Source: Arthrinium phaeospermum (taxonomy: Eukaryota; Ascomycota; Sordariomycetes; Amphisphaeriales; Apiosporaceae). From it: DNA of 64,000 nucleotides. Location: NCBI GenBank assembly GCA_006503535.1, contig QYRS01000014.1, positions 372,001-436,000 of the forward strand, read 5' to 3'. The stretch's first letter is position 1. Each line of letters opens with the position of its first letter. Made by a program: the position numbers and the translations under genes. The notes beneath the pieces are model-generated. The model ran no database searches. It saw nothing but the letters and a program-made list of their open reading frames with translations, and was not told the origin of the DNA. Of the stretch, positions 1-64,000 are shown piece after piece.

Positions 1-551
1 TGGCTGTTGACCGGTGGGTGGGTGGGTTTTGGTTGGGGGTTGGGGCTGTGTGGCTTGCTGCAAATCACGCAATCGATTCGAGGGTCGGGTCTGCCCGACG
101 TCGCACTAATCTCCGGCAACCTGGCAGAGGTGAACCTTCTATTCTGGGTAAGGGCAACAGCCGCATTGGCTGGCTGTGGCCTATTGGATGGATTGGATCA
201 TGGATTGGGTGGGAGATAGATAGAGATAGAGAGAGTCGCATAAATAGAAATCAGGATGCAGATGCAGAACCTGGTCAAACATGGGAGGGATGGGATCTGC
301 TTAAGTGGTCGTGGGTTGATGATTGATTGTGTTTTGTGCCGAGGTAAGTAAAGTACTTACAGGTGCGTCTGGACCAACTTTCGGCGTTAGGGGGCAACTA
401 GCACCTAGGCCTAGGTAAGTACTACGCGATTTGACATACCACTACTTACAGCTACTTACGCCGGCTCTAAGCGAAAGGGGAAAAGAAGGATTCGACCCTC
501 GCGTATTATCATTCGTCACTTCTATTTTCGGATAGATCAGAGAGAAAGAGG

Positions 552-2163
552 ATGGCGGACGACGAGGTGCAATTCGTCGAGATCAACGGCGCCCGCCTGG
601 CCTACCGGATTGCGGGACCCGAGGATGCACCGCTCTTCATCACGCTGCATGGCGGCCGCGGCATGGGTGAGTGAGAACCAGCTTTTCATACTGTTCGTTA
701 TCTTGATATCCGCGTTCTTGGGTTCTTGTTGTTATTATATACATATGACGATCTTCCGCTCCCGAGGGCGCCGGCGCCCCGAGATGGGTGGACTGCAGAT
801 CCCGAATGCCGGAGTACCTCCCCGGTGGGTGATTTCGAGATTGGTCCATCCCTACATATCTCTATTACCTGGTCGCTCCAACTCTCTCTTGATATGCACA
901 GATGTCACTTCTCATGCCTTTCGATTTCGTTTTTGGGGGGTGTGCCCCATTGGCACTTGCACATACATTACCCCCCATGTCCTTACGTCGGGCGACAGCC
1001 GACGGCATCACCTACACAGGGGAGGGAACAGTCACATTGATCAGATGAGCCGGGGCTTACGCAACAGTCGCGCCATGCGCGACGACCCAAACAGGCGACC
1101 ACCGCTCCGACTTCCAAGCCTACAGCCCGCTTTCCTCCATCTCCGCGGATGACCGTCACGGCAGCGGTTCCTACCGCGTCCTGTCGTTCGACTACCGGGG
1201 CCACGGCCGGAGCTCCGCGACCAAGCCCTACACCTTCTCGCAGATCGTCGACGACGTCGAGGGCCTGCGGGCACATTTCGCCGCCACCGCTGGAAGTGAT
1301 GAGGATGGGAAGGTCGTCATCTGCGGCGGGAGCTTCGGGGGGTTTCTGGCGCTGCACTATGCGATTCGGTACGCGGACCGGGTGCGGCATCTGGTGTTGA
1401 GGGGGACGGCGGCGAGTTGGCATCGTGAGTTTCTTTTGACCCTTCTCCATTTTCCCCCTGCTTCCTTGACATTGTTTTCAAGAATGCTGAAAGTGGTTGA
1501 GCAGAGGAGGAAGACGCGATCAAGGTGCTCGAGCAGCGCCTGGACCGGGCCCCGAGCTTCTCGGTCCGGATGCTGCGCGACAAGGTCTTTGGCCGGTTCG
1601 AGAGCGACCTCGAGTTCCGGCTCGTGCACCTGGCCATGATGCCGCTGTACAGCGAGGCCTTTGACGCGGACCAGGGGCTGCGGAGCTGCTTGGGGAACGT
1701 GTACAACGCCGAGTCGCATAGTGAGTTCACTCTGATGGGCTGCCCCCTTTTTCACCGTAGGAAAAAAAAAAGAGAGAGGAAAAAAGAAAGAACGGAAAAG
1801 CTGACGGACGGCCATTTGGTTGTTAGATGACCTCTACTCGGAGTCGGAAAAGTACTTTGACTACCGCGACCAGCTGGGCCAGATCACGGCCAAGACGCTC
1901 GTCATTGTTGGCGACAAGGACTGGATCTGCCCGCCAGGTACGTACTGCGTTTCCCCGGAAGATACCTACCGGCTTCGCCTGTGCACTTATGGCAAGGCAG
2001 TTGAACTGATCAATAATGTACGAACCTCGCAGAGAACTCCGAGTTCATTGCGTCAAAGATACCCGATGCAGCGCTGATGGTGGTGGAGAATGCGAACCAC
2101 AGCGTGCATCTCGAGAAGAACGACGAGGTCATCGCTCGGATTCGGAGTCATCTAGGGACGTAA
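552..2163 (+). CDS. alpha/beta hydrolase, proline iminopeptidase-like
   Basis: Five exons (552-666, 1095-1424, 1505-1720, 1827-1937, 2033-2163) splice to 300 residues with GTGAGT/GTACGT donors and CAG/TAG acceptors. Seen: an oxyanion-hole motif HGGRG near residue 34, the nucleophile elbow GGSFGG (Ser), an acid turn GDKDW and the catalytic His in NANHSVHL near the C-terminus, so the Ser-Asp-His triad is complete and in order. The length suits the family. Known: peptidase-S33-type hydrolases cleave N-terminal proline or related amides and esters; the cytosolic location is inferred from the lack of a signal peptide. The exact substrate cannot be read from sequence; the HGGRG in place of HGGPG leaves room for another esterase or amidase role. 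The start is the first ATG before a conserved beginning (FVEINGARLAYRIAG). Confidence 0.87.
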
Positions 2164-2997
2164 CAAACAGGTGGCATACTCGATCCATGAGCGATACGAA
2201 ATGTTATGCCGCCAAACCATGTGAGTTCGCGATACGGGACAGCGCGAGTCCGACTGGGCGGATTCGACAGCGCCGGTGGCAGCGTTGAGACTCGGCAGCT
2301 ACCACATCGGATGGGTCATGATCCGGAAATAACAACACCCGGCATCTGTGCTTACTTGAAGATGCCGATAGACCACCTGTATATCCTCCATAGAGTGGAC
2401 ATATCATGCCCAGACGCTGCACTGGCAATGAACCGTAGTGGACGCGGGGTAATCCACAGCAGTACAGGCTTAATGCGGAGTCCCAAGCGCCCATAGCAAG
2501 AATCATCATTTTGCAATACTACAAGCTAAGTACCTAAGGAAGTATGCGATTCGTACCTATGTACCTAATACCTAGAATGATATTGTCAAAAAGACAGTAT
2601 TCCAAAGTTCTGTTCAACGACACGTTTTTTGAACTGGAACTGATGTTGGGTGCTTCTTCGATGCCACAGTGGGGTTACGTCACTCGCTAAATTTTGATCG
2701 CAGTGGGTGCCCGCACTTTTACCACTCTCAAACACGAAATATGCAGCACTGGCAGCACATATCGACGTGGACAGGACCCCAACATCGCTAGTCCTCCATT
2801 CCTATTGGCGTGAATAAAGAGTCTACTCCGAGAAGATCTCACTTGATTGAAACTTTGGCATATTCGGAGAGTTTTGCAATTGAAGCTCGGCGTGGGCAAC
2901 GGGTGAACTTGAACCCCACCAAGAACCGCCAGGCCGGGAGGGGAAGATTTCTAGCGGCAACCAACCCCCTTCTACGGAACCAGCAGCAGCGGGAGCC
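2164..2997. other. intergenic, no gene seen
   Basis: The stretch between the hydrolase and the SET-domain gene has only short interrupted frames on both strands. It must hold the hydrolase 3' end and the SET gene promoter. No repeat or RNA gene was recognised. Confidence 0.6.
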
Positions 2998-4428
2998 ATG
3001 ACGACGCCCGACGAGCGGAATGCCGCCCTGATCAAGTGGGTGGAAGAGGCCGGAGGCTGCCTGCACCCGTCGGTCGAAGTCTACCACGACCCCGTGACCA
3101 AGGGCTCCTTCCGCGTGAAAGACGGCTGCACCCTCAACCAGGGCGAGTCCGTCGTGACGCTGCCCATCGCCCGGAGCCTGTCGTACCTCAACGCCATCTG
3201 CGGCCACCCGGCCTTCCCCGCGGTGACGCACAAGAACATTCAGGACAACACGCCGCCGCGGGACGGCCGCTGGTTCCCGGCCGAGTTCCTGCGCGAGGTC
3301 CCGCCCCACGTCGTCGGCCGCTTCGTGCTGATGCAGGAGTACCTGCGCGGCCCCGACTCGGCCTGGTGGCCCTACCTCCGCACCCTGCCGCAGCCGGAGC
3401 ACGTGGCCGGCATGCTGCCCGCGCTCTGGCCCGTCGACGACCTCGAGTTCCTGGTGGGCACCAACGCCTACGTCGCCGTCCAGGAGATCAAGGCCACCCT
3501 CAAGAAGGAGTACAAGCAGGCCGTGAAGCTGCTGCTGCCCGAAGGGGACTGGGCGGGCTACACGCGCCCGCTCTACCTCTGGGCCTATGCCATCTTCACT
3601 AGTCGCAGCTTCCGCCCATCCCTCATTATTCCGGACGCGGAGGCGCTGGCCCTGCCGTGCGAGATTGATGACTTTTCGGTGCTGTTGCCGCTTTATGATG
3701 TGGGGAACCATTCGCCGGTGGCCAGGACGGCGTGGAGGACGGATAGCGAGACGCTTCTGTGTAGGCTGATATCCGGTCAGGCTTGCGAGTCCGGCAGTCA
3801 AGTATTCAACGTAAGTCCCCATCCTCCGCCAGGAACGCCACTCGCTTACATGCGAGGATTCTTTTAGAACTACGGCATGAAGACCAACGCCGAGCTGCTG
3901 CTGGGCTACGGCTTCATCCTGCCCGAGGAGGAGTACCTGCACAACGACTACGTGCACGTCCGGACCCGGGCGACGGACGACGACGACCTGGCGGGGACGC
4001 ACCTCGTCTCGCTGCGGCCGATGACGGACCCGACGTCGGTGGTGGGCCGGTCCAAACGGCTGACGAGCGACGACTGCCCCGGCGTCGCGACGCAGTTCGC
4101 CCACATCCAGGACTCGCTGGTGACGAGCCTATACGAAGCCATCACGCGGGCGGCTTTCGCGGCGGCGGGCGAGCAAGAAGGGGACAACACGTTCGAGGAC
4201 AGCGCGACCATGGACGACATCGTGGCGGGCCGCATCGCGCCGCCGGTGAAGGAGCGGATCGTGCAGGCGTTGGGTTCCAAGCTGAGCCAGGACCTCGACG
4301 TGCTCGAGGAGGTCGAGGTGCCCACCGAGGGGCTGAGCGAGAACCAGCGGCTCGCGGTGCGGTATAGGGAGCAGTGCGTCAAGACGCTGGAGAATGCGCT
4401 GCGGTGCCTGGCCAGCGACGACGAATAG
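2998..4428 (+). CDS. SET-domain lysine methyltransferase (RKM/SETD6-like)
   Basis: Two exons (2998-3810, 3868-4428; 57-nt intron with GTAAGT and TTTTAG) encode 457 residues. Seen: the N-terminal half carries a split SET fold, with the DVGNHSP substrate/cofactor loop near residue 240 (D-x-x-N-H), and right after the splice the NYGMKTNAELLLGYGF motif that closes the SET active site. A helical C-terminal part (the Rubisco-LSMT-type substrate-binding region) follows. Known: this class methylates lysines of non-histone proteins such as ribosomal proteins, using S-adenosylmethionine in cytosol or nucleus. The intron falls just before the asparagine of N-Y-G, so both halves are needed for activity. 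The particular target is not predictable. The start ATG follows an uninterrupted leader and begins MTTPDERNAALIKW, typical for the family. Confidence 0.88.
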
Positions 4429-5824
4429 GTACAAGCTCGGGACCCGTCCGTCTGGGTAGGTTGGGTATCTACATTGGTCCCTGACCAGTGACAACTCGGA
4501 AACCCATCTATGTATATGTTTGGGCTCATGTACTCCGTACCTGTAGGGCTGTTTATTGGATAGGCGTGAGGCGCGGCGATGGAACGCTCCAGGCCCCCAT
4601 ATCTCCACCAACATGAAGGGCCAATCAATACAATATGTGCAGACCTGGAAGCCAAGGTATCAAGTATTAGGGCTTGGCTTTACGGTAAACTGATCAACGT
4701 TTATGTTCAATTGTACTATTGGGCTCGGGCAAATAATCAAGTGAGTCCGGCATGGCGCCGTCTGCCCGTTTTCAACCGATGTCGTCAAGTATCACAAGAG
4801 CGGTATACTCGCAGCAGCCGCAGTTACAGGAACCAGCAAACATCCAAACTGGGGCTGTTATTGGGTCTCTGGGTTTTTTCTTCATCACAGAGGGGCCAAG
4901 AACAATTCACCGCTCATGCCGCCCACAGAAGAGAGAGGTAAAAAAAGAAGTGAAAAGAAACATGGAATAAGTAGCCATCGTGAAAACGGGATGTACCGGC
5001 GAAGCGGCAGTCTCGTGGACATTGGTTGGCATCCATGCCATGGTATTGGGAGCCAATCGTTTTGGCAGTCAATGGCAGCGCACTCTTGGAAACCCGGCTT
5101 TGCCTTGGCGCCCGCGGCAGGGCCCTATCAGTGCTAGCCAAGCGCTAGTGGTCGTCAGCCATCAGCCATCAGCCTCCTTCTGGGCAAATCCTTGCGGCCA
5201 AATGCAAAATCTTGGCCCTTACCAAGCAGGCCCAATATCGTAGTGCAATGTGAGATCAAGTTCTAGGTGACCTGCCTAGATGCCAACAATTATTTGAATC
5301 ATGTCATCTAGATACGTGTGTGCGCACATGTGTTTAGCCAAGGAATTTGATATCTTGGGTGCGCCACGTTGCGCATCCAGCAGGGCAATGCCATTCAGCA
5401 GGGCGCTAAATCAGACAGTGCTGTAAACAGTCACCTAAAACAATAACAACCTGGAAAAGCAAGCTCGTAAATTCAAGAGTGGTCTATCACCACTGGTCGC
5501 ATGCTAAAGGGGTATCATCATCTTCCTAGTTCCTTCGTTCCGATCAGTCTGTCTCTCGCCCGTTCGCCCTAATGTTTTGGTGCCCAATGAACTCCATGTG
5601 ATACAAGGTTTCGCCATCAATCAGTCAATATCAGTAAAACCCAACTTGCTCAATGCCATTCGCCCGAAAGTGAAAGCGCCGCCTCTCTTCCTCTACTCCC
5701 CAGAAACACCGACTAAACACGAAAACACCTCTAGCATATCCAAGTCATCAATCTCGTAAGTCACGGACTGGGTGACCAATTACATCCTCCCAGGCCCCAG
5801 AAATGGTTTGGAATACCGGTTTGT
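4429..5824. other. intergenic, convergent spacer, no gene seen
   Basis: About 1.4 kb between two convergent genes. Frames are short and rich in stops, base composition is more AT-rich than in the flanking exons, and no RNA gene or repeat could be recognised. Confidence 0.55.
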
Positions 5825-6642
5825 TCAGTGACTCGCCGGGTGCCCGGCAGCGGTGGCCTGGCCATTGCTATCCCTGAGGGCGTAGTCCGCGTCATCGGGA
5901 AGCAGCACCATGTTCTCGTTCAGGAGATCCAAACAGGCTCTCGACGCTGTTGTGGTGGTTGCACATCGCGTCAGCCAACCAGATCACGTAGTTAAAAACA
6001 GATACATCATCTCCCATGCACGGAAGCCGTGCACGCACCACACGTTCGTCATGTGTGTCTTGTCTTTCCCAAATATGAAAAATGACAAAACTTCGAAGGG
6101 GCGTTTCTGGGAGAGGGGATTTTGGAGGAGGGAAGGAGAAGAGAAAACTCACGTCGTAAACTGGCATCGCCCGACTCGAGCGCGGCGCTCATCCGCGCCG
6201 AGTTGTAGCACCCGTACGCCTGCTGGAGCTCCAGCATCCGCCGCCAGAGCCGCTCCGGGTCGCCGCCGGCCCCCTGCTCGAGCGCGCGGACCGAGTCGCG
6301 GCGCCGGCTGGCGAACATGTCCAAGTCCTCCTCCGAGTTGGCGTCGCTCAGCGATGAGCTGGTGGGCGAGGGAGATCTGGCATTGTTACTACTGCGCCCG
6401 AAGACGGCGGCTAGTATCCGTCTATGGCTGCTGCTGCTCCCCCGTCGGCTGCTTTGGCGGAGTTCCTCTTGGGAGTGGTTGCGGCTGCTGGTGGAGTAGC
6501 ACGAGGACGACGAGGACAAGCTGGCGGGTGATTTTGACTGGGAGGTCTCGGTGGTGGGTGCGGGTAGGGGACACGGCGTGATGGCGTCGATGTCGTCGTC
6601 GTAGGCCGAAACCGACGAGGATCTACTTGAGAAGCGCGGCAT
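5825..6642 (-). CDS. conserved serine-rich fungal protein, unknown function
   Basis: Two exons on the minus strand (6153-6642 and 5825-5946, joined across a 206-nt intron with a GTGAGT donor and CAACAG acceptor). Splicing yields a uniform C-terminal motif, LRPSRACLDLLNE, which supports the model. The first 130 residues are low complexity and Ser/Arg-rich with many possible phosphorylation sites (probably disordered). A helical segment follows (PERLWRRMLELQQAYGCYNS), then the RPSRACLDLLNE motif and an acidic tail. No catalytic motif, signal peptide or membrane segment is seen. An in-frame ATG lies 99 nt upstream; the chosen ATG has an A at -3 and begins MPRFSSRSSS. Function unknown. Confidence 0.72.
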
Positions 6643-9600
6643 CTTTTGTGTGTGTTTGGTGTTTCGTCCTTTCTCTTCCTTCGCTCCTTCTCGCTTGTGT
6701 CTTGTATCAGCCCTATATCTGATATATGAGATGGTGGCCAAGAGTGTGGTAGCGTTTGTTGGTCCGGTCCGATGTTCGGGTGGGATTACTGTATTAGTCG
6801 TTGGGTGTGGGTTGTGGGTAGAAATATCAACACGGTGTGTAAAGTCTTATATGGACAATGTGTAAAAGATTTTCTCAAGGTCAGGGTCGAGGGAGGATTC
6901 CGGGTCTTAAATACCAGCATGAACCTTCTATTCCCGTACGAGAAGCAGGGGTCATGGGGGTACAAGTTGACAAGGTATGAGTGTGCCGGGAATTGGGAGG
7001 AAGTGGGAGGTGGGAGTCAGTTCCGGAGGAGGGGGGCGGGCGAATGCTACTTGACTTATATAACAAGCGATGCAAGATGTCATACGAACAGCCCCGACGC
7101 CAGCTGCATGCGCCGATTATTAGCAATATCTGGTAACCCTCGAGTAATAGTACGGAGCCTTTTGAGCTGACGTATCATGTATTCATTCACTGAACTGACT
7201 AGTAAGTACCTAGGTGGGAATAAATAAACATTCGATCGGGAATGGGGGACTGGGACTGGGGGGGCAAGGGAGAAAAGGGAAATATTTGTGATGCGCTGTT
7301 GCTGGTGTGTGGGTGCGTGTACTGTACTGCAATGCTGGCTCTGCTTTTTTGCTTGCTGCTGCTGCTGCTTACTGACTAACGTGCATGCTTGGATGAAGTA
7401 ATTTTTTGCAGGCTTTGTGCCCAATCACACGGCGTGGGGCTTGCAGGGCCTCTCGCTTCAACGTCTCCCCAAGGTCCCCTAATAAGCTCTCTCCAGTACT
7501 CTCTCGTCAGTAAAGTTGTTCGCTCTCTCCACTTTGGGTTCCTAGTCTAGCCGGACGACGCCCCGTCGAGAGACCCATTAGGTTAGGTGCAACTGCCAAG
7601 CAGCACCAGGAGATAAAAACGTTCCCGCATTTGGTGCGGGCGGTTGACGGTACATTCATTGCATGCTGTCTCAACTTACTCTCAAGTTTACGTATGTTGC
7701 TAGGTCAGGTTCCGATTGTCAAACTTGTCAGTCGATAACGGAGACGGCGAGCATCGGGTCTTGGCGTGGATCAACCGCCCCGCCAAGTAGATACATGTGT
7801 ACTTTGAAAATGCGCAAGTGCGGGTGTCTGGATGGGCGGAAGGAGGGAATCGATGGGTGAAGGGAAAAATAGAGAACGAGCAAAAAAGAGAAAGTACCTG
7901 TGTAAACAGCCACGCATAAGCTTCATTTGATTCCTCATCTTCAGATGCTTTCAGCTGCCCCCCTCGGCTCGGGTTGACTCTTGGGGGGTGGCCACCTTTA
8001 TTGCACCGCAATCTAGCAGGAATTTATCGAATCTAGTATTACTCAATTTTTGCAATCTATCCCACCCTATGGGGGCCAGGGCGATGCAGCGGAACGGGGA
8101 GGCTCGCTTGGCATCACCCATTCTTAGCAAAAAAAGGAGGCATGTTCATGTCATCACTATCGAAGTATTTGCAGCTCCCTAAAAAGGCCCCTTGGCCCCC
8201 TACGTAAAAGAACGAGGCGCAGGGGGGCTTCCTCTACCGCAGGAGCCGCATCTTTGTCAGATTAGGCAATCCCGAACCTTCAGCAACCACAAACGACCCG
8301 AGTCCGAATATGACAGCAGCAGCAAATGAAGAAAAACATGTCATCGAGAGAGAAAAAAGAACACATATGTACAATAAGCTTTTCTCTTCCATCTTGTGGA
8401 ATGTCCCTGGTGAGTGATCCATCTGGTCCACCCATCGATAAAGGTAATAATGTACCGATCCATGTGATGCTGGGTGTGACGAGATCAAGTACTGTACCTG
8501 TATCCTTGGCGAGGATCCCAATCCAATCCAGTCCGAACCCAGCCCATCTGATTCAAGGTTTGGCCTGCGCGGCAAGCCGCCAGCACCAGCGCCGGCAACG
8601 TCGATCATCTGGTCTCCAACTACCGAAGTGCACCACCAACCCAACCCACTATCAAAGGGGCCCCGGTCAATAGAATAGCCCTGGAAAAAAAGTGCTTTGT
8701 TGGTGGAGCTCTCTGCGCCCGCTATCGGCTCCGGGCTTGGCTTTGTTCGCTTGGAGGTATTGATTGTCCGCTGCACATGCCTCTCTCTCTTCCACTCACA
8801 GGGTCATACAAACACTCATATCATCATACATGGAGAAGAAAAACAACAACATCAACACCAACAAAAACAGGAACCACTAGTCAGGGGGACAGAAGATACG
8901 TGGTTAAGCTTATTGGTCGTCTTCAGACGGATGATGCAACAATTATCTTAGGTCGTGTGGCGTAGCACACCAGATTCGTCAATGCCCCCTATGGCTCTTT
9001 TTGGCGTCCTCGCGTCTTACGTGGACGACCGCCCGACCTGATGGTGATGAGCTTGACGGCGCGCTACGGGCGTGCAGGGGTTTGCATCTAAAGTGTTACT
9101 TTACCAGCCTGGACCGGGGGCTCGTATCGCAAATCAATGCAGCATCGTGCATCACCAACAAACGAACATGGGAAACCAGAAGAAAAGTGACCAACTGACA
9201 ACAAGCATGCCGGCCGATGGCACGCAAACACCAGCATGCGATAACCAATGGCCCTGTCGTCGTAGTCGTCTTCGTCTGAAGTTTTCCAGTTGTTCATGCG
9301 TCCCGTCATTCCCGCAGTTTTCGTCGTCTTCGCCGACGCCGCTTATTCTTTCTCACGAAATGCCACTACATACGAGCAGGTAGGTGTGTGTGAACGTTTT
9401 CGCCGTGCGTGGGTGCGACGACGTCGGGCAAAGAGAGGCGGTGACCCAAACGAAATCTGGCCCAGGGAAACACTCCGCGAAACCCGGACAAATGCAGTCA
9501 TCACCGTGTTTTAATTCTTGTTTCTTCTACCCGCGTCGGCGAGGAGTCATACACATCTTACTCTAAAGAACTTTTTTTTTGTCGTTCGGTTCTGCTCGCG

Positions 9601-12600
9601 TCGCACAATGTTCAATCGAGTCCACATGCTTAACCCCCTGTCCCCAGAAAGTCTTGGGATAGATCTCCCCCGACTGGGCATTTTTCAGTGGGATCCGCCC
9701 GTGGGGAGTCGGGCTCCTCCCCAGAATTGAAGGGAAATGATATGCTATGGACTTTCGCAACCTCCTCTCATGAAAGCCTCACCATTGGCGACCACACCGA
9801 CCATTCACCGCTGCCAAGCTCATCGTCGCCTTATTTGTGTACCTTTTCTTTTTCTTTTTTTCCTATTTTCCTTCTTTGGTATATCGCATTCATGCGAATT
9901 AATTACCCAAGTACATGTCGGAGCCTCCCCGGGCGTCAAGTCGATGCCCCCCGGGGGTAGGTGGTAGCAGCAGCAGTGGCCTCCACCGAAGTTACTCCAC
10001 TGGGCTGCTTTGTCACCCTGCAACTGCTCCTACCTCCCTGCTGTCGCGACCTGTCACTACCAAGCAACCACGGGAGTGGGGATTCGCAATGTGACCATCG
10101 ACGAGGTCCAGACCTATCCCCTTTCCCCTTCACGATCGTCGCAGGTATAGGACGAACGTACGACCCGCGTCGAACAATGGCTTCACAAACTCACGAGGGT
10201 CAGCTGTTCGTCTCATAAGGTAGGACCTCTACTTCGCGTCTAGACCACGACATGGACAGCGCATTCCCAGCGCAATTTCACAGATACGCATACACACAGG
10301 GTGCAATCGCGCCGATTATTCTTTTATTCACAACATCGCGTGAGCTTCTCGTCTGGGGTTTGGTGATGCTCTCCTCCTGGGGCTCTGGGGGAGGCCCATC
10401 TGCTCCAGTCACACACACCCTCCGTTTCTTAACTACGGACTCCGTGCGTCCAAGACATTTACATCACAAGCCGCGGCAACCAAAAAGGCCCCCGAGATGA
10501 TGAAGTCATGCGCGGTCAAACGGGACCTGCCAAGGAAGATCCCGGGGTCTTGAAGATCTAGGGTCAGGTCACCGGGTCGGTTTCTTATCAGATACTTATT
10601 AGACGGAGATCTCGACGAGCTACTGTATGAAAGTATCCAAGACGGCACTCGCTAAAGTGACCGACCGCTATTAGGTAGGTGGGTAGAGGTAAATTCGTTA
10701 ACAAAAGAGCTCTCAATCAAGTCGTCCCGCGCCACATCTCGAGACCTCTACTTGGAGGGCAACCTGCCCCTTCGGCCCATCGGTCGGCTGCGAGCGATCT
10801 GGGCGCCCAAACCGGGGATGGGATTGTGACTGTATCATTTCTGCTTCAATAGAGTTGAGTGAGACCTACATGCTGTTAGGATGCACGACGGGCGGTTACG
10901 GTTCAACCATGGGGTTTCAGTGTGATCGGCAGCCGCAGTCTGATCGGTTGCATGGAGACTACTTGGTAAGGTGGATTGCCGCTTTCGGTCGAAGTGTCGC
11001 CATATGCCGGGCGGTCACACTATCGCCTATCGCCAACCTAACAGCCAATATCGACATTGGGTTTTTGGAGTCAGAGGCAATGCAGCCAGCATCCTTTCAA
11101 GACTCGACGACGCAGCGGTCAGTTGCCAGTAGCGACGGCCGCCCCATTGTTGCATGCTATCAATGCATCAAGGGAACCTTTGCACCTCATGTACCTACCC
11201 CAGTTGGTTGCTGCGATGCACCAGCAAAAGTCACGACCAGACGGGATCACAAGCTGGGCAAATGATCGACAGCTAGCATGCGGAGCTTGTTGTTGTTCTG
11301 GTTGAGCTTGTAAGCCGTAACATATGCACGTACTACTGCTGCTGCTGCTGTGTGTGCGTGTACTCTCCTACATATGGACCCAAGAGAGAGAGATGGCGCC
11401 TGGGGTGCAGGAGGCAAGGTGGCAGTTGACGGGGGTCCGGATGTCTTAGGGCGATGCTGATAACCAGGATAGGACTGGCCCAAGAGTTTAGTTCGCCTGT
11501 CTGACTGGTAGCTGTGTAGGTATTGAAGTTGACGGTCATGCAAGAGGATATGTCAAATTACTCGACAGTCTTCTCCAGCACCCTATCAAACATCTTCACC
11601 GGTGGCATGACCGACGACGATGACTTTGCGGTGTCGGAGTTGGAGACCGCCCCAGTTGGCTGATGATGGTGGATGATGACAGTCAGTCGATACTCACATT
11701 AGCATCTGGGGGGGGGTTTCCAGTAACGATCGACACGGCATTGCATCTGAAGGGGGGTGGTGGTGCATGTGGGATTTGGGGCCGGTCGCCTAAGCTTATC
11801 ATTTAGCATGTCTGTCGAGGCGGGGTCGCATCGTCGTTTTCTGGACGCGGGGTTGACTTGGCTCCTTCGCCAGCATCGCCCACGAATCCACATCTTCTGC
11901 TTCGTCGATGGCCAGCCAGGTACTTGGGGCAAGCAAATCCACTTCCTCAAGAAGAGACTATTGATTCCACATGCTTTTAAGCATGCGCCGAGCAAGCACG
12001 TGTACAGTAAGTCACGGTAATGACTGATGAATGTATGATGGCCAATTACCTGGGGCTGTACTTTGGCGATCGACGACGCGAGAGAGGCAATGATTTGAAA
12101 TCAATGTCCGCGAAGATGTCACTGCGCATCACAATACTATGACTCAATAACGAATCGAAGTAAACGCAACCTATCTGTCAATCACCAAGCCTCTGTATTG
12201 CATCGACACTGTTGACCAAACAGCTCTTTGGCTGATCTAAGCTGAGCTGAGCTGAGACAGACACTTATTTTTAGTGCCAGCGGCATCCTGTTCCTGAGCC
12301 TCATCCGAACCACCAATCGTCTAATGAACGACGAAGTTCGGCGTCCAAAGTTACGCTCGCCCCATGCGAATGTTTACCATTACTGAGATTGGATGATGCC
12401 ACCGGACTCCTTTGAAAATTCTTGATGTTGCTCCTGACTGGATGGGATGGCATATGCTGAGCTCTTCCACCACGGTTCGCTGTTGAAATTAGGGGTGAAC
12501 AAATAGGGGATATCAGTCTTCACCAACCGGACATATTGACGCTCCGCGCTCCCGCCACGACGTGTACAAAACCATCGAATGTCCTTTAACCCTCTATCGA

Positions 12601-13647
12601 CGAACAGTCGAAGATGATTGCCAGACGACTCAAGGCCAGTTGATTCTCCATCTATACGCGCGGCGTGCGTACTTGGGTCTTTCTCATTCGATTTGGTTCA
12701 CATGATTTATGTCGGTGCCGTGCCGGAAACATCTCCGCGACTCAATCTCAAAGAGGTCATGCCACATTAGGTAGTCATTTAATTGCAATAAACTTGTATT
12801 TTAAAGTGAAATAGAGTGGCTTGGTAAGATTGAAGAAGCTCGGAGTCGGTCCAAATGGCGGCGCCTCGTACAGCTGCTCAAAAGCCGACCATGTGCTGGA
12901 GTACCCAAGTCCTTCCTGTTCAGGGTCTGCCCATGCTACATCTTCTCGATATGTCGCTTAGATCTTGGGGGGACGAACTTGTTCCACGAGGTTTGCCGCG
13001 TTTATTTACGTATCTCTACGACACCATTTGGCGTTACATGCAACGGCTCGCCGTACTCCCTTCGCGTACAACCCCCCTCAGTCATCCATCGCGGAATCTC
13101 TTTCTCCCCTTACCATTGAAGTTATCAGAACGATGGCGTCCAATTCGGATCTTTCATCAAATTGATCAATACCCACTAGCCATCCTGAAACAGTCGTCGA
13201 CTTCCCTCGTTTAAAGAATGGCTTGTTGACGTGGAGTTCTTCTAGAAAGCGGCTACTGCCCGGCTCCAGATCAATGCGTGCTCGGCTTCTGCTCAAATTG
13301 CCGTAATTTTGTCCAACGGATAGAACGTTCATCACGGACAGGAACATAGGGGCCGTGTCACTTGGTTCTAGCCATTTCGGACCTCCTACCTGACCCAAGT
13401 GTCTTGACATTGTATAACTGGCTGCGTCGAGTCTTGCTTCACTGCTGGGCTAGGCACAATTGCAGGGTGTGGATATCTTGAGTAGTTAAATTGACTGTTG
13501 ACGGCAAGCAGCAGGCTTCGGTCTTTGGGGGATACAAGCGGCTGGGTGTTCCCGTCATAAAGGCCGCGTGGCCCTGTGCTGGCCTACCACGATGTTCGTG
13601 ATTCCTCCCCCCTGGTTTTTGGTAGAGACTCCCGTGCGGTAGCAGCG
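6643..13647. other. 7-kb gene-poor region
   Basis: No frame here shows a recognisable domain, good codon periodicity or plausible splice partners. Seen are short simple repeats (CTG/CAG runs near 7356-7370 and 11336-11350, a GAGCT repeat near 12240-12255) and homopolymer tracts. It must contain the promoter of the minus-strand gene ending at 6642 and that of the glycosyltransferase-like gene at 13648. Long untranslated leaders or noncoding transcripts are possible but cannot be shown. Confidence 0.5.
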
Positions 13648-15404
13648 ATGCCTCTGCTCCCGAGGTGGAATGTGCTGCTATGCGGAATAGTTCTCATACT
13701 GGGTGCGGTGGCCCTGATTCACCCCTTCCTGCGATTGGAGTCTGCCGGCCCGTACGTGGTCGCGTCGCCCTGGTCCCCCGAAGGCCAGGACTCGAAGAAA
13801 GATGAGCCACCTCCACCACAGCCACCCCTTACGCCAGAGCAACCGCCTCCACCTCCCCCTCCGCCGGCGCCGCCCGCGACCGGCCCTCCTCCCCTGAAGT
13901 ACAAGCCGGCGCCGACCTACACCGTGCCGCCGATCCGGGACCCGTTCCCCCTCCTGTCCGCGACGGCGACGCCCCCGCCCATCCCGGCCTACAACGTCCC
14001 CCAGCCGGACGCCTGGAAGGCCTACGCCGGCGTCACCGTGGCCCCGCCGCTGCTCATCGGCTTCACGCGCAACTGGCCGATGCTGCTGCAGACCGTGGTC
14101 TCGTACCTGACGGCGGGCTGGCCGGCGGACCAGCTGTACGTGGTCGAGAACACGGGGACCCAGCAGGCCAACGCGCGCGCGCAGCTGTCGCTCCAGAACC
14201 CGCGGTTTCTGAACCATACGCAACTCAAAGACGTGCTGGGGGTCCGGGTCATCCAGACGCCCGTCTTGTTGAGCTTCGCGCAGCTGCAGAACTTCTACCT
14301 GGCGCTCTCGTATGAGCATGGGTGGCCGTACTACTTTTGGAGCCACATGGATGTGCTTGCGCTCTCGCACGAGGCGGGCGTGCCGGGATTGACGGCGCCG
14401 GCGGGGGAGGCGGGGTATAAGTCGCTCTACATCCTGTGCCTCGAGACGCTGCAGCAGACCCTGCGCGGCGACAGCAGCAACAATCACGACGACACCACCC
14501 CTCTACCCCATCCAACCCTGAAGAGAAGAAAGAAGGAGACCACCTCCCCAAATTCTGGCTAACTTCCCCTCCCCCTCCACCCCCTCCCAAGCCGTCCCCC
14601 CGCTGGGCCGCCCGCTTCTTCGCCTACGACCACCTGACGCTGCAGAACCCGCGGGCGCTCGAGGCCATCGGCGGCTGGGACCCCTTCATCCCCTACTACA
14701 TGACCGACTGCGACGCGTACGCGCGGTTCGCCATGGCCGGCTGGAGCGCCGAGCCGGCCGACGCGGGCGTCATCACGGACACGGCGTCGGTGCTCGACGA
14801 CCTGCGGGCGCTGTACCGGGACCCGGGCGTGGCGCCTCGGTTTACGGATCCGAATCCGCCGGCGCCGGAGGTGGAGGCCCAAGCCAAGGGGGAAGCGAAG
14901 AAGACGGAGGGTAATGCCGATGATGGCAAGAAGGACAGGCGCAATAGTAGCAGAGTAAGGAGACGAAGCGATGGTGCCAACCCCGAAGCCCATCCGTCGT
15001 CTTCCGACTCTGGCACCGCTGCTACCTTCCCCAAAGATATACCATCCGTACCGCCGCCGCCGCCGCCGCACCCGAGACGCGAAGTGCTCTTCCCCCACTC
15101 CCCCCTCAACCCCACCCTCCCGACCGACTACTGGTGGCTCCTGCGGCGCGCGGCGGACGACATGTTCCACCACAAGCACGGGGGCACGCGGGGCCGCAAC
15201 ACGTGGCAGTGGGCGCAGCGGGGCGGGGACCCCGGGGAGCCGTTCCATTACGATGTGGACGGGTTCGAGGAAGGGATCCAGGTGCTGACCGAGGCGGGCA
15301 AGCGCGTGTTTGCGCGCAAGTGGGGCCACCGGGGGTGCGACATTGGCGGCGGGCGGTTCCGGATCGGGGACCAGTGGCGGGTGGAGAAGGACTGGGAGGA
15401 GTAG
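13648..15404 (+). CDS. type II membrane glycosyltransferase-like protein (frame discontinuity)
   Basis: Seen: an N-terminal membrane anchor (NVLLCGIVLILGAVALI, residues about 8-25), a proline-rich stem (residues about 45-110), then a GT-A-like domain with LLIGFTRNWPMLLQTVVSYL, QLYVVENTG and a WSHMDVLAL stretch carrying the expected D-x-D-like acid. After a low-complexity linker the family pattern resumes in another frame with RFFAYDHLTLQN, GGWDPFIPYYMTDCD and a C-terminal block ending at 15404. The first half is open in one frame until 14563 and the second half is open in the +2 frame from about 14436. No GT-AG intron in that overlap restores the frame. Likely a Golgi-resident sugar transferase; substrate unknown. 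It may be a frameshifted gene, a sequencing indel or an unusual intron. An in-frame ATG at 13576 exists, but 13648 puts the anchor at the usual place. Confidence 0.65.
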
Positions 15405-15742
15405 AAGTTCATAGATAGGATCTCGGACGAATTTGCGTTGTCAGAGTGTTGTTCATATCCCATCTCCCTTGTTAGTGATCTCAATGACACATGTAAAGCA
15501 CCCGAGGAATTCCAACGTGGCCCAAGTGGCTGGAAGGAGAACGTATTAGAATTGAAGTATTATACAATATTATGAAAACCCATGAACATGTTACAAGATG
15601 GCTGTTGCCGAAAATATACCCTAAAAGACCGACGAAGCAGTCGAAACTTCCAAATCCATCTCATTTACTACCAGTAGGGACGCGCGCATATCAACACCCC
15701 AACGCGCAAAGAGGAGAGTTCCCCCATAGACTCGGACGACGC

Positions 15743-16270
15743 TTAGGCACGAGTAGGAGGGGTGGTCTTGCCGCCAGTGTTTTGGAAGTAGGTCAGGCTG
15801 TTGAACTCGGTGTAGAGCGTCTTGAGCTTCCACGCGTTCTTCTCGAAGACGTTGACGAGGATGCTGATGCCCTGGACAGTGTTCGCGGGGTTGCCAAAGG
15901 TCTGGGTCCAGCGCAGGACGATGGTGTCGCAGGTGACGGCGTTGACCGACTTGACGACGAGGGGGATCTTGGGCAGCTGGCTCTGGCCGGCCTTGAAGGC
16001 GGCCTTGGTCGGGAAGGTGACGTTACCCAGGGGTATTCCCGCCAATACGTTGATCGAGTCCGACGTGTCCTGGAAGGTGTCTGCCAGGAAGCGGTCGGCC
16101 AGCGCATCGCTGTAGTCGCCGATCACCTTGGCGTAGTTCTTGGTGATCTCTTCGACCCCAGGGGGCGTGAGGCATCTGCCGTTGCCGTAGCCGCCTCCTG
16201 GTTGAGGGTAGGGAGATGCACAGGCTCCGCTGACCACGGTGGCGAAGAGAAATGAGGGGATGAAGCGCAT
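15743..16270 (-). CDS. small secreted NTF2-like (SnoaL-type) protein
   Basis: A single exon encodes 175 residues. Seen: a signal peptide (MRFIPSFLFATVVSGACA, cleavage about residue 18-19), then one compact domain beginning at a CLTPPGVEEITKNYAKVIGD helix, followed by strands with ITVRWTQ-like pattern (DTIVLRWTQTFG) and VFEKNAWKLKTLYTEFNSL. Known: this alpha+beta cone fold (NTF2-like) is common among secreted fungal proteins of unknown function and among small cyclases or isomerases. Two cysteines remain in the mature chain (CLTPP and TCDT), so one disulfide is possible. Two TPP/TRA residues precede the stop. A TATA-like box lies about 180 nt upstream. Extracellular role unknown. Confidence 0.8.
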   Translation of the reverse strand: MRFIPSFLFATVVSGACASPYPQPGGGYGNGRCLTPPGVEEITKNYAKVIGDYSDALADRFLADTFQDTSDSINVLAGIPLGNVTFPTKAAFKAGQSQLPKIPLVVKSVNAVTCDTIVLRWTQTFGNPANTVQGISILVNVFEKNAWKLKTLYTEFNSLTYFQNTGGKTTPPTRA

Positions 16271-16448
16271 GTTGACGGATTACTGTTTACGACTTTGAGA
16301 TGTGGAGTGGAAATGATGGGAGATTGGGCTGGTGGATAATGAACCAGGCAGGAAGGATGTGTGAGTTTGCTGTGTCTGTTGGAAGATGAAGCTCGATGAT
16401 GTGAGATGTGGTAGGAAAAGAGTGGTGACATGACTGGATTCAGGAAGC

Positions 16449-16457
16449 CTTATATAT
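16449..16457 (-). promoter_or_regulatory. TATA-like box of the NTF2-like gene
   Basis: The minus strand reads ATATATAAG about 180 nt upstream of the start codon at 16270, with a pyrimidine-rich leader between. This position fits a core promoter. Assigned by pattern only. Confidence 0.4.
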
Positions 16458-19246
<2,789 letters not shown>

Positions 19247-20496
19247 GAGACTTCGTTTCCTCTCCCCACATTGATACAGTCTTCGGCGTTCACGGTTAGG
19301 GTTTACACGATGCGATGGTTTTCTCATTAAGAGCTTGCGATGGACGAATTATGGATACGGCAGAGCAGCTAGGTAGCAATGGAACGCCTACGCGGCAGTG
19401 AACTTGCGCCAGATTTGCCTCCGTCAGCAGTCGATTGGTAATGCTTGGTGTTTCTTCTGGTCTACCTACACCCTTCCCGCGCTTGATGGAACGGCTACGC
19501 TGGATTCATAGACAGGATTCAGGTCATTCGGTAGTAGCCCTGCATTTCCAATCCATACATCAACAGAGAGGCATTTTGCCCATCAAGCCTGTGTCGGATG
19601 CCTGTGATCGCCCATGATATTGAGCCCCACGTTTGTGACTCCTGTATCCGGGAAATTGGTTCATGGTGAGGTGCATGCAATTTCCTTATGGAAAGCCCGC
19701 CTGCCAGGTGGGTGTTCTTATATTATGAATAATCTGCTGTTGCTATCACCTGGTGGCCATGGTTCCCTTATCTACCATGGGATTACACACCTGTAATCCC
19801 CTCCCTATCTGATGGGGATCCACCCAGGAGCCGCCTCCAGCTAGTTGATGGTTTTCAGCTTCTTAGTTCCCGCACCTACGTGTAGCCCCCCTATTGCCAT
19901 ATCCACTTTTGAGCCTCACCTGAAGCCTCGTCCCAGTCTGCTGTTCTCGTCGGCACTTGGGTACATGTGGCAAAGTTGAACAGGGGAGTTTCCCTCTTTG
20001 GCACTGCTGAATTGGCTTGCTAATATGGCGTGCGAACTCAGGGTATGGACTGCGCAGGAAGCCGGCTGCTGGGTCATTCCCCCCGAGTGGCGAGAGAGCC
20101 TGTTCTTCGGGATGATGAGATTGAAATAACATGAGCCATGGGCGAGCTTGTTTGACAATAGGCGCGAAATGAAGTGGTTCGTTTAACACATGGTAGAGGC
20201 TCATGCTCTGCCCACGGCTTTGATTGTAGTCAATTTACTTTTTGCATTGTCAGACAACCGTGATGTCATGCGAATCACTGCAATCTAGGCCCAACAGGCC
20301 AGACCGAGCAGTCATCCCCGGGTTGAATGAAGGCTGCTCCGAGATTGGATGCTGACGACGACGAGGTCGTCGCTCGACTTTTCTTCGGCGTCTTTTTCAA
20401 TGCAGCTCGTTTACTCGGCTTTTCTTTAGCTTCTCATCAATAACACACTACTAGAGACCCAATCGAAATAAGAAATAAGACCAACCGTTAGTCAAC
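19247..20496. other. intergenic, no gene seen
   Basis: Downstream of ATG8, 1.25 kb with only short unlikely frames. The 60 nt before 20497 look like an A/C-rich leader. Confidence 0.5.
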
Positions 20497-20760
20497 ATGC
20501 TCGCAACCGCCCCCTACGCCGCCGCCCCCCACCATCTCAACAGCAACGATGTGTCGTGTACTGCGGGCTGCCGAACCGCCTCCGCCGGCGCCGGGGCCTT
20601 CGCCGAGAAGGAAGAGAGCCACCACCACCGTGGCCTGCGCGCCCGCCACCGCCGAGACCAGTGCTACTGCTGCCGCCAGCGGTTCTTTTTCGTGGTCGCG
20701 GCCGATGCCCAGAAGAACGCGGCGTCACTCTCGCCCGCGTCGGCAGCGGTAGAGGCTTAG
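20497..20760 (+). CDS. possible small hypothetical protein
   Basis: An 87-residue frame opens at an ATG in good context (CAACATG) after an A/C-rich leader that resembles a genuine fungal 5' UTR. The product is Ala/His/Arg-rich with five cysteines, two of them in CYCC. No domain, signal peptide or homologous pattern is recognised. GC-rich sequence here leaves all frames open, so the reading frame itself is uncertain and the true gene may be spliced differently. Listed only because of the leader and start context. Confidence 0.25.
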   Translation: MLATAPYAAAPHHLNSNDVSCTAGCRTASAGAGAFAEKEESHHHRGLRARHRRDQCYCCRQRFFFVVAADAQKNAASLSPASAAVEA

Positions 20761-21139
20761 CTCACGCAGGCCTGAGCCTGGATCGGATTCAGAGTCGGCC
20801 GGCGGCGCCCTGTACTCGGTCTCGGGCGATTGTCGTCCGCGGAATAGATGACGGACGGCATACATTCGTCACACGCTTATACGCAATACTGTCGCTGCAC
20901 TTTCAAGGTGGTGCCGACCAGGAAGGAAGGCAAGCAAGCAATAGCAGCTTGTCGACGGGAAACGAGCGCCGATGTAGGCCTGCAAGAGAACATGCTCATG
21001 GGGTGATCCCGCGGTCGCCGCCAGGAGGCCAAGGACCTGTAGCACCGCGAGCCCGCGGCAGTGCCGTCTGGCACCCCGTTGGCAGCCCCAAGCTATTCGA
21101 GGACAGCAACACTGAACACCCACAGTCCAGCCGCCAGCC

Positions 21140-21544
21140 ATGTGGCCCCTGTCGAGAAGTGCGATGCTCGTTGCGCTCGGCACGTTTGCCTACATGGTAC
21201 GCGTCCTGGAGAAACAACACCAGAACTACCGCAAAATCAGCCGCCGGGAGTTCTTGATTACTGGACCTGAGTCGGTCTCACCACAGACGATACCTGGAAT
21301 GGGGGATGAACGTGACGAATTGGCCGAAGGTCACAACAACAACCCGCAAGGGTTTGGATGGCGCTCAATCTGGGACAACGGCCACCGGGAGGACCGCCGC
21401 GGCCTTAGCCAACCGATTCGCCCCCAGACGGACCACCACCGCCAAAGAGATGCTACCAATTGTAAGAGAGACCCTTGGGGTCAAAACGTGATGCAAGAGA
21501 AGCATGCTTCAATTCGAGATGGTCCCAAAAGGCCAACTAGCTAA
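21140..21544 (+). CDS. possible small protein with N-terminal membrane segment
   Basis: A 134-residue frame starts MWPLSRSAMLVALGTFAYMV, which could be a short signal anchor of about 15 hydrophobic residues, followed by a basic segment (EKQHQNYRKISRREF) and a hydrophilic, probably disordered remainder. This plan is typical of small mitochondrial or ER inner-membrane proteins, but no family is recognised. It could also be the last exon of a gene starting at 20497. Low confidence. Confidence 0.25.
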   Translation: MWPLSRSAMLVALGTFAYMVRVLEKQHQNYRKISRREFLITGPESVSPQTIPGMGDERDELAEGHNNNPQGFGWRSIWDNGHREDRRGLSQPIRPQTDHHRQRDATNCKRDPWGQNVMQEKHASIRDGPKRPTS

Positions 21545-21940
21545 GGCTATGTACTTTACTTATTGTGGCTACGGCCTGACATTGGGAAACTTGTAAACGG
21601 TATTAAGCCCAAGGAACAGGGTTGGAAAGGCGTACGACGACGAGGTCGACTCGGACAAGTCGATTGAGACAGGAGGTCGGGCTTGTTTGTATGATAGTCA
21701 TTTATTCGGTTTTTTGCTATTACGATTGGTATTATTGAGCATTTATCCCACTGCTATTGCATTGTCAGACCCGCCGTTCCAGCGTAGATACCACATTACT
21801 GATTGAGGCACAGTGATCACATCTAATGCTAATGTTTGCCTTCTCTACCAATCCTAAACCTTCCCATGATACTTTCTTATCAGCTCGTCACTATTTAAGA
21901 CCCCATAATTCCCGATTCCCCTAATCTATGATACCTGCTC
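21545..21940. other. intergenic, AT-richer spacer
   Basis: No gene seen; sequence is AT-rich and stop-rich, consistent with two 3' ends meeting here. Confidence 0.5.
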
Positions 21941-22537
21941 TCATTGGCCGCCCGGAGAAGCAACTTTGTCAGCCGACGTGATGGGATGCACCACGAACCG
22001 AAACTTGGCCGGGTCGTTCTGCAAGATCCCCCACTGGACCCAGTCGGCCAGCCGGGCGTTATTCTGCCTCACTTGCTGCTGCGGTATCTGCATCTGCTGC
22101 TGCTGGTGTTGGCTGGCGCCGCCCGGGCCCGGGATGAGGGCGTTTATGATCGCGTCTGCGGCGGCCGTCGTCGTGCTGGCGAATTGGGTCATCAGGTCGA
22201 CCTCGCGCGGCGACTCGCGCAGGCCGCCCCGCTCGATGACGACGCGGAACCCGAGGCTCTTGAGCGCCATCTCCTGCGGGACCTCGAGGTTGCGCATGTC
22301 CTGCAGCACGCTGGTCAGAAGGTCCGCGATGGCCTGCAGGACGGCCCCGGGCGCCAGGCCGTCGGCGCGCCGGTACTCGAGCCAGACGTAGTCGTCGTAG
22401 CAGCGGTCCTCGGTCCGCTGGAAGGGGCCGGGGCCGGGGCCCGCGGCGGGCCGGGTCGTCTGGTCCAGCTGGAAGGAGACGGGGACCAGGCCGCAGACGA
22501 AGCTGCGGTCGTCTTTGAAGGAGATGGAGTAGGACAT
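21941..22537 (-). CDS. unknown protein, RLADWV paralog 1
   Basis: Single exon, 198 residues. Seen: an N-terminal segment SFKDDRSFVCGLVPVSFQLDQ, a DDYVWLEYR element, a central helical region, a Gln-rich linker (QHQQQQMQIPQQQ, residues about 146-158) and a C-terminal motif NARLADWVQWGILQNDPAKFRF. The neighbour on the same strand at 23066-23560 has the same three elements in the same order (GLVPTTFKF, DDYVRLSF, PRLADWVEWGIL), so the two are diverged tandem duplicates. No signal peptide, membrane segment or catalytic motif is evident. The family is not recognised and no function is offered. A TATA-like box lies about 155 nt upstream of the ATG. Confidence 0.68.
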   Translation of the reverse strand: MSYSISFKDDRSFVCGLVPVSFQLDQTTRPAAGPGPGPFQRTEDRCYDDYVWLEYRRADGLAPGAVLQAIADLLTSVLQDMRNLEVPQEMALKSLGFRVVIERGGLRESPREVDLMTQFASTTTAAADAIINALIPGPGGASQHQQQQMQIPQQQVRQNNARLADWVQWGILQNDPAKFRFVVHPITSADKVASPGGQ

Positions 22538-22691
22538 TGCGGTTGTTGATGTTGTTGTTATTGTTGCTACTTAGATCGTAGTTGTGGGAGGGAGGTAAAG
22601 TGTGGTTGAAGGTCGGTCCTTGACTGTCTTTGGTAGTAATTGCGTTTAGTGATTGAGTGATGTGCTATCGATGGCGGAGTCAATGCGCAGC

Positions 22692-22699
22692 TTATATAT
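22692..22699 (-). promoter_or_regulatory. TATA-like box of RLADWV paralog 1
   Basis: The minus strand reads TATATAAG about 155 nt upstream of the start codon at 22537. Pattern-based only. Confidence 0.38.
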
Positions 22700-23065
22700 G
22701 TGATTGAGTTGAGGCAGGAAGGCCACATTCTCGAGGCCCGGTTGATGACTTGTCGAACGGATATTCCACAATGCTCTCGTCAAGGACGGACTGTCTCATG
22801 GCACAGCGGCTCCACGACATATAAGATGATTCCTACTTATTCAAGAACAGGTTTCGAAAGGTATCGAATTGCTCTGGTAAGGTATTCGACTAACTCAAAT
22901 CTGTTTCAGAGGGTCGTCAGTGGCATTGTCCCTAACATATCAACATATGTAGTTTTCCAGATGTCACATGTCAACCGTTTCGGCTTGTTAGGAGACCTCT
23001 TTGTTATCTTCTATTTACTTGACTCACCTTTTTAACTTAACTTGCTTGCAACCTACCCACATCAC

Positions 23066-23560
23066 TCACTTACCTTGCCCTTTCTCTTCCGTCTTGACCT
23101 CGACCAGCGCCTCAAACCGAAACCGCCTCCGGTCCCTCACCAAGATCCCCCACTCAACCCAGTCCGCCAGCCGGGGGTTTGGCCGACCCCGGTCCCCGCT
23201 GTCGGAGAACCGGTCAATGTAGACGCGCTGGGGGTCCTCCTGCTCCCGCACAATATAAACATCGAGCAGCTTGCAGCGGGCCGCGTCGCGGCCGCGCCGG
23301 CGCAGGTCGTGCCACTCGCCCAGCCCGCCCAGGTCGCGCAGCAGGGCGCGCGCGCTCGCCGCCATGACGCGCTCCACGTCCGTCGCCACCAGGCCGCCGC
23401 CTCGCTGCCACTGCGACGAGGGGCCGAAGGAGAGGCGCACGTAGTCGTCGTGCTGGGTCAGGGGCGGGGTCGTGTCGGGGTCCTCGGTGCCGGACTGGAA
23501 GAATTTGAAGGTGGTGGGGACTAGGCCCTGGATCATGCTGGGTTCGTAGAGGCTGTCCAT
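23066..23560 (-). CDS. unknown protein, RLADWV paralog 2
   Basis: Single exon, 164 residues. The order GLVPTTFKF (residue about 12), DDYVRLSFG (about 38), a central Arg/Ala-rich helical region and NPRLADWVEWGIL near residue 130, followed by RRRFRFEAL, matches the downstream neighbour at 21941-22537 with moderate identity. The Gln-rich linker of the paralog is absent. Same strand, about 530 nt apart, with no gene between, which fits tandem duplication. The protein is soluble-looking, with no signal peptide. Ends with a short charged tail (VEVKTEEKGQGK). Function unknown. Confidence 0.66.
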   Translation of the reverse strand: MDSLYEPSMIQGLVPTTFKFFQSGTEDPDTTPPLTQHDDYVRLSFGPSSQWQRGGGLVATDVERVMAASARALLRDLGGLGEWHDLRRRGRDAARCKLLDVYIVREQEDPQRVYIDRFSDSGDRGRPNPRLADWVEWGILVRDRRRFRFEALVEVKTEEKGQGK

Positions 23561-24021
23561 TTTCTTCTCTTGCGCTGGTGGGAGAGGGGGTGGAAGGTCT
23601 AGGAATTGGGCAGGTCGGGCGGTGTTTGCAACTTACCTTTCAAGTATGTATGTAACCTAGATGATGGTGCTGTTTCAGGGTGCGAACCTGGGGAACAACC
23701 TCAGACCTTTGTGGAGCACCATTGAACCTTTATAGAAGAGGGATTTATAGATTGCCAAGTTATAGTTCTCATTGTCGTCTTTGCAACATTCATCGATCAT
23801 TTTATAGTTCTTAGTCCATAGTCTGGTGAACAATCCTTTGTCTTACTACATCTAAGGAAGATGGCTGCCTATGACGCCTGGCACTTGCCTGTTCGTTTTA
23901 CTCTACCGCAGCATATTTCGTAGCATTACTGATTATCTGATCTCGCAAAACGACTCCCTCTTCAACGACGTAACGTGTCCCATCTCTGACACACTATGCC
24001 GCCAATGCTGATCAGCTCAGT
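23561..24021. other. intergenic, no gene seen
   Basis: About 460 nt of AT-richer sequence carrying the promoter of the minus-strand gene ending at 23560; nothing else recognised. Confidence 0.5.
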
Positions 24022-25501
24022 TCAGTTCTCAGGGCGCGGATGCTCCTTCTGCTGAGACGACGAAGCCGCCAAAGAAGTCGTCGACTTATTCTTCTTGTAC
24101 AGATCCGAAAGCGAAGGCGACGAAACCGACTTCTTGAGGCCGAAGCCACGGGGACTGGAGATGCTGAACGAGGGCAAGACAGGGATGCGCGACTTCTTGC
24201 CGGCGCGGCTGGGCGATCGCTGGATAGCTGGCTCACCATCGCTGGGCGACTGCGACGGCGGCTGCTGCTCGTGGGCGGCGATGCGGGTATCCAGGATCGT
24301 CTTGTTGATGCCCCAGACATCCGGGGTGTAGGTCTCGGGCCGGCCATCGTCAGGTTTGGGAGTCTTCGGAGCGTGGGAGCGGCCGCGGCGATGGGGCGAG
24401 TTGACGGGGGTCTTGGGCAAAGGAAGCGGGAAGGGTTCGACCTGCTTGCCCTTGCCCTTGCTCTTGTCGCTGGCGCGGGGCGTGCGCTGCTCTCGTCGGT
24501 CCTCCTCGCCCCCCTCGGGCTCTTCCTCCACGGTCGGCAATCGCTGGGTTCGCGAACGCGGAAGGCCACGCCCATGGCTACCTCCGGCATAAAGAGGAAG
24601 CTGAGGAACAATAGGTCTCAAAAGTCCTCCCGAGGGTAGAGCGCCAGCCAACATCTCGAGGCCCTCCAGGTCTTCCTCGTACTCCCGGCTGTGGTAAGGA
24701 AGCTCGGGCAGGGCCAGTCTCTTCTTCTCCTTGTTCTTCTTCTCGGGCGAGCAGAAGTCCTCGCGCGTGGTCGACATGGCGATGGGCGGCAAGGGCAAGA
24801 AGTCCTCGTCGTCCTCCAGCTCCAGGAACTGCGGCTGCGGCTTCTGCTCCTCGTAGCTGTACTGCACCTCCATGACGAAGTAGTCCTCCTGGCCGCGGCC
24901 CGGGCCGGCCTCGCGCGCCTTGAGCTTGCGCACGCAGTCACGGAACTGGGCGTCGGTGAGCTCGGCCAGGCTGGTGACGGCCTGGAAGCTGGTGTTGGGG
25001 GCGCCGGCGGGCTCCTTGTCGGAAAAGGGGCTGGTGGGTCCGCTGCCAAAACCTGTCAACACTTGAGTCAGTAACCAAATTTTCGTATGATGGATATATG
25101 TAAATAGAGTAGGCGAGACTCGAAAATCCTTCGTATCACGACACGCTGGTAGGGAAGGAGAATTAACAGGACGACTTACCACTGGGCGCCGAGGCGGCGA
25201 CGGCCCAGACGATCTGCACGTGCTTGGCGGTGCTCGTCACGACCGGCTCGAGGGGGCGGCCGCCGGCGCCGGTGCCGCGCGGCATCTGGAGGATGTGGTC
25301 GGGGGCCTTGACGGCGCCCGCGGCCTGCGCGGCGGCGGCGCGGACGAAGGCGCGCTTGGTGGTGGTGCCGGGCACAACGGGGACGACGAGCGCGGGCGGG
25401 GGCTGTCGGTAGGCCAGCTTGAGGCCGGCGGGCTCGGCCACCTTGAGGACGACTAGGGCCATGTAGGGAGGGTCCTCGGGGGAGGAGGAGGGGGCAGGCA
25501 T
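24022..25501 (-). CDS. large disordered protein with conserved N-terminal domain
   Basis: Two exons on the minus strand (25180-25501 and 24022-25052, 127-nt intron, GTAAGT donor and GACAG acceptor) give 450 residues, start MPAPSSSPED. The first ~170 residues form the only ordered-looking part: strands around PYMALVVLKVAEPAGLKLAY and VQIVWAVAAS, a helix SLAELTDAQFRDCVRKLKA, and EDYFVMEVQYSYEEQ. The rest is Pro/Ser/Lys-rich with Lys-Arg clusters (SRAGKKSRIP, KKNKEKKR), which suggests a nuclear or scaffold protein with many phosphosites. An in-frame ATG further upstream (25708) would add a Ser/Asn/Thr-rich stretch that looks like leader DNA. Function not recognised. Confidence 0.65.
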
Positions 25502-26637
25502 GATGGTGGTGGTGATGGTGGGTGATGATGGTTGGGTGGAAGGAAGGATGGTGGGTTTGTTGTTGCTACTGTTGCTGTTGTTGTTGGTTGATGGGATTTC
25601 TTTCGGAAGTTGGTTAAGAGATGTGGTGGGTTGCCTAAGGGAAAAAAATTCAAAAGAGCAGGAGAATGATCTGTTTACCTGCGTTGAATGGATGCTTTTG
25701 GCGTTCATCGGTCTGTGCTCGCACCCGGGGCGACGATGAGGTCGACGATATTGCCCACTCAGCTGATTCTACAGTGGCGGAGACTCATTCATATCCTCAG
25801 GCACAGGCCTCAAAGGTCCATCAAGACTGCTGGATAATTCATGACCAATTATCACGCAATGTTACAAACTACCCTGAAAGCAAGTTGCAATTCTCTGATA
25901 TTTTCGATTACAATTTTTACAGTGTCGAGGGTGCATTCTATCTTGCATGCGAGTCGCATTATTCCCCAGTTGCGGCACTGATTTAACAACTGGTAATTGC
26001 AGCCTGCCATATGCCGGCCCTTTGGCGGCCGGGTCGACTCAAGAATTGCAAGAAAGGGGCTCGCCGATACTGATGGTGACCTTTAACCAAATACGCACAC
26101 TTACCACCCATAGGCCCAGAGGCAATTTGACTTACGCTTTGTGGATGTAGCAGATACATTGTCCTTTCATTCCTTCTGGTAAGTTATCTGGTCAAGTCAA
26201 TGCCCACTCACAGCTAACAAGATGTAACGTGTGACAGTGCCCAAGCGTTTCCCTCTTTAGATGATCACTTGGGAGCATGTGCCGGTGCCGACTTTTATCT
26301 ACTCTAATAGCGAAATGGCGCTCGCGGACTACCAGAACTCAGGCCCTTGTCAAGGAAAGCCCGGGGAATTGGAAGGCGTTCCCTCCAGGCGGACTTGGTC
26401 TTTACCCGAGTCAAATCCCAGTGAGCATGAGATCCTTTGATAGTACAACACGCATACGTGTCATCTACAGTCAAAGCCCTAGACTTACTGGGATGCATGC
26501 AGTCATGGAGGCGATCGCCCCAGGAAGCTGGTCTCAAGTGGATAAATACCAAGCTGGTCGCCCCTTAAAAGTGCCATTGGTCTATCAAGCAATTCTCCGT
26601 GCAACATTTATCACTTCAATACAAGAAACAACACACG
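25502..26637. other. divergent intergenic region, no gene seen
   Basis: 1.1 kb between divergent genes. Contains CA/GT and TTG-rich runs just upstream of 25501 and otherwise unremarkable AT-richer sequence. Confidence 0.5.
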
Positions 26638-27069
26638 ATGACAACCACTGATTCCAACAAGTTTCTTCTCCTCGTCAAACTCGACGACTGGGTCCAGGAG
26701 ACGCTCCGGACGGGCTGCTTCCATCTCCTCTCCTTCGACAAGAGCGAACTGTCCGACATCACCGTAGCGGGAGTTTCCCAGAAAGTGTGGGTCTTACTGG
26801 ACAAGATTGAGCAAAAAATCCTTTCGGCAATGTGGAGGGACCCCAGTCGGCGGGACGAATGCCAGATGCGCACTCTTGACTTGGACCGATGGGTACACGA
26901 TGCCTCCAGGCCGGAGAAGCTGTGGATGTATTGGGGTGAAAATCGCAGCATACGCCTGGAGGATGTGATAGATGACGCCTCGTTCAAGACATGGTGGGAG
27001 TACTGGCAGAAGTTCAAGAGCACGGATCTCTGCCTCAAGGTGGACACCAACTGGGGCGGCGCTTACTAG
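26638..27069 (+). CDS. hypothetical protein, 143 residues
   Basis: Single exon from ATG in ACACGATG context. The product is Trp-rich (eight or more Trp) with LDDWVQETLRTG near the start, VWVLLDKIEQKI in the middle and KTWWEYWQKFKSTDLCLKV near the end; mostly helical and soluble, with no signal peptide or known motif. It sits next to the ankyrin-repeat gene, whose 3' end it faces. Codon use is ordinary for the window. The family is not recognised; being single-exon and short, it may be a lineage-specific gene or a remnant. Confidence 0.5.
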   Translation: MTTTDSNKFLLLVKLDDWVQETLRTGCFHLLSFDKSELSDITVAGVSQKVWVLLDKIEQKILSAMWRDPSRRDECQMRTLDLDRWVHDASRPEKLWMYWGENRSIRLEDVIDDASFKTWWEYWQKFKSTDLCLKVDTNWGGAY

Positions 27070-27241
27070 CTGCCCATGGGGGATGGCATTGACTTCACAT
27101 GCTGGGAGGGACATAGGCCAGTCTCGAAAGAGCCCAAAGCAAAACCCCTAGGCAGGATTACATCTAGGGTAGATTGAGGATTATCAGAAACCACATTTTC
27201 TGTTGGTTTGCTTGAAGGGCAGTAGATATCTATTCATGATC

Positions 27242-28684
27242 TTAGGGTGTGTGCCGTAAGATGCGTTCATAAGTACTTAACAGCTCAACAACACGATCGT
27301 GCCCATGCGCAGAAGCATACTCCAACGGCGTAAGGGGGTATGCATGTTTCTCTCTGTAGGCCCCCAGCTTCAGGTTCGTAGGTTCGCCCTCTGAATCGAC
27401 TCTGGCCCCCTCATCGATCAGCAGCCTCACAGCGTCTTCACGACCTTTCTCAGCGGCAAATGATAGAGGCGTGCGACCTCCGTCATCGCCTGCATCCACT
27501 TCCGCCTTGTTCTGGATAAGCAGCCGCATAGCCTCGCAGTGGCCGTTCTGCGCCGCCAGAGAGACGGCCGAGCGGCCCCTCTCGACTGTGGCGGCCACAA
27601 TCGCGCCCTTTTCCAGGAGGAGTTTGAGGATGGCGGTATGGCCACTCTTGGCAGCCCTGAGTAGTGGCGTATATCCGGAGGTATCTATCGCATCCACGTC
27701 GATACCTCCATGGCGTAGCAGCAGTTCCACCACAGCTGTGTGGCCTTTATCGACAGCCTGTAATATCGGTGGTGGCTGCGTGATATCAGGCTCGAAGCCA
27801 TTGACGTTGATATTCTCGACGCGCAGCAGCTTCTGCACGACCGTAGCATGGCCTCTCGCGGCGGCACCTCCTAGAGCATACTCCGCATCCAAAGACCAAC
27901 ATGGCAAGCCCGTGTCCTTCTGGAGTAGCATCTCCACCACCATCTCATCCCCCCTCTCTGCCGCTTCAGAAAGGAGCACTCCCCAGGTCCAGTCAATCCC
28001 CAATCTTATTGCTTCTATGTTCCCGTTTTTCAAATACATTGCTCCTGCTACATCGAGATGATCTTGCTCAATTGCTGAGGCCACGATTTTCTTCGTTTCT
28101 GCATCCGTTAAGCTGCTGACCAGGTACCCCGCAACGTCCTTGTATTGACTCCGAACAGCTCTGTGCAGGACTGTGTGGTTAGACATATCTGCCGCCATAA
28201 GATTGGCACCACGCGCGGTGAGTAGCTGTGCCATCTTTTCTCTCCCGTGGTCAGCGGCCCAGTGGGCTGCAGTGCGGTGCATGTTGTCTCGTGTGTCAAT
28301 GCTGTCCCGGATCCTCTGGTCTTGCAACAGCAGCTCCACCATGTCTTCGTGACCGCTAATGACCGCCTCGTGAAGTGGTGTCTTTCCATCTGTGTCTTTG
28401 CGAACTACATCCGCTCCAAGCTGCTTCATAATGTATTCTGCCCATTCCTCGCGGTTCAGTGCAGCCGCCCAATGCAATGCGGTTCTCCCCAGTTCGTCTT
28501 GGGCGTTAACATCCGGGACGGCATCTTTCCCAGGAGAAGATGTTGACGAGCATTTTCTGGGCGGTGAAGGGAGATCCAAATTGTCGATAACGGCCCAATG
28601 AAGTTTTGTTTTGCGAGCAGAATTTATTGAGGGGTTGAACTTCCAGAGCGAGGCACTCCAGCTGCGCCTTTTGAATACTGCCAT
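27242..28684 (-). CDS. ankyrin-repeat protein
   Basis: Single exon, 480 residues, made almost wholly of ankyrin repeats. Seen: about ten repeats with the G-x-T-[PA]-L-H-x-A-A hallmark, for example GRTALHWAAALNREEW near residue 65, GKTPLHEAVISGHEDMVELL near 100, TAAHWAADHGREKM, GYTPLLRAAKSGHTAILKLL and GRTPLSFAAEKGREDAVRLL. There is no NACHT, HET or kinase domain, so this is a stand-alone solenoid that binds a partner protein. It is divergently transcribed from the membrane-protein gene at 28999 with only about 315 nt between start codons, so they may share a promoter. The N-terminus (MAVFKRRSWSASLWKF) is basic. Molecular partner unknown. Confidence 0.88.
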   Translation of the reverse strand: MAVFKRRSWSASLWKFNPSINSARKTKLHWAVIDNLDLPSPPRKCSSTSSPGKDAVPDVNAQDELGRTALHWAAALNREEWAEYIMKQLGADVVRKDTDGKTPLHEAVISGHEDMVELLLQDQRIRDSIDTRDNMHRTAAHWAADHGREKMAQLLTARGANLMAADMSNHTVLHRAVRSQYKDVAGYLVSSLTDAETKKIVASAIEQDHLDVAGAMYLKNGNIEAIRLGIDWTWGVLLSEAAERGDEMVVEMLLQKDTGLPCWSLDAEYALGGAAARGHATVVQKLLRVENINVNGFEPDITQPPPILQAVDKGHTAVVELLLRHGGIDVDAIDTSGYTPLLRAAKSGHTAILKLLLEKGAIVAATVERGRSAVSLAAQNGHCEAMRLLIQNKAEVDAGDDGGRTPLSFAAEKGREDAVRLLIDEGARVDSEGEPTNLKLGAYREKHAYPLTPLEYASAHGHDRVVELLSTYERILRHTP

Positions 28685-28998
28685 GTATGGAGATGGGGCA
28701 ACTTTATTGAATCCTTAATCGACTTTGTGTCATGTAGTTTGGGGATGGAGTGAATAAACCAGACTCGCCGGATGTGTTTCTTGAGGAAGAAAAAGGTGTC
28801 AAAGTTCCATGCGTTGCACTCCTCTTCATGCTTGCATTAGGCAGCACTCACAACAACCAATCACATCAACCTGTCAAGCGCTACCAAAATGCGGAGACCG
28901 TGTCCTTCGAGAAATGTTTGGCGCTGAGTTCCTTGCAACGTATCAACTAGACGTCTACCGGCTCACTGAACATCGGATACCCATTCGACGCTCAATAC

Positions 28999-30768
28999 AT
29001 GTCACCACTACCGTGGATCGAAATGCTGAGACATACGGGTACATATCCCATAGTGTCGATTCTTCTATGCTGGTTTCCTTTGGCATACTGCCAGAACACC
29101 ACAGCACCGAGGCCCCAAGACCGGCTCATAGGCTGGCAAGCAGAAACCGAGCGACGCGGAACATGGGGTATTGTCACAAACTGCTTGAGCACTATCTTTG
29201 CTTGTACATGGAGTGTTCAACATCTCAATGTGCCCGGACCGTTCGCTTCGGACGGCAAGTGGTCTCGACTTGGCCGGAGTGTCAAATGGATGGCCATCAC
29301 TATCTTGTTCCCCGAGTTCATGGTTCTCCATGCTCTTTTTGAGCTTATGATGGCCATCGAAGCACTCCAAGCAATGGCCAAAGACAAAACGCGGTCTGTG
29401 GAGCTCCCGTGGTGGCTATCGCTCTCACGTTGCCATGACAGCGGAAATGACCAGGAAGCTCAAGTAACCAATGGCAACACGAAAGGCCCTAGATGGACAC
29501 TTTCCCATTCATTCTTGGCTAACATGGGAGGGATTCGCTATCAACGCGATGACGCATCATTTCCCCTGACAGCTTTCCAAATCGCCCACACCCAGGACGG
29601 CCTTTTCAACCAACCCGAAATGACGGAAGACGATATCGGGGAACGGACCAAGCAAGATTGGTTTGTCAAGCTACTCGCCACACTGCAATTCCTGCAGCTT
29701 GCCTTGTCTCTTATCGTGCGGACGAGCCAAGGCATTGCTTTCTCGCAGCTGGAGACTATAACGGTCGGATTTGCCGTCTGTGGCGCCCTCATCTACCTAC
29801 TCTACTTTTTCAAGCCACAGGGCCTCCAAGCCTGCTTCGTGAACAGCGTGCAGCGACAGGGAGGGCAGAGTTTGCTGTTTGAGAAGACGTACGATGGGTT
29901 TTGGGATGTGCTCCGAAACAAGCGGCAGGCGGACGCGACCGACAGCTCTTCCACGACCGCAGTGGAGAGGATCCCGAACGACAACATCCCCATCTCTCAG
30001 AACCAGTGGGCCCACCCCGGCATTTTTCTATTGGCGCTGACGTCCGCCTTGTTCGGGGCCTTGCACGCCATCGCCTGGAACTTCGAGTTCCCCACGCTTC
30101 CAGAGAAGATCCTCTGGCACGTAGCCACCATCGTCTCGGCCGCGAGCCCAGTTGCTGGGCTTACGCTGATCCCAGTGGCGCAGCTGACGGTTTCGTCGGG
30201 TGACGCGCATGTCTTCCTTGGCAACTGTCTCCGCCTTCTGAGGGAGGCCTCCTGGCACCTGAGCGACAAGGAGGATAAACATGCAGCCCAACAAGTGTAT
30301 AAGCGACTCGAAACCATCTACCTCAATAAGGACACCAGCAACGTGGATGCGCAGGTTTCCTACCAAGAGGTATTTTCTGGACACGAGGCAATTGCTCAAC
30401 TCCCGCACAAGATGCTGGAGCTTTTTAATATGATGGGCGATGCGGAAGAGACAGGCGACCGAGGAAATGCACCAGTGTTGGTCGGTTTCCCCAAAGACTT
30501 CACGTCGGACTTTTGCACCCTAGTTCGGCTCATGGACGAGAAGGAGTCCAAGAAGCTCAACGCCACCGCGAAGACGAATATGTTTCCGCGGAAGAAATGG
30601 CTCCCGGAGTGGATCAATAACCTCGTCCTGTACTTGACGAGTGCTTTGTACGTGCTGGCCAGAGTGTGCATACTGGCGGTGGGATTCTCCAGTCTGCGCC
30701 AGATGCCGGCGTCGGTGTATGATAACACCCCCTGGACAGTTTATATACCATCGGTGGGATCTGGATAG
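28999..30768 (+). CDS. polytopic membrane protein of a fungus-specific family
   Basis: Single exon, 589 residues. Seen: a hydrophobic N-terminus (IVSILLCWFPLAYC) followed by an N-glycosylation site, a TM segment around FACTWSVQHLNVPGP, another at WMAITILFPEFMVLHALFEL, a central soluble stretch, TM segments near LLATLQFLQLALSLIV and VGFAVCGALIYLLYFF, two more after residue 340 (GIFLLALTSALFGALHAIAW and a following segment), a soluble loop and a final TM segment NLVLYLTSALYVLARVCILA. The FEFPTLPEKILW motif is a recurring signature of this uncharacterised fungal family (recalled from memory). It resembles a plasma-membrane or ER protein. Divergent to the ankyrin gene. Function unknown. Confidence 0.78.
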   Translation: MSPLPWIEMLRHTGTYPIVSILLCWFPLAYCQNTTAPRPQDRLIGWQAETERRGTWGIVTNCLSTIFACTWSVQHLNVPGPFASDGKWSRLGRSVKWMAITILFPEFMVLHALFELMMAIEALQAMAKDKTRSVELPWWLSLSRCHDSGNDQEAQVTNGNTKGPRWTLSHSFLANMGGIRYQRDDASFPLTAFQIAHTQDGLFNQPEMTEDDIGERTKQDWFVKLLATLQFLQLALSLIVRTSQGIAFSQLETITVGFAVCGALIYLLYFFKPQGLQACFVNSVQRQGGQSLLFEKTYDGFWDVLRNKRQADATDSSSTTAVERIPNDNIPISQNQWAHPGIFLLALTSALFGALHAIAWNFEFPTLPEKILWHVATIVSAASPVAGLTLIPVAQLTVSSGDAHVFLGNCLRLLREASWHLSDKEDKHAAQQVYKRLETIYLNKDTSNVDAQVSYQEVFSGHEAIAQLPHKMLELFNMMGDAEETGDRGNAPVLVGFPKDFTSDFCTLVRLMDEKESKKLNATAKTNMFPRKKWLPEWINNLVLYLTSALYVLARVCILAVGFSSLRQMPASVYDNTPWTVYIPSVGSG

Positions 30769-31641
30769 TAGGGAGACTATGAGGAAATTTTAGATTTTAA
30801 CTAATTGCACAACCTCATACGCCCGCGACAAAGCACTAATATTCCACCCGTTACTACCGGTTTCCCAAAATAAAACATTTGGCCCATCAGTAAGACTTTC
30901 TCCATTGGACGATATATTACCGGTCCAGCTACGCCCAGCCGGATCGCTCGGCGAGGAAGTCTCCAGCCAAAGCAGGCCCTACCATTCAGACCTAAGCCAC
31001 AGGTACAAGCCCGGTCGAGATAGCGTCGTATCAGAAGCAGAAATAAGCTAAAGCGCCCAACTTCGATCGAAGTTATCCCGAGGGAGATGCTCCGGTGAAC
31101 TGGGCGGCCTCTGAAAGGGATCCAAAATCACCGGCAAGAGCGGCGCCTGTGATGACGAGGCATAGTATCGGACATGAGAACCACACTTGATGTCCAAACA
31201 AGGTTCCGGCAGGTCGGCGGATTGGATTCGGCCGAATCTGCAATTACGCCCAGGTCGGAAAACAAGCTCGGATGCTGCATTGCGGAGAAGCTTTGCCACC
31301 AGGCAACTCCACTCAACTCTTATCAACTGTAATCTGGGGACTCGGGCGAGAGGGGAAACTCGGACATTTACCAAGTATCTGCGATAACGCCGGTAGCTTA
31401 CGCCATGCCATCATCCAGGGCTCATTGCCGCGTACTCGTATGATGCACTCGATGTAACACTGGGTAGGTAGTTTCCTCTCGGATTCTACCGGCTATTTGC
31501 CGATCTCCACACTGGCTTTCCAGGTTAAAATTAACTTTATTTCCCCGATATATTCATGACAACACTTGAAGAATGCGTTCCTGTGGACCCCCTTGGAACT
31601 TTTGGTAGCAGAAGTCAGCTTCATCTAACAACATCGGAGCA
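30769..31641. other. intergenic boundary of the tailoring cluster
   Basis: 870 nt without a recognisable gene; separates the accessory membrane-protein gene from the flavin monooxygenase. Likely contains the promoter of the latter. Confidence 0.5.
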
Positions 31642-33960
31642 ATGGAAGCTCCAACCCCACCAACTTCTCCGCCCGAGCCGGAATGGCCCCCTGCCGCCGA
31701 CCTCCGGCAGATGATGAAGGACAACCCTGTCCCCAACATCGCACCCGATATCTGCGTCCACGACCCGATCGCCGACGATGAAATCGCCACGGAAAAGGCC
31801 CACAATGTCCTGGAGAACCTCAACAGGGCCGTCAAGGCCCACGACGCCGATAAGCTCGCAAAATGCTTCTTTCCGCAGCACGCGTACTGGCGCGACCAAA
31901 TTGCCCTGACGTGGCATCTCCGCACCTTCTCCAACCCCCACGTAATTGCGGCTAGCCTGCTGGAGACGGCGGCCCTTCGAGGTGTGGCGGATGGGGGCTT
32001 CGAGATGGAGGGCCAGGCACACTTCATCCCAGCTCTGGTAAGGAATACTGCCCCCAACGGCTGTGCACCAGACCGGCTTTGAGTGCACGATCTGACAAGG
32101 AGATAACTCAATACAGCAAGCCATTTCGTTTCTTTTCAGCTTTAGCACCCAAAGCCCCGGGGCCAGATGTAACGGCAGGGCCATGCTTCTCCCGAGCGTG
32201 GCGGGGGGCTCTAAAGGCAGCCCCAGCAAGCACGTCATCTGGAAGATCTGGGTTCTCTGTACCTGGATAGAGCAACTGGATCTTCACCCCGAAAATGAAG
32301 CTTTGCTCCGGACCCCCGGTCGAGGACAGCTGGACTCCGCGGAGGCCATCGAGACCGACGTCTTGATCGTCGGAGGGGGTAACACGTAAGTGGGGTAGAC
32401 AATTTACGAACTGCCGATGGTGGCATACTGCAATACGGAAGTTGTAGCTAACATTTTTCTCCTCTCCTTCTTCGCTCACCTTAGAGCGATCAACACTGCA
32501 GCCCGCCTCAAGGCGCTGGATATCGACAGCGTCATGGTGGAACGGAACACGCGCGCGGGTGATAACTGGGCGCTGCGATACGACTGCCTGTGCTTCCATG
32601 TTCCTACCTCTGGGTGCGAGCTGGCGTATTTGAGTAAGCCATTACCACCCTGCCGTCCCGGGCATGATATCTCGAACACGACAACTGACATCATCTTGTG
32701 CGATTACGAACAGAATACGCTGCGGAGCTGCAGTTTCCCCACATGCTCACCCGGGAAGAGCTGGCCGCACACGTTCAGCGCTATGTCGAGACGTTCAATC
32801 TCAACATGATCACAGCCGCCAAGATCACGCATACCCAATACGACATCAAGGTCAAACGGTGGACGGTCACGGTCCAAACGCCAGGACACTGCGTCACGGT
32901 CACCAGCAAACACCTAGTCCAGGCAACCGGCTTGGGCTCGCAAAGGCCGTATATGCCGCCCATGGAAAACCCCGACCTGTACAAGGGTATCAGCATCCAC
33001 TCCGGAGCATACAAGAACCCCAAACAACTGACAGACAAAGGAGTCAAGGTTGGTTTGCCTGAGAATGCATTAGATGAGTTCTTACTGACGAGTGCCCCCC
33101 TAAACGAATAATAGTCCGTCCTCGTGGTAGGCTCCGCCAACACCGCCTTCGACATCACAAACGACTGCCACGCCGCCGGCCTCCAAACCACCATGGCCGC
33201 GCGGTCCCCGACCTACCTGCTCCCCGTTGAGTACCTGACCCGCCCCGAGACCCTGGGCGCCTACGATGTCCTGGGTGCCGAGGCCGCGGACCGCCTCTTC
33301 CAGACGGGGCCCACCGTCGTCGACGCTGCCCTCATGCAACACACGATCGCCCATATGGCGCGGGCGGACCGCCCCGAGCGCTACCAGAGGTTGGAGGCTA
33401 GGGGGTTCCCCGTCCTGGACAGCGCGTCGCCCGGGGTGGCGTTGAGCCACAACCTGCTCGAGCGCGTGGGCGGGCACTATGTGGATGTCGGGGGCACGGC
33501 GCCGTTGGCGGACGGGGACGTGGGGGTCAAGGTGGGCGAGCCGGTGGGGTTCTGCGAGGAGGGCGTGGTCTTCCGGGACGGGAGTCGCGTGGAGGCGGAC
33601 GCGGTGGTCTGGTGTACGGGGTACGCCGACAAGAACGCCCGCGACACGGCGGCCGAGATCCTGGGCGGCAGCGGCAGTTCTCATCAAGACATGCTGGAAG
33701 AAACATCGGGTAAGGGTAAAGAGGAGATCCTCGGCCCATATGAGATCGCCAGCCGGATCGAGGCCACCTGGGGCCTCGACGCCGAGGGCGAGATCCGCGG
33801 CCTGGCGAAGCGCCAGCTCCGGATCGAGAACTATTGGGCTATTGGGGGCCCAGCAAACATCTCGCGGTGGTACTCGAAGTTACTGGCGATCCAGATCAAG
33901 GCCGCATTGGAGGGGGTCTTGCCTCCCGCGTACCGCGAGACTCCTGGGTGGGGGCCGTAA
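31642..33960 (+). CDS. class B flavin monooxygenase with N-terminal NTF2-like region
   Basis: Five exons (31642-32037, 32117-32385, 32485-32633, 32714-33048, 33115-33960) splice to 664 residues. The first ~170 residues look like an NTF2/SnoaL-type domain (ATEKAHNVLENLNRAVKAHD, an FIPAL segment, then WKIWVLCTWIEQLD). An FAD Rossmann motif follows (DVLIVGGGNTAINTAARL), then an E-R binding strand end, the FMO signature-like YKGISIHSGAY and a second dinucleotide motif SVLVVGSANTAFDI for NADPH. CTGY near residue 555 is the usual conserved C-terminal motif. Known: such enzymes hydroxylate N, S or C atoms, or form esters and epoxides, in secondary metabolism. It is the left end of the tailoring cluster and is convergent with the P450 at 34118. 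Substrate unknown. All splice phases agree. Confidence 0.86.
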
Positions 33961-34117
33961 GGGCGGATACTCCCTATCAGACTGGCTCGTGATAGCAAGC
34001 AATTCAACTCAAGTGGCCGTCTATACCAATGTGATTACTTCGCGTGAACTATCAGTCAATTGATGCAATAAGCTCATCTATTATAGGCAAAGCCAATGGG
34101 CACTAATTATTGCCCGT

Positions 34118-36095
34118 CTAGAAAACGCCCCGCCTCCGCATAGTGACCCTCATATCCCGATCCAAGCTCACAATCCCCCGACACTCAGCCTTCTCCATCC
34201 CGGGCCCCCGCCCCGACGGCGTCGCGCCGTCGAGCAGAGTGTAGCCCCGGAAGTCGAGGTCGAAGCGCGTGACGACCATGGCGACGGCGGCCAGGATCTC
34301 GTGCTTGGCGAAGAAGCGGCCGGGGCAGATGACGCTGCCGCCGCCGTAGGGGCAATAGTCGCCCAGTTTGACCTTGGTTTTAGTCGCCTCTAGGTACAGG
34401 AACCGCTCGGCCCAGAACTCGCGGGCGCCCGGCAGGTCGTTGTACGTCTTGGTTTCGGAGGAGGGAACGGAAGAAGGAGAAGGAGAAGAGCGACAAGGGC
34501 GAGGCGCCCAGACCGCGTCGTTGATGTGCGACAGCCAGCTCGGCGCCAGCAGGAAGCTGTCCTTCTTGAGCGTATACCCGTCGATGACGACGTCCTCGCG
34601 CAGGCGCCGCGAGATGGGGATGCTGGACCGCAGGCGCAGGCACTCGCTGTAGACCGATCCGAGCAGGGGCAGCTTGACGAGGGCGGCGATATCGATGTCC
34701 GTCAGCGAGCCCGCGAAGACGCCGCCCACCCGCAGCTCGGCGCGGATGCGCTGCAGCAGGGCCGGGTCCCGCGCCAGCTCGAACAGGATGTAGGCCGTCA
34801 TCGGCACCGCGTTGGCGTTGATGGCCCAGATCAGGCCCATGTGCATGGCGGCCCGGCCGTCGAAGCTGATGCCGTACTTGACCAGCTCCGCGTTGCGCTC
34901 GCGCACCAGGCGGTGGCCGAAGTTCTCGTCCCACTCCGGGTCGGCGTCCTTGTTTCCCGCGGTCTCGGCGGCTTCGGTGGCTTCGCGTAGCCACATCTTG
35001 GTGGCCTCCAGCGTGCGGTCCCGCGCCGCCCAGCCCTTGCGGCACAGGAAGCGGGGCATGCCTTGCATGAGCGTCATGAAGGCGGCGTCGTACTCCCAGA
35101 AGGTGTCGGAGAACTTGACCTGATTCTGTTTCTTGGTCATGGAGTCCTTCCCGTAGTTCAGGATGCGCGGGCCGGCGAGGGTGATGGTCGAGGCATTGAA
35201 TTGGTACTCCTGCAAGAAAGAATACAGGCCCGTAGTGTTCTGCGTCCAGGGCAGGGAGTCAAGCTGCTTGGCGAACTCCTGGACGAACTTGCGCGTCAAG
35301 AAGTCGACGGCGCTCCGCTCCGTGAGGTTCTTGAGGTAAATGCCGTGCAGGTTGTGCCAGATGCGCTCGTCGCCCCGTTGGTCGTTCAGGGGCACGGACC
35401 CGCTCCCGGAGTCGTCCAGGCCGAGCTTGGCCGTATCGCTCGGCGGCAGCCCCTTGACCTTCTCGGCGATACGCAGCTGCATGTGCTCGAAGGAGAGGCT
35501 CCGCGAGTTGCGGAAGATGGCCTGGATGTTCTCGGCCCCGAAGATCAGGTACATGGAGATGGGGCCGAGCCGCATGGTCACGGGGCCATTATCTGGCCGC
35601 TTGGATCTAAACACATCACAACAGTCAATAATCGGACAACTCAGGCAAGGATTATGAGGGCAGGAGGGGATTCTCGTACAATGTCTTTTCATAGAACTTG
35701 TGAGGGTCTGTGACCATAGACCAAGCATTGCCGACATAAGGTATCCAGTACGGTAGGGTGGGCGGCTCCTTGCCCCTGGACCGGGAGTCGTGACCACTGG
35801 TCATATGAAACCGACATGATGTGAAAAGGTATGTCGCCACGAAGAGCATAACAAGACTCAATGCAGCCTTGCACAGTGTCTGTACAACCACGGGCAGAGT
35901 TGCGCGGATGTCATAGCGGCAGGCCTCGTCGAAGACCGTACAGAGGCTCGCGGGATCCGCCGCGATAGGGATGGACTGATTTGGAAAATCCATGATGTTT
36001 AAGTTATTGGACTGACGGGTGTGACACTCGGGGCTCTTCAGTATCAACTTCCAGTTTATCCCCGACAGTGGGACGACATCCAAGCCTTTTGGCAT
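34118..36095 (-). CDS. cytochrome P450, CYP7/CYP8-like
   Basis: Two exons (35680-36095 and 34118-35606; 73-nt intron) give 634 residues, or 600 if the second in-frame ATG at 35993 (MDFPNQSIP) is used; that start is the more usual length. Seen: an N-terminal TM anchor (VVVQTLCKAALSLVMLFVA), a Pro-rich hinge (PPTLPYWIPYVGN), K-helix E-x-x-R (ECLRLR), a PERF-like FWAERFL, and a heme loop PYGGGSVICPGRFFAK with the Cys thiolate. The I-helix (LIWAINANAVPMTAYIL) lacks the acid-Thr pair and reads W-A-x3-N-x2-P as in CYP7/CYP8-type enzymes. About 25 extra low-complexity residues lie before FWAERFL. ER-membrane oxidase or isomerase acting on an unknown, probably hydrophobic, substrate. Confidence 0.86.
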
Positions 36096-37151
36096 GATTT
36101 CGTTCTATATAGCAAATGAATAGCCCCCCCCACGGCCCGAGACTGTCAGTTAGTCCGACTCTTACCACCTTTCAGATCACGCACACCCTCACCTCAGTCT
36201 CGCGAAGAGCGTGGTGTCAGACAGGATGAGCTAACTAACACCATCTCGGCAAACGAGCCCAATCGAGTAACGACCCCTGTACGTCCAACACAGTCCCTAG
36301 ACCCATTGAGATCCTAGGAGTTGGCGCCACCGGGTGTGCAGATGCTGATATACGACTGCCAACACAGATATGCTTACATGGAACGTGGGCTGACGAGAGG
36401 AAGAAATGACTCACACCACCATTGCTTATGGAGCTGCGACAAAGTCCTATCATGGATCCAACGATATGTACGGCGTGGGTTGAAAGCCAACGCCATGGAT
36501 CACGTGTATCGTAAGAGGGCCGATACCAAAATGTTTCCGAGAGCCACCCACGTCCAACGGAGGTCACTGCAAAGACTGCTTACTGGCTTGCAGTCCTCCG
36601 ACCAGGACCAGCCAGTCGGATCTTGGTTTCAGGGGATGGTGTGCACAACACACATACGTCTAGACCGCTGACATACATGAGCGTAAACAGTCACGTGTAA
36701 GATAAGAAAATGAACCCTCACCGTAGCATTGATCTCTAAAGGACCCTTGGCTCGAAGGACAGCCATGTGCTGCAGGGGCCGGCGGTACTGGAGCGTTGTC
36801 ACCAAACGTGCAGGGATGGCGAGGTACCGTGTGCCGCCTGCTTACTGCATGACCGGGCTGACATACTGAGATAACCAGAAGTAACGTTGGTACTCCGACA
36901 TTTGCGTGTAATTTTTCCGAAAGTCGCTATGTTGCCCCCTGCTACCTACACCACCAATGACCAACGTACATTTCAGCTACTTGGCTAGGTTGTCGTGTAG
37001 GGTCACGCCGCCGCGCTACGCAGTACGCCCTCAGTAATCTCTGGCTTGCCATAAAGTAGTGATAATACCGGGAGTAGGCAGTCTAATATCGATTCCAAAA
37101 GACGCAATGTTTACCAGAAACCAAAGCATTTTCTGAACCTAGAAAGCAAAG
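36096..37151. other. divergent promoter region between two P450 genes
   Basis: About 1 kb separating the minus-strand P450 from the plus-strand P450. No gene seen. A shared bidirectional control region is plausible. Confidence 0.5.
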
Positions 37152-39138
37152 ATGGAGCCAAGCTACAATGCCAGTCTTATCGACGGGGACCTGCGATACG
37201 GCCATGCAGTGCTACCCGGACCTCGACTGTCGTGCGACTGATCGCCACGATCTGCGCGATCGCCATTTTGCGATTTGCGACCAAACTGGTCAAGCACCGA
37301 CGCAGATTTGCGAGGTTGCAGCGCCAAGGATACGTAAGTCGTCGCTGCACATCACGCATATGGAAACCAAAATATCTCAATCGTTGGATGAAGCTAACAA
37401 GATGCACGAATCGTGTACTTCGCACAGCCCATGCCGCCGCACAGCTTCCTGCTCGGCCACCTCGGCATCGTGACCAAACTCACCAAGAAATGGCCGCGCG
37501 ACTTCCACGGCCACTACCTCGCCGCCGAGCTGCGCGACCGGTACCCGGAGCTGCCGCCCGTCTTCTACCTGGACCTGTGGCCGACGGGCCCGGCGACGCT
37601 CGTCATCACGTCGGCGGCGCCCGCGGGGGAGATCTCGCAGCAGCAGCCGCAGCTGCCCAAGTACGAGGGCATCGTGGGCTTCCTGGGCCCCATCATCGGC
37701 AAGCACGCGCTCGTCGCCATGGAGGGCGCCGAATGGAAGTATTGGAGGGCCATCTTCAACCCGGGCTTCAACGCGGCGCACTTGCAGACCCTCGTGCCCG
37801 GCATCGTGGAGAACACGCTGACGCTGTGCGAGATCCTGGGCGAGCATGCCGACGAGGGCGGGGTGTTTGCTTTGTTTGAGACGATGTCGCGGTTGACGAT
37901 GGATATGAGCTGCTTGGCTACCTTGTATGTATTACCCGCTCGGCTGTCCCTCTCAAGCTTTTGGGCCATACGTATTGCGCATGGAAGGAGGCTCGGTACC
38001 AAGTTTACTGAAATTAATTCAATATCACAGGGGAACACGCCTCAATGCCCAAAGGCAGGGCTGCGAGCTGGTTTCGGCCTTCCGCAGCCAGGCCAGCTGG
38101 ATTCCGGGGCCTAGCGAGTCGAATCCATTCATACTGTACAACCCCGTCCGGCCCCTGGTGTACCGCTACAACTTGTGGCGAATGGACAAGTTCGTGTCGG
38201 ACGAGCTCGAGGCCCACTTCGCCGTCCACGCGCAGAGCCCCCAAAACGGGAGCGCGCCACGGCCTAAGAAGCGCAGTAAAGCCGTCGTGGACCTCGCGCT
38301 AGAAGCTTATCTGTCCACGCAGCAAGGATCATCTGCGCCCGGTCCCGATTCGACGGCGCCGATGGTCATGGACGCCCGGTTCAAGCAGTTCGCCATGTCG
38401 CAGATGAAGACGTTCCTGTTCGCCGGCTACGACACTACGGCCAGCGCGGCCGTCTACGCCCTCCACCTCCTCTCGCTGAGCCCGGACGCCCTCCAAAGGG
38501 CCCGCGAGGAGCACGACGCCGTCTTAGGGACCGGCATGACCCGGGCCGAAACTGCATCCCTCATTGCCGAACAACCGCACGTGCTCAGCCGCCTCGCCTA
38601 CACGTCCGCCGTCATCAAGGAGGCCCTCCGCCTGTACCCGCCCGTGGCCAACACCCGCAACGGCGTGCCCGGCTACAAGCTGGTCAGCCAAGGACAAGAA
38701 TTCGAAACCCAGGGGTTTATGCTGTGGGGCGCGCATCAGGCCATCCAGCGCGCCGAGGAGTACTGGCCGTCGCCCAACGCGTTCCTCCCAGACCGCTGGC
38801 TCGTGGATCCGGGGCATCCGCTGTACCCACGGCACAAGGAGGCGTACCGCCCTTTCGAGAAGGGCCCGCGCAACTGCATCGGGCAGGAGCTGGCGCTGCT
38901 CGAGGTGAGGATCATCCTCGCCATGGTGCTGCGCGAGTTCGACTTTGCCGACGCCTACGCCGAGTTCCACGCCCAGAAGGCAGGCGGCAAGAGTGGTAGT
39001 GGTGGCCCCGGCGAGGTGAGGGGGGACCGGGCCTACCAGACGCTGTTTGGGAGCAGCAAACCGAACAGCGGGTACCCATGCAAGGTGTCGAGGCGGGCGG
39101 CCACAACAGCGCCCCTGCCAATGCCAACGGCGGCCTAG
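37152..39138 (+). CDS. cytochrome P450 with uncertain N-terminus
   Basis: The body is secure: exons 37428-37924 and 38031-39138 join in frame, preceded by an exon ending at 37333 whose splice (CACAG acceptor at 37427) gives RLQRQGY-PMPPHSFLLGHL, the classic hinge. Seen: I-helix FAGYDTTAS, K-helix KEALRLYPP, a PDRW motif and the heme loop FEKGPRNCIGQE. The anchor ATICAIAILRFATKLV is in the first exon, but no ATG lies upstream of it in that frame. The best ATG (37152, product starting MEPSYNASLIDG) is in a different frame and meets a stop after 29 codons. So the start is frameshifted, lies in an unseen exon, or the gene is damaged. Known: such ER monooxygenases hydroxylate or epoxidise hydrophobic metabolites. 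Adjacent cluster genes suggest a natural product. Confidence 0.8.
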
Positions 39139-39503
39139 GAGCTTGAGGGCTAAGCGGGCGTGGGTAAGATACGGATACGAACATGGTGGGGAGATGCTGA
39201 CATAAGAAGACAAGGCGTTGCGCCGCGGGTCATCTATGGGGTAAGCCAAGTACTTACTTACTTGCCCGATATAAATACATTTAGGCTAGTGGGTAAGAAT
39301 GTGGAGACCCTTTAGTATCAATCCAATATTTTCTCCGCCAGTTCTCAAAGATTCTTGTCACCCACCTCATTACAGTATCACATCAGCACATACAACTACA
39401 GACCTACCTCACAATCTTCCCCCAAATCCTTCTACCGCCATCATCCCGCCTTCTTTCTTTCTCGCGTTGGTGGCAAACAGCGCCCGTAAGATCGCTTGCA
39501 ACC

Positions 39504-40753
39504 ATGGCGTTCCCTTCTGCCGCCGTGCACCTCTTCCCTCTCATTTCCGTATTCGGTCTCTATGCCGTCTCTTCCTTCTTCGCGAACTCGGGTCTCGCCG
39601 TCGCGTTTGCCGAGAGCCAGGCCCAGAATGGCCCGGCGCGCCTGCTCCCCGACGGCCAGACCCCAGTGCTAACATCCTACACGGGACTGGGCCCCCTCGA
39701 CGCCTACCTGTCCAACCTCCAGTACATCTTCGTACCCGTCGTGGACGGGTCGTCGTTGAAGTTGTCCCTGTTGGGCTGGCACTGGGGGAACCTGCTTTTG
39801 GCTCTCTTCACCGTCATGCTGGGCGAGAGCTTGCGGACTGGGCGCCGGAGGGATTTGGTCTTGTAAGTCTTAATCATTCACAATCATCATTTGCTTTGGT
39901 CGTCGTCAAACACACATCTGGAGGAATATCATTGATCATGTGACCAACTAATTCTCTGGTCGTCAATAGCTTCGCATTGTGGGGCCTTGCTATCCAGTAC
40001 TGTGGGTACTTTGTCACCATGCCCGTCTACTGCTACGTGCACCTCCTATCGTCCTCAACTCACACTCAAACCACCACCATGTCGCGCATCTCATCGAAGG
40101 CGGTCGGAGCAATCCCCATCTCCGTGCTCGTGGGCTATGTTCTACCCTCGGTGGCCATGTCCCTTTCGTCGCTGCACTCGGGCCAGTCCCGGCAGGTGGC
40201 CGTTGCGGTCTGGCAAAACTTCCCGTTATGGGTTGCCGTCGTCCAGTGGGCTCTGACGTCTGGCCCTTCACCTGATCCTGCGCCATCCAAAGCGACCTCT
40301 TCGACCGGCAAGGCCTTGTTCGGCAAGTCGGTCGCGCGTGTCTATAGGGATGTTGCCCTAGTCTCTGGTTTGTTGCACGTGGCTGGCCTCGTGCCTGTTG
40401 TGCTGGCTACCCTCTGCCCTGAGCAGCTGGTCAAGTTGTCTCCGGTAACTCTGGACGAGGCGACTCTTCAGTCTCTGCAGGCGGGCAACTTCTTTCTCCC
40501 TCCCAAGTGGGACAATCCCGTTCAGATAAGCAGCATGGCGGAGGGGGCGGGGAACTTCCTCAGGTACGATTACTACATTGGCACGGCGGCTGCACTACTT
40601 TGGGCGACAATGCTTCAGGCTTCTCGTGGTGAAGGTGCTATTACGGGGAGGAGTGGATGGTTGGCAAGTACCGGGGTGACGCAGGCACTGATGATCATCA
40701 CAACGACAGTCGCACTTGGACCTGGGTCCACCATAGCAATTCTCATGAGTTGA
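39504..40753 (+). CDS. integral membrane protein, eight predicted TM segments (possible membrane terpene cyclase-type)
   Basis: Two exons (39504-39862, 39970-40753) encode 380 residues. About eight hydrophobic segments are visible, including HLFPLISVFGLYAVSSFF, GWHWGNLLLALFTVML, LWGLAIQYCGYFVTMPVYC, IPISVLVGYVLPSVAMSL, VWQNFPLWVAVVQWAL, VALVSGLLHVAGLVPVVLA, YYIGTAAALLWATML and a last one at the C-terminus. There is no transporter signature. Proteins of this size, with W-Q-x-F-P-[VL]-W-V and L-G-Y-x-[LV]-P motifs, recur in fungal natural-product clusters, where some are membrane-bound cyclases; that assignment is inference from memory of family features. Flanked by a P450 and an acyltransferase. 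Alternative: a small-molecule transporter or a protein of unknown role. Confidence 0.65.
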
Positions 40754-40866
40754 GGAAAAGAGCCTCTCTTTTCGAAGCGTTATCACTGAGGTTGTCTCGT
40801 AGAAGGCCGACCAAATTGACATTATGTGCCCATTCGATAAGAAGATATATATACTTGTGACTCTAC

Positions 40867-42721
40867 CTACGCCAGCTTAGTGCTCTCATCGACCTCTGGC
40901 TCCACACGTTCCAGCAATACCTCCTCGAGCAGGGAATGCTCGACCTTGGGCCAATACTCCTCCCGCAACGTGCCACGTATCCAGTAATTCCCATACTCGT
41001 CCTTGCCCAAGAGGGTGAACAAACTCATCAGGGACGCCGGCGTGCTCTCCGTCGTCATGTGCATCTGGACGTTGGTCGGCTTCGCCACGCGAGGAGCTGA
41101 TCCCGACTTATCATCGTTATCCTTTTCAGCGGTCGGTAGCAATGCAGCTGAGAAGTCGAGGTCAAAGAACCGGGCCTTGAGCCAGTTGGTGCAGACGACC
41201 ATATGCATCCCCCCGTCCCCGAACAGCGCCGGCATGCCCCCCTTCTTGTCGAGGGCGACGCGCTGAAGCTTCAGGAGAGCCTCCACTTGGGGCCACGTGC
41301 CCAGTTCCTGGAGGGCCTGGCGCAGCTTGCCCGCCATGTGGCCGAGGGGCTTCTCCGATAGCTCGTGCGAGAGGAAGAAGGCGGGCACGGGCACTAGGGC
41401 GTTGCCCAGCATGGCGCTCTTCCTCTCGGCGCCGGCGACCAGCCCGGACTGCAGCAGGAGGTCCCGCAGACCCATCATGTTCATGACACAAATGGTCTGG
41501 CGGGCGTTGTGGGGTAGGCGGGCGGCGAGAAGATGGCGGGTCCACCACGCGCAGAGGACGTCGCCATCGCTCAGGAACGTAGGACGCGTGGACGGTGGTG
41601 TTTCATCTCCATGCTCCGCCACGATACTCCTTTGGTCTGGGCTCTCAAGCCACTCGCGCAGCGCGGCCTTCCGCAGGCGCTCTACGTAGGGTTTCGGCAC
41701 GCACACGATGCGCGCCTCTTCAACCGGGCGCCGGCGCCAATGGGATATCCTATCCACGATCTGGCGCAGGCCGAACATGAGGAACTGGCGCGGCCCGAGT
41801 TGGGCTTGGGCGTGCTTGTACTCCTCTACAGGCAGCGTGCACGCCTCCGTTTCCTCCGGCGTCGGCGCCCCGAGCGTGGCCATGGGATCGCGCTCCAGCA
41901 GCGGCGCCACCTCGTCGTCGCGGCCCTGCAGGGTCAACGACCACGCCTCCAGGAACGCCTTGCGGCCCATGGCGTCAAACAGCACGTGCGACCCCCGCAG
42001 CGTGACCAGCGTCGCATCCTTAAACGACACGACGTGGAGGCCCAGCACGGGCGCGTCGTCGTCGGCAGAGCGCAGGTAGTCCGCCAAGCGGGTCGGGTCC
42101 CCCGGTCGGCGCATCAGGGGCACAAAGTCCTCGCCCCGGGCCAGGATGCGCGGGGTCCGGAGCCGTCGGGCCGACGCGGCCCCGGGGACGCGCGCGCCCA
42201 GGGGGTGCTGCAGGATGCGCGCGTCGGGGTGCGAGTCGTGGTGGTACGCGATGGCGGGCCGACGGTCGGTGTAGCTCGGCGGGACGTGGTAGTCTAGTCT
42301 TCCGGCGGCCTGCGTGCTCGGCAAACACGCACGTTGATTGGTAAGCTAGGTTGAACATGGATGTTTCATTGCTGAAGTTTGCTTCTATTACGAAATCTTG
42401 TTTCTCTCTCTAGGGGCTGCTCGGAGTTTCTAGTGGTCTTACATTGCGCCGCAGCCTGCCGCCCAGCCTCCGCCAACCGTCTTGGCGGCTCAGGAGTCGC
42501 TCCAGCGCCCCCCGAAGTTTGGCCGCGTCGAGTGGGTGGTCGAACCGCAGCATAAAGTGCATGATGGCGTTGGTGTAACCGTGGTCCCAGTAGTTGACCG
42601 GGATCACCTTGTCTGTGGCTGACTTGCTGCCAGTCGCCAATGCGCGGACATGTGTCGCGATCGGTGTTGGTGCAACGCGCCGCTGCAGGAGCCGCAGCGC
42701 CTTGTCTCGGATGAGGGGCAT
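40867..42721 (-). CDS. BAHD-like acyltransferase
   Basis: Two exons (42443-42721 and 40867-42309; 133-nt intron with GTAAGA and CGCAG) give 573 residues. Seen: an N-terminal VNYWDHGYTNAIMHFMLRFD region, GWRRLGGRLRRN just before the splice, AGRLDYHVP after it, and the catalytic H-x-x-x-D in GSHVLFDAMG near residue 190. The D-F-G-W motif of plant BAHD enzymes is replaced by FDLDFSAAL, as usual for fungal relatives. Known: these CoA-dependent enzymes acylate hydroxyl or amino groups of secondary metabolites and also include trichothecene acetyltransferases. The placement between the membrane protein and the Baeyer-Villiger enzyme suggests late esterification. Probably cytosolic, without signal peptide. 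Donor and acceptor are not predictable. Confidence 0.83.
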
Positions 42722-43958
42722 CCTCCGTGGCGGAGTTGGTTGGCTCTTCGCGCAGGAGGAGCTGAAGGAAGCGCGGGATGGTGGGTAGAAAGTCCTATCA
42801 CCTCGGTTGGCAGGTTGGTGTGGTGCTTACTGAGAGACCAAGACAAGACATCCAACAAAGTTGCCAATTGCTTGGTTGCTCCTTCGCTTGACTATATTGA
42901 ACGGGCAAGAGTCCCTATCTAGTAAGACGAACGACCACATCACATGGCAAAGAAGAGGGGCAACCCTGCCATCTCGGTGTTCGGTCTAGAACTTCAGGAA
43001 CCCCGGACGCAGTATGCGACTCGCGCAGAAAGGTTGTTGATAACTGCAGGTTGGGGTAGCTTGGGGGTTGGGTCAAGGTGGAGCGATAAGCTAGTTGCGG
43101 GTACACGGGAACCTAAAGTTGACAGATGCTTGGTTCATGATAAGCGCTTGGCAGCTTGGCGCAGGCTGCATATGCAGAGCGTGCTGGGCGTTTGGTTGGA
43201 TTGGTTATGATTGCTACCTATACATAAGCAGGACATTCCCCCCTCTTCCTACAGTCCCCTCCCAGAAGATGCAGCATCCAGGTGCCTCGCTTGCTCAAAG
43301 GGGCAGGTGACTGGAACCTCTCGTCAGCCTTCCAAGGCGTATCAGTTGGATATGGTGGCTTTATCTGGGACGGCGGTCACGCCGGGTGACGTTGGTTTTA
43401 AGCGGGCTTGGCGCGTGTTGGTGAGCAGCGAACCAACCTCCAGAAAAAGTGCACCGCATCATGTTGTCTCAGGTAATAGCTGCTACGGCCGGAACGCACC
43501 GAGCCCGATCATATGAGGTCCGGAACAACCTGCCGACCAATCGGAAGGGCCATTATGCTAGCAGTCCTCTATCTCAGTGGCCCAGGCGTGCCGTCAGCTT
43601 ATCCCTGCAGCACGAGGCACTGTACATGTTGTTTCTTACTTGCACCTCAAACAGCAAACATGATGCTAAATGGAGAAGCTGAAAGGAAGGACCCGACTTC
43701 ACCTTTCCTTGGCGAAGCTGATGGTACTTTTCGAATCGTGGTTGTTCCGAGGACTGCGTGATACGAAAGGACGAGGAGGAGTCAGACGCAACCAAAGTTG
43801 GCAGTCAGGAAGGAACGCCTCTGGGCGTCTTGATGGGCGACTAAGTGCAGGTCGCTGGTCAGTTGTGCAATGGCACTCGCATTTCTACAAAGGTGGTTCT
43901 GCATCCGGTCTGGTGTCCTTAGCTGCACGATAGCGACACGGAACGACACATCCAGAGA
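42722..43958. other. divergent promoter region, no gene seen
   Basis: 1.2 kb between the divergent acyltransferase and Baeyer-Villiger-type genes. Only unconvincing frames are present. A shared regulatory region is plausible; no motif was identified. Confidence 0.5.
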
Positions 43959-45915
43959 ATGAAGCCGCAGCAGTGTTCCGTCATCGTCATCGGCGCCGGA
44001 GAGTCCGGCATTGCCGTCGGCTGCCAGCTCAAGGCCAAACTCGGAGTGACAGACTTCCGCATCTTCGATCGGCAAGGCGGAGTAGGGGGTGCTTGGTACA
44101 TCAACCGGTATCCCGGAGTTGCCTGCGACATGTAAGTGATCATATTTCATTATCATCATGCCCCCTTCGTTTCGCGAAGCATTGGTGATCAATTCAATGA
44201 AGTTCGGATATATCACTAACTCTTTCATTCTTATTCTTCTTAACGAACAGCCCTGCCTTGCTGTTCTCCTACTCCTTTGCGCCTAACTATGTATGGACCT
44301 CGCTGTTCCCCCCTGGTCAGGAGATCCAGCAGTACCTCGCCTCAGTGGCCAGCAAGTACGGCCTGGAAGACAACATCGAGCTCAACACCGAGGTGACCGA
44401 GGCGCAATGGCTGCCCGACACCGCCGAGTGGGAAGTGCGCGTCACCCGGCTGGTACCGTTCGCCGGCGACCTCAGCGAGGCCGAGCGGCAGCGTCGGGTC
44501 GCGCAGCACGGGCGAGCCAGCGTCTATCTCGAGGAAGAGGTCGTGCGGTCCAAGGTGCTCATCACCTGCGCCGGCGAACTGGTGGAGCCCAACGCCTGGC
44601 CTGCCAACGTCCCCGGCATCGAAACCTTCCAGGGCGAGGTGATGCACTCGGCCCGGTGGCGGGACGATGTAGACCTCACGGACAAGAACGTCGTCGTCGT
44701 GGGGACGGGCTGCACCTCGGCGCAGCTGGTGCCGACCCTGCTCGAGACCAGCAGCGGTACCAAAAACGCCACCGAGAAGAAAAGGGGGCGGCCTAGACAC
44801 GTGACGCAGCTCATGCGCTCGGCCACGTGGTACATGGCGCGCCCGACGCCGCCCCCGGACTCGTTCAACCGTGTTATGACCGCCATCCAGCTCATCCCCG
44901 GCCTCGGGCGCCTGCTCCGTCTCTGGCTCTTCCTGTACGCCGAGTCGACCTGGCTCAACATCGGCATGGGCGCCCTTGGCGTGACCCGGCGCCGCCGCTT
45001 CCAGCGCAGCCTACTGGCGCACATGCGCAAGATGGTGCCCGAGAAGTACCACGCCATGCTCACCCCGACCTTCGGCGTCGGCTGCAAGCGCATCATCATC
45101 GACGACGGCTGGCTCGACTGCCTCAGCCTGCACGACCGCTTCGAGCTCACCACGCGCCCGCTGGTCTCGGTCGGCGAGCGGTCCGTCGTCCTGGGCCCGT
45201 CGCCTGAGTCGGGCGACGAGAAAGGGGCGACAGAGCCCGCGACCGAGCCGGCCGACGTCATCGTCCTCGCCAACGGGTTCGAGACCTCGACCTACCTGCA
45301 CCGCGTCGCCATCCGCAATGGCGCCGGCCAGACGCTACACGACGCCTGGCGCGCACAGGGCGGGCCGGGGGCCTACTTGAGCACCGCCGTCCACGGCTTC
45401 CCCAACCTGTTCCTGGTGCTGGGGCCCAACGCCGTCAGCGGGCACTCGTCGGCCATCCTGGCGAGCGAGAATATCACGGGGTACGTGCTGCCCCACTTTG
45501 TCGCCAAGGTGCTGTCCGGGGAGGCGCGCACCGTCGAGGTCAAGGAGGATGCGGAGCGTCGGTACACGGCCGACGTGCAGAGGCGGTCGGTGGACAAGGT
45601 TTGGCAGGGGTGCCGGGGTGGGTATATTGCGGATTCGGGGTGGAATAGTTCGATTTGCCCGTGAGTTGAGTTGATTTTCATCTCCCCTGTCACTATTCAA
45701 ATGAAAGGTCAGTGCTGACGGTTTTGATGCATAACAGATACAACCAGATTCATTTCAGTATGATGTGCAAGTACCCTAAGTGGCAGGATTGGGACATTGA
45801 GTACACTGCACTGGGTAAAGCCCAACTCCAGAAACCTGGCCATGCAACCTACCTCTTTGTCGTGGCCGTGGTACTCACTGTGGCCTCAGTTCATCTTCTT
45901 TTACGTAGCAGATAG
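43959..45915 (+). CDS. Baeyer-Villiger-type flavin monooxygenase with C-terminal membrane anchor
   Basis: Three exons (43959-44131, 44251-45660, 45738-45915) give 586 residues. Seen: FAD motif VIVIGAGESGIAVGCQL at the start, the GGVGGAWYINRYPGVACD segment, the Baeyer-Villiger fingerprint F-x-G-x3-H-x3-W (FQGEVMHSARW) and the NADPH motif VVVVGTGCTSAQLVP, then C-terminal LVLGPNAVSGHSS. The last exon ends in a hydrophobic helix (LFVVAVVLTVASVHLLLR), so the enzyme is probably tail-anchored in the ER, near the P450s. Known: such enzymes insert oxygen next to ketones, forming esters or lactones, and some do epoxidation. It is the right end of the tailoring cluster. All phases agree and nothing appears broken. 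Confidence 0.9.
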
Positions 45916-46356
45916 AAGTAGATAGATTCGAAAGGGTTGTTATGGCTTGTGAGGCGGCATTGATAGAAGGTTAAGGGCCTTGGGAAAACAACCGCGTCTT
46001 GGGCTGGCTGAGAGACTCCGGACCAAAACTTGAATTGTTCGCGCCACATATCATTGCGTTGTCCTCGCGTTTCTTTACATGCGGTGGAGCTATCCAGATT
46101 GCACATGCCAGGTGTTTCCTCACAAAGAGCCCTGCCTAAGCCAGATCTAAGTGGAAGCTGCTTGCCCAAAGTTAACATCCTCGTTGCCTGTTGCCTAACA
46201 TTTCGCTATTCCTGGATGAGTTTGCGTATCATTTTGGCTGATTTGTTGTTACCGACGACCTCAACTTCACATCTCAAATTCAACCACGCCTCCATCTCAT
46301 AACCCAAAGTCATTACTAAACGTTGTCAACAACACCAATTCCTGGCATATTACACA
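45916..46356. other. intergenic boundary, cluster to BTB island
   Basis: 440 nt with no gene; A/C-rich just before 46357 (CAACAACACC leader-like). Marks the change from oxidative genes to BTB/HET-type genes. Confidence 0.5.
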
Positions 46357-47440
46357 ATGGAAGCAGCGAAAGGCCATTTCATAACCGATATGCTGGACAA
46401 GCCTGGAGACCTGATTATCCGGCTCACAGCTTCCGATATCGATGAAACCAACCCCTGTAGCAAAACACTGGTCGTTGACTCCAAGGCCATGCTACGCTCG
46501 TTGCCGCTACTCCATGCAAAACCGTGCGGACAACCATGCAACTGCCGGGTCATCGTTATTAAGGGCAGAATCAAAACCATTGAGATCATCCTGAACATCG
46601 TCCATGGTCACTTTCACATGGTCCCACAATCCATGGAAAGTTTGACAGACCTTTTCCTTGTTGTCAATGTGGCCAGCCAGTTAAGAGCTGTCCATTTGCT
46701 CCGCCCTTGGATTAACACTTGGCTCAGGGACCATCAACATTGGTACGAGTCATGGGACTGGAATAAGCGCACTTGCCTCGATGACTGTCAGATGAGACTT
46801 CACATTGCTATGACACTTGGTGAGAAACAACTGGTCAAACATATGGTCAACAGATATGTCCGAATTGCAACACTGGGCAAGGAATCACTCTCGCTTCGCA
46901 TTCTTGGCGAGTATCCGACAGGAACGCTGGAAACCTTTCGTAAGTATTCCATCTTGGTGATACTGACAGCATTTAAACCTGACTCCATCACTGACATAAT
47001 AACGCTTAGGCAACTTTTCGTGGATTCGCAACTCTGTCATCGTAGAACTCCTCGAAGCATACCGCCAATCTAGAGAGGAATGGGCCCGTGGCTTGCACTG
47101 CCATTGTACTGCCCCCAGCGCTAGCGATGCCACCAAGGCCTGGTGTACGTGCGCGATACAGAAGACCATAGCCACCGAGGCATCCCGCAGCCTATACAAT
47201 AGCGAAAGCGAGAGAAGAATGCCGATCCTTGATTCCATTGATGGCGTATACGATCAGATCATGAACATCGAGCAGTTCAGCACGCCTACCACCCCATATA
47301 GAATACACCACGCATGCAACCCGATCCAGCGATTGCGGGAACGACTGAGCCAGATCATCGACAACGCCCCCAGCCCTGTGGATCAAGATATGGAAAGGGG
47401 CCTGGACGTCCTTGCGATCCAGTCTGGTCTAGATCGTTAG
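46357..47440 (+). CDS. BTB plus C-terminal Cys/HxxCNP protein, copy A (divergent)
   Basis: Two exons (46357-46939, 47010-47440; 70-nt phase-1 intron) give 337 residues. The first exon is a fungal BTB-like domain: KPGDLIIRLTASD, TLVVDSKAMLRSLP, an IINIVHGHFHMVP-type stretch and LRAVHLLRPWINTWL. The second exon carries HCHCTAPSASDATKAWCTC (a Cys cluster) and HHACNPIQRLRERL near the end. The overall plan and the phase of the intron match the four copies between 54.4 and 63.4 kb, but identity is low, so this is the most diverged member. Known: BTB domains dimerise and recruit partners, for example Cul3 E3 ligases. The C-terminal part is not a family I recognise. Probably nucleus or cytosol; no signal peptide. 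Confidence 0.72.
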
Positions 47441-47883
47441 ACAGGCAAGAGGTATGAATTGGTAGCACTGCGGGCGATGGCAGCATATGGTCTGCGACTC
47501 AATGTGGCAGTGTGCATGAATAACAACCAATACACAGAAGCGTTTCGGACGGGCTCGTCGATCATTATCAAAAGAAATAATACGAAGGACAGTACTACGG
47601 AGTCCAAGAGGATGATATGTGGTGGAGCTGAAAAATGTGGCTGCTAATGTGGTCGGCCGACTTGCGCCAGGCCGACCTGAGGCGTTTTAATGTGGCAGCA
47701 TAGCCCTCGGCGGTTGCCTACCTTGACCATCTAACTTATGCACTTAAATATGCCTGCATTCCCACTGCCTTGACAGTCGCTCCACTAATTAGCACCGTCC
47801 AAAACACTGATTCCTTGTTCCTCATTTCCATTAATCCTCCGACTCTTTTATCATCCTTCACACTTCTATTAACTGCTATCACT

Positions 47884-48563
47884 ATGGCCGGCGTCGACAT
47901 CATTGCTGCTGTTGCTGGAGTTGTGGCAGTGCTAATCGCAGGTGGCAGCATGGTCCAAGAATGGGTAGAAAAAAGAAAGGGGCGATCTGCGCAGAAGGAA
48001 AACCAAGCCCTCCAACAGGCCCTGAGTGGAAACGGCACCGTCATTCAGAATGCCTACAATACAAAGCTGCAGCAGATCGGTCACCGATTTAGTCTAGGCG
48101 ACGGTGTGTCCCCTTTAATTTCCACTTCAAATAGCCCGTGGGTGAGGCGTGCCAGTGTCTCCCCGTCGCAGTCACCCTACTACACAACCCCATATGCGTC
48201 TATTACATACACATGCTGACTCGAGTCTGACTACCAGAGATAGTGGTCAGCCTTTTGAAGGACATCCTTATACTTGCCCAACAAATGCATATTGAGCAAC
48301 TCGGCCGCCAGCCCAGCAGATTGAGACTCGTCTTTCCCAAACACGAATTGCTACTGAAAGAATCTGAATCCATCCGACAAAAAACCCTATTAGCCCTCTC
48401 CGAGTACGCCCAACGTCTCCTCCAGGCGGCCCCAATCCGGCGGGCTCTTGTAGCTAGAGTCCAAAGGCTCCTTCCATTCCGTCGTCGAAAGCCGGTGCGT
48501 CTCTTGGACTTCAACTCTGATAGGCGCGATGGCCACAAGCTCAACTCAGACCTGCACGACTAA
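47884..48563 (+). CDS. small helical protein with hydrophobic N-terminus
   Basis: Two exons (47884-48103, 48238-48563; 134-nt intron with GTGTGT donor and CCAG acceptor) give 181 residues. Seen: MAGVDIIAAVAGVVAVLIAGG, a short hydrophobic helix; then a charged, Gln-rich stretch (EKRKGRSAQKENQALQQAL) and a second exon of helices with VVSLLKDILILAQQMHIEQL and a basic tail. The first ~25 residues resemble the N-terminal helix of fungal proteins found beside HET and NLR genes, where such helices are proposed to insert in membranes (inference). It lies between BTB copy A and the HET-domain gene. No known enzyme motif. In-frame sequence extends upstream of the chosen ATG, but that part looks like a 5' leader. 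Confidence 0.6.
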
Positions 48564-48979
48564 GACAACTCGGACGACTTCGACCCGCACGTGATCTACC
48601 ACACCGTATCCAAGGTTAGTGCCATAGCGACAGTAACGGAACAGACAGAGCTCAGCACAAGCATGGGAAACATACGCACATAGCACTATTAGCAGTCTGG
48701 GACAGGAGTACATATCCATTACTATTAATAATATAATAACCTTTTTCTTTTTGTTTAATCCATACCAAGTCTTCCTGGTAGAACCAAAAGATTCACAAAG
48801 AGCAGGCCACCTCAAGATTAGCCTGATAAGGAGTCAACTTAATGAGTCTTTAGCGTGCTGCTTGATACAAGAAATAACGACCGATTCCCACCGCTGAGCA
48901 CCTCAATATCTCCTGGCGCCTAAGTCAGAATTTGATGTCTACGCTTGTCAAACAAGCATCACTAGGGGAAGATGCATAC

Positions 48980-50803
48980 TCAGCCCAGTACCAAATCTTC
49001 CACTTGAGGACCTAATGCCTCCCAATCCCGCTTGTACATGGCACCTATGCCCGCTCTGTATGCGATCCCATCCTCCCGCTTCACCGCCATGATGAAGTAT
49101 ATTTCTTTCCCTCTCCTAGTGAATTCTGCTGAACGACAGAATGCATAGTCGTCAGTGTAGATGAGTCTTTCGAGGAAGCTAGTCCTGGACCCGGCGCGAA
49201 TGTATGGAACACAGGAAGAGAGGGCCACCAACTCGCAAGACCCGACCGTTACAGGCCACGGCTGTTCCTCCGTCCACCTGACGAGCCCGGAATGTTCGGT
49301 TGGTCCCTGAAACCGGCCAACCCTGCTGGCATCCATCCCTTCCTGTTTCGGCCACGGCAGGATAGAGGCGCGTCGGATCACCGGTGCTCGCGCACGCAGC
49401 AGATTGATATCGCTGTCCACAATTCCGGCGTGGTTGCCGTTGGGCCGTTCCCAATCCCACAGTGGGACGATGTGGTCCAGCTGCAGACCTGATCGCGGGA
49501 TGCTCCAGCAAACGAACCCCTGCCAACCCATCCACGACCAGCTAGGTGGTGGGGTAGTACCCTCTGGCCGAGTGGAGTCCCTGGTACGACGCCTTTTGGC
49601 AGGCAGACCCGTCCATAATAAGCATGTCGTCAGGTGCTGCACCGGGAGGCCCCACAACAGCCCCTCCGGGAAGAAAGGAACGAACTGCTTGGCCACACCA
49701 AGGAACGCGTCATGAACATCCTCGGGAAATGTGAAGTGCCTAGTGTTCTGTATGAAAGTATCAGCATCCTGAAGATAATCTTTTTTTTTCTCGTGGTGTT
49801 ACTGATTGCAAAACGCACATAGCTACCCACGAGTCTATTGTACATGGTGAACTCGTCTCTCAATACCGTGCTTGGTGATGTAGGAGACGGTACCAATATG
49901 TTTCGTGTGAGGTTTCGGTACATTATACCGCGTTCAATCGGACAATGACGGCCATCGGTGTCCCTGGAAGGGCAAAGTCCGCTATATCTCGTGGATCCAT
50001 GCCAGATACGGCAACCGCATTGCCAGACAACGAAGTCTTGACAGAAGACGAGCTTACGTCGAGAAAATATAGACTCTTGAAAGGTCCAACCCCTGGAGTA
50101 CTACGGAATCAAACGTCAGGTTCAGTCAAATGTCCACGGAAGTCGCAAGTGGGAGGCCAGTCACTTACCCAGGTCAGTTCGTTGGGATCCATACACCGCA
50201 TATAATGGTTGTGTTCCATCTCGTTGGGAAAAGATCGGGGGCCAGTGACCCCTTTCAGACCTCGGAGGCCATGGTTGGCGTCTGGTCCAGCCGCTGCCAC
50301 GATGGTCAAGTAGGCACCCTCGTATATGTCCGCCATGGCGTGCAGCTGGGCGTGCTTCGCTCGACACCTCCCCACACATAACTCAAGGCCAGGTACTCAT
50401 CGTCCACCTCCGTGGCCGGGACGATGCATTGCCTCTTAACGTCGATGAGCCACAGAGGACGACCGCGAGTCGCATCCTTCTCACGCGAAGATGAGCATGG
50501 GGGGTGGTCATGGTCGCAGAGATCTAGCCAAAACAAAATCTCGTAAATGTCAACCCAGGAAGCGTTGAGGTTAGCCGCATATTTCGGTTGCCGGCTATGA
50601 GTAGCATCATTCGTGGAGAATATTGGGGTTGAACTGGGAGCGGAGATGCGAGGGTCGGATGTGTATCTTATTGACTTCCAAACGCGAGGTGGGAGCAGTT
50701 CTCTGCCAATGGCATCAAGCCGCAAAATCAGTCTGCGATGCTGGTCGCGCATACCCGTCAAGCAGCTTAATGTCGCGAAAGATGGAGCAAAAGGTGAAGA
50801 CAT
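48980..50803 (-). pseudogene. HET-domain protein lacking the HET core, probable pseudogene
   Basis: The gene can be read as exons 50169-50803, 49819-50100 and 48980-49747 on the minus strand. Seen: a typical start of the HET domain (DDEYLALSYVWGG), then, within a few codons and in a different frame, AKHAQLHAMADIYEGAYLTI with the AAAGPDANHGL tail of the HET core. The ~60-70 residues normally between (the strand-helix core ending in W-V-D-x-L-C-I) are missing, and the frame is off by one or two bases. The downstream part is intact: spliced W-YSRGWTFQE, TFPEDVHDAFLGV after the last intron, and PSWSWMGWQG. Known: HET domains trigger incompatibility cell death after allorecognition. Without the core the gene should not trigger. 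The C-terminal reading frame is otherwise undamaged, so the loss may be recent. Confidence 0.7.
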
Positions 50804-52288
50804 GCGCGCCTCGTCGGGGTGCTCGATCGCTTATAAAGGAAAAAGCCCCGCAAACCTACCCTGGCGCAGCAGCGTGCGTCTCCATAGCGGTTTTCAGCCG
50901 AAGGCCTACGGATTGGGTCAGCAACGCTTGGAGCTCGTCACGTGGATCCCATACATACTTACATATTGAGATTCTTGATTGGTTGATTCGGCTCAGATCT
51001 TTAAAACTGTTAACCCAAGTCTTCCTCACGCTGAGTTCCAACCCCATTTGTCCTGAACGACCAATTAAATACCAGACCTGGTGATGGTGTTCTGTCTTTA
51101 CCAGGGCGGCTCGGTATGAGTCGAGAGAGAGAGAGAGAAAAAGAGAGTACAATGATTGATCGACACCTGGCGCTAAGATGTTGTTGTAACCCACCGCAGT
51201 GTCAACTGATATCGAGCTCCTGCCAAATGCACGCGTGGATTGTTAGCATGCGCGTACGACCCAAAGCGAAGGGTTGTTCCAAATGAATCGTGAGACCCTG
51301 TCAGCTGACAGGCGACTCGCCCGTAGAAAAATGCCATGCCATAGTTCGGGACGCCAGTCCGAGCACGGAGGGCCTCGGCGATGACATCGAGGTCACTCAG
51401 CACCGCCGACTCGTGAGCCGGTGGGCTCGCATGTCTCAACCCGCGCGCTATTACAGCTACTGGTCCCGCGCGCTAATCCGCGAGCGTTTGGGGTGGTGGT
51501 GGTGTCCGCGGGCCCAGCCGGGTGGCCGGGTCGAGGGCAATTTCTGCTTGTGCCTTGCTACGGCGAGTTACCATGGCCGGCAACTAAGCCCGCGCGCGAC
51601 GCCGCTATCTAGACCAAGTAGAACATTCCTGTGATAACGTCTCCAATATGGCGGGGACGCAACGACGGCGGCGTGGGCGCCTCGGTGCCCAACTGCACAG
51701 ACGTCACCACCACGTTGACCTACGTCAAGTATGTATTAACCATTCAGTTAGGCAACATAGGGTCTGGGAAGCGGACATGAAAAGACCTAGTTCTTGTATC
51801 TACCGGGTCATTCTCATGTTAGATATATAGATTCTTGGTGTCCGAGTGGAAATCAAACCGTCCCGTCTGGACATGCGCTCGCAGTATGGAGTACAAAAGA
51901 CCTTCCCGAATCTCGATGCGTCTTCATTTAGTCTTAAGTCATGCTGTAGCGTGCTGTCATATCATATCTGTTGCTCAAAAAGGGGCTACGAAACAATCAA
52001 ACCATCAGGTTGTTGCACATAACCATTAGGAGCGTAACATCGTTGTCTTCTCCCAACGACAGATTCCATACAACTTGGTACGTGTCACGTGGGGTTAGTT
52101 GCCCCACTACCGTAGATGGCTCCATACCAGCCATCCTAAATAGCGAGGGATCGTGAGATTATCATAAGTCCTTATGCGCCTACATATCCCATATTAAACT
52201 TCTGTCACCTCTGCCTTCTGGTCTTGTTTTTCTTCTTTTTTCTTTTCATCTCCAATTTCCCTTTTCCTATGATTCTCCCCACACCACG
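50804..52288. other. intergenic, no gene seen
   Basis: About 1.5 kb. Contains a GA/AG microsatellite-like run near 51120-51147 and no convincing reading frame. A C/T-rich leader precedes the ATG at 52289. Confidence 0.5.
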
Positions 52289-53881
52289 ATGAATGAGGGA
52301 AGTCCTGATAAGTTGGCGGACTGCTTTGCCGCCATCAAAGGGGAGAAAGTCCCACAAGACACGCACAGTCCGGTAGCCAAGGCCTCCCTTATTCGTGGCA
52401 TTCGCTTACACCACAGCTTCGCTACCAGTTCGGCCGTCAACAAGTTGTGCGACAAGGATGCCCAACTCGCCCGTGCCCGCAATGCTCGCCTGATCATGAG
52501 CAACCAGGTGCCCGAGCAAATGGCCGAGACGGAGCGCCCCTACTGTATCTGGCACCCCGACCTGGCTACGGATGACACCTATCGTCAGCTGGCGAGGCAA
52601 TATCCCGAGATGCGATATCACGTTGGTCGCTCCTGTGCCGCGGCCGGGTACCATGAACTCTACCTCGAGCTGGACCTGTTGCCCGACGTCTCCATCGCCG
52701 AGGAGGCCCGAGAGAGTGCAACCGACGGCGGACGCCTCATGTACCAACAAATCATGAACTCTCCTTGTCGCTACTCTGTAATGGACGATCGAACCCGGTC
52801 TGTCGAGTTGAGTAAGCCCCAATGCCCGGCGTTCCTGAACGGAGACACGCAGGTCCGGTGGTGGGTTGCGTCCCGCGTCCAGACGCCCGAGTCGTGGAAG
52901 TTCGCCGAGTTGAATACAATCGAGGAGGACTCCCGCATACACGAGAGTTTATTTTACCACCCGGAACTAGACCGGTCCCTGCGTCCAGACGAAGTCCGGC
53001 TCCTGTACGAGCCGCTACCTCCGGATCTCCCCACCATGAAGAAAGCCCTGCTCACCGAGATGGCTGCCTACGACGGCAATGTCGACCGCTATGCACGACT
53101 GAGGCACCCGCTAGATCCATGTTACACCATCGAGATAATGAGCGTCATCCGGGGAATCTATCACCACTCCATGTTTGCTCGATGGTGGGGTGACCAGATC
53201 ATGCACAATACGCCTCGCGCCCAAGCTACCGATGCGGAGATGGACCCATTTCCGGATAGCGATAGACCAGGATGGACCTACTTGGACTGGATCAAGCAGG
53301 CCATCATGGCACGCCGCATCATGGTCAACGCCGTGAGTGAGCAGGATCTGGACGAGGTCAAGGCGCACGGCTGGCCGGCAGGCGTACCCTATCCGCATTT
53401 CATATGGTGGCCGCACCGCCCGCACGAGCATTGGCTCTGGATGCTGGCCGACTATGACGAGCACTTCGCGGAGATCGCCGCCACGGCCGCCATCGTGTGC
53501 GACTACAAGGACCTATACTTGCACCTGAGGCCGCGGTTCGACAGGCAGCACGGCACTCTCTACCGACTCTTGGCCTCGGCGCAGAAGTCGCCCAATCCCT
53601 TCTACGCCGAGGACTTGGGGAAGGTGCCGGGGCTCCGGTTGTGTGGCATTGTAGAAGATGAAGAGTATTGGGTGGATGACTACGAGCCGGCCGGCCTTCC
53701 CGATCCGTATGAACCGGTTGAGGATAGCCTCTATTATGGGTACGGTCCGTATTACCGAGGCCATGCTGCCCAAAGCTACATGGCCGAGCACGCCGTGTTC
53801 AGGAGCTTGGGGCTGGACTTTACGCCTCGATCGCAGGCTGAGGAGCAGGAGCAGGCCACGCCCGAGGAGGGCACGAACTGA
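52289..53881 (+). CDS. 530-residue fungal protein with internal duplication, unknown function
   Basis: Single exon. The product is soluble, Trp/Tyr-rich and has no signal peptide or TM segment. Two stretches share one pattern: PYCIWHPDLATDDTYRQLAR near residue 84 and PHFIWWPHRPHEHWLWMLA near residue 368, each followed by a helix (AAAGYHELYLELDLL, AIVCDYKDLYLHLRP). Between them are segments such as VRWWVASRVQTPESWKF and IMSVIRGIYHHSMFARWWGD. So the protein is built from two related halves. I believe similar proteins are common, uncharacterised and multi-copy in filamentous ascomycetes, but could not verify this. The C-terminus is Gln/Glu-rich and disordered. No catalytic motif is identifiable. 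Coding appears intact. Confidence 0.75.
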   Translation: MNEGSPDKLADCFAAIKGEKVPQDTHSPVAKASLIRGIRLHHSFATSSAVNKLCDKDAQLARARNARLIMSNQVPEQMAETERPYCIWHPDLATDDTYRQLARQYPEMRYHVGRSCAAAGYHELYLELDLLPDVSIAEEARESATDGGRLMYQQIMNSPCRYSVMDDRTRSVELSKPQCPAFLNGDTQVRWWVASRVQTPESWKFAELNTIEEDSRIHESLFYHPELDRSLRPDEVRLLYEPLPPDLPTMKKALLTEMAAYDGNVDRYARLRHPLDPCYTIEIMSVIRGIYHHSMFARWWGDQIMHNTPRAQATDAEMDPFPDSDRPGWTYLDWIKQAIMARRIMVNAVSEQDLDEVKAHGWPAGVPYPHFIWWPHRPHEHWLWMLADYDEHFAEIAATAAIVCDYKDLYLHLRPRFDRQHGTLYRLLASAQKSPNPFYAEDLGKVPGLRLCGIVEDEEYWVDDYEPAGLPDPYEPVEDSLYYGYGPYYRGHAAQSYMAEHAVFRSLGLDFTPRSQAEEQEQATPEEGTN

Positions 53882-54410
53882 GAGCGGGGTGGGCAGAGTC
53901 TGGACTAATCATTTCTTCAACATAAAAAGTACGTGAAAGTCAGCATAAAGCACTCGAGGACTTCAAATATGCGATTTGGCTATCTGGGAGGGGACTCTTA
54001 TGGACTGATTTGGTCGTTCGGCGAACTTATTGGCGCATTGGTGCATTAGGAGGAACTCCGGGGTAAGGAACTTTTAGCCCATGACTGAGGCTCCTGGAGA
54101 AACCAAATGTTTAGTGGTAATGAATACGCGTATTGTTGTTGGACTCGTGTTTTGCTTGGTGGCATGGAACCCAGTTTCGCGACAAAGCAACGCGTGGGAA
54201 GTTCTCCCAGTAACCTGGAAGCACCCGGTGGGTACAAAGCTAGAATCACACAACAACAAGGCAAAACTCAACCACCCACACCATATTGGGCACAACCGCT
54301 TGTTGCACGTATCTTGGTTCTTCCCACAAATTGCCTATACACCATCTTGTCGCATTCACTTTTCGAGAAGACAGACACTGAATCGTTTGAACGACCACAC
54401 CCTTTCCTAC
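53882..54410. other. intergenic, possibly upstream coding of copy B
   Basis: No separate gene. The frame of BTB copy B stays open upstream to an ATG at 54081, but the added residues look like translated leader DNA and lie outside the BTB pattern, so the later ATG was preferred. Confidence 0.45.
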
Positions 54411-55740
54411 ATGGAGTATTACCCAGAGCAACGGTCCACCAAAGTGGTGCTGGTCGCAGATGGCGACCTCATCATCCGAGTCTCCGACACCAGCGATCGA
54501 TGGATAGATAAGGACTTTCTTGTGGACTCAAACACGGTAAAACGCTCGTCCAATTCGTGGGAAGCGCTGGTCGCCGGAAAATCCGCCAGTTCTGGATTTG
54601 ATGTCGTAACTATCACAGACAAAGCTCAGTACCTCGGAACCATTCTCTCTATTATGCATTGCAAGTTTGGAGATGTACCCTCTGAACTTGACGTGTCGGA
54701 GATCTATAAGCTCCTCCAAATTACCGAAGCGTACGAAGTAACACACCTACTTCGACCCTGGGCTGCTTCTTGGATCAAACCATGGCAAGACGGCGACTTC
54801 CTCACTCTGCCACCCAATATAGAACATGAAATGACCATAAGGATGCTCGGCGAGCGAATCTGGATTGCTTCGGTACTGGGCGAGAAAGAGATACTCAGAA
54901 AATTGACGCAGTATATTATCAAAGCGATACCCTTCAATTATGAGTATTCTCTCTATGAGGGCGAAGGGTGTGCGTTCTCACTGTTGGAGTTCCCCGAGAT
55001 TCCTGGCCTTTTGGGTAAGTCTTACTAATTAGTACGAGGCTGTAAGTTCATTATTAACAAAAGGAATGTCGCTAGACTATGTAAGAGGCGAGCAACTGAG
55101 ACGGCTGCAACAGCTCCACGCGGTCTTCGAGAAAGTTATGGAACGCGGCAACGAATACTACATTCACCAATTTAGCAGCGACCGCCGTCCCGGCGAGCGT
55201 TACCAAGACTACGACTGCTGTCAATGCGGCAAACACCACATATGGGGCGAATTTTGCCAACTTTGTACCCGCCCCAAGGGCGAACAAGCCATGTGCAACT
55301 CTGTCATCTTGGGGTCGATAATCCGTGGCTATCGGCAATACAAGTCAAGGATGATTAAGAATGACTACATCTCGATTAGCGACGAGGAGGGAAAGACCGC
55401 CTCAGAGTCAATCGAACCCGGCGAGCTGAAGCAAAGCCTCGAGGAACATTTTTGTGAGCTGCGGAACATCAAAATATATGGTCTCCCCGAAGCCACAGGT
55501 TACAAAACTACGACCAGGTACGGGAAGACGCATGGCGACTGCAACCCTACCGCCTGGATAAGGGCCCAGCTGGAGGACGTACTGTCCGACATCGCAGAGG
55601 ACCTAGGGGAAGAACTCGAGTCGAGCCTGGACGAGCGAGCTAGGCGCACAGGAATGTACAATCAGCTAAAGCGAGCCGAAAGCGAGACCCCCAAGGAGAC
55701 AAAGCAGACGAAGAAGAAGAAGATGACGGAACGATCATAG
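54411..55740 (+). CDS. BTB plus C-terminal Cys/HxxCNP protein, copy B
   Basis: Two exons (54411-55014, 55076-55740; 61-nt phase-1 intron) give 422 residues. The first exon is a fungal BTB domain: ADGDLIIRVSDTSD, KDFLVDSNTVKRSSNSWEAL, ILSIMHCKFGDVP, LLQITEAYEVTHLLRPW, then a helical back part ending EFPEIPGLL. The splice gives DYVRGEQLRRLQQLHAVF, a Cys knuckle CCQCGKHHIWGEFCQLC, MCNSVILGSIIRGYRQ, and later HGDCNPTAWIRAQLEDVL; the tail is Lys/Glu-rich. Known: BTB domains dimerise and recruit ubiquitin-ligase or transcription partners. The knuckle could bind zinc (inference). It starts the same-strand array of four. It appears intact; the alternative upstream ATG at 54081 would add 110 residues. 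Confidence 0.78.
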
Positions 55741-56690
55741 GTGGCAAACGACGACAACCGCTAGGATCACCACCTAAAGCTATGATTTGGCGTCTAGCAA
55801 AAAGGCGTTTGATGCATCGGTCGTCTGCTTGCCATGCATGTGGGAGGTCCTAGCACGCTGAGAGCAAAGACGTCAGTTGATGCAATCATTCATCCCTTAG
55901 CCTTGTTGGCAAAACATAAACAGTAACTGGTCGGCTTCAACGACAACACACTTCTCTTCTGTATGAAGAAGAATAATGGTAGTTATGGATAAAGTAGGAG
56001 TTGATTTTATGAATAGGAAAGAGTTATGAATCGACAGTGGGACATAGGAAAGTGAATTTTGGATTGATTGTAGATCCACCGACAAAAGGACCATGATCTG
56101 GAGTTTCGAAAACGCTGAGATTGTCTTGACGGGTCATTCCGATACCAGGGGATTTCCGAATAGTAGATTGACATTGGTTTTTTCTGGAAGCTCCTCAGAT
56201 AAATGCCATAGCAGCTCTGCACCAGATCAAACTCTCGTCGCAGAGTCCTGCGAGGTGAACACTGATGGACGCCTTCTAGTCTACAGATATGTGCTGCCCT
56301 AGTGGAATCGCGGGAGGTTTGCCAAGGACAAAGAAATCACAGATAGCAAAGACAAGCCTCCCAAGAGTCAACTTGTGGTCGGAAAGAAGAACTATGGCAT
56401 TTCTTACTCACTCCTCAAAGACGAGGGCATCTGTGTGGTTGCTTGAGTGGGCCTGATTGGTATGAAATGGAATACGGCGGAATCCCAAAGCAGCGATTGC
56501 CAAACCTGACTTCCTGCACAACGCCAAGTCTCAGCATTATTATAAGTACACGTCAGATTTACCTTGCAGAGAATGGGCCTCTTTCCAATTGAACTTTGGT
56601 ACTCTTTGTGCATCCTACATCGATGTGCCACAACTTCACGAAGTCTTGATCCAACAGAAAGATCTGGCTTCGCGCATTCCAGACAAAGAA
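55741..56690. other. intergenic between copies B and C
   Basis: 950 nt. Only short frames without domain pattern. AT-rich. It presumably holds the promoter of copy C. Confidence 0.5.
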
Positions 56691-57967
56691 ATGGATAGCC
56701 TGGACGACGCAATGATCGAGGATGCTTCGTACGAAGAAATCAGCTTCGACACCGATGTCATTGTAGAGAATGGCGACCTCTTAATCCTTGTCCGTGAGAT
56801 TAAGGATGACAAGAACCTGAGAGAGTCGCGCCGTGCATTCCTCGTCGACTCTAGAGTCATTTCAGAATCATCTGCCATATGGAAAGCGCTTGTGCCACGA
56901 AAGCGCAACGGTTCCGGCCGCAACGTAATAGAAGTCACGGGCGACATCTGGTACCACGAAAGGCTCTTTCTCCTCATGCACGAAGAGTTCTGTTACTCCT
57001 TTACTCACTATGATGAGGATGATTTCTTTGAACTTCTTAAATTTACCGATGGATGGGGAGTAACATATCTGATCCTGCCTTGGTTCACCCATTGGATCGA
57101 TGAGTTGGAATACTTGAACCCAGATTACAAATCGATCTATTACATGGGTCTTGAGATTCTCCTGATTCGACTTTGGACGGTCTGGACTTTGGGACATCGA
57201 GAAGCATTCCAAAGTCTCACTAGGGTTCTTGTAAGGCGAGTTGATATTAGCGACCACAAGTCCGAGCTCACTTTCGATGACGCATGTCTATCGGAGGCAT
57301 TTGACAAGTTCGGTGTGCCAGAAATACCTGGTTTGATAGGTACGTTGGATCTTTGAATGCGTATAAGCCACTAGTACGTGATTAATCATACTAACGTCGC
57401 GGATTGATGCAAGACTATGTAAAAAGAGAACGAGAAAAGAAACTACAGGAACTATATAGCATCTTCGATGAGTTTATGGACAGCGCATATGGCCGATTCT
57501 GCAAACTGAAATCCCGGTCTGTTGACGAACAGCACAAGTGCGACAGTACAATCATGGGGTCAATATTCCTCGGCCGTCAAAGAATATTGACCAGGATTGG
57601 TTCCGACAAATCCCTCGATGAGACATTCCGCGGCATGTTTCGAATTCCGATCTACAATCTTACTATCATGAAAGAGAATGAGAGCAACACATTGTCAAAG
57701 TCTCCGGTTCATAATACTCCGTCAACATCCTACCAGACTCACGATGAGTGCAATCCTACACGTTCCCTGCGTAGCCGGTTGGATATGGTCATGTCCAGCA
57801 TTGCGACAGTGTTGGATAAGGACCACGAGCGTGCCTTGATTAAGCCAGTCAATATCTATGGTGCAGATAACGAGGATTTTGTAGTCTCAGCATACAATGA
57901 GTCGGATATCGAGACAGACTCCGATGTGACGCTGCCGTTAGTCGACGAGGATCAGGACTCGAACTAA
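56691..57967 (+). CDS. BTB plus HxxCNP protein, copy C (Cys knuckle missing)
   Basis: Two exons (56691-57339, 57414-57967; 74-nt phase-1 intron) give 400 residues. The BTB part reads ENGDLLILVREIKDDKN, RAFLVDSRVISESSAIWKAL, LFLLMHEEFCYSFTHYDEDD, LLKFTDGWGVTYLILPWFTHW and ends VPEIPGLI. The second exon starts DYVKREREKKLQELYSIF and has CDSTIMGSIFLGRQ and HDECNPTRSLRSRLDMVM, but the Cys knuckle present in copies B, D and E is absent (only KCDST remains). The tail is acidic (SDIETDSDV). So it has lost, or never had, the putative zinc site. It may act as a partner-binding variant. Start chosen as the first ATG (56691). Confidence 0.76.
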
Positions 57968-58559
57968 CGTTGCTTGTGTGAGACACCACGGTACACATGG
58001 CTTGTGGTTCATCGCGAATGACCAGACTTGAGACTCCTCGTAATTGGAGCCATGCACTAGCATCGGGTGAAAAGTCAACCCTAAAGACCAATGCAATTAT
58101 CAGCTTATGCATCTTCTTGTTGTTTCAGCGAAGGCAAGAGAGTCCTGAACACCGTGCCATTGGATTGGTTAGACCTTACATATTACCTTAGTGTATTCGA
58201 TAGATCCCTAGAAGTCGCTAAATTAGACACAAGTGCCGGATTTGAAGTGAAGTGTTCTTGATGTAAAGATTTAGCTTATGAGTGGGGAGCTGAGTATCTA
58301 AGAAATAAGGCGGGTGTCTAAGTGCCTGAGCAACCGGATCAAAGGAATATGATTCATGAATGGGACATCACTTTGTTTACTAGTCTTCGGTCCCAAGGCA
58401 AACATCCACGGTGCTCCTTCAAAACTGAGGCCAGAACACCCCTCTAGTGTAAAAGCATCAACATTGTCTACATTTCATACTCCCGTACACGGCTTCGCCT
58501 CCACCACAACTTCAGCACAAGAGCACCGAACCTGCTGAGTCTTCTTCCTCTTTGTCAAT
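57968..58559. other. intergenic between copies C and D
   Basis: 590 nt, AT-rich, no gene. A pyrimidine-rich leader precedes the ATG at 58560. Confidence 0.5.
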
Positions 58560-59871
58560 ATGGAGACACTTAGCGAGGCATTGTCCAAAGTCATCCTGGA
58601 CGAAGATGGCGACCTCTTGATCAAGATCATCGACCCAACCGTCTCCGACGCGAAACGGGACTTCCTCGTCGACACCCATGCTGTAGCTCGATCGTCCGAA
58701 AGATTGAGGGAGCTGGTCAAGACTGGACAAGCAGGGTCTGGCGGAGCTAAACATGCTTGGATAACCCTCGAAGGTGACGCGGCATCCTACGAAGTGCTCT
58801 TTTCCATCATGCACTGCAAGTTCGCCGATGTTCCGCTTCGTCTGAGCAAGGATCGGCTCTTTGCCCTCCTCACGATCACAGAGGAGTACCAAGCAACCCA
58901 TCTTCTGAAGCCGTGGACTGCAACATGGACAGTGCCCCATCAAGACTTGCCCAAGACACTTTATTGGGATACTGACCAACTTGTACCGGAGTTACACAAG
59001 CGCCTCTGGATCACGTGGGTCCTTGGTGAGAAAGAGCTGTTTAGGCAGAGTATCAAGCGCCTCATCGAAGAGATGAACGTTGTTGGAGACTCCGACATTT
59101 CCATAAGGGCGACCCCTTTCTCACAGAAGCCCGAGATTCCTGGTCTTTCAGGTAGGTTCCAGAAGTCCAATAAGATGTTTGGTGCAATCCTGACATCTAC
59201 ATACCACTTGCAATGCAAGTTGAGACTAACGCAAAGGATCGGTAACAGACTACTTGAAGAGAGAATACCACAACAAAACCCAGGAGCTCTACCGTGTTTT
59301 CGAGAGAAAGATAGAGCACCACATGAACAGCCTGAACTTCGACAGCGACGACGCATCGGAGGACTCTGACTGCAACGACTGCGAATGCGCGTGTGACAGC
59401 TGCCTACGCAATGGAGAGTTCTGTAGTCTCTGTTGTTCGGGGGGAGTCGATGAGACCGAAATGTGCAACTCTATAGTCATTGGCTCGATGATCCGCGGCT
59501 TACACCAAAAGAAGTCATATCTAGCCAGTCGCGACCCAGCTGAGAGGAGCGTTTTGGAAATATACAAACGTCTCCGCGATATCAAGATCTACCGCTTCCC
59601 AACGCTAGCAGATTACGACGTATCTACCGAATTCAGCAAGAAGCACTCCGCTTGCAATCCTTCCCACAAGATACGTGCCAATTTAGATCGAGTCATGAAT
59701 AGCATCGCAAAGACCCTGGATCCGGATATGGAGATTCACCTAGACCACCAGGCCAATCTTACAGGTTTGGACGAACAGTCGATGAAGGACCGGGAGATGC
59801 CACCCAAGAAGAACAAGAAGAAGAGACGGGAAAGCTACCCTGTGGTTTCAGACATGGATTTGACCGACTAA
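58560..59871 (+). CDS. BTB plus C-terminal Cys/HxxCNP protein, copy D
   Basis: Two exons (58560-59151, 59249-59871; 97-nt phase-1 intron) give 404 residues. BTB part: EDGDLLIKIIDPT, RDFLVDTHAVARSSERLREL, AWITLEGDAASYEVLFSIMH, LFALLTITEEYQATHLLKPW. The back half ends KPEIPGLS. After the intron comes DYLKREYHNKTQELYRVFER and the richest Cys knuckle of the family (CNDCECACDSC then NGEFCSLC), MCNSIVIGSMIRGLHQ, HSACNPSHKIRANLDRVMNS and a Lys-rich tail (KKNKKKRRES) that could be a nuclear signal. It is the copy that fits the family consensus best. Two extra codons of the GC-rich exon agree with neighbours; nothing is broken. Confidence 0.82.
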
Positions 59872-60252
59872 CGACGTGGCACTGGCTTGAAGATCTTTCG
59901 ATTAATGGGCAGGGTTCCGGTTAGTTTTGCACTGTATCGCGTTTTGCGATAGCATAACCGGTAGCACAGATGTACCTTTGGGTTCTTAGGTGACTGGTGG
60001 ATGTCAAACTCTTGACTGCTGTCCTGGGGAGTTTCTCAATCCATATATCCTGACTTTAGTCTTTACGATAGCTGGCAAGATCTGTACATAGATAGGTAGT
60101 AATGCGCACTAAATCGCCTGAGCTTGTAGAAAAGGGACCATATGTCAATAGTCAAGCGGTTGTTTTCTCTATAAGGGCTGTTTCAAAGGCTCTTTTCTTC
60201 ATCATTGCGTCAAATGCATTCCTTTTCGGCATCAAGAAGTCCACATCCGCCC
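59872..60252. other. spacer between BTB copy D and the secreted-protein gene
   Basis: 380 nt, AT-rich, no gene; the two flanking genes are convergent, so it holds their 3' ends. Confidence 0.5.
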
Positions 60253-60738
60253 TTACTCTCTCGCCACGAGAGCAAGGCTCGCAGTCCCAATCTGAAAGCA
60301 GACAGTAGGCAGGGGCCCATTGCAACCTGCGTAGAAACTGCCAGCAAGTTCCGTGCTGCAGTTAATGTTGATCAGCGACTTCTTCGAGGCAACAGAAGAT
60401 TATTTGTCTGTGTTGATAAACACTCACCCGTCTTCAAGCGTATGCTGGATTTCCATAGTCCACTGATTGTCTTGTGGACTCGCCGAGACCGAGAAGGTGT
60501 AGGCATGTTCGGTGCAAGTGAACCGCTCCGATGGGATGACTCCCAGCGCATCGCTGACGCAAGTGATGGAGTGGTTCAGCAGCGAGAAGGATACTTTCGT
60601 CTCGCCGGATCGACTATCGCGCACAAAGTCGTTGACGAGGAGTTGCTCAATGGGCGGTCTTGCAGATAAGGATTCCACGGGAGAAGCCACGACGCTAGCG
60701 GCTGCAAGTGCGACGATTGTTCCAGTGACGGACTTCAT
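60253..60738 (-). CDS. small secreted four-cysteine protein
   Basis: Two exons on the minus strand (60428-60738 and 60253-60355; 72-nt intron, GTGAGT donor and CTGCAG acceptor) encode 137 residues. Seen: a signal peptide (MKSVTGTIVALAAASVVASP, cleavage about residue 19-22), then a compact domain with Cys60, Cys75, Cys115 and Cys123, which could form two disulfides, and aromatic beta-strand patterns (AYTFSVSASPQDNQWTMEI). Splicing brings the last two cysteines (GCNGP and TVCFQ) into frame just before the stop, which supports the intron. Known: secreted beta-sandwich proteins of this size are a common effector-like class. It lies on the opposite strand inside the BTB array. Toxicity or host target cannot be inferred. 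Confidence 0.76.
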
Positions 60739-62205
60739 GATGATGCTCTCTTTGATAGTGGGATGATTGCCAAGGTAAGGGTATGAGTTTGGTCGGCGGG
60801 GAATCTCGGAAGTGTGGGACAAGTGCGGCAAAGTGGGGGACCCAGAGGTATAAATAAACATCTTGATTTTTAATCCCAGGTTGAAATATCTCGTATTGAA
60901 AAGAAACGTGCGATGGAGGTGTGGATGTTTGTGTATGCTATGTCGTGCAATACATCCTTGGTCATCCTTGGCATGCATTCGTTTGAGCGATCATACCCCC
61001 TTTTCGGCAATACCTACTATTTCCCCAGCCGAACCCGTACGCCGCTTCGCCATCAATGCATCATTCAATATATATCTTCCTTTTCGTGTCGCTATGTGAC
61101 GTTGCTTTGACACTAATGTAACATAGCAAAAGCTCGGATAAATGAGAGCACGCCATGCCTGCGGGGAAACATCTTAGATACCTATGCATTGGAAGGGCCT
61201 GGCAGGGGTGCAATGCCCAATCGGGAAGAGGGGGTTAAACCTAGGAAATGCGACAGCGTCTTCTCGACGACAGATCCAAAGAAAATATTGACTATGTCTT
61301 TGACTAATGCATGTTGGAAACCGCGAGAAGCATACTGGCTGGAACACCTGTGATTAGATCCGGTTGCAATTAGAGAATATCGTGGCAAGCACTTCTTTCT
61401 TCTTCTTCTTTTTTTTTCGATTCATACAAGCACCGCGAAGGTCCTAAGCGGGCATGGAGATTTGTATGGACCACCAGGCAGAACTTACAGGGACAAGAAG
61501 TCAAAGAGGGCACAGTAGCAAGCACCAGAGATAATGGGCCAGAGGTCAGGGATCTCGATGTCAGCCTTAGAAAGAGTTGGCGCTTACCACAAGATGGCCC
61601 AGTATGCCTAGGGCCCACCATGGACCCATGGGCGGATCGTTGGTTGTGATATGGAAGCCAGTGTACATCAAGCGGGTGGTGTTCGTCGTTGAGGTATGGC
61701 GTTCGTGTGGCTCGTCTACTACAAGGATTACTCGGATGATGTATGTTAACCCAGATATCAGCGATGACTGGAAAGATATGTGTCTGATTAACAATGGACA
61801 TCGCAATGTGGCTCGGACACGGGCAACAGTAGATATCGGCATAATCTTTGCTTATGCTCATGCTTTGGCTACTGACTGAGAATTGGCTGCCTGTAGAAAG
61901 CAGCATGTGAACAGTCGTCTCGGGAAAGAAACCTGGGCAAAGGCCCAGGACTAAGGCAGCGTCGTCTAGGTATTACTGTATACGTTTCAGTCCCAAGGCA
62001 CCCACGCTTTCTATTTTACAAAAGCGAACTGGATTCCCCTCGTAACCGACCCTTAATAATTCTCGCTACTCGTACATCCATTTGCAGGTTCTTCTTACAC
62101 CTCTCACGGCCACAACTTACAGACAAACGTATTGAGTCAGTCCTGCTCCACGACATCACTCACGACGAATTCTTGAAGCAGTCAGCTGCTTTACCACACG
62201 GAAAC
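60739..62205. other. spacer before BTB copy E, no gene supported
   Basis: About 1.5 kb. It contains open frames on both strands around 61370-61906 that show no domain, Cys pattern or splice support. It presumably carries the promoters of the divergent secreted-protein gene and copy E. Confidence 0.45.
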
Positions 62206-63375
62206 ATGGAAACTTGTGGAGAGGAATTCTCTAGAGTGGCCATTGACCAAGATGGCGACCTCTTGATCAGAATTACCAGCAGAGATGCGCATGTCCAAAG
62301 CAAGGAGTTCCTCGTCTACTCCGATGCTGTGGGCGAAGCATCAGAGAAGTGGGGTGATCTGGTATCAAAGGCCGAGCAAGGTGGTTCAGCCGAATCTCGA
62401 TACACCATGCTGGCTTTAGAGGGTAACTGCGCATCATATGAAATCCTGTTTTTCATCATGCATGGCAAGTCCGAATATGTACCACAGGACATTTACCCGG
62501 AGGACTTCCATGACCTGCTCGAAATAACTGGTGAATATCAAGCAACAAGTCTGCTTCGACTCTGGGTTCCAGCATGGATCAAAAATCACCAGGTAGTACC
62601 TGACTGCGTTCCGGCTATTTACGACAGCTTGTTTCTTGTATCAAATCTCCAGCGACAGTTTTGGATCTCTTGGATGCTTGGCGACAAGCAAACGTTCCGA
62701 GAACTAATTCAGTTTTGCATCTTGAAAACACCCATCAACGATGGGGTGAGCATCTTCGAGGATGGTACTGGATTCTTGAATTTCCCCAAGATCCCTGGTC
62801 TTCTTGGTAAGTTATGAAGCATGAGAGACTCCATCACCTGCACAAGTCGGCACCCCTATAAACAGCTGACATATGATCTTTTACCAGATTACATCAAGAA
62901 GGAGCGCCGAGGCAAAGCTCAGGAGCTTCGCGGCGTCTTCGAGAAGGCGATAGAAAACAAGGACTTCCCCGACGATCTCGATGACCCCTCAGATCTGGAC
63001 GACTGCAAATGTGGCCATCATAAGCTCAACGGCCAATATTGCCGGCTCTGCCGCAGTTCGGATGAAGAGAAGTTCATGTGTCACTCGATGATCCTTGGGT
63101 CGATGGTTCATGGCTACCGGCAACAAATGTTGCCTTTGAACAACAAGCTCCGGCATACGGTCGAGGATGTCTACAATAGACTGAGGGGCATTCAGATATT
63201 CAGCTACCCCGAGACGGCAACTTGCATGAGCCGCTCGGGACACACTCATGACTTCTGCAACCCTAAAGATGGGATACATAGAGAGCTGGATCGAATCTTC
63301 TCACGTGTCGCCAAGGTCCTGGATCCGAAACATGAACAGCACCTGAGCCGGCAAGCCAAGTTTACTGGCTTGTAA
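62206..63375 (+). CDS. BTB plus C-terminal Cys/HxxCNP protein, copy E
   Basis: Two exons (62206-62806, 62888-63375; 81-nt phase-1 intron) give 362 residues. BTB part: QDGDLLIRITSRD, KEFLVYSDAVGEASEKWGDL, LALEGNCASYEILFFIMH, LLEITGEYQATSLLRLWVPAW, ending FPKIPGLL. The second exon reads DYIKKERRGKAQELRGVFEK, DCKCGHHKLNGQYCRLC, MCHSMILGSMVHGYRQ and HDFCNPKDGIHRELDRIF, then stops soon after RQAKFTGL, so the basic or acidic tail of the other copies is missing. The Cys knuckle is complete. The first ATG (62206, METCGEEFS) was used. It is the last array member in the window; further copies may lie beyond the right edge. Confidence 0.8.
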
Positions 63376-64000
63376 TCCATGCCGGATCAAGGCTGCAGGA
63401 GCGTGCGGATGAAGAGGAAGAATGTCATGTGACCGGAGTTATGAATATGGGAAGGATATTGATGCGGGGTTTGTCGTGGCAAGTTTGATGCAGGAAGGAC
63501 TGGACCATGCATGTTATTATTATGCCTACTTCGATAAGGTCGGAATGCCGTTGAAACCTGCGGATTGAAGTAAGACGCGTCTGTCTGGGAACAAAGACAC
63601 CCCAGACAGTACAATCATTGATCCACTCTACGTGAGATACTGTCAGCGTTTTAGTTCTAGCAATGTCATCGATCGCCCGCCGACTTCTTCCACCGACCTG
63701 CTTGTTGGCATTCTACTATTTCAGATGTGATGTATGCTGAGGCACCCATGCAGTAGATCAGACTGGGATCTGAGTCACTTTCTTTTGTTCACGTGTTTCG
63801 CGTTCCAGACCAAAAGGGTTGAAGAAACACGCCAAGAGATGGGAAGCCTAAGAGTTTACGCGTTGGCTAATGAACAGCGCGACTCTTTTTGAAAGGCTCT
63901 GAGGCATCCAAGCTTTATTATCCTACAACACCAACCTGAAATGGTTTACTTGATACCCAACTTGATACTTCCCACCACCTGCACGCCCTATCACGACCCC
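63376..64000. other. intergenic at window end, no gene seen
   Basis: 625 nt of AT-rich sequence; no recognisable exon. A neighbouring gene may start just beyond the window. Confidence 0.5.

Follow-up and report, generated by a model that had tools for sequence, protein, structure and literature searches.

What kind of family is the row of two-exon genes at positions 46357-63375 of this DNA, how old is it, and what might its proteins do? The window analysed is a stretch of 64,000 nucleotides from Arthrinium phaeospermum, namely positions 372001-436000 of contig QYRS01000014.1 (C14), in a genome of 48.4 Mb on 19 contigs; plain positions below refer to the window, and those with a contig prefix to the contig. 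An earlier note had described here five BTB genes with a new C-terminal module, and had read them as a lineage-specific family in tandem birth-and-death evolution. We find that the array is real and somewhat larger than first noted, with at least eight copies (B1-B8).

For the five genes of the window, introns that keep the reading frame were listed and the GT-AG candidate at the common place was chosen, the introns being models picked by place and open frame from the sequence alone. The genes so modelled start where they had been reported and have two exons each: B1 has exon 1 at 46357..46939, its intron at 46940..47009 (70 nt, GTAAGT..CTTAG) and exon 2 at 47010..47440; B2 has 54411..55014, 55015..55075 (61 nt) and 55076..55740; B3 has 56691..57339, 57340..57413 (74 nt) and 57414..57967; B4 has 58560..59151, 59152..59248 (97 nt) and 59249..59871; and B5 has 62206..62806, 62807..62887 (81 nt) and 62888..63375. 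All five sit on the + strand, not only four of them as had been thought, and encode proteins of 337-422 aa. Every intron is GT-AG and of phase 1, within the 61-97 nt first reported, and a YTRAY branch-site-like match starts 19-23 nt from the 3' end in all five. Pairwise identity among the proteins is 24-41%, in line with the moderate identity proposed, and exon 2 has the H-x2-C-N-P motif throughout (HHACNP, HGDCNP, HDECNP, HSACNP and HDFCNP from B1 to B5). Two further marks given by the earlier note hold in part: four of the five genes encode P-[EK]-I-P-G and open exon 2 with D-Y-[VLI], both of which B1, the most diverged copy, lacks, and the fourth residue of the proposed D-Y-[VLI]-K is replaced in B2, which reads D-Y-V-R. 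As stated before, the copies also differ in tail and knuckle; the tails are unlike, and extra cysteines occur in B2, B4 and B5 and not, for instance, in B3.

The row continues past the end of the window, as a search of the same genome with B4 revealed (21 matches at E<=0.1, two being B4 itself). Chance is ruled out for the family because B4 matches other copies down to E 1.8e-35. Directly after B5 lies B6 (C14:436039-437234, 366 aa, intron of 95 nt), followed by B7 (C14:437992-439134, 353 aa, 81 nt) and later by B8 (C14:about 475945-477176, 384 aa, 77 nt), all on the + strand and with a phase-1 intron at the same place. Intergenic gaps are 0.6-2.3 kb from B2 through B7 and 7.0 kb from B1 to B2, and the array is interior to a 953 kb contig. 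In addition, the genome holds at least six dispersed relatives (C10, C3, C1a, C1b1, C1b2 and C17). C17 and C1b2 match B4 weakly (E 0.005 and 0.003, respectively), and C1b1 as query matches them at E 2.1e-5 and 1.4e-47; C11:460530-460820, which matches C1b1 at E 1.7e-5 and is over the Pfam BTB cut-off, may be a seventh. When the best-ranked GT-AG candidate was taken in the five dispersed relatives modelled, a phase-1 intron was found at the corresponding place in C1a, C1b1, C1b2 and C17; among the GT-AG candidate models of C3 no clean one was found there. The frame of C10 stays open through this place, and of its orthologs that reach past it, eight of nine annotations leave the stretch out and P0010 reads through. 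The intron, which most of the relatives modelled share, and exon 2 predate the array.

The first half of the array proteins is predicted to be a BTB fold, and the label of fungal BTB domain is kept because of a fold model and of relatives, the array proteins themselves having no Pfam match over the cut-off: none of B1-B5 matches PF00651 at E<=5, and C14 has none of the 22 PF00651 pieces that a profile search of the genome gave. Ten database relatives were compared with the Pfam BTB profile, of which three pass (P0008, P0010, P0011), three lie just below and four have no match. The homology between B4 and C10 spans residues 7-380 (E 4.8e-13), and the C10 orthologs P0010 and P0011 are over the PF00651 cut-off. 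In the model of P0001, the A. marii relative of B4 (18 sequences, mean pLDDT 70.7), the first half takes a BTB fold with the KEAP1 BTB as top structural match in both aligners, a Foldseek E of 0.001 not being reached; BTB structures of ZBTB, BACH and NAC1 are also among the matches.

The second exon carries a C-C-H-C set which is a candidate zinc site. In an alignment (A4) of the five window exon 2s with 11 of the 19 database proteins found, all 16 rows agree at columns C59, C73, H133, C136, L165 and G173, and in a second one (A1) of 15 family members, with C3 left out, columns C270, H330 and C333 are invariant. The extra cysteines of B2, B4 and B5 flank the first core cysteine, with a C-x-C ahead of it and a C-x2 step behind it. 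The H-x-C part is absent from C3 and from Monilinia P0007, and the gene model of P0016 is without the H stretch. Compared by hhalign, the array exon 2 aligns with the C10 family over 106 columns with C..C..H..C in register (E 9.1e-5) and with Monilinia at E 0.0045; no support came from Xylaria (E 0.16) or P0004/C1b1 (E 0.18). The comparison with known domains, which had been proposed as a check, gave none of the five exon 2s over a Pfam cut-off, and a structure search with the exon-2 model, all helical with a mean pLDDT of 72.3, found no useful PDB match. The module is thus an undescribed domain, as claimed, with a distribution wider than the array; it is not new to the array because dispersed paralogs and other fungi share it.

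As to age, a database search with B4 gave three hits only at E<=0.001, all in Apiospora: A. marii PG985_008079 and PG991_012314 at 73% and A. saccharicola PG996_004430 at 37%. This places the fungus in or close to that genus. In the alignment and tree made of the copies (26 rows, 343 columns), one clade (97/95) unites the eight copies of the array with five relatives from Apiospora or environmental sources, the dispersed relatives falling outside; B1, whose first half is BTB-like, belongs to this clade, and B1 and C17 are long-branched and of uncertain position. Within the tree, B2 pairs with PG996_004430, or P0003 (100/98; 68% identity), B4 clusters with A. marii (73-74% identity), P0005 and A. 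saccharicola PG996_004427 (100/99), and B7 pairs with B8 (100/99). Because each of B2 and B4 has relatives of its own in other Apiospora species, these two copies at least are long retained, and their lineages predate the divergence from A. saccharicola and A. marii. Moreover, since the B4-like PG996_004427 and the B2-like PG996_004430 are three locus tags apart (longest contig 5,902,260 bases for both), the array is probably common to A. saccharicola, as read off locus tags and not off DNA. The single clade supports the tandem lineage-specific expansion which the earlier note had proposed, with copies that are old and strongly diverged. The birth-and-death part is supported only in part: the retention of B2 and B4 across species speaks against it, and a mosaic pair in A. 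marii, 89% identical, would fit variation between strains. We also observed that the database protein P0004 (Apiospora sp. TS-2023a PG984_013468, 735 aa) looks like two neighbouring family members, related to C1b2 and C1b1, which a single gene model has joined.

Our preferred reading, to which we give about even chances, is that a fungal BTB family has expanded in tandem in this lineage, with Cul3 or dimer docking, a zinc module and divergent targets, of which we infer every step past the BTB fold. Docking to a cullin-3 ubiquitin ligase, or else dimerisation, would fall to the BTB half together with the helices that follow; the C-C-H-C module would bind zinc and recruit a target protein; duplication would free the copies to take different targets, and the extra cysteines and tails may tune target and location, the basic tails of B2 and B4 suggesting the nucleus. 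BTB proteins are described as the substrate-recruiting subunits of Cul3 ligases, and Neurospora crassa BTB1 as binding Cul3 (PMC2996332). At three loci of the genome the cullin profile is matched over most of its length, and over shorter stretches elsewhere, and a set of Cul3 adaptors is the simplest mechanism. It seems rather unlikely that the proteins are instead BTB-dimerising nuclear regulators of chromatin or transcription, in which the C-C-H-C set and the extra cysteines would bind DNA, RNA or partners. The ZBTB, BACH and NAC1 fold matches agree with such a role, as do the lysine-rich NLS-like tails of B2 and B4, found also in their A. saccharicola and A. marii relatives; however, K[KR]x[KR] occurs in the last 40 residues of B2 and B4 only among the eight array copies, B3 and B6 have acidic tails, B1, B5 and B7 end close to the module, and no known DNA-binding domain is over a Pfam cut-off. 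That the copies are merely drifting duplicates without function is hardly credible to us: the low identity of the window copies and the very long branch of B1 might be taken that way, but all eight are modelled, by introns chosen to keep the frame, with an open frame, the phase-1 intron and H-x2(3)-C-N-P, relatives of B2 and B4 stand at 68-74% in other species, and the RIP index is negative over B1-B5.

Two further readings involve the surroundings of the array. The earlier note had placed it beside HET and ankyrin genes, and one of each is found. The ankyrin ORF (27245-28714) is 17.6 kb from B1, and closer to B1 on that side come P450 matches (34121-35800 and 37909-39135), a weak (acyl)transferase match just under the Pfam cut-off (40870-42345) and an FMO-like gene (44201-45661). 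Between B1 and B2 lie a single ORF of 574 aa (52157-53881), for which Pfam gave nothing at E<=0.01, and, on the - strand, the HET fragment (50112-50396), which covers positions 55-110 of 146 of PF06985 at 28.1 bits against a cut-off of 22.5. The neighbourhood is mixed and not a clear allorecognition island. As side observations, ORFs in other frames by the HET fragment resemble additional exons or a disrupted gene, and 34121-45661 resembles part of a secondary-metabolism cluster. To the right of B7 follow in order an AT-rich block, a kinase, a DUF3435 gene, a second AT-rich block and B8. DUF3435 is the captain-type recombinase of Starship elements, and the array could be cargo or a by-product of such a giant transposon with its captain between B7 and B8, which we regard as very improbable. 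The DUF3435 ORF is intact (C14:447540-450011, - strand, 824 aa) and 8.4 kb from B7; with 13 DUF3435 pieces in the genome, grouped by us into seven loci, the chance of one in the array span is about 0.008, as computed after finding it. In addition, the AT-rich blocks (about C14:439750-441000 and C14:472500-475100) have RIP-like dinucleotide indices and a GC content of 7-27% in many 250-base bins. Against this, a search for exact matches found no 15-base direct or inverted repeat between the upstream flank of the captain (C14:450012-456000) and either C14:362001-447400 or C14:456001-486000 that might mark ends around the captain, solo DUF3435 genes are described as the commoner case (PMC12134995), and the A. 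saccharicola pair three tags apart is what a resident array would give.

The other reading is that of a non-self recognition locus, at which the version of the BTB half would differ from strain to strain and an encounter of unlike versions would trigger a response. Beside the HET fragment between B1 and B2, it draws on P0001 and P0002, from the A. marii gene sets PG985 and PG991. Of 394 aligned residues 42 differ between the two, every one of them within columns 1-261, and the last 137 columns are identical; an identical run as long as this was seen in none of 100,000 shuffles. Such a mosaic would result from recombination or from gene conversion, whether the partners were alleles or paralogs. 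Nevertheless it is a single pair of gene models with unproven orthology, part of the differences near columns 198-205 comes from unlike splice models, and the B2 and B4 lineages have been kept across species. Two contigs carry one and the same C10 protein, P0009, and perhaps stem from the same two A. marii strains. A HET or NLR domain is a mark of fungal allorecognition (het) genes, though not of every known one, and neither was found over a Pfam cut-off in the five array proteins; nor was BTB mentioned in the 15 papers listed out of the 74 that our search on recognition gave. High allelic polymorphism kept within a species is another mark, on which the one observation is the mosaic A. marii pair at 89% identity. 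We hold this recognition reading improbable, and give a little less credit still to its fuller form, an old BTB-based recognition array whose BTB halves would be kept polymorphic by recombination or conversion around a constant C-C-H-C module, supplying strain-specific adaptors for self/non-self or parasites.

To return to the tandem expansion of putative adaptors, its closest counterparts are uncharacterised fungal BTB proteins (A. marii PG985_000032 and its Apiospora orthologs, Xylaria venustula F5Y03DRAFT_216856, Monilinia DSL72_005197), which likewise have a BTB half followed by a C-terminal half in 356-468 aa; several such relatives, P0003, P0007, P0009 and P0013 among them, are named 'BTB domain-containing' in their source. 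The PG985_000032 orthologs in A4 and the Xylaria protein share the C-C-H-C set, and the PG985_000032 group has an intron at the array's place in eight of nine models reaching past it, P0010 being the exception. Unlike the array, these proteins are without the extra cysteines of B2, B4 and B5, some of them are over the Pfam BTB cut-off, and the Monilinia one lacks the H-x-C part. The CUL3 adaptors KEAP1, KLHL and SPOP have a BTB fold, then 3-box-like helices and a second part, a plan which the array proteins may share, the modelled helices after the BTB being candidates for a 3-box or BACK, with a C-C-H-C helical module in place of Kelch or MATH and a putative Cul3 binding. Lineage-specific BTB expansion is a known phenomenon: a survey describes MATH-BTB in Caenorhabditis elegans and BTB-NPH3 in Arabidopsis, each one BTB architecture multiplied in one lineage, and gives five and six BTB proteins for its two yeasts (PMC1257465). 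The present case is comparable but is in a filamentous fungus, in tandem and with a different partner domain, and our literature search found little on BTB adaptors in filamentous fungi. The same genome has a second BTB array at C6:495941-507026, also a same-strand row with cysteine pairs near the C-terminus; in contrast to B1-B8 it has clear PF00651 matches, and it gave no tblastn match to the 26 family rows at E<=1e-3. The interest of the family lies in a domain without a name, whose candidate zinc site lends itself to testing, and in an array on which the targets of single copies could be mapped. Should the two A. marii versions be true allelic variants, the array would in addition be a candidate recognition locus, of a kind absent from the 15 papers listed by our search.
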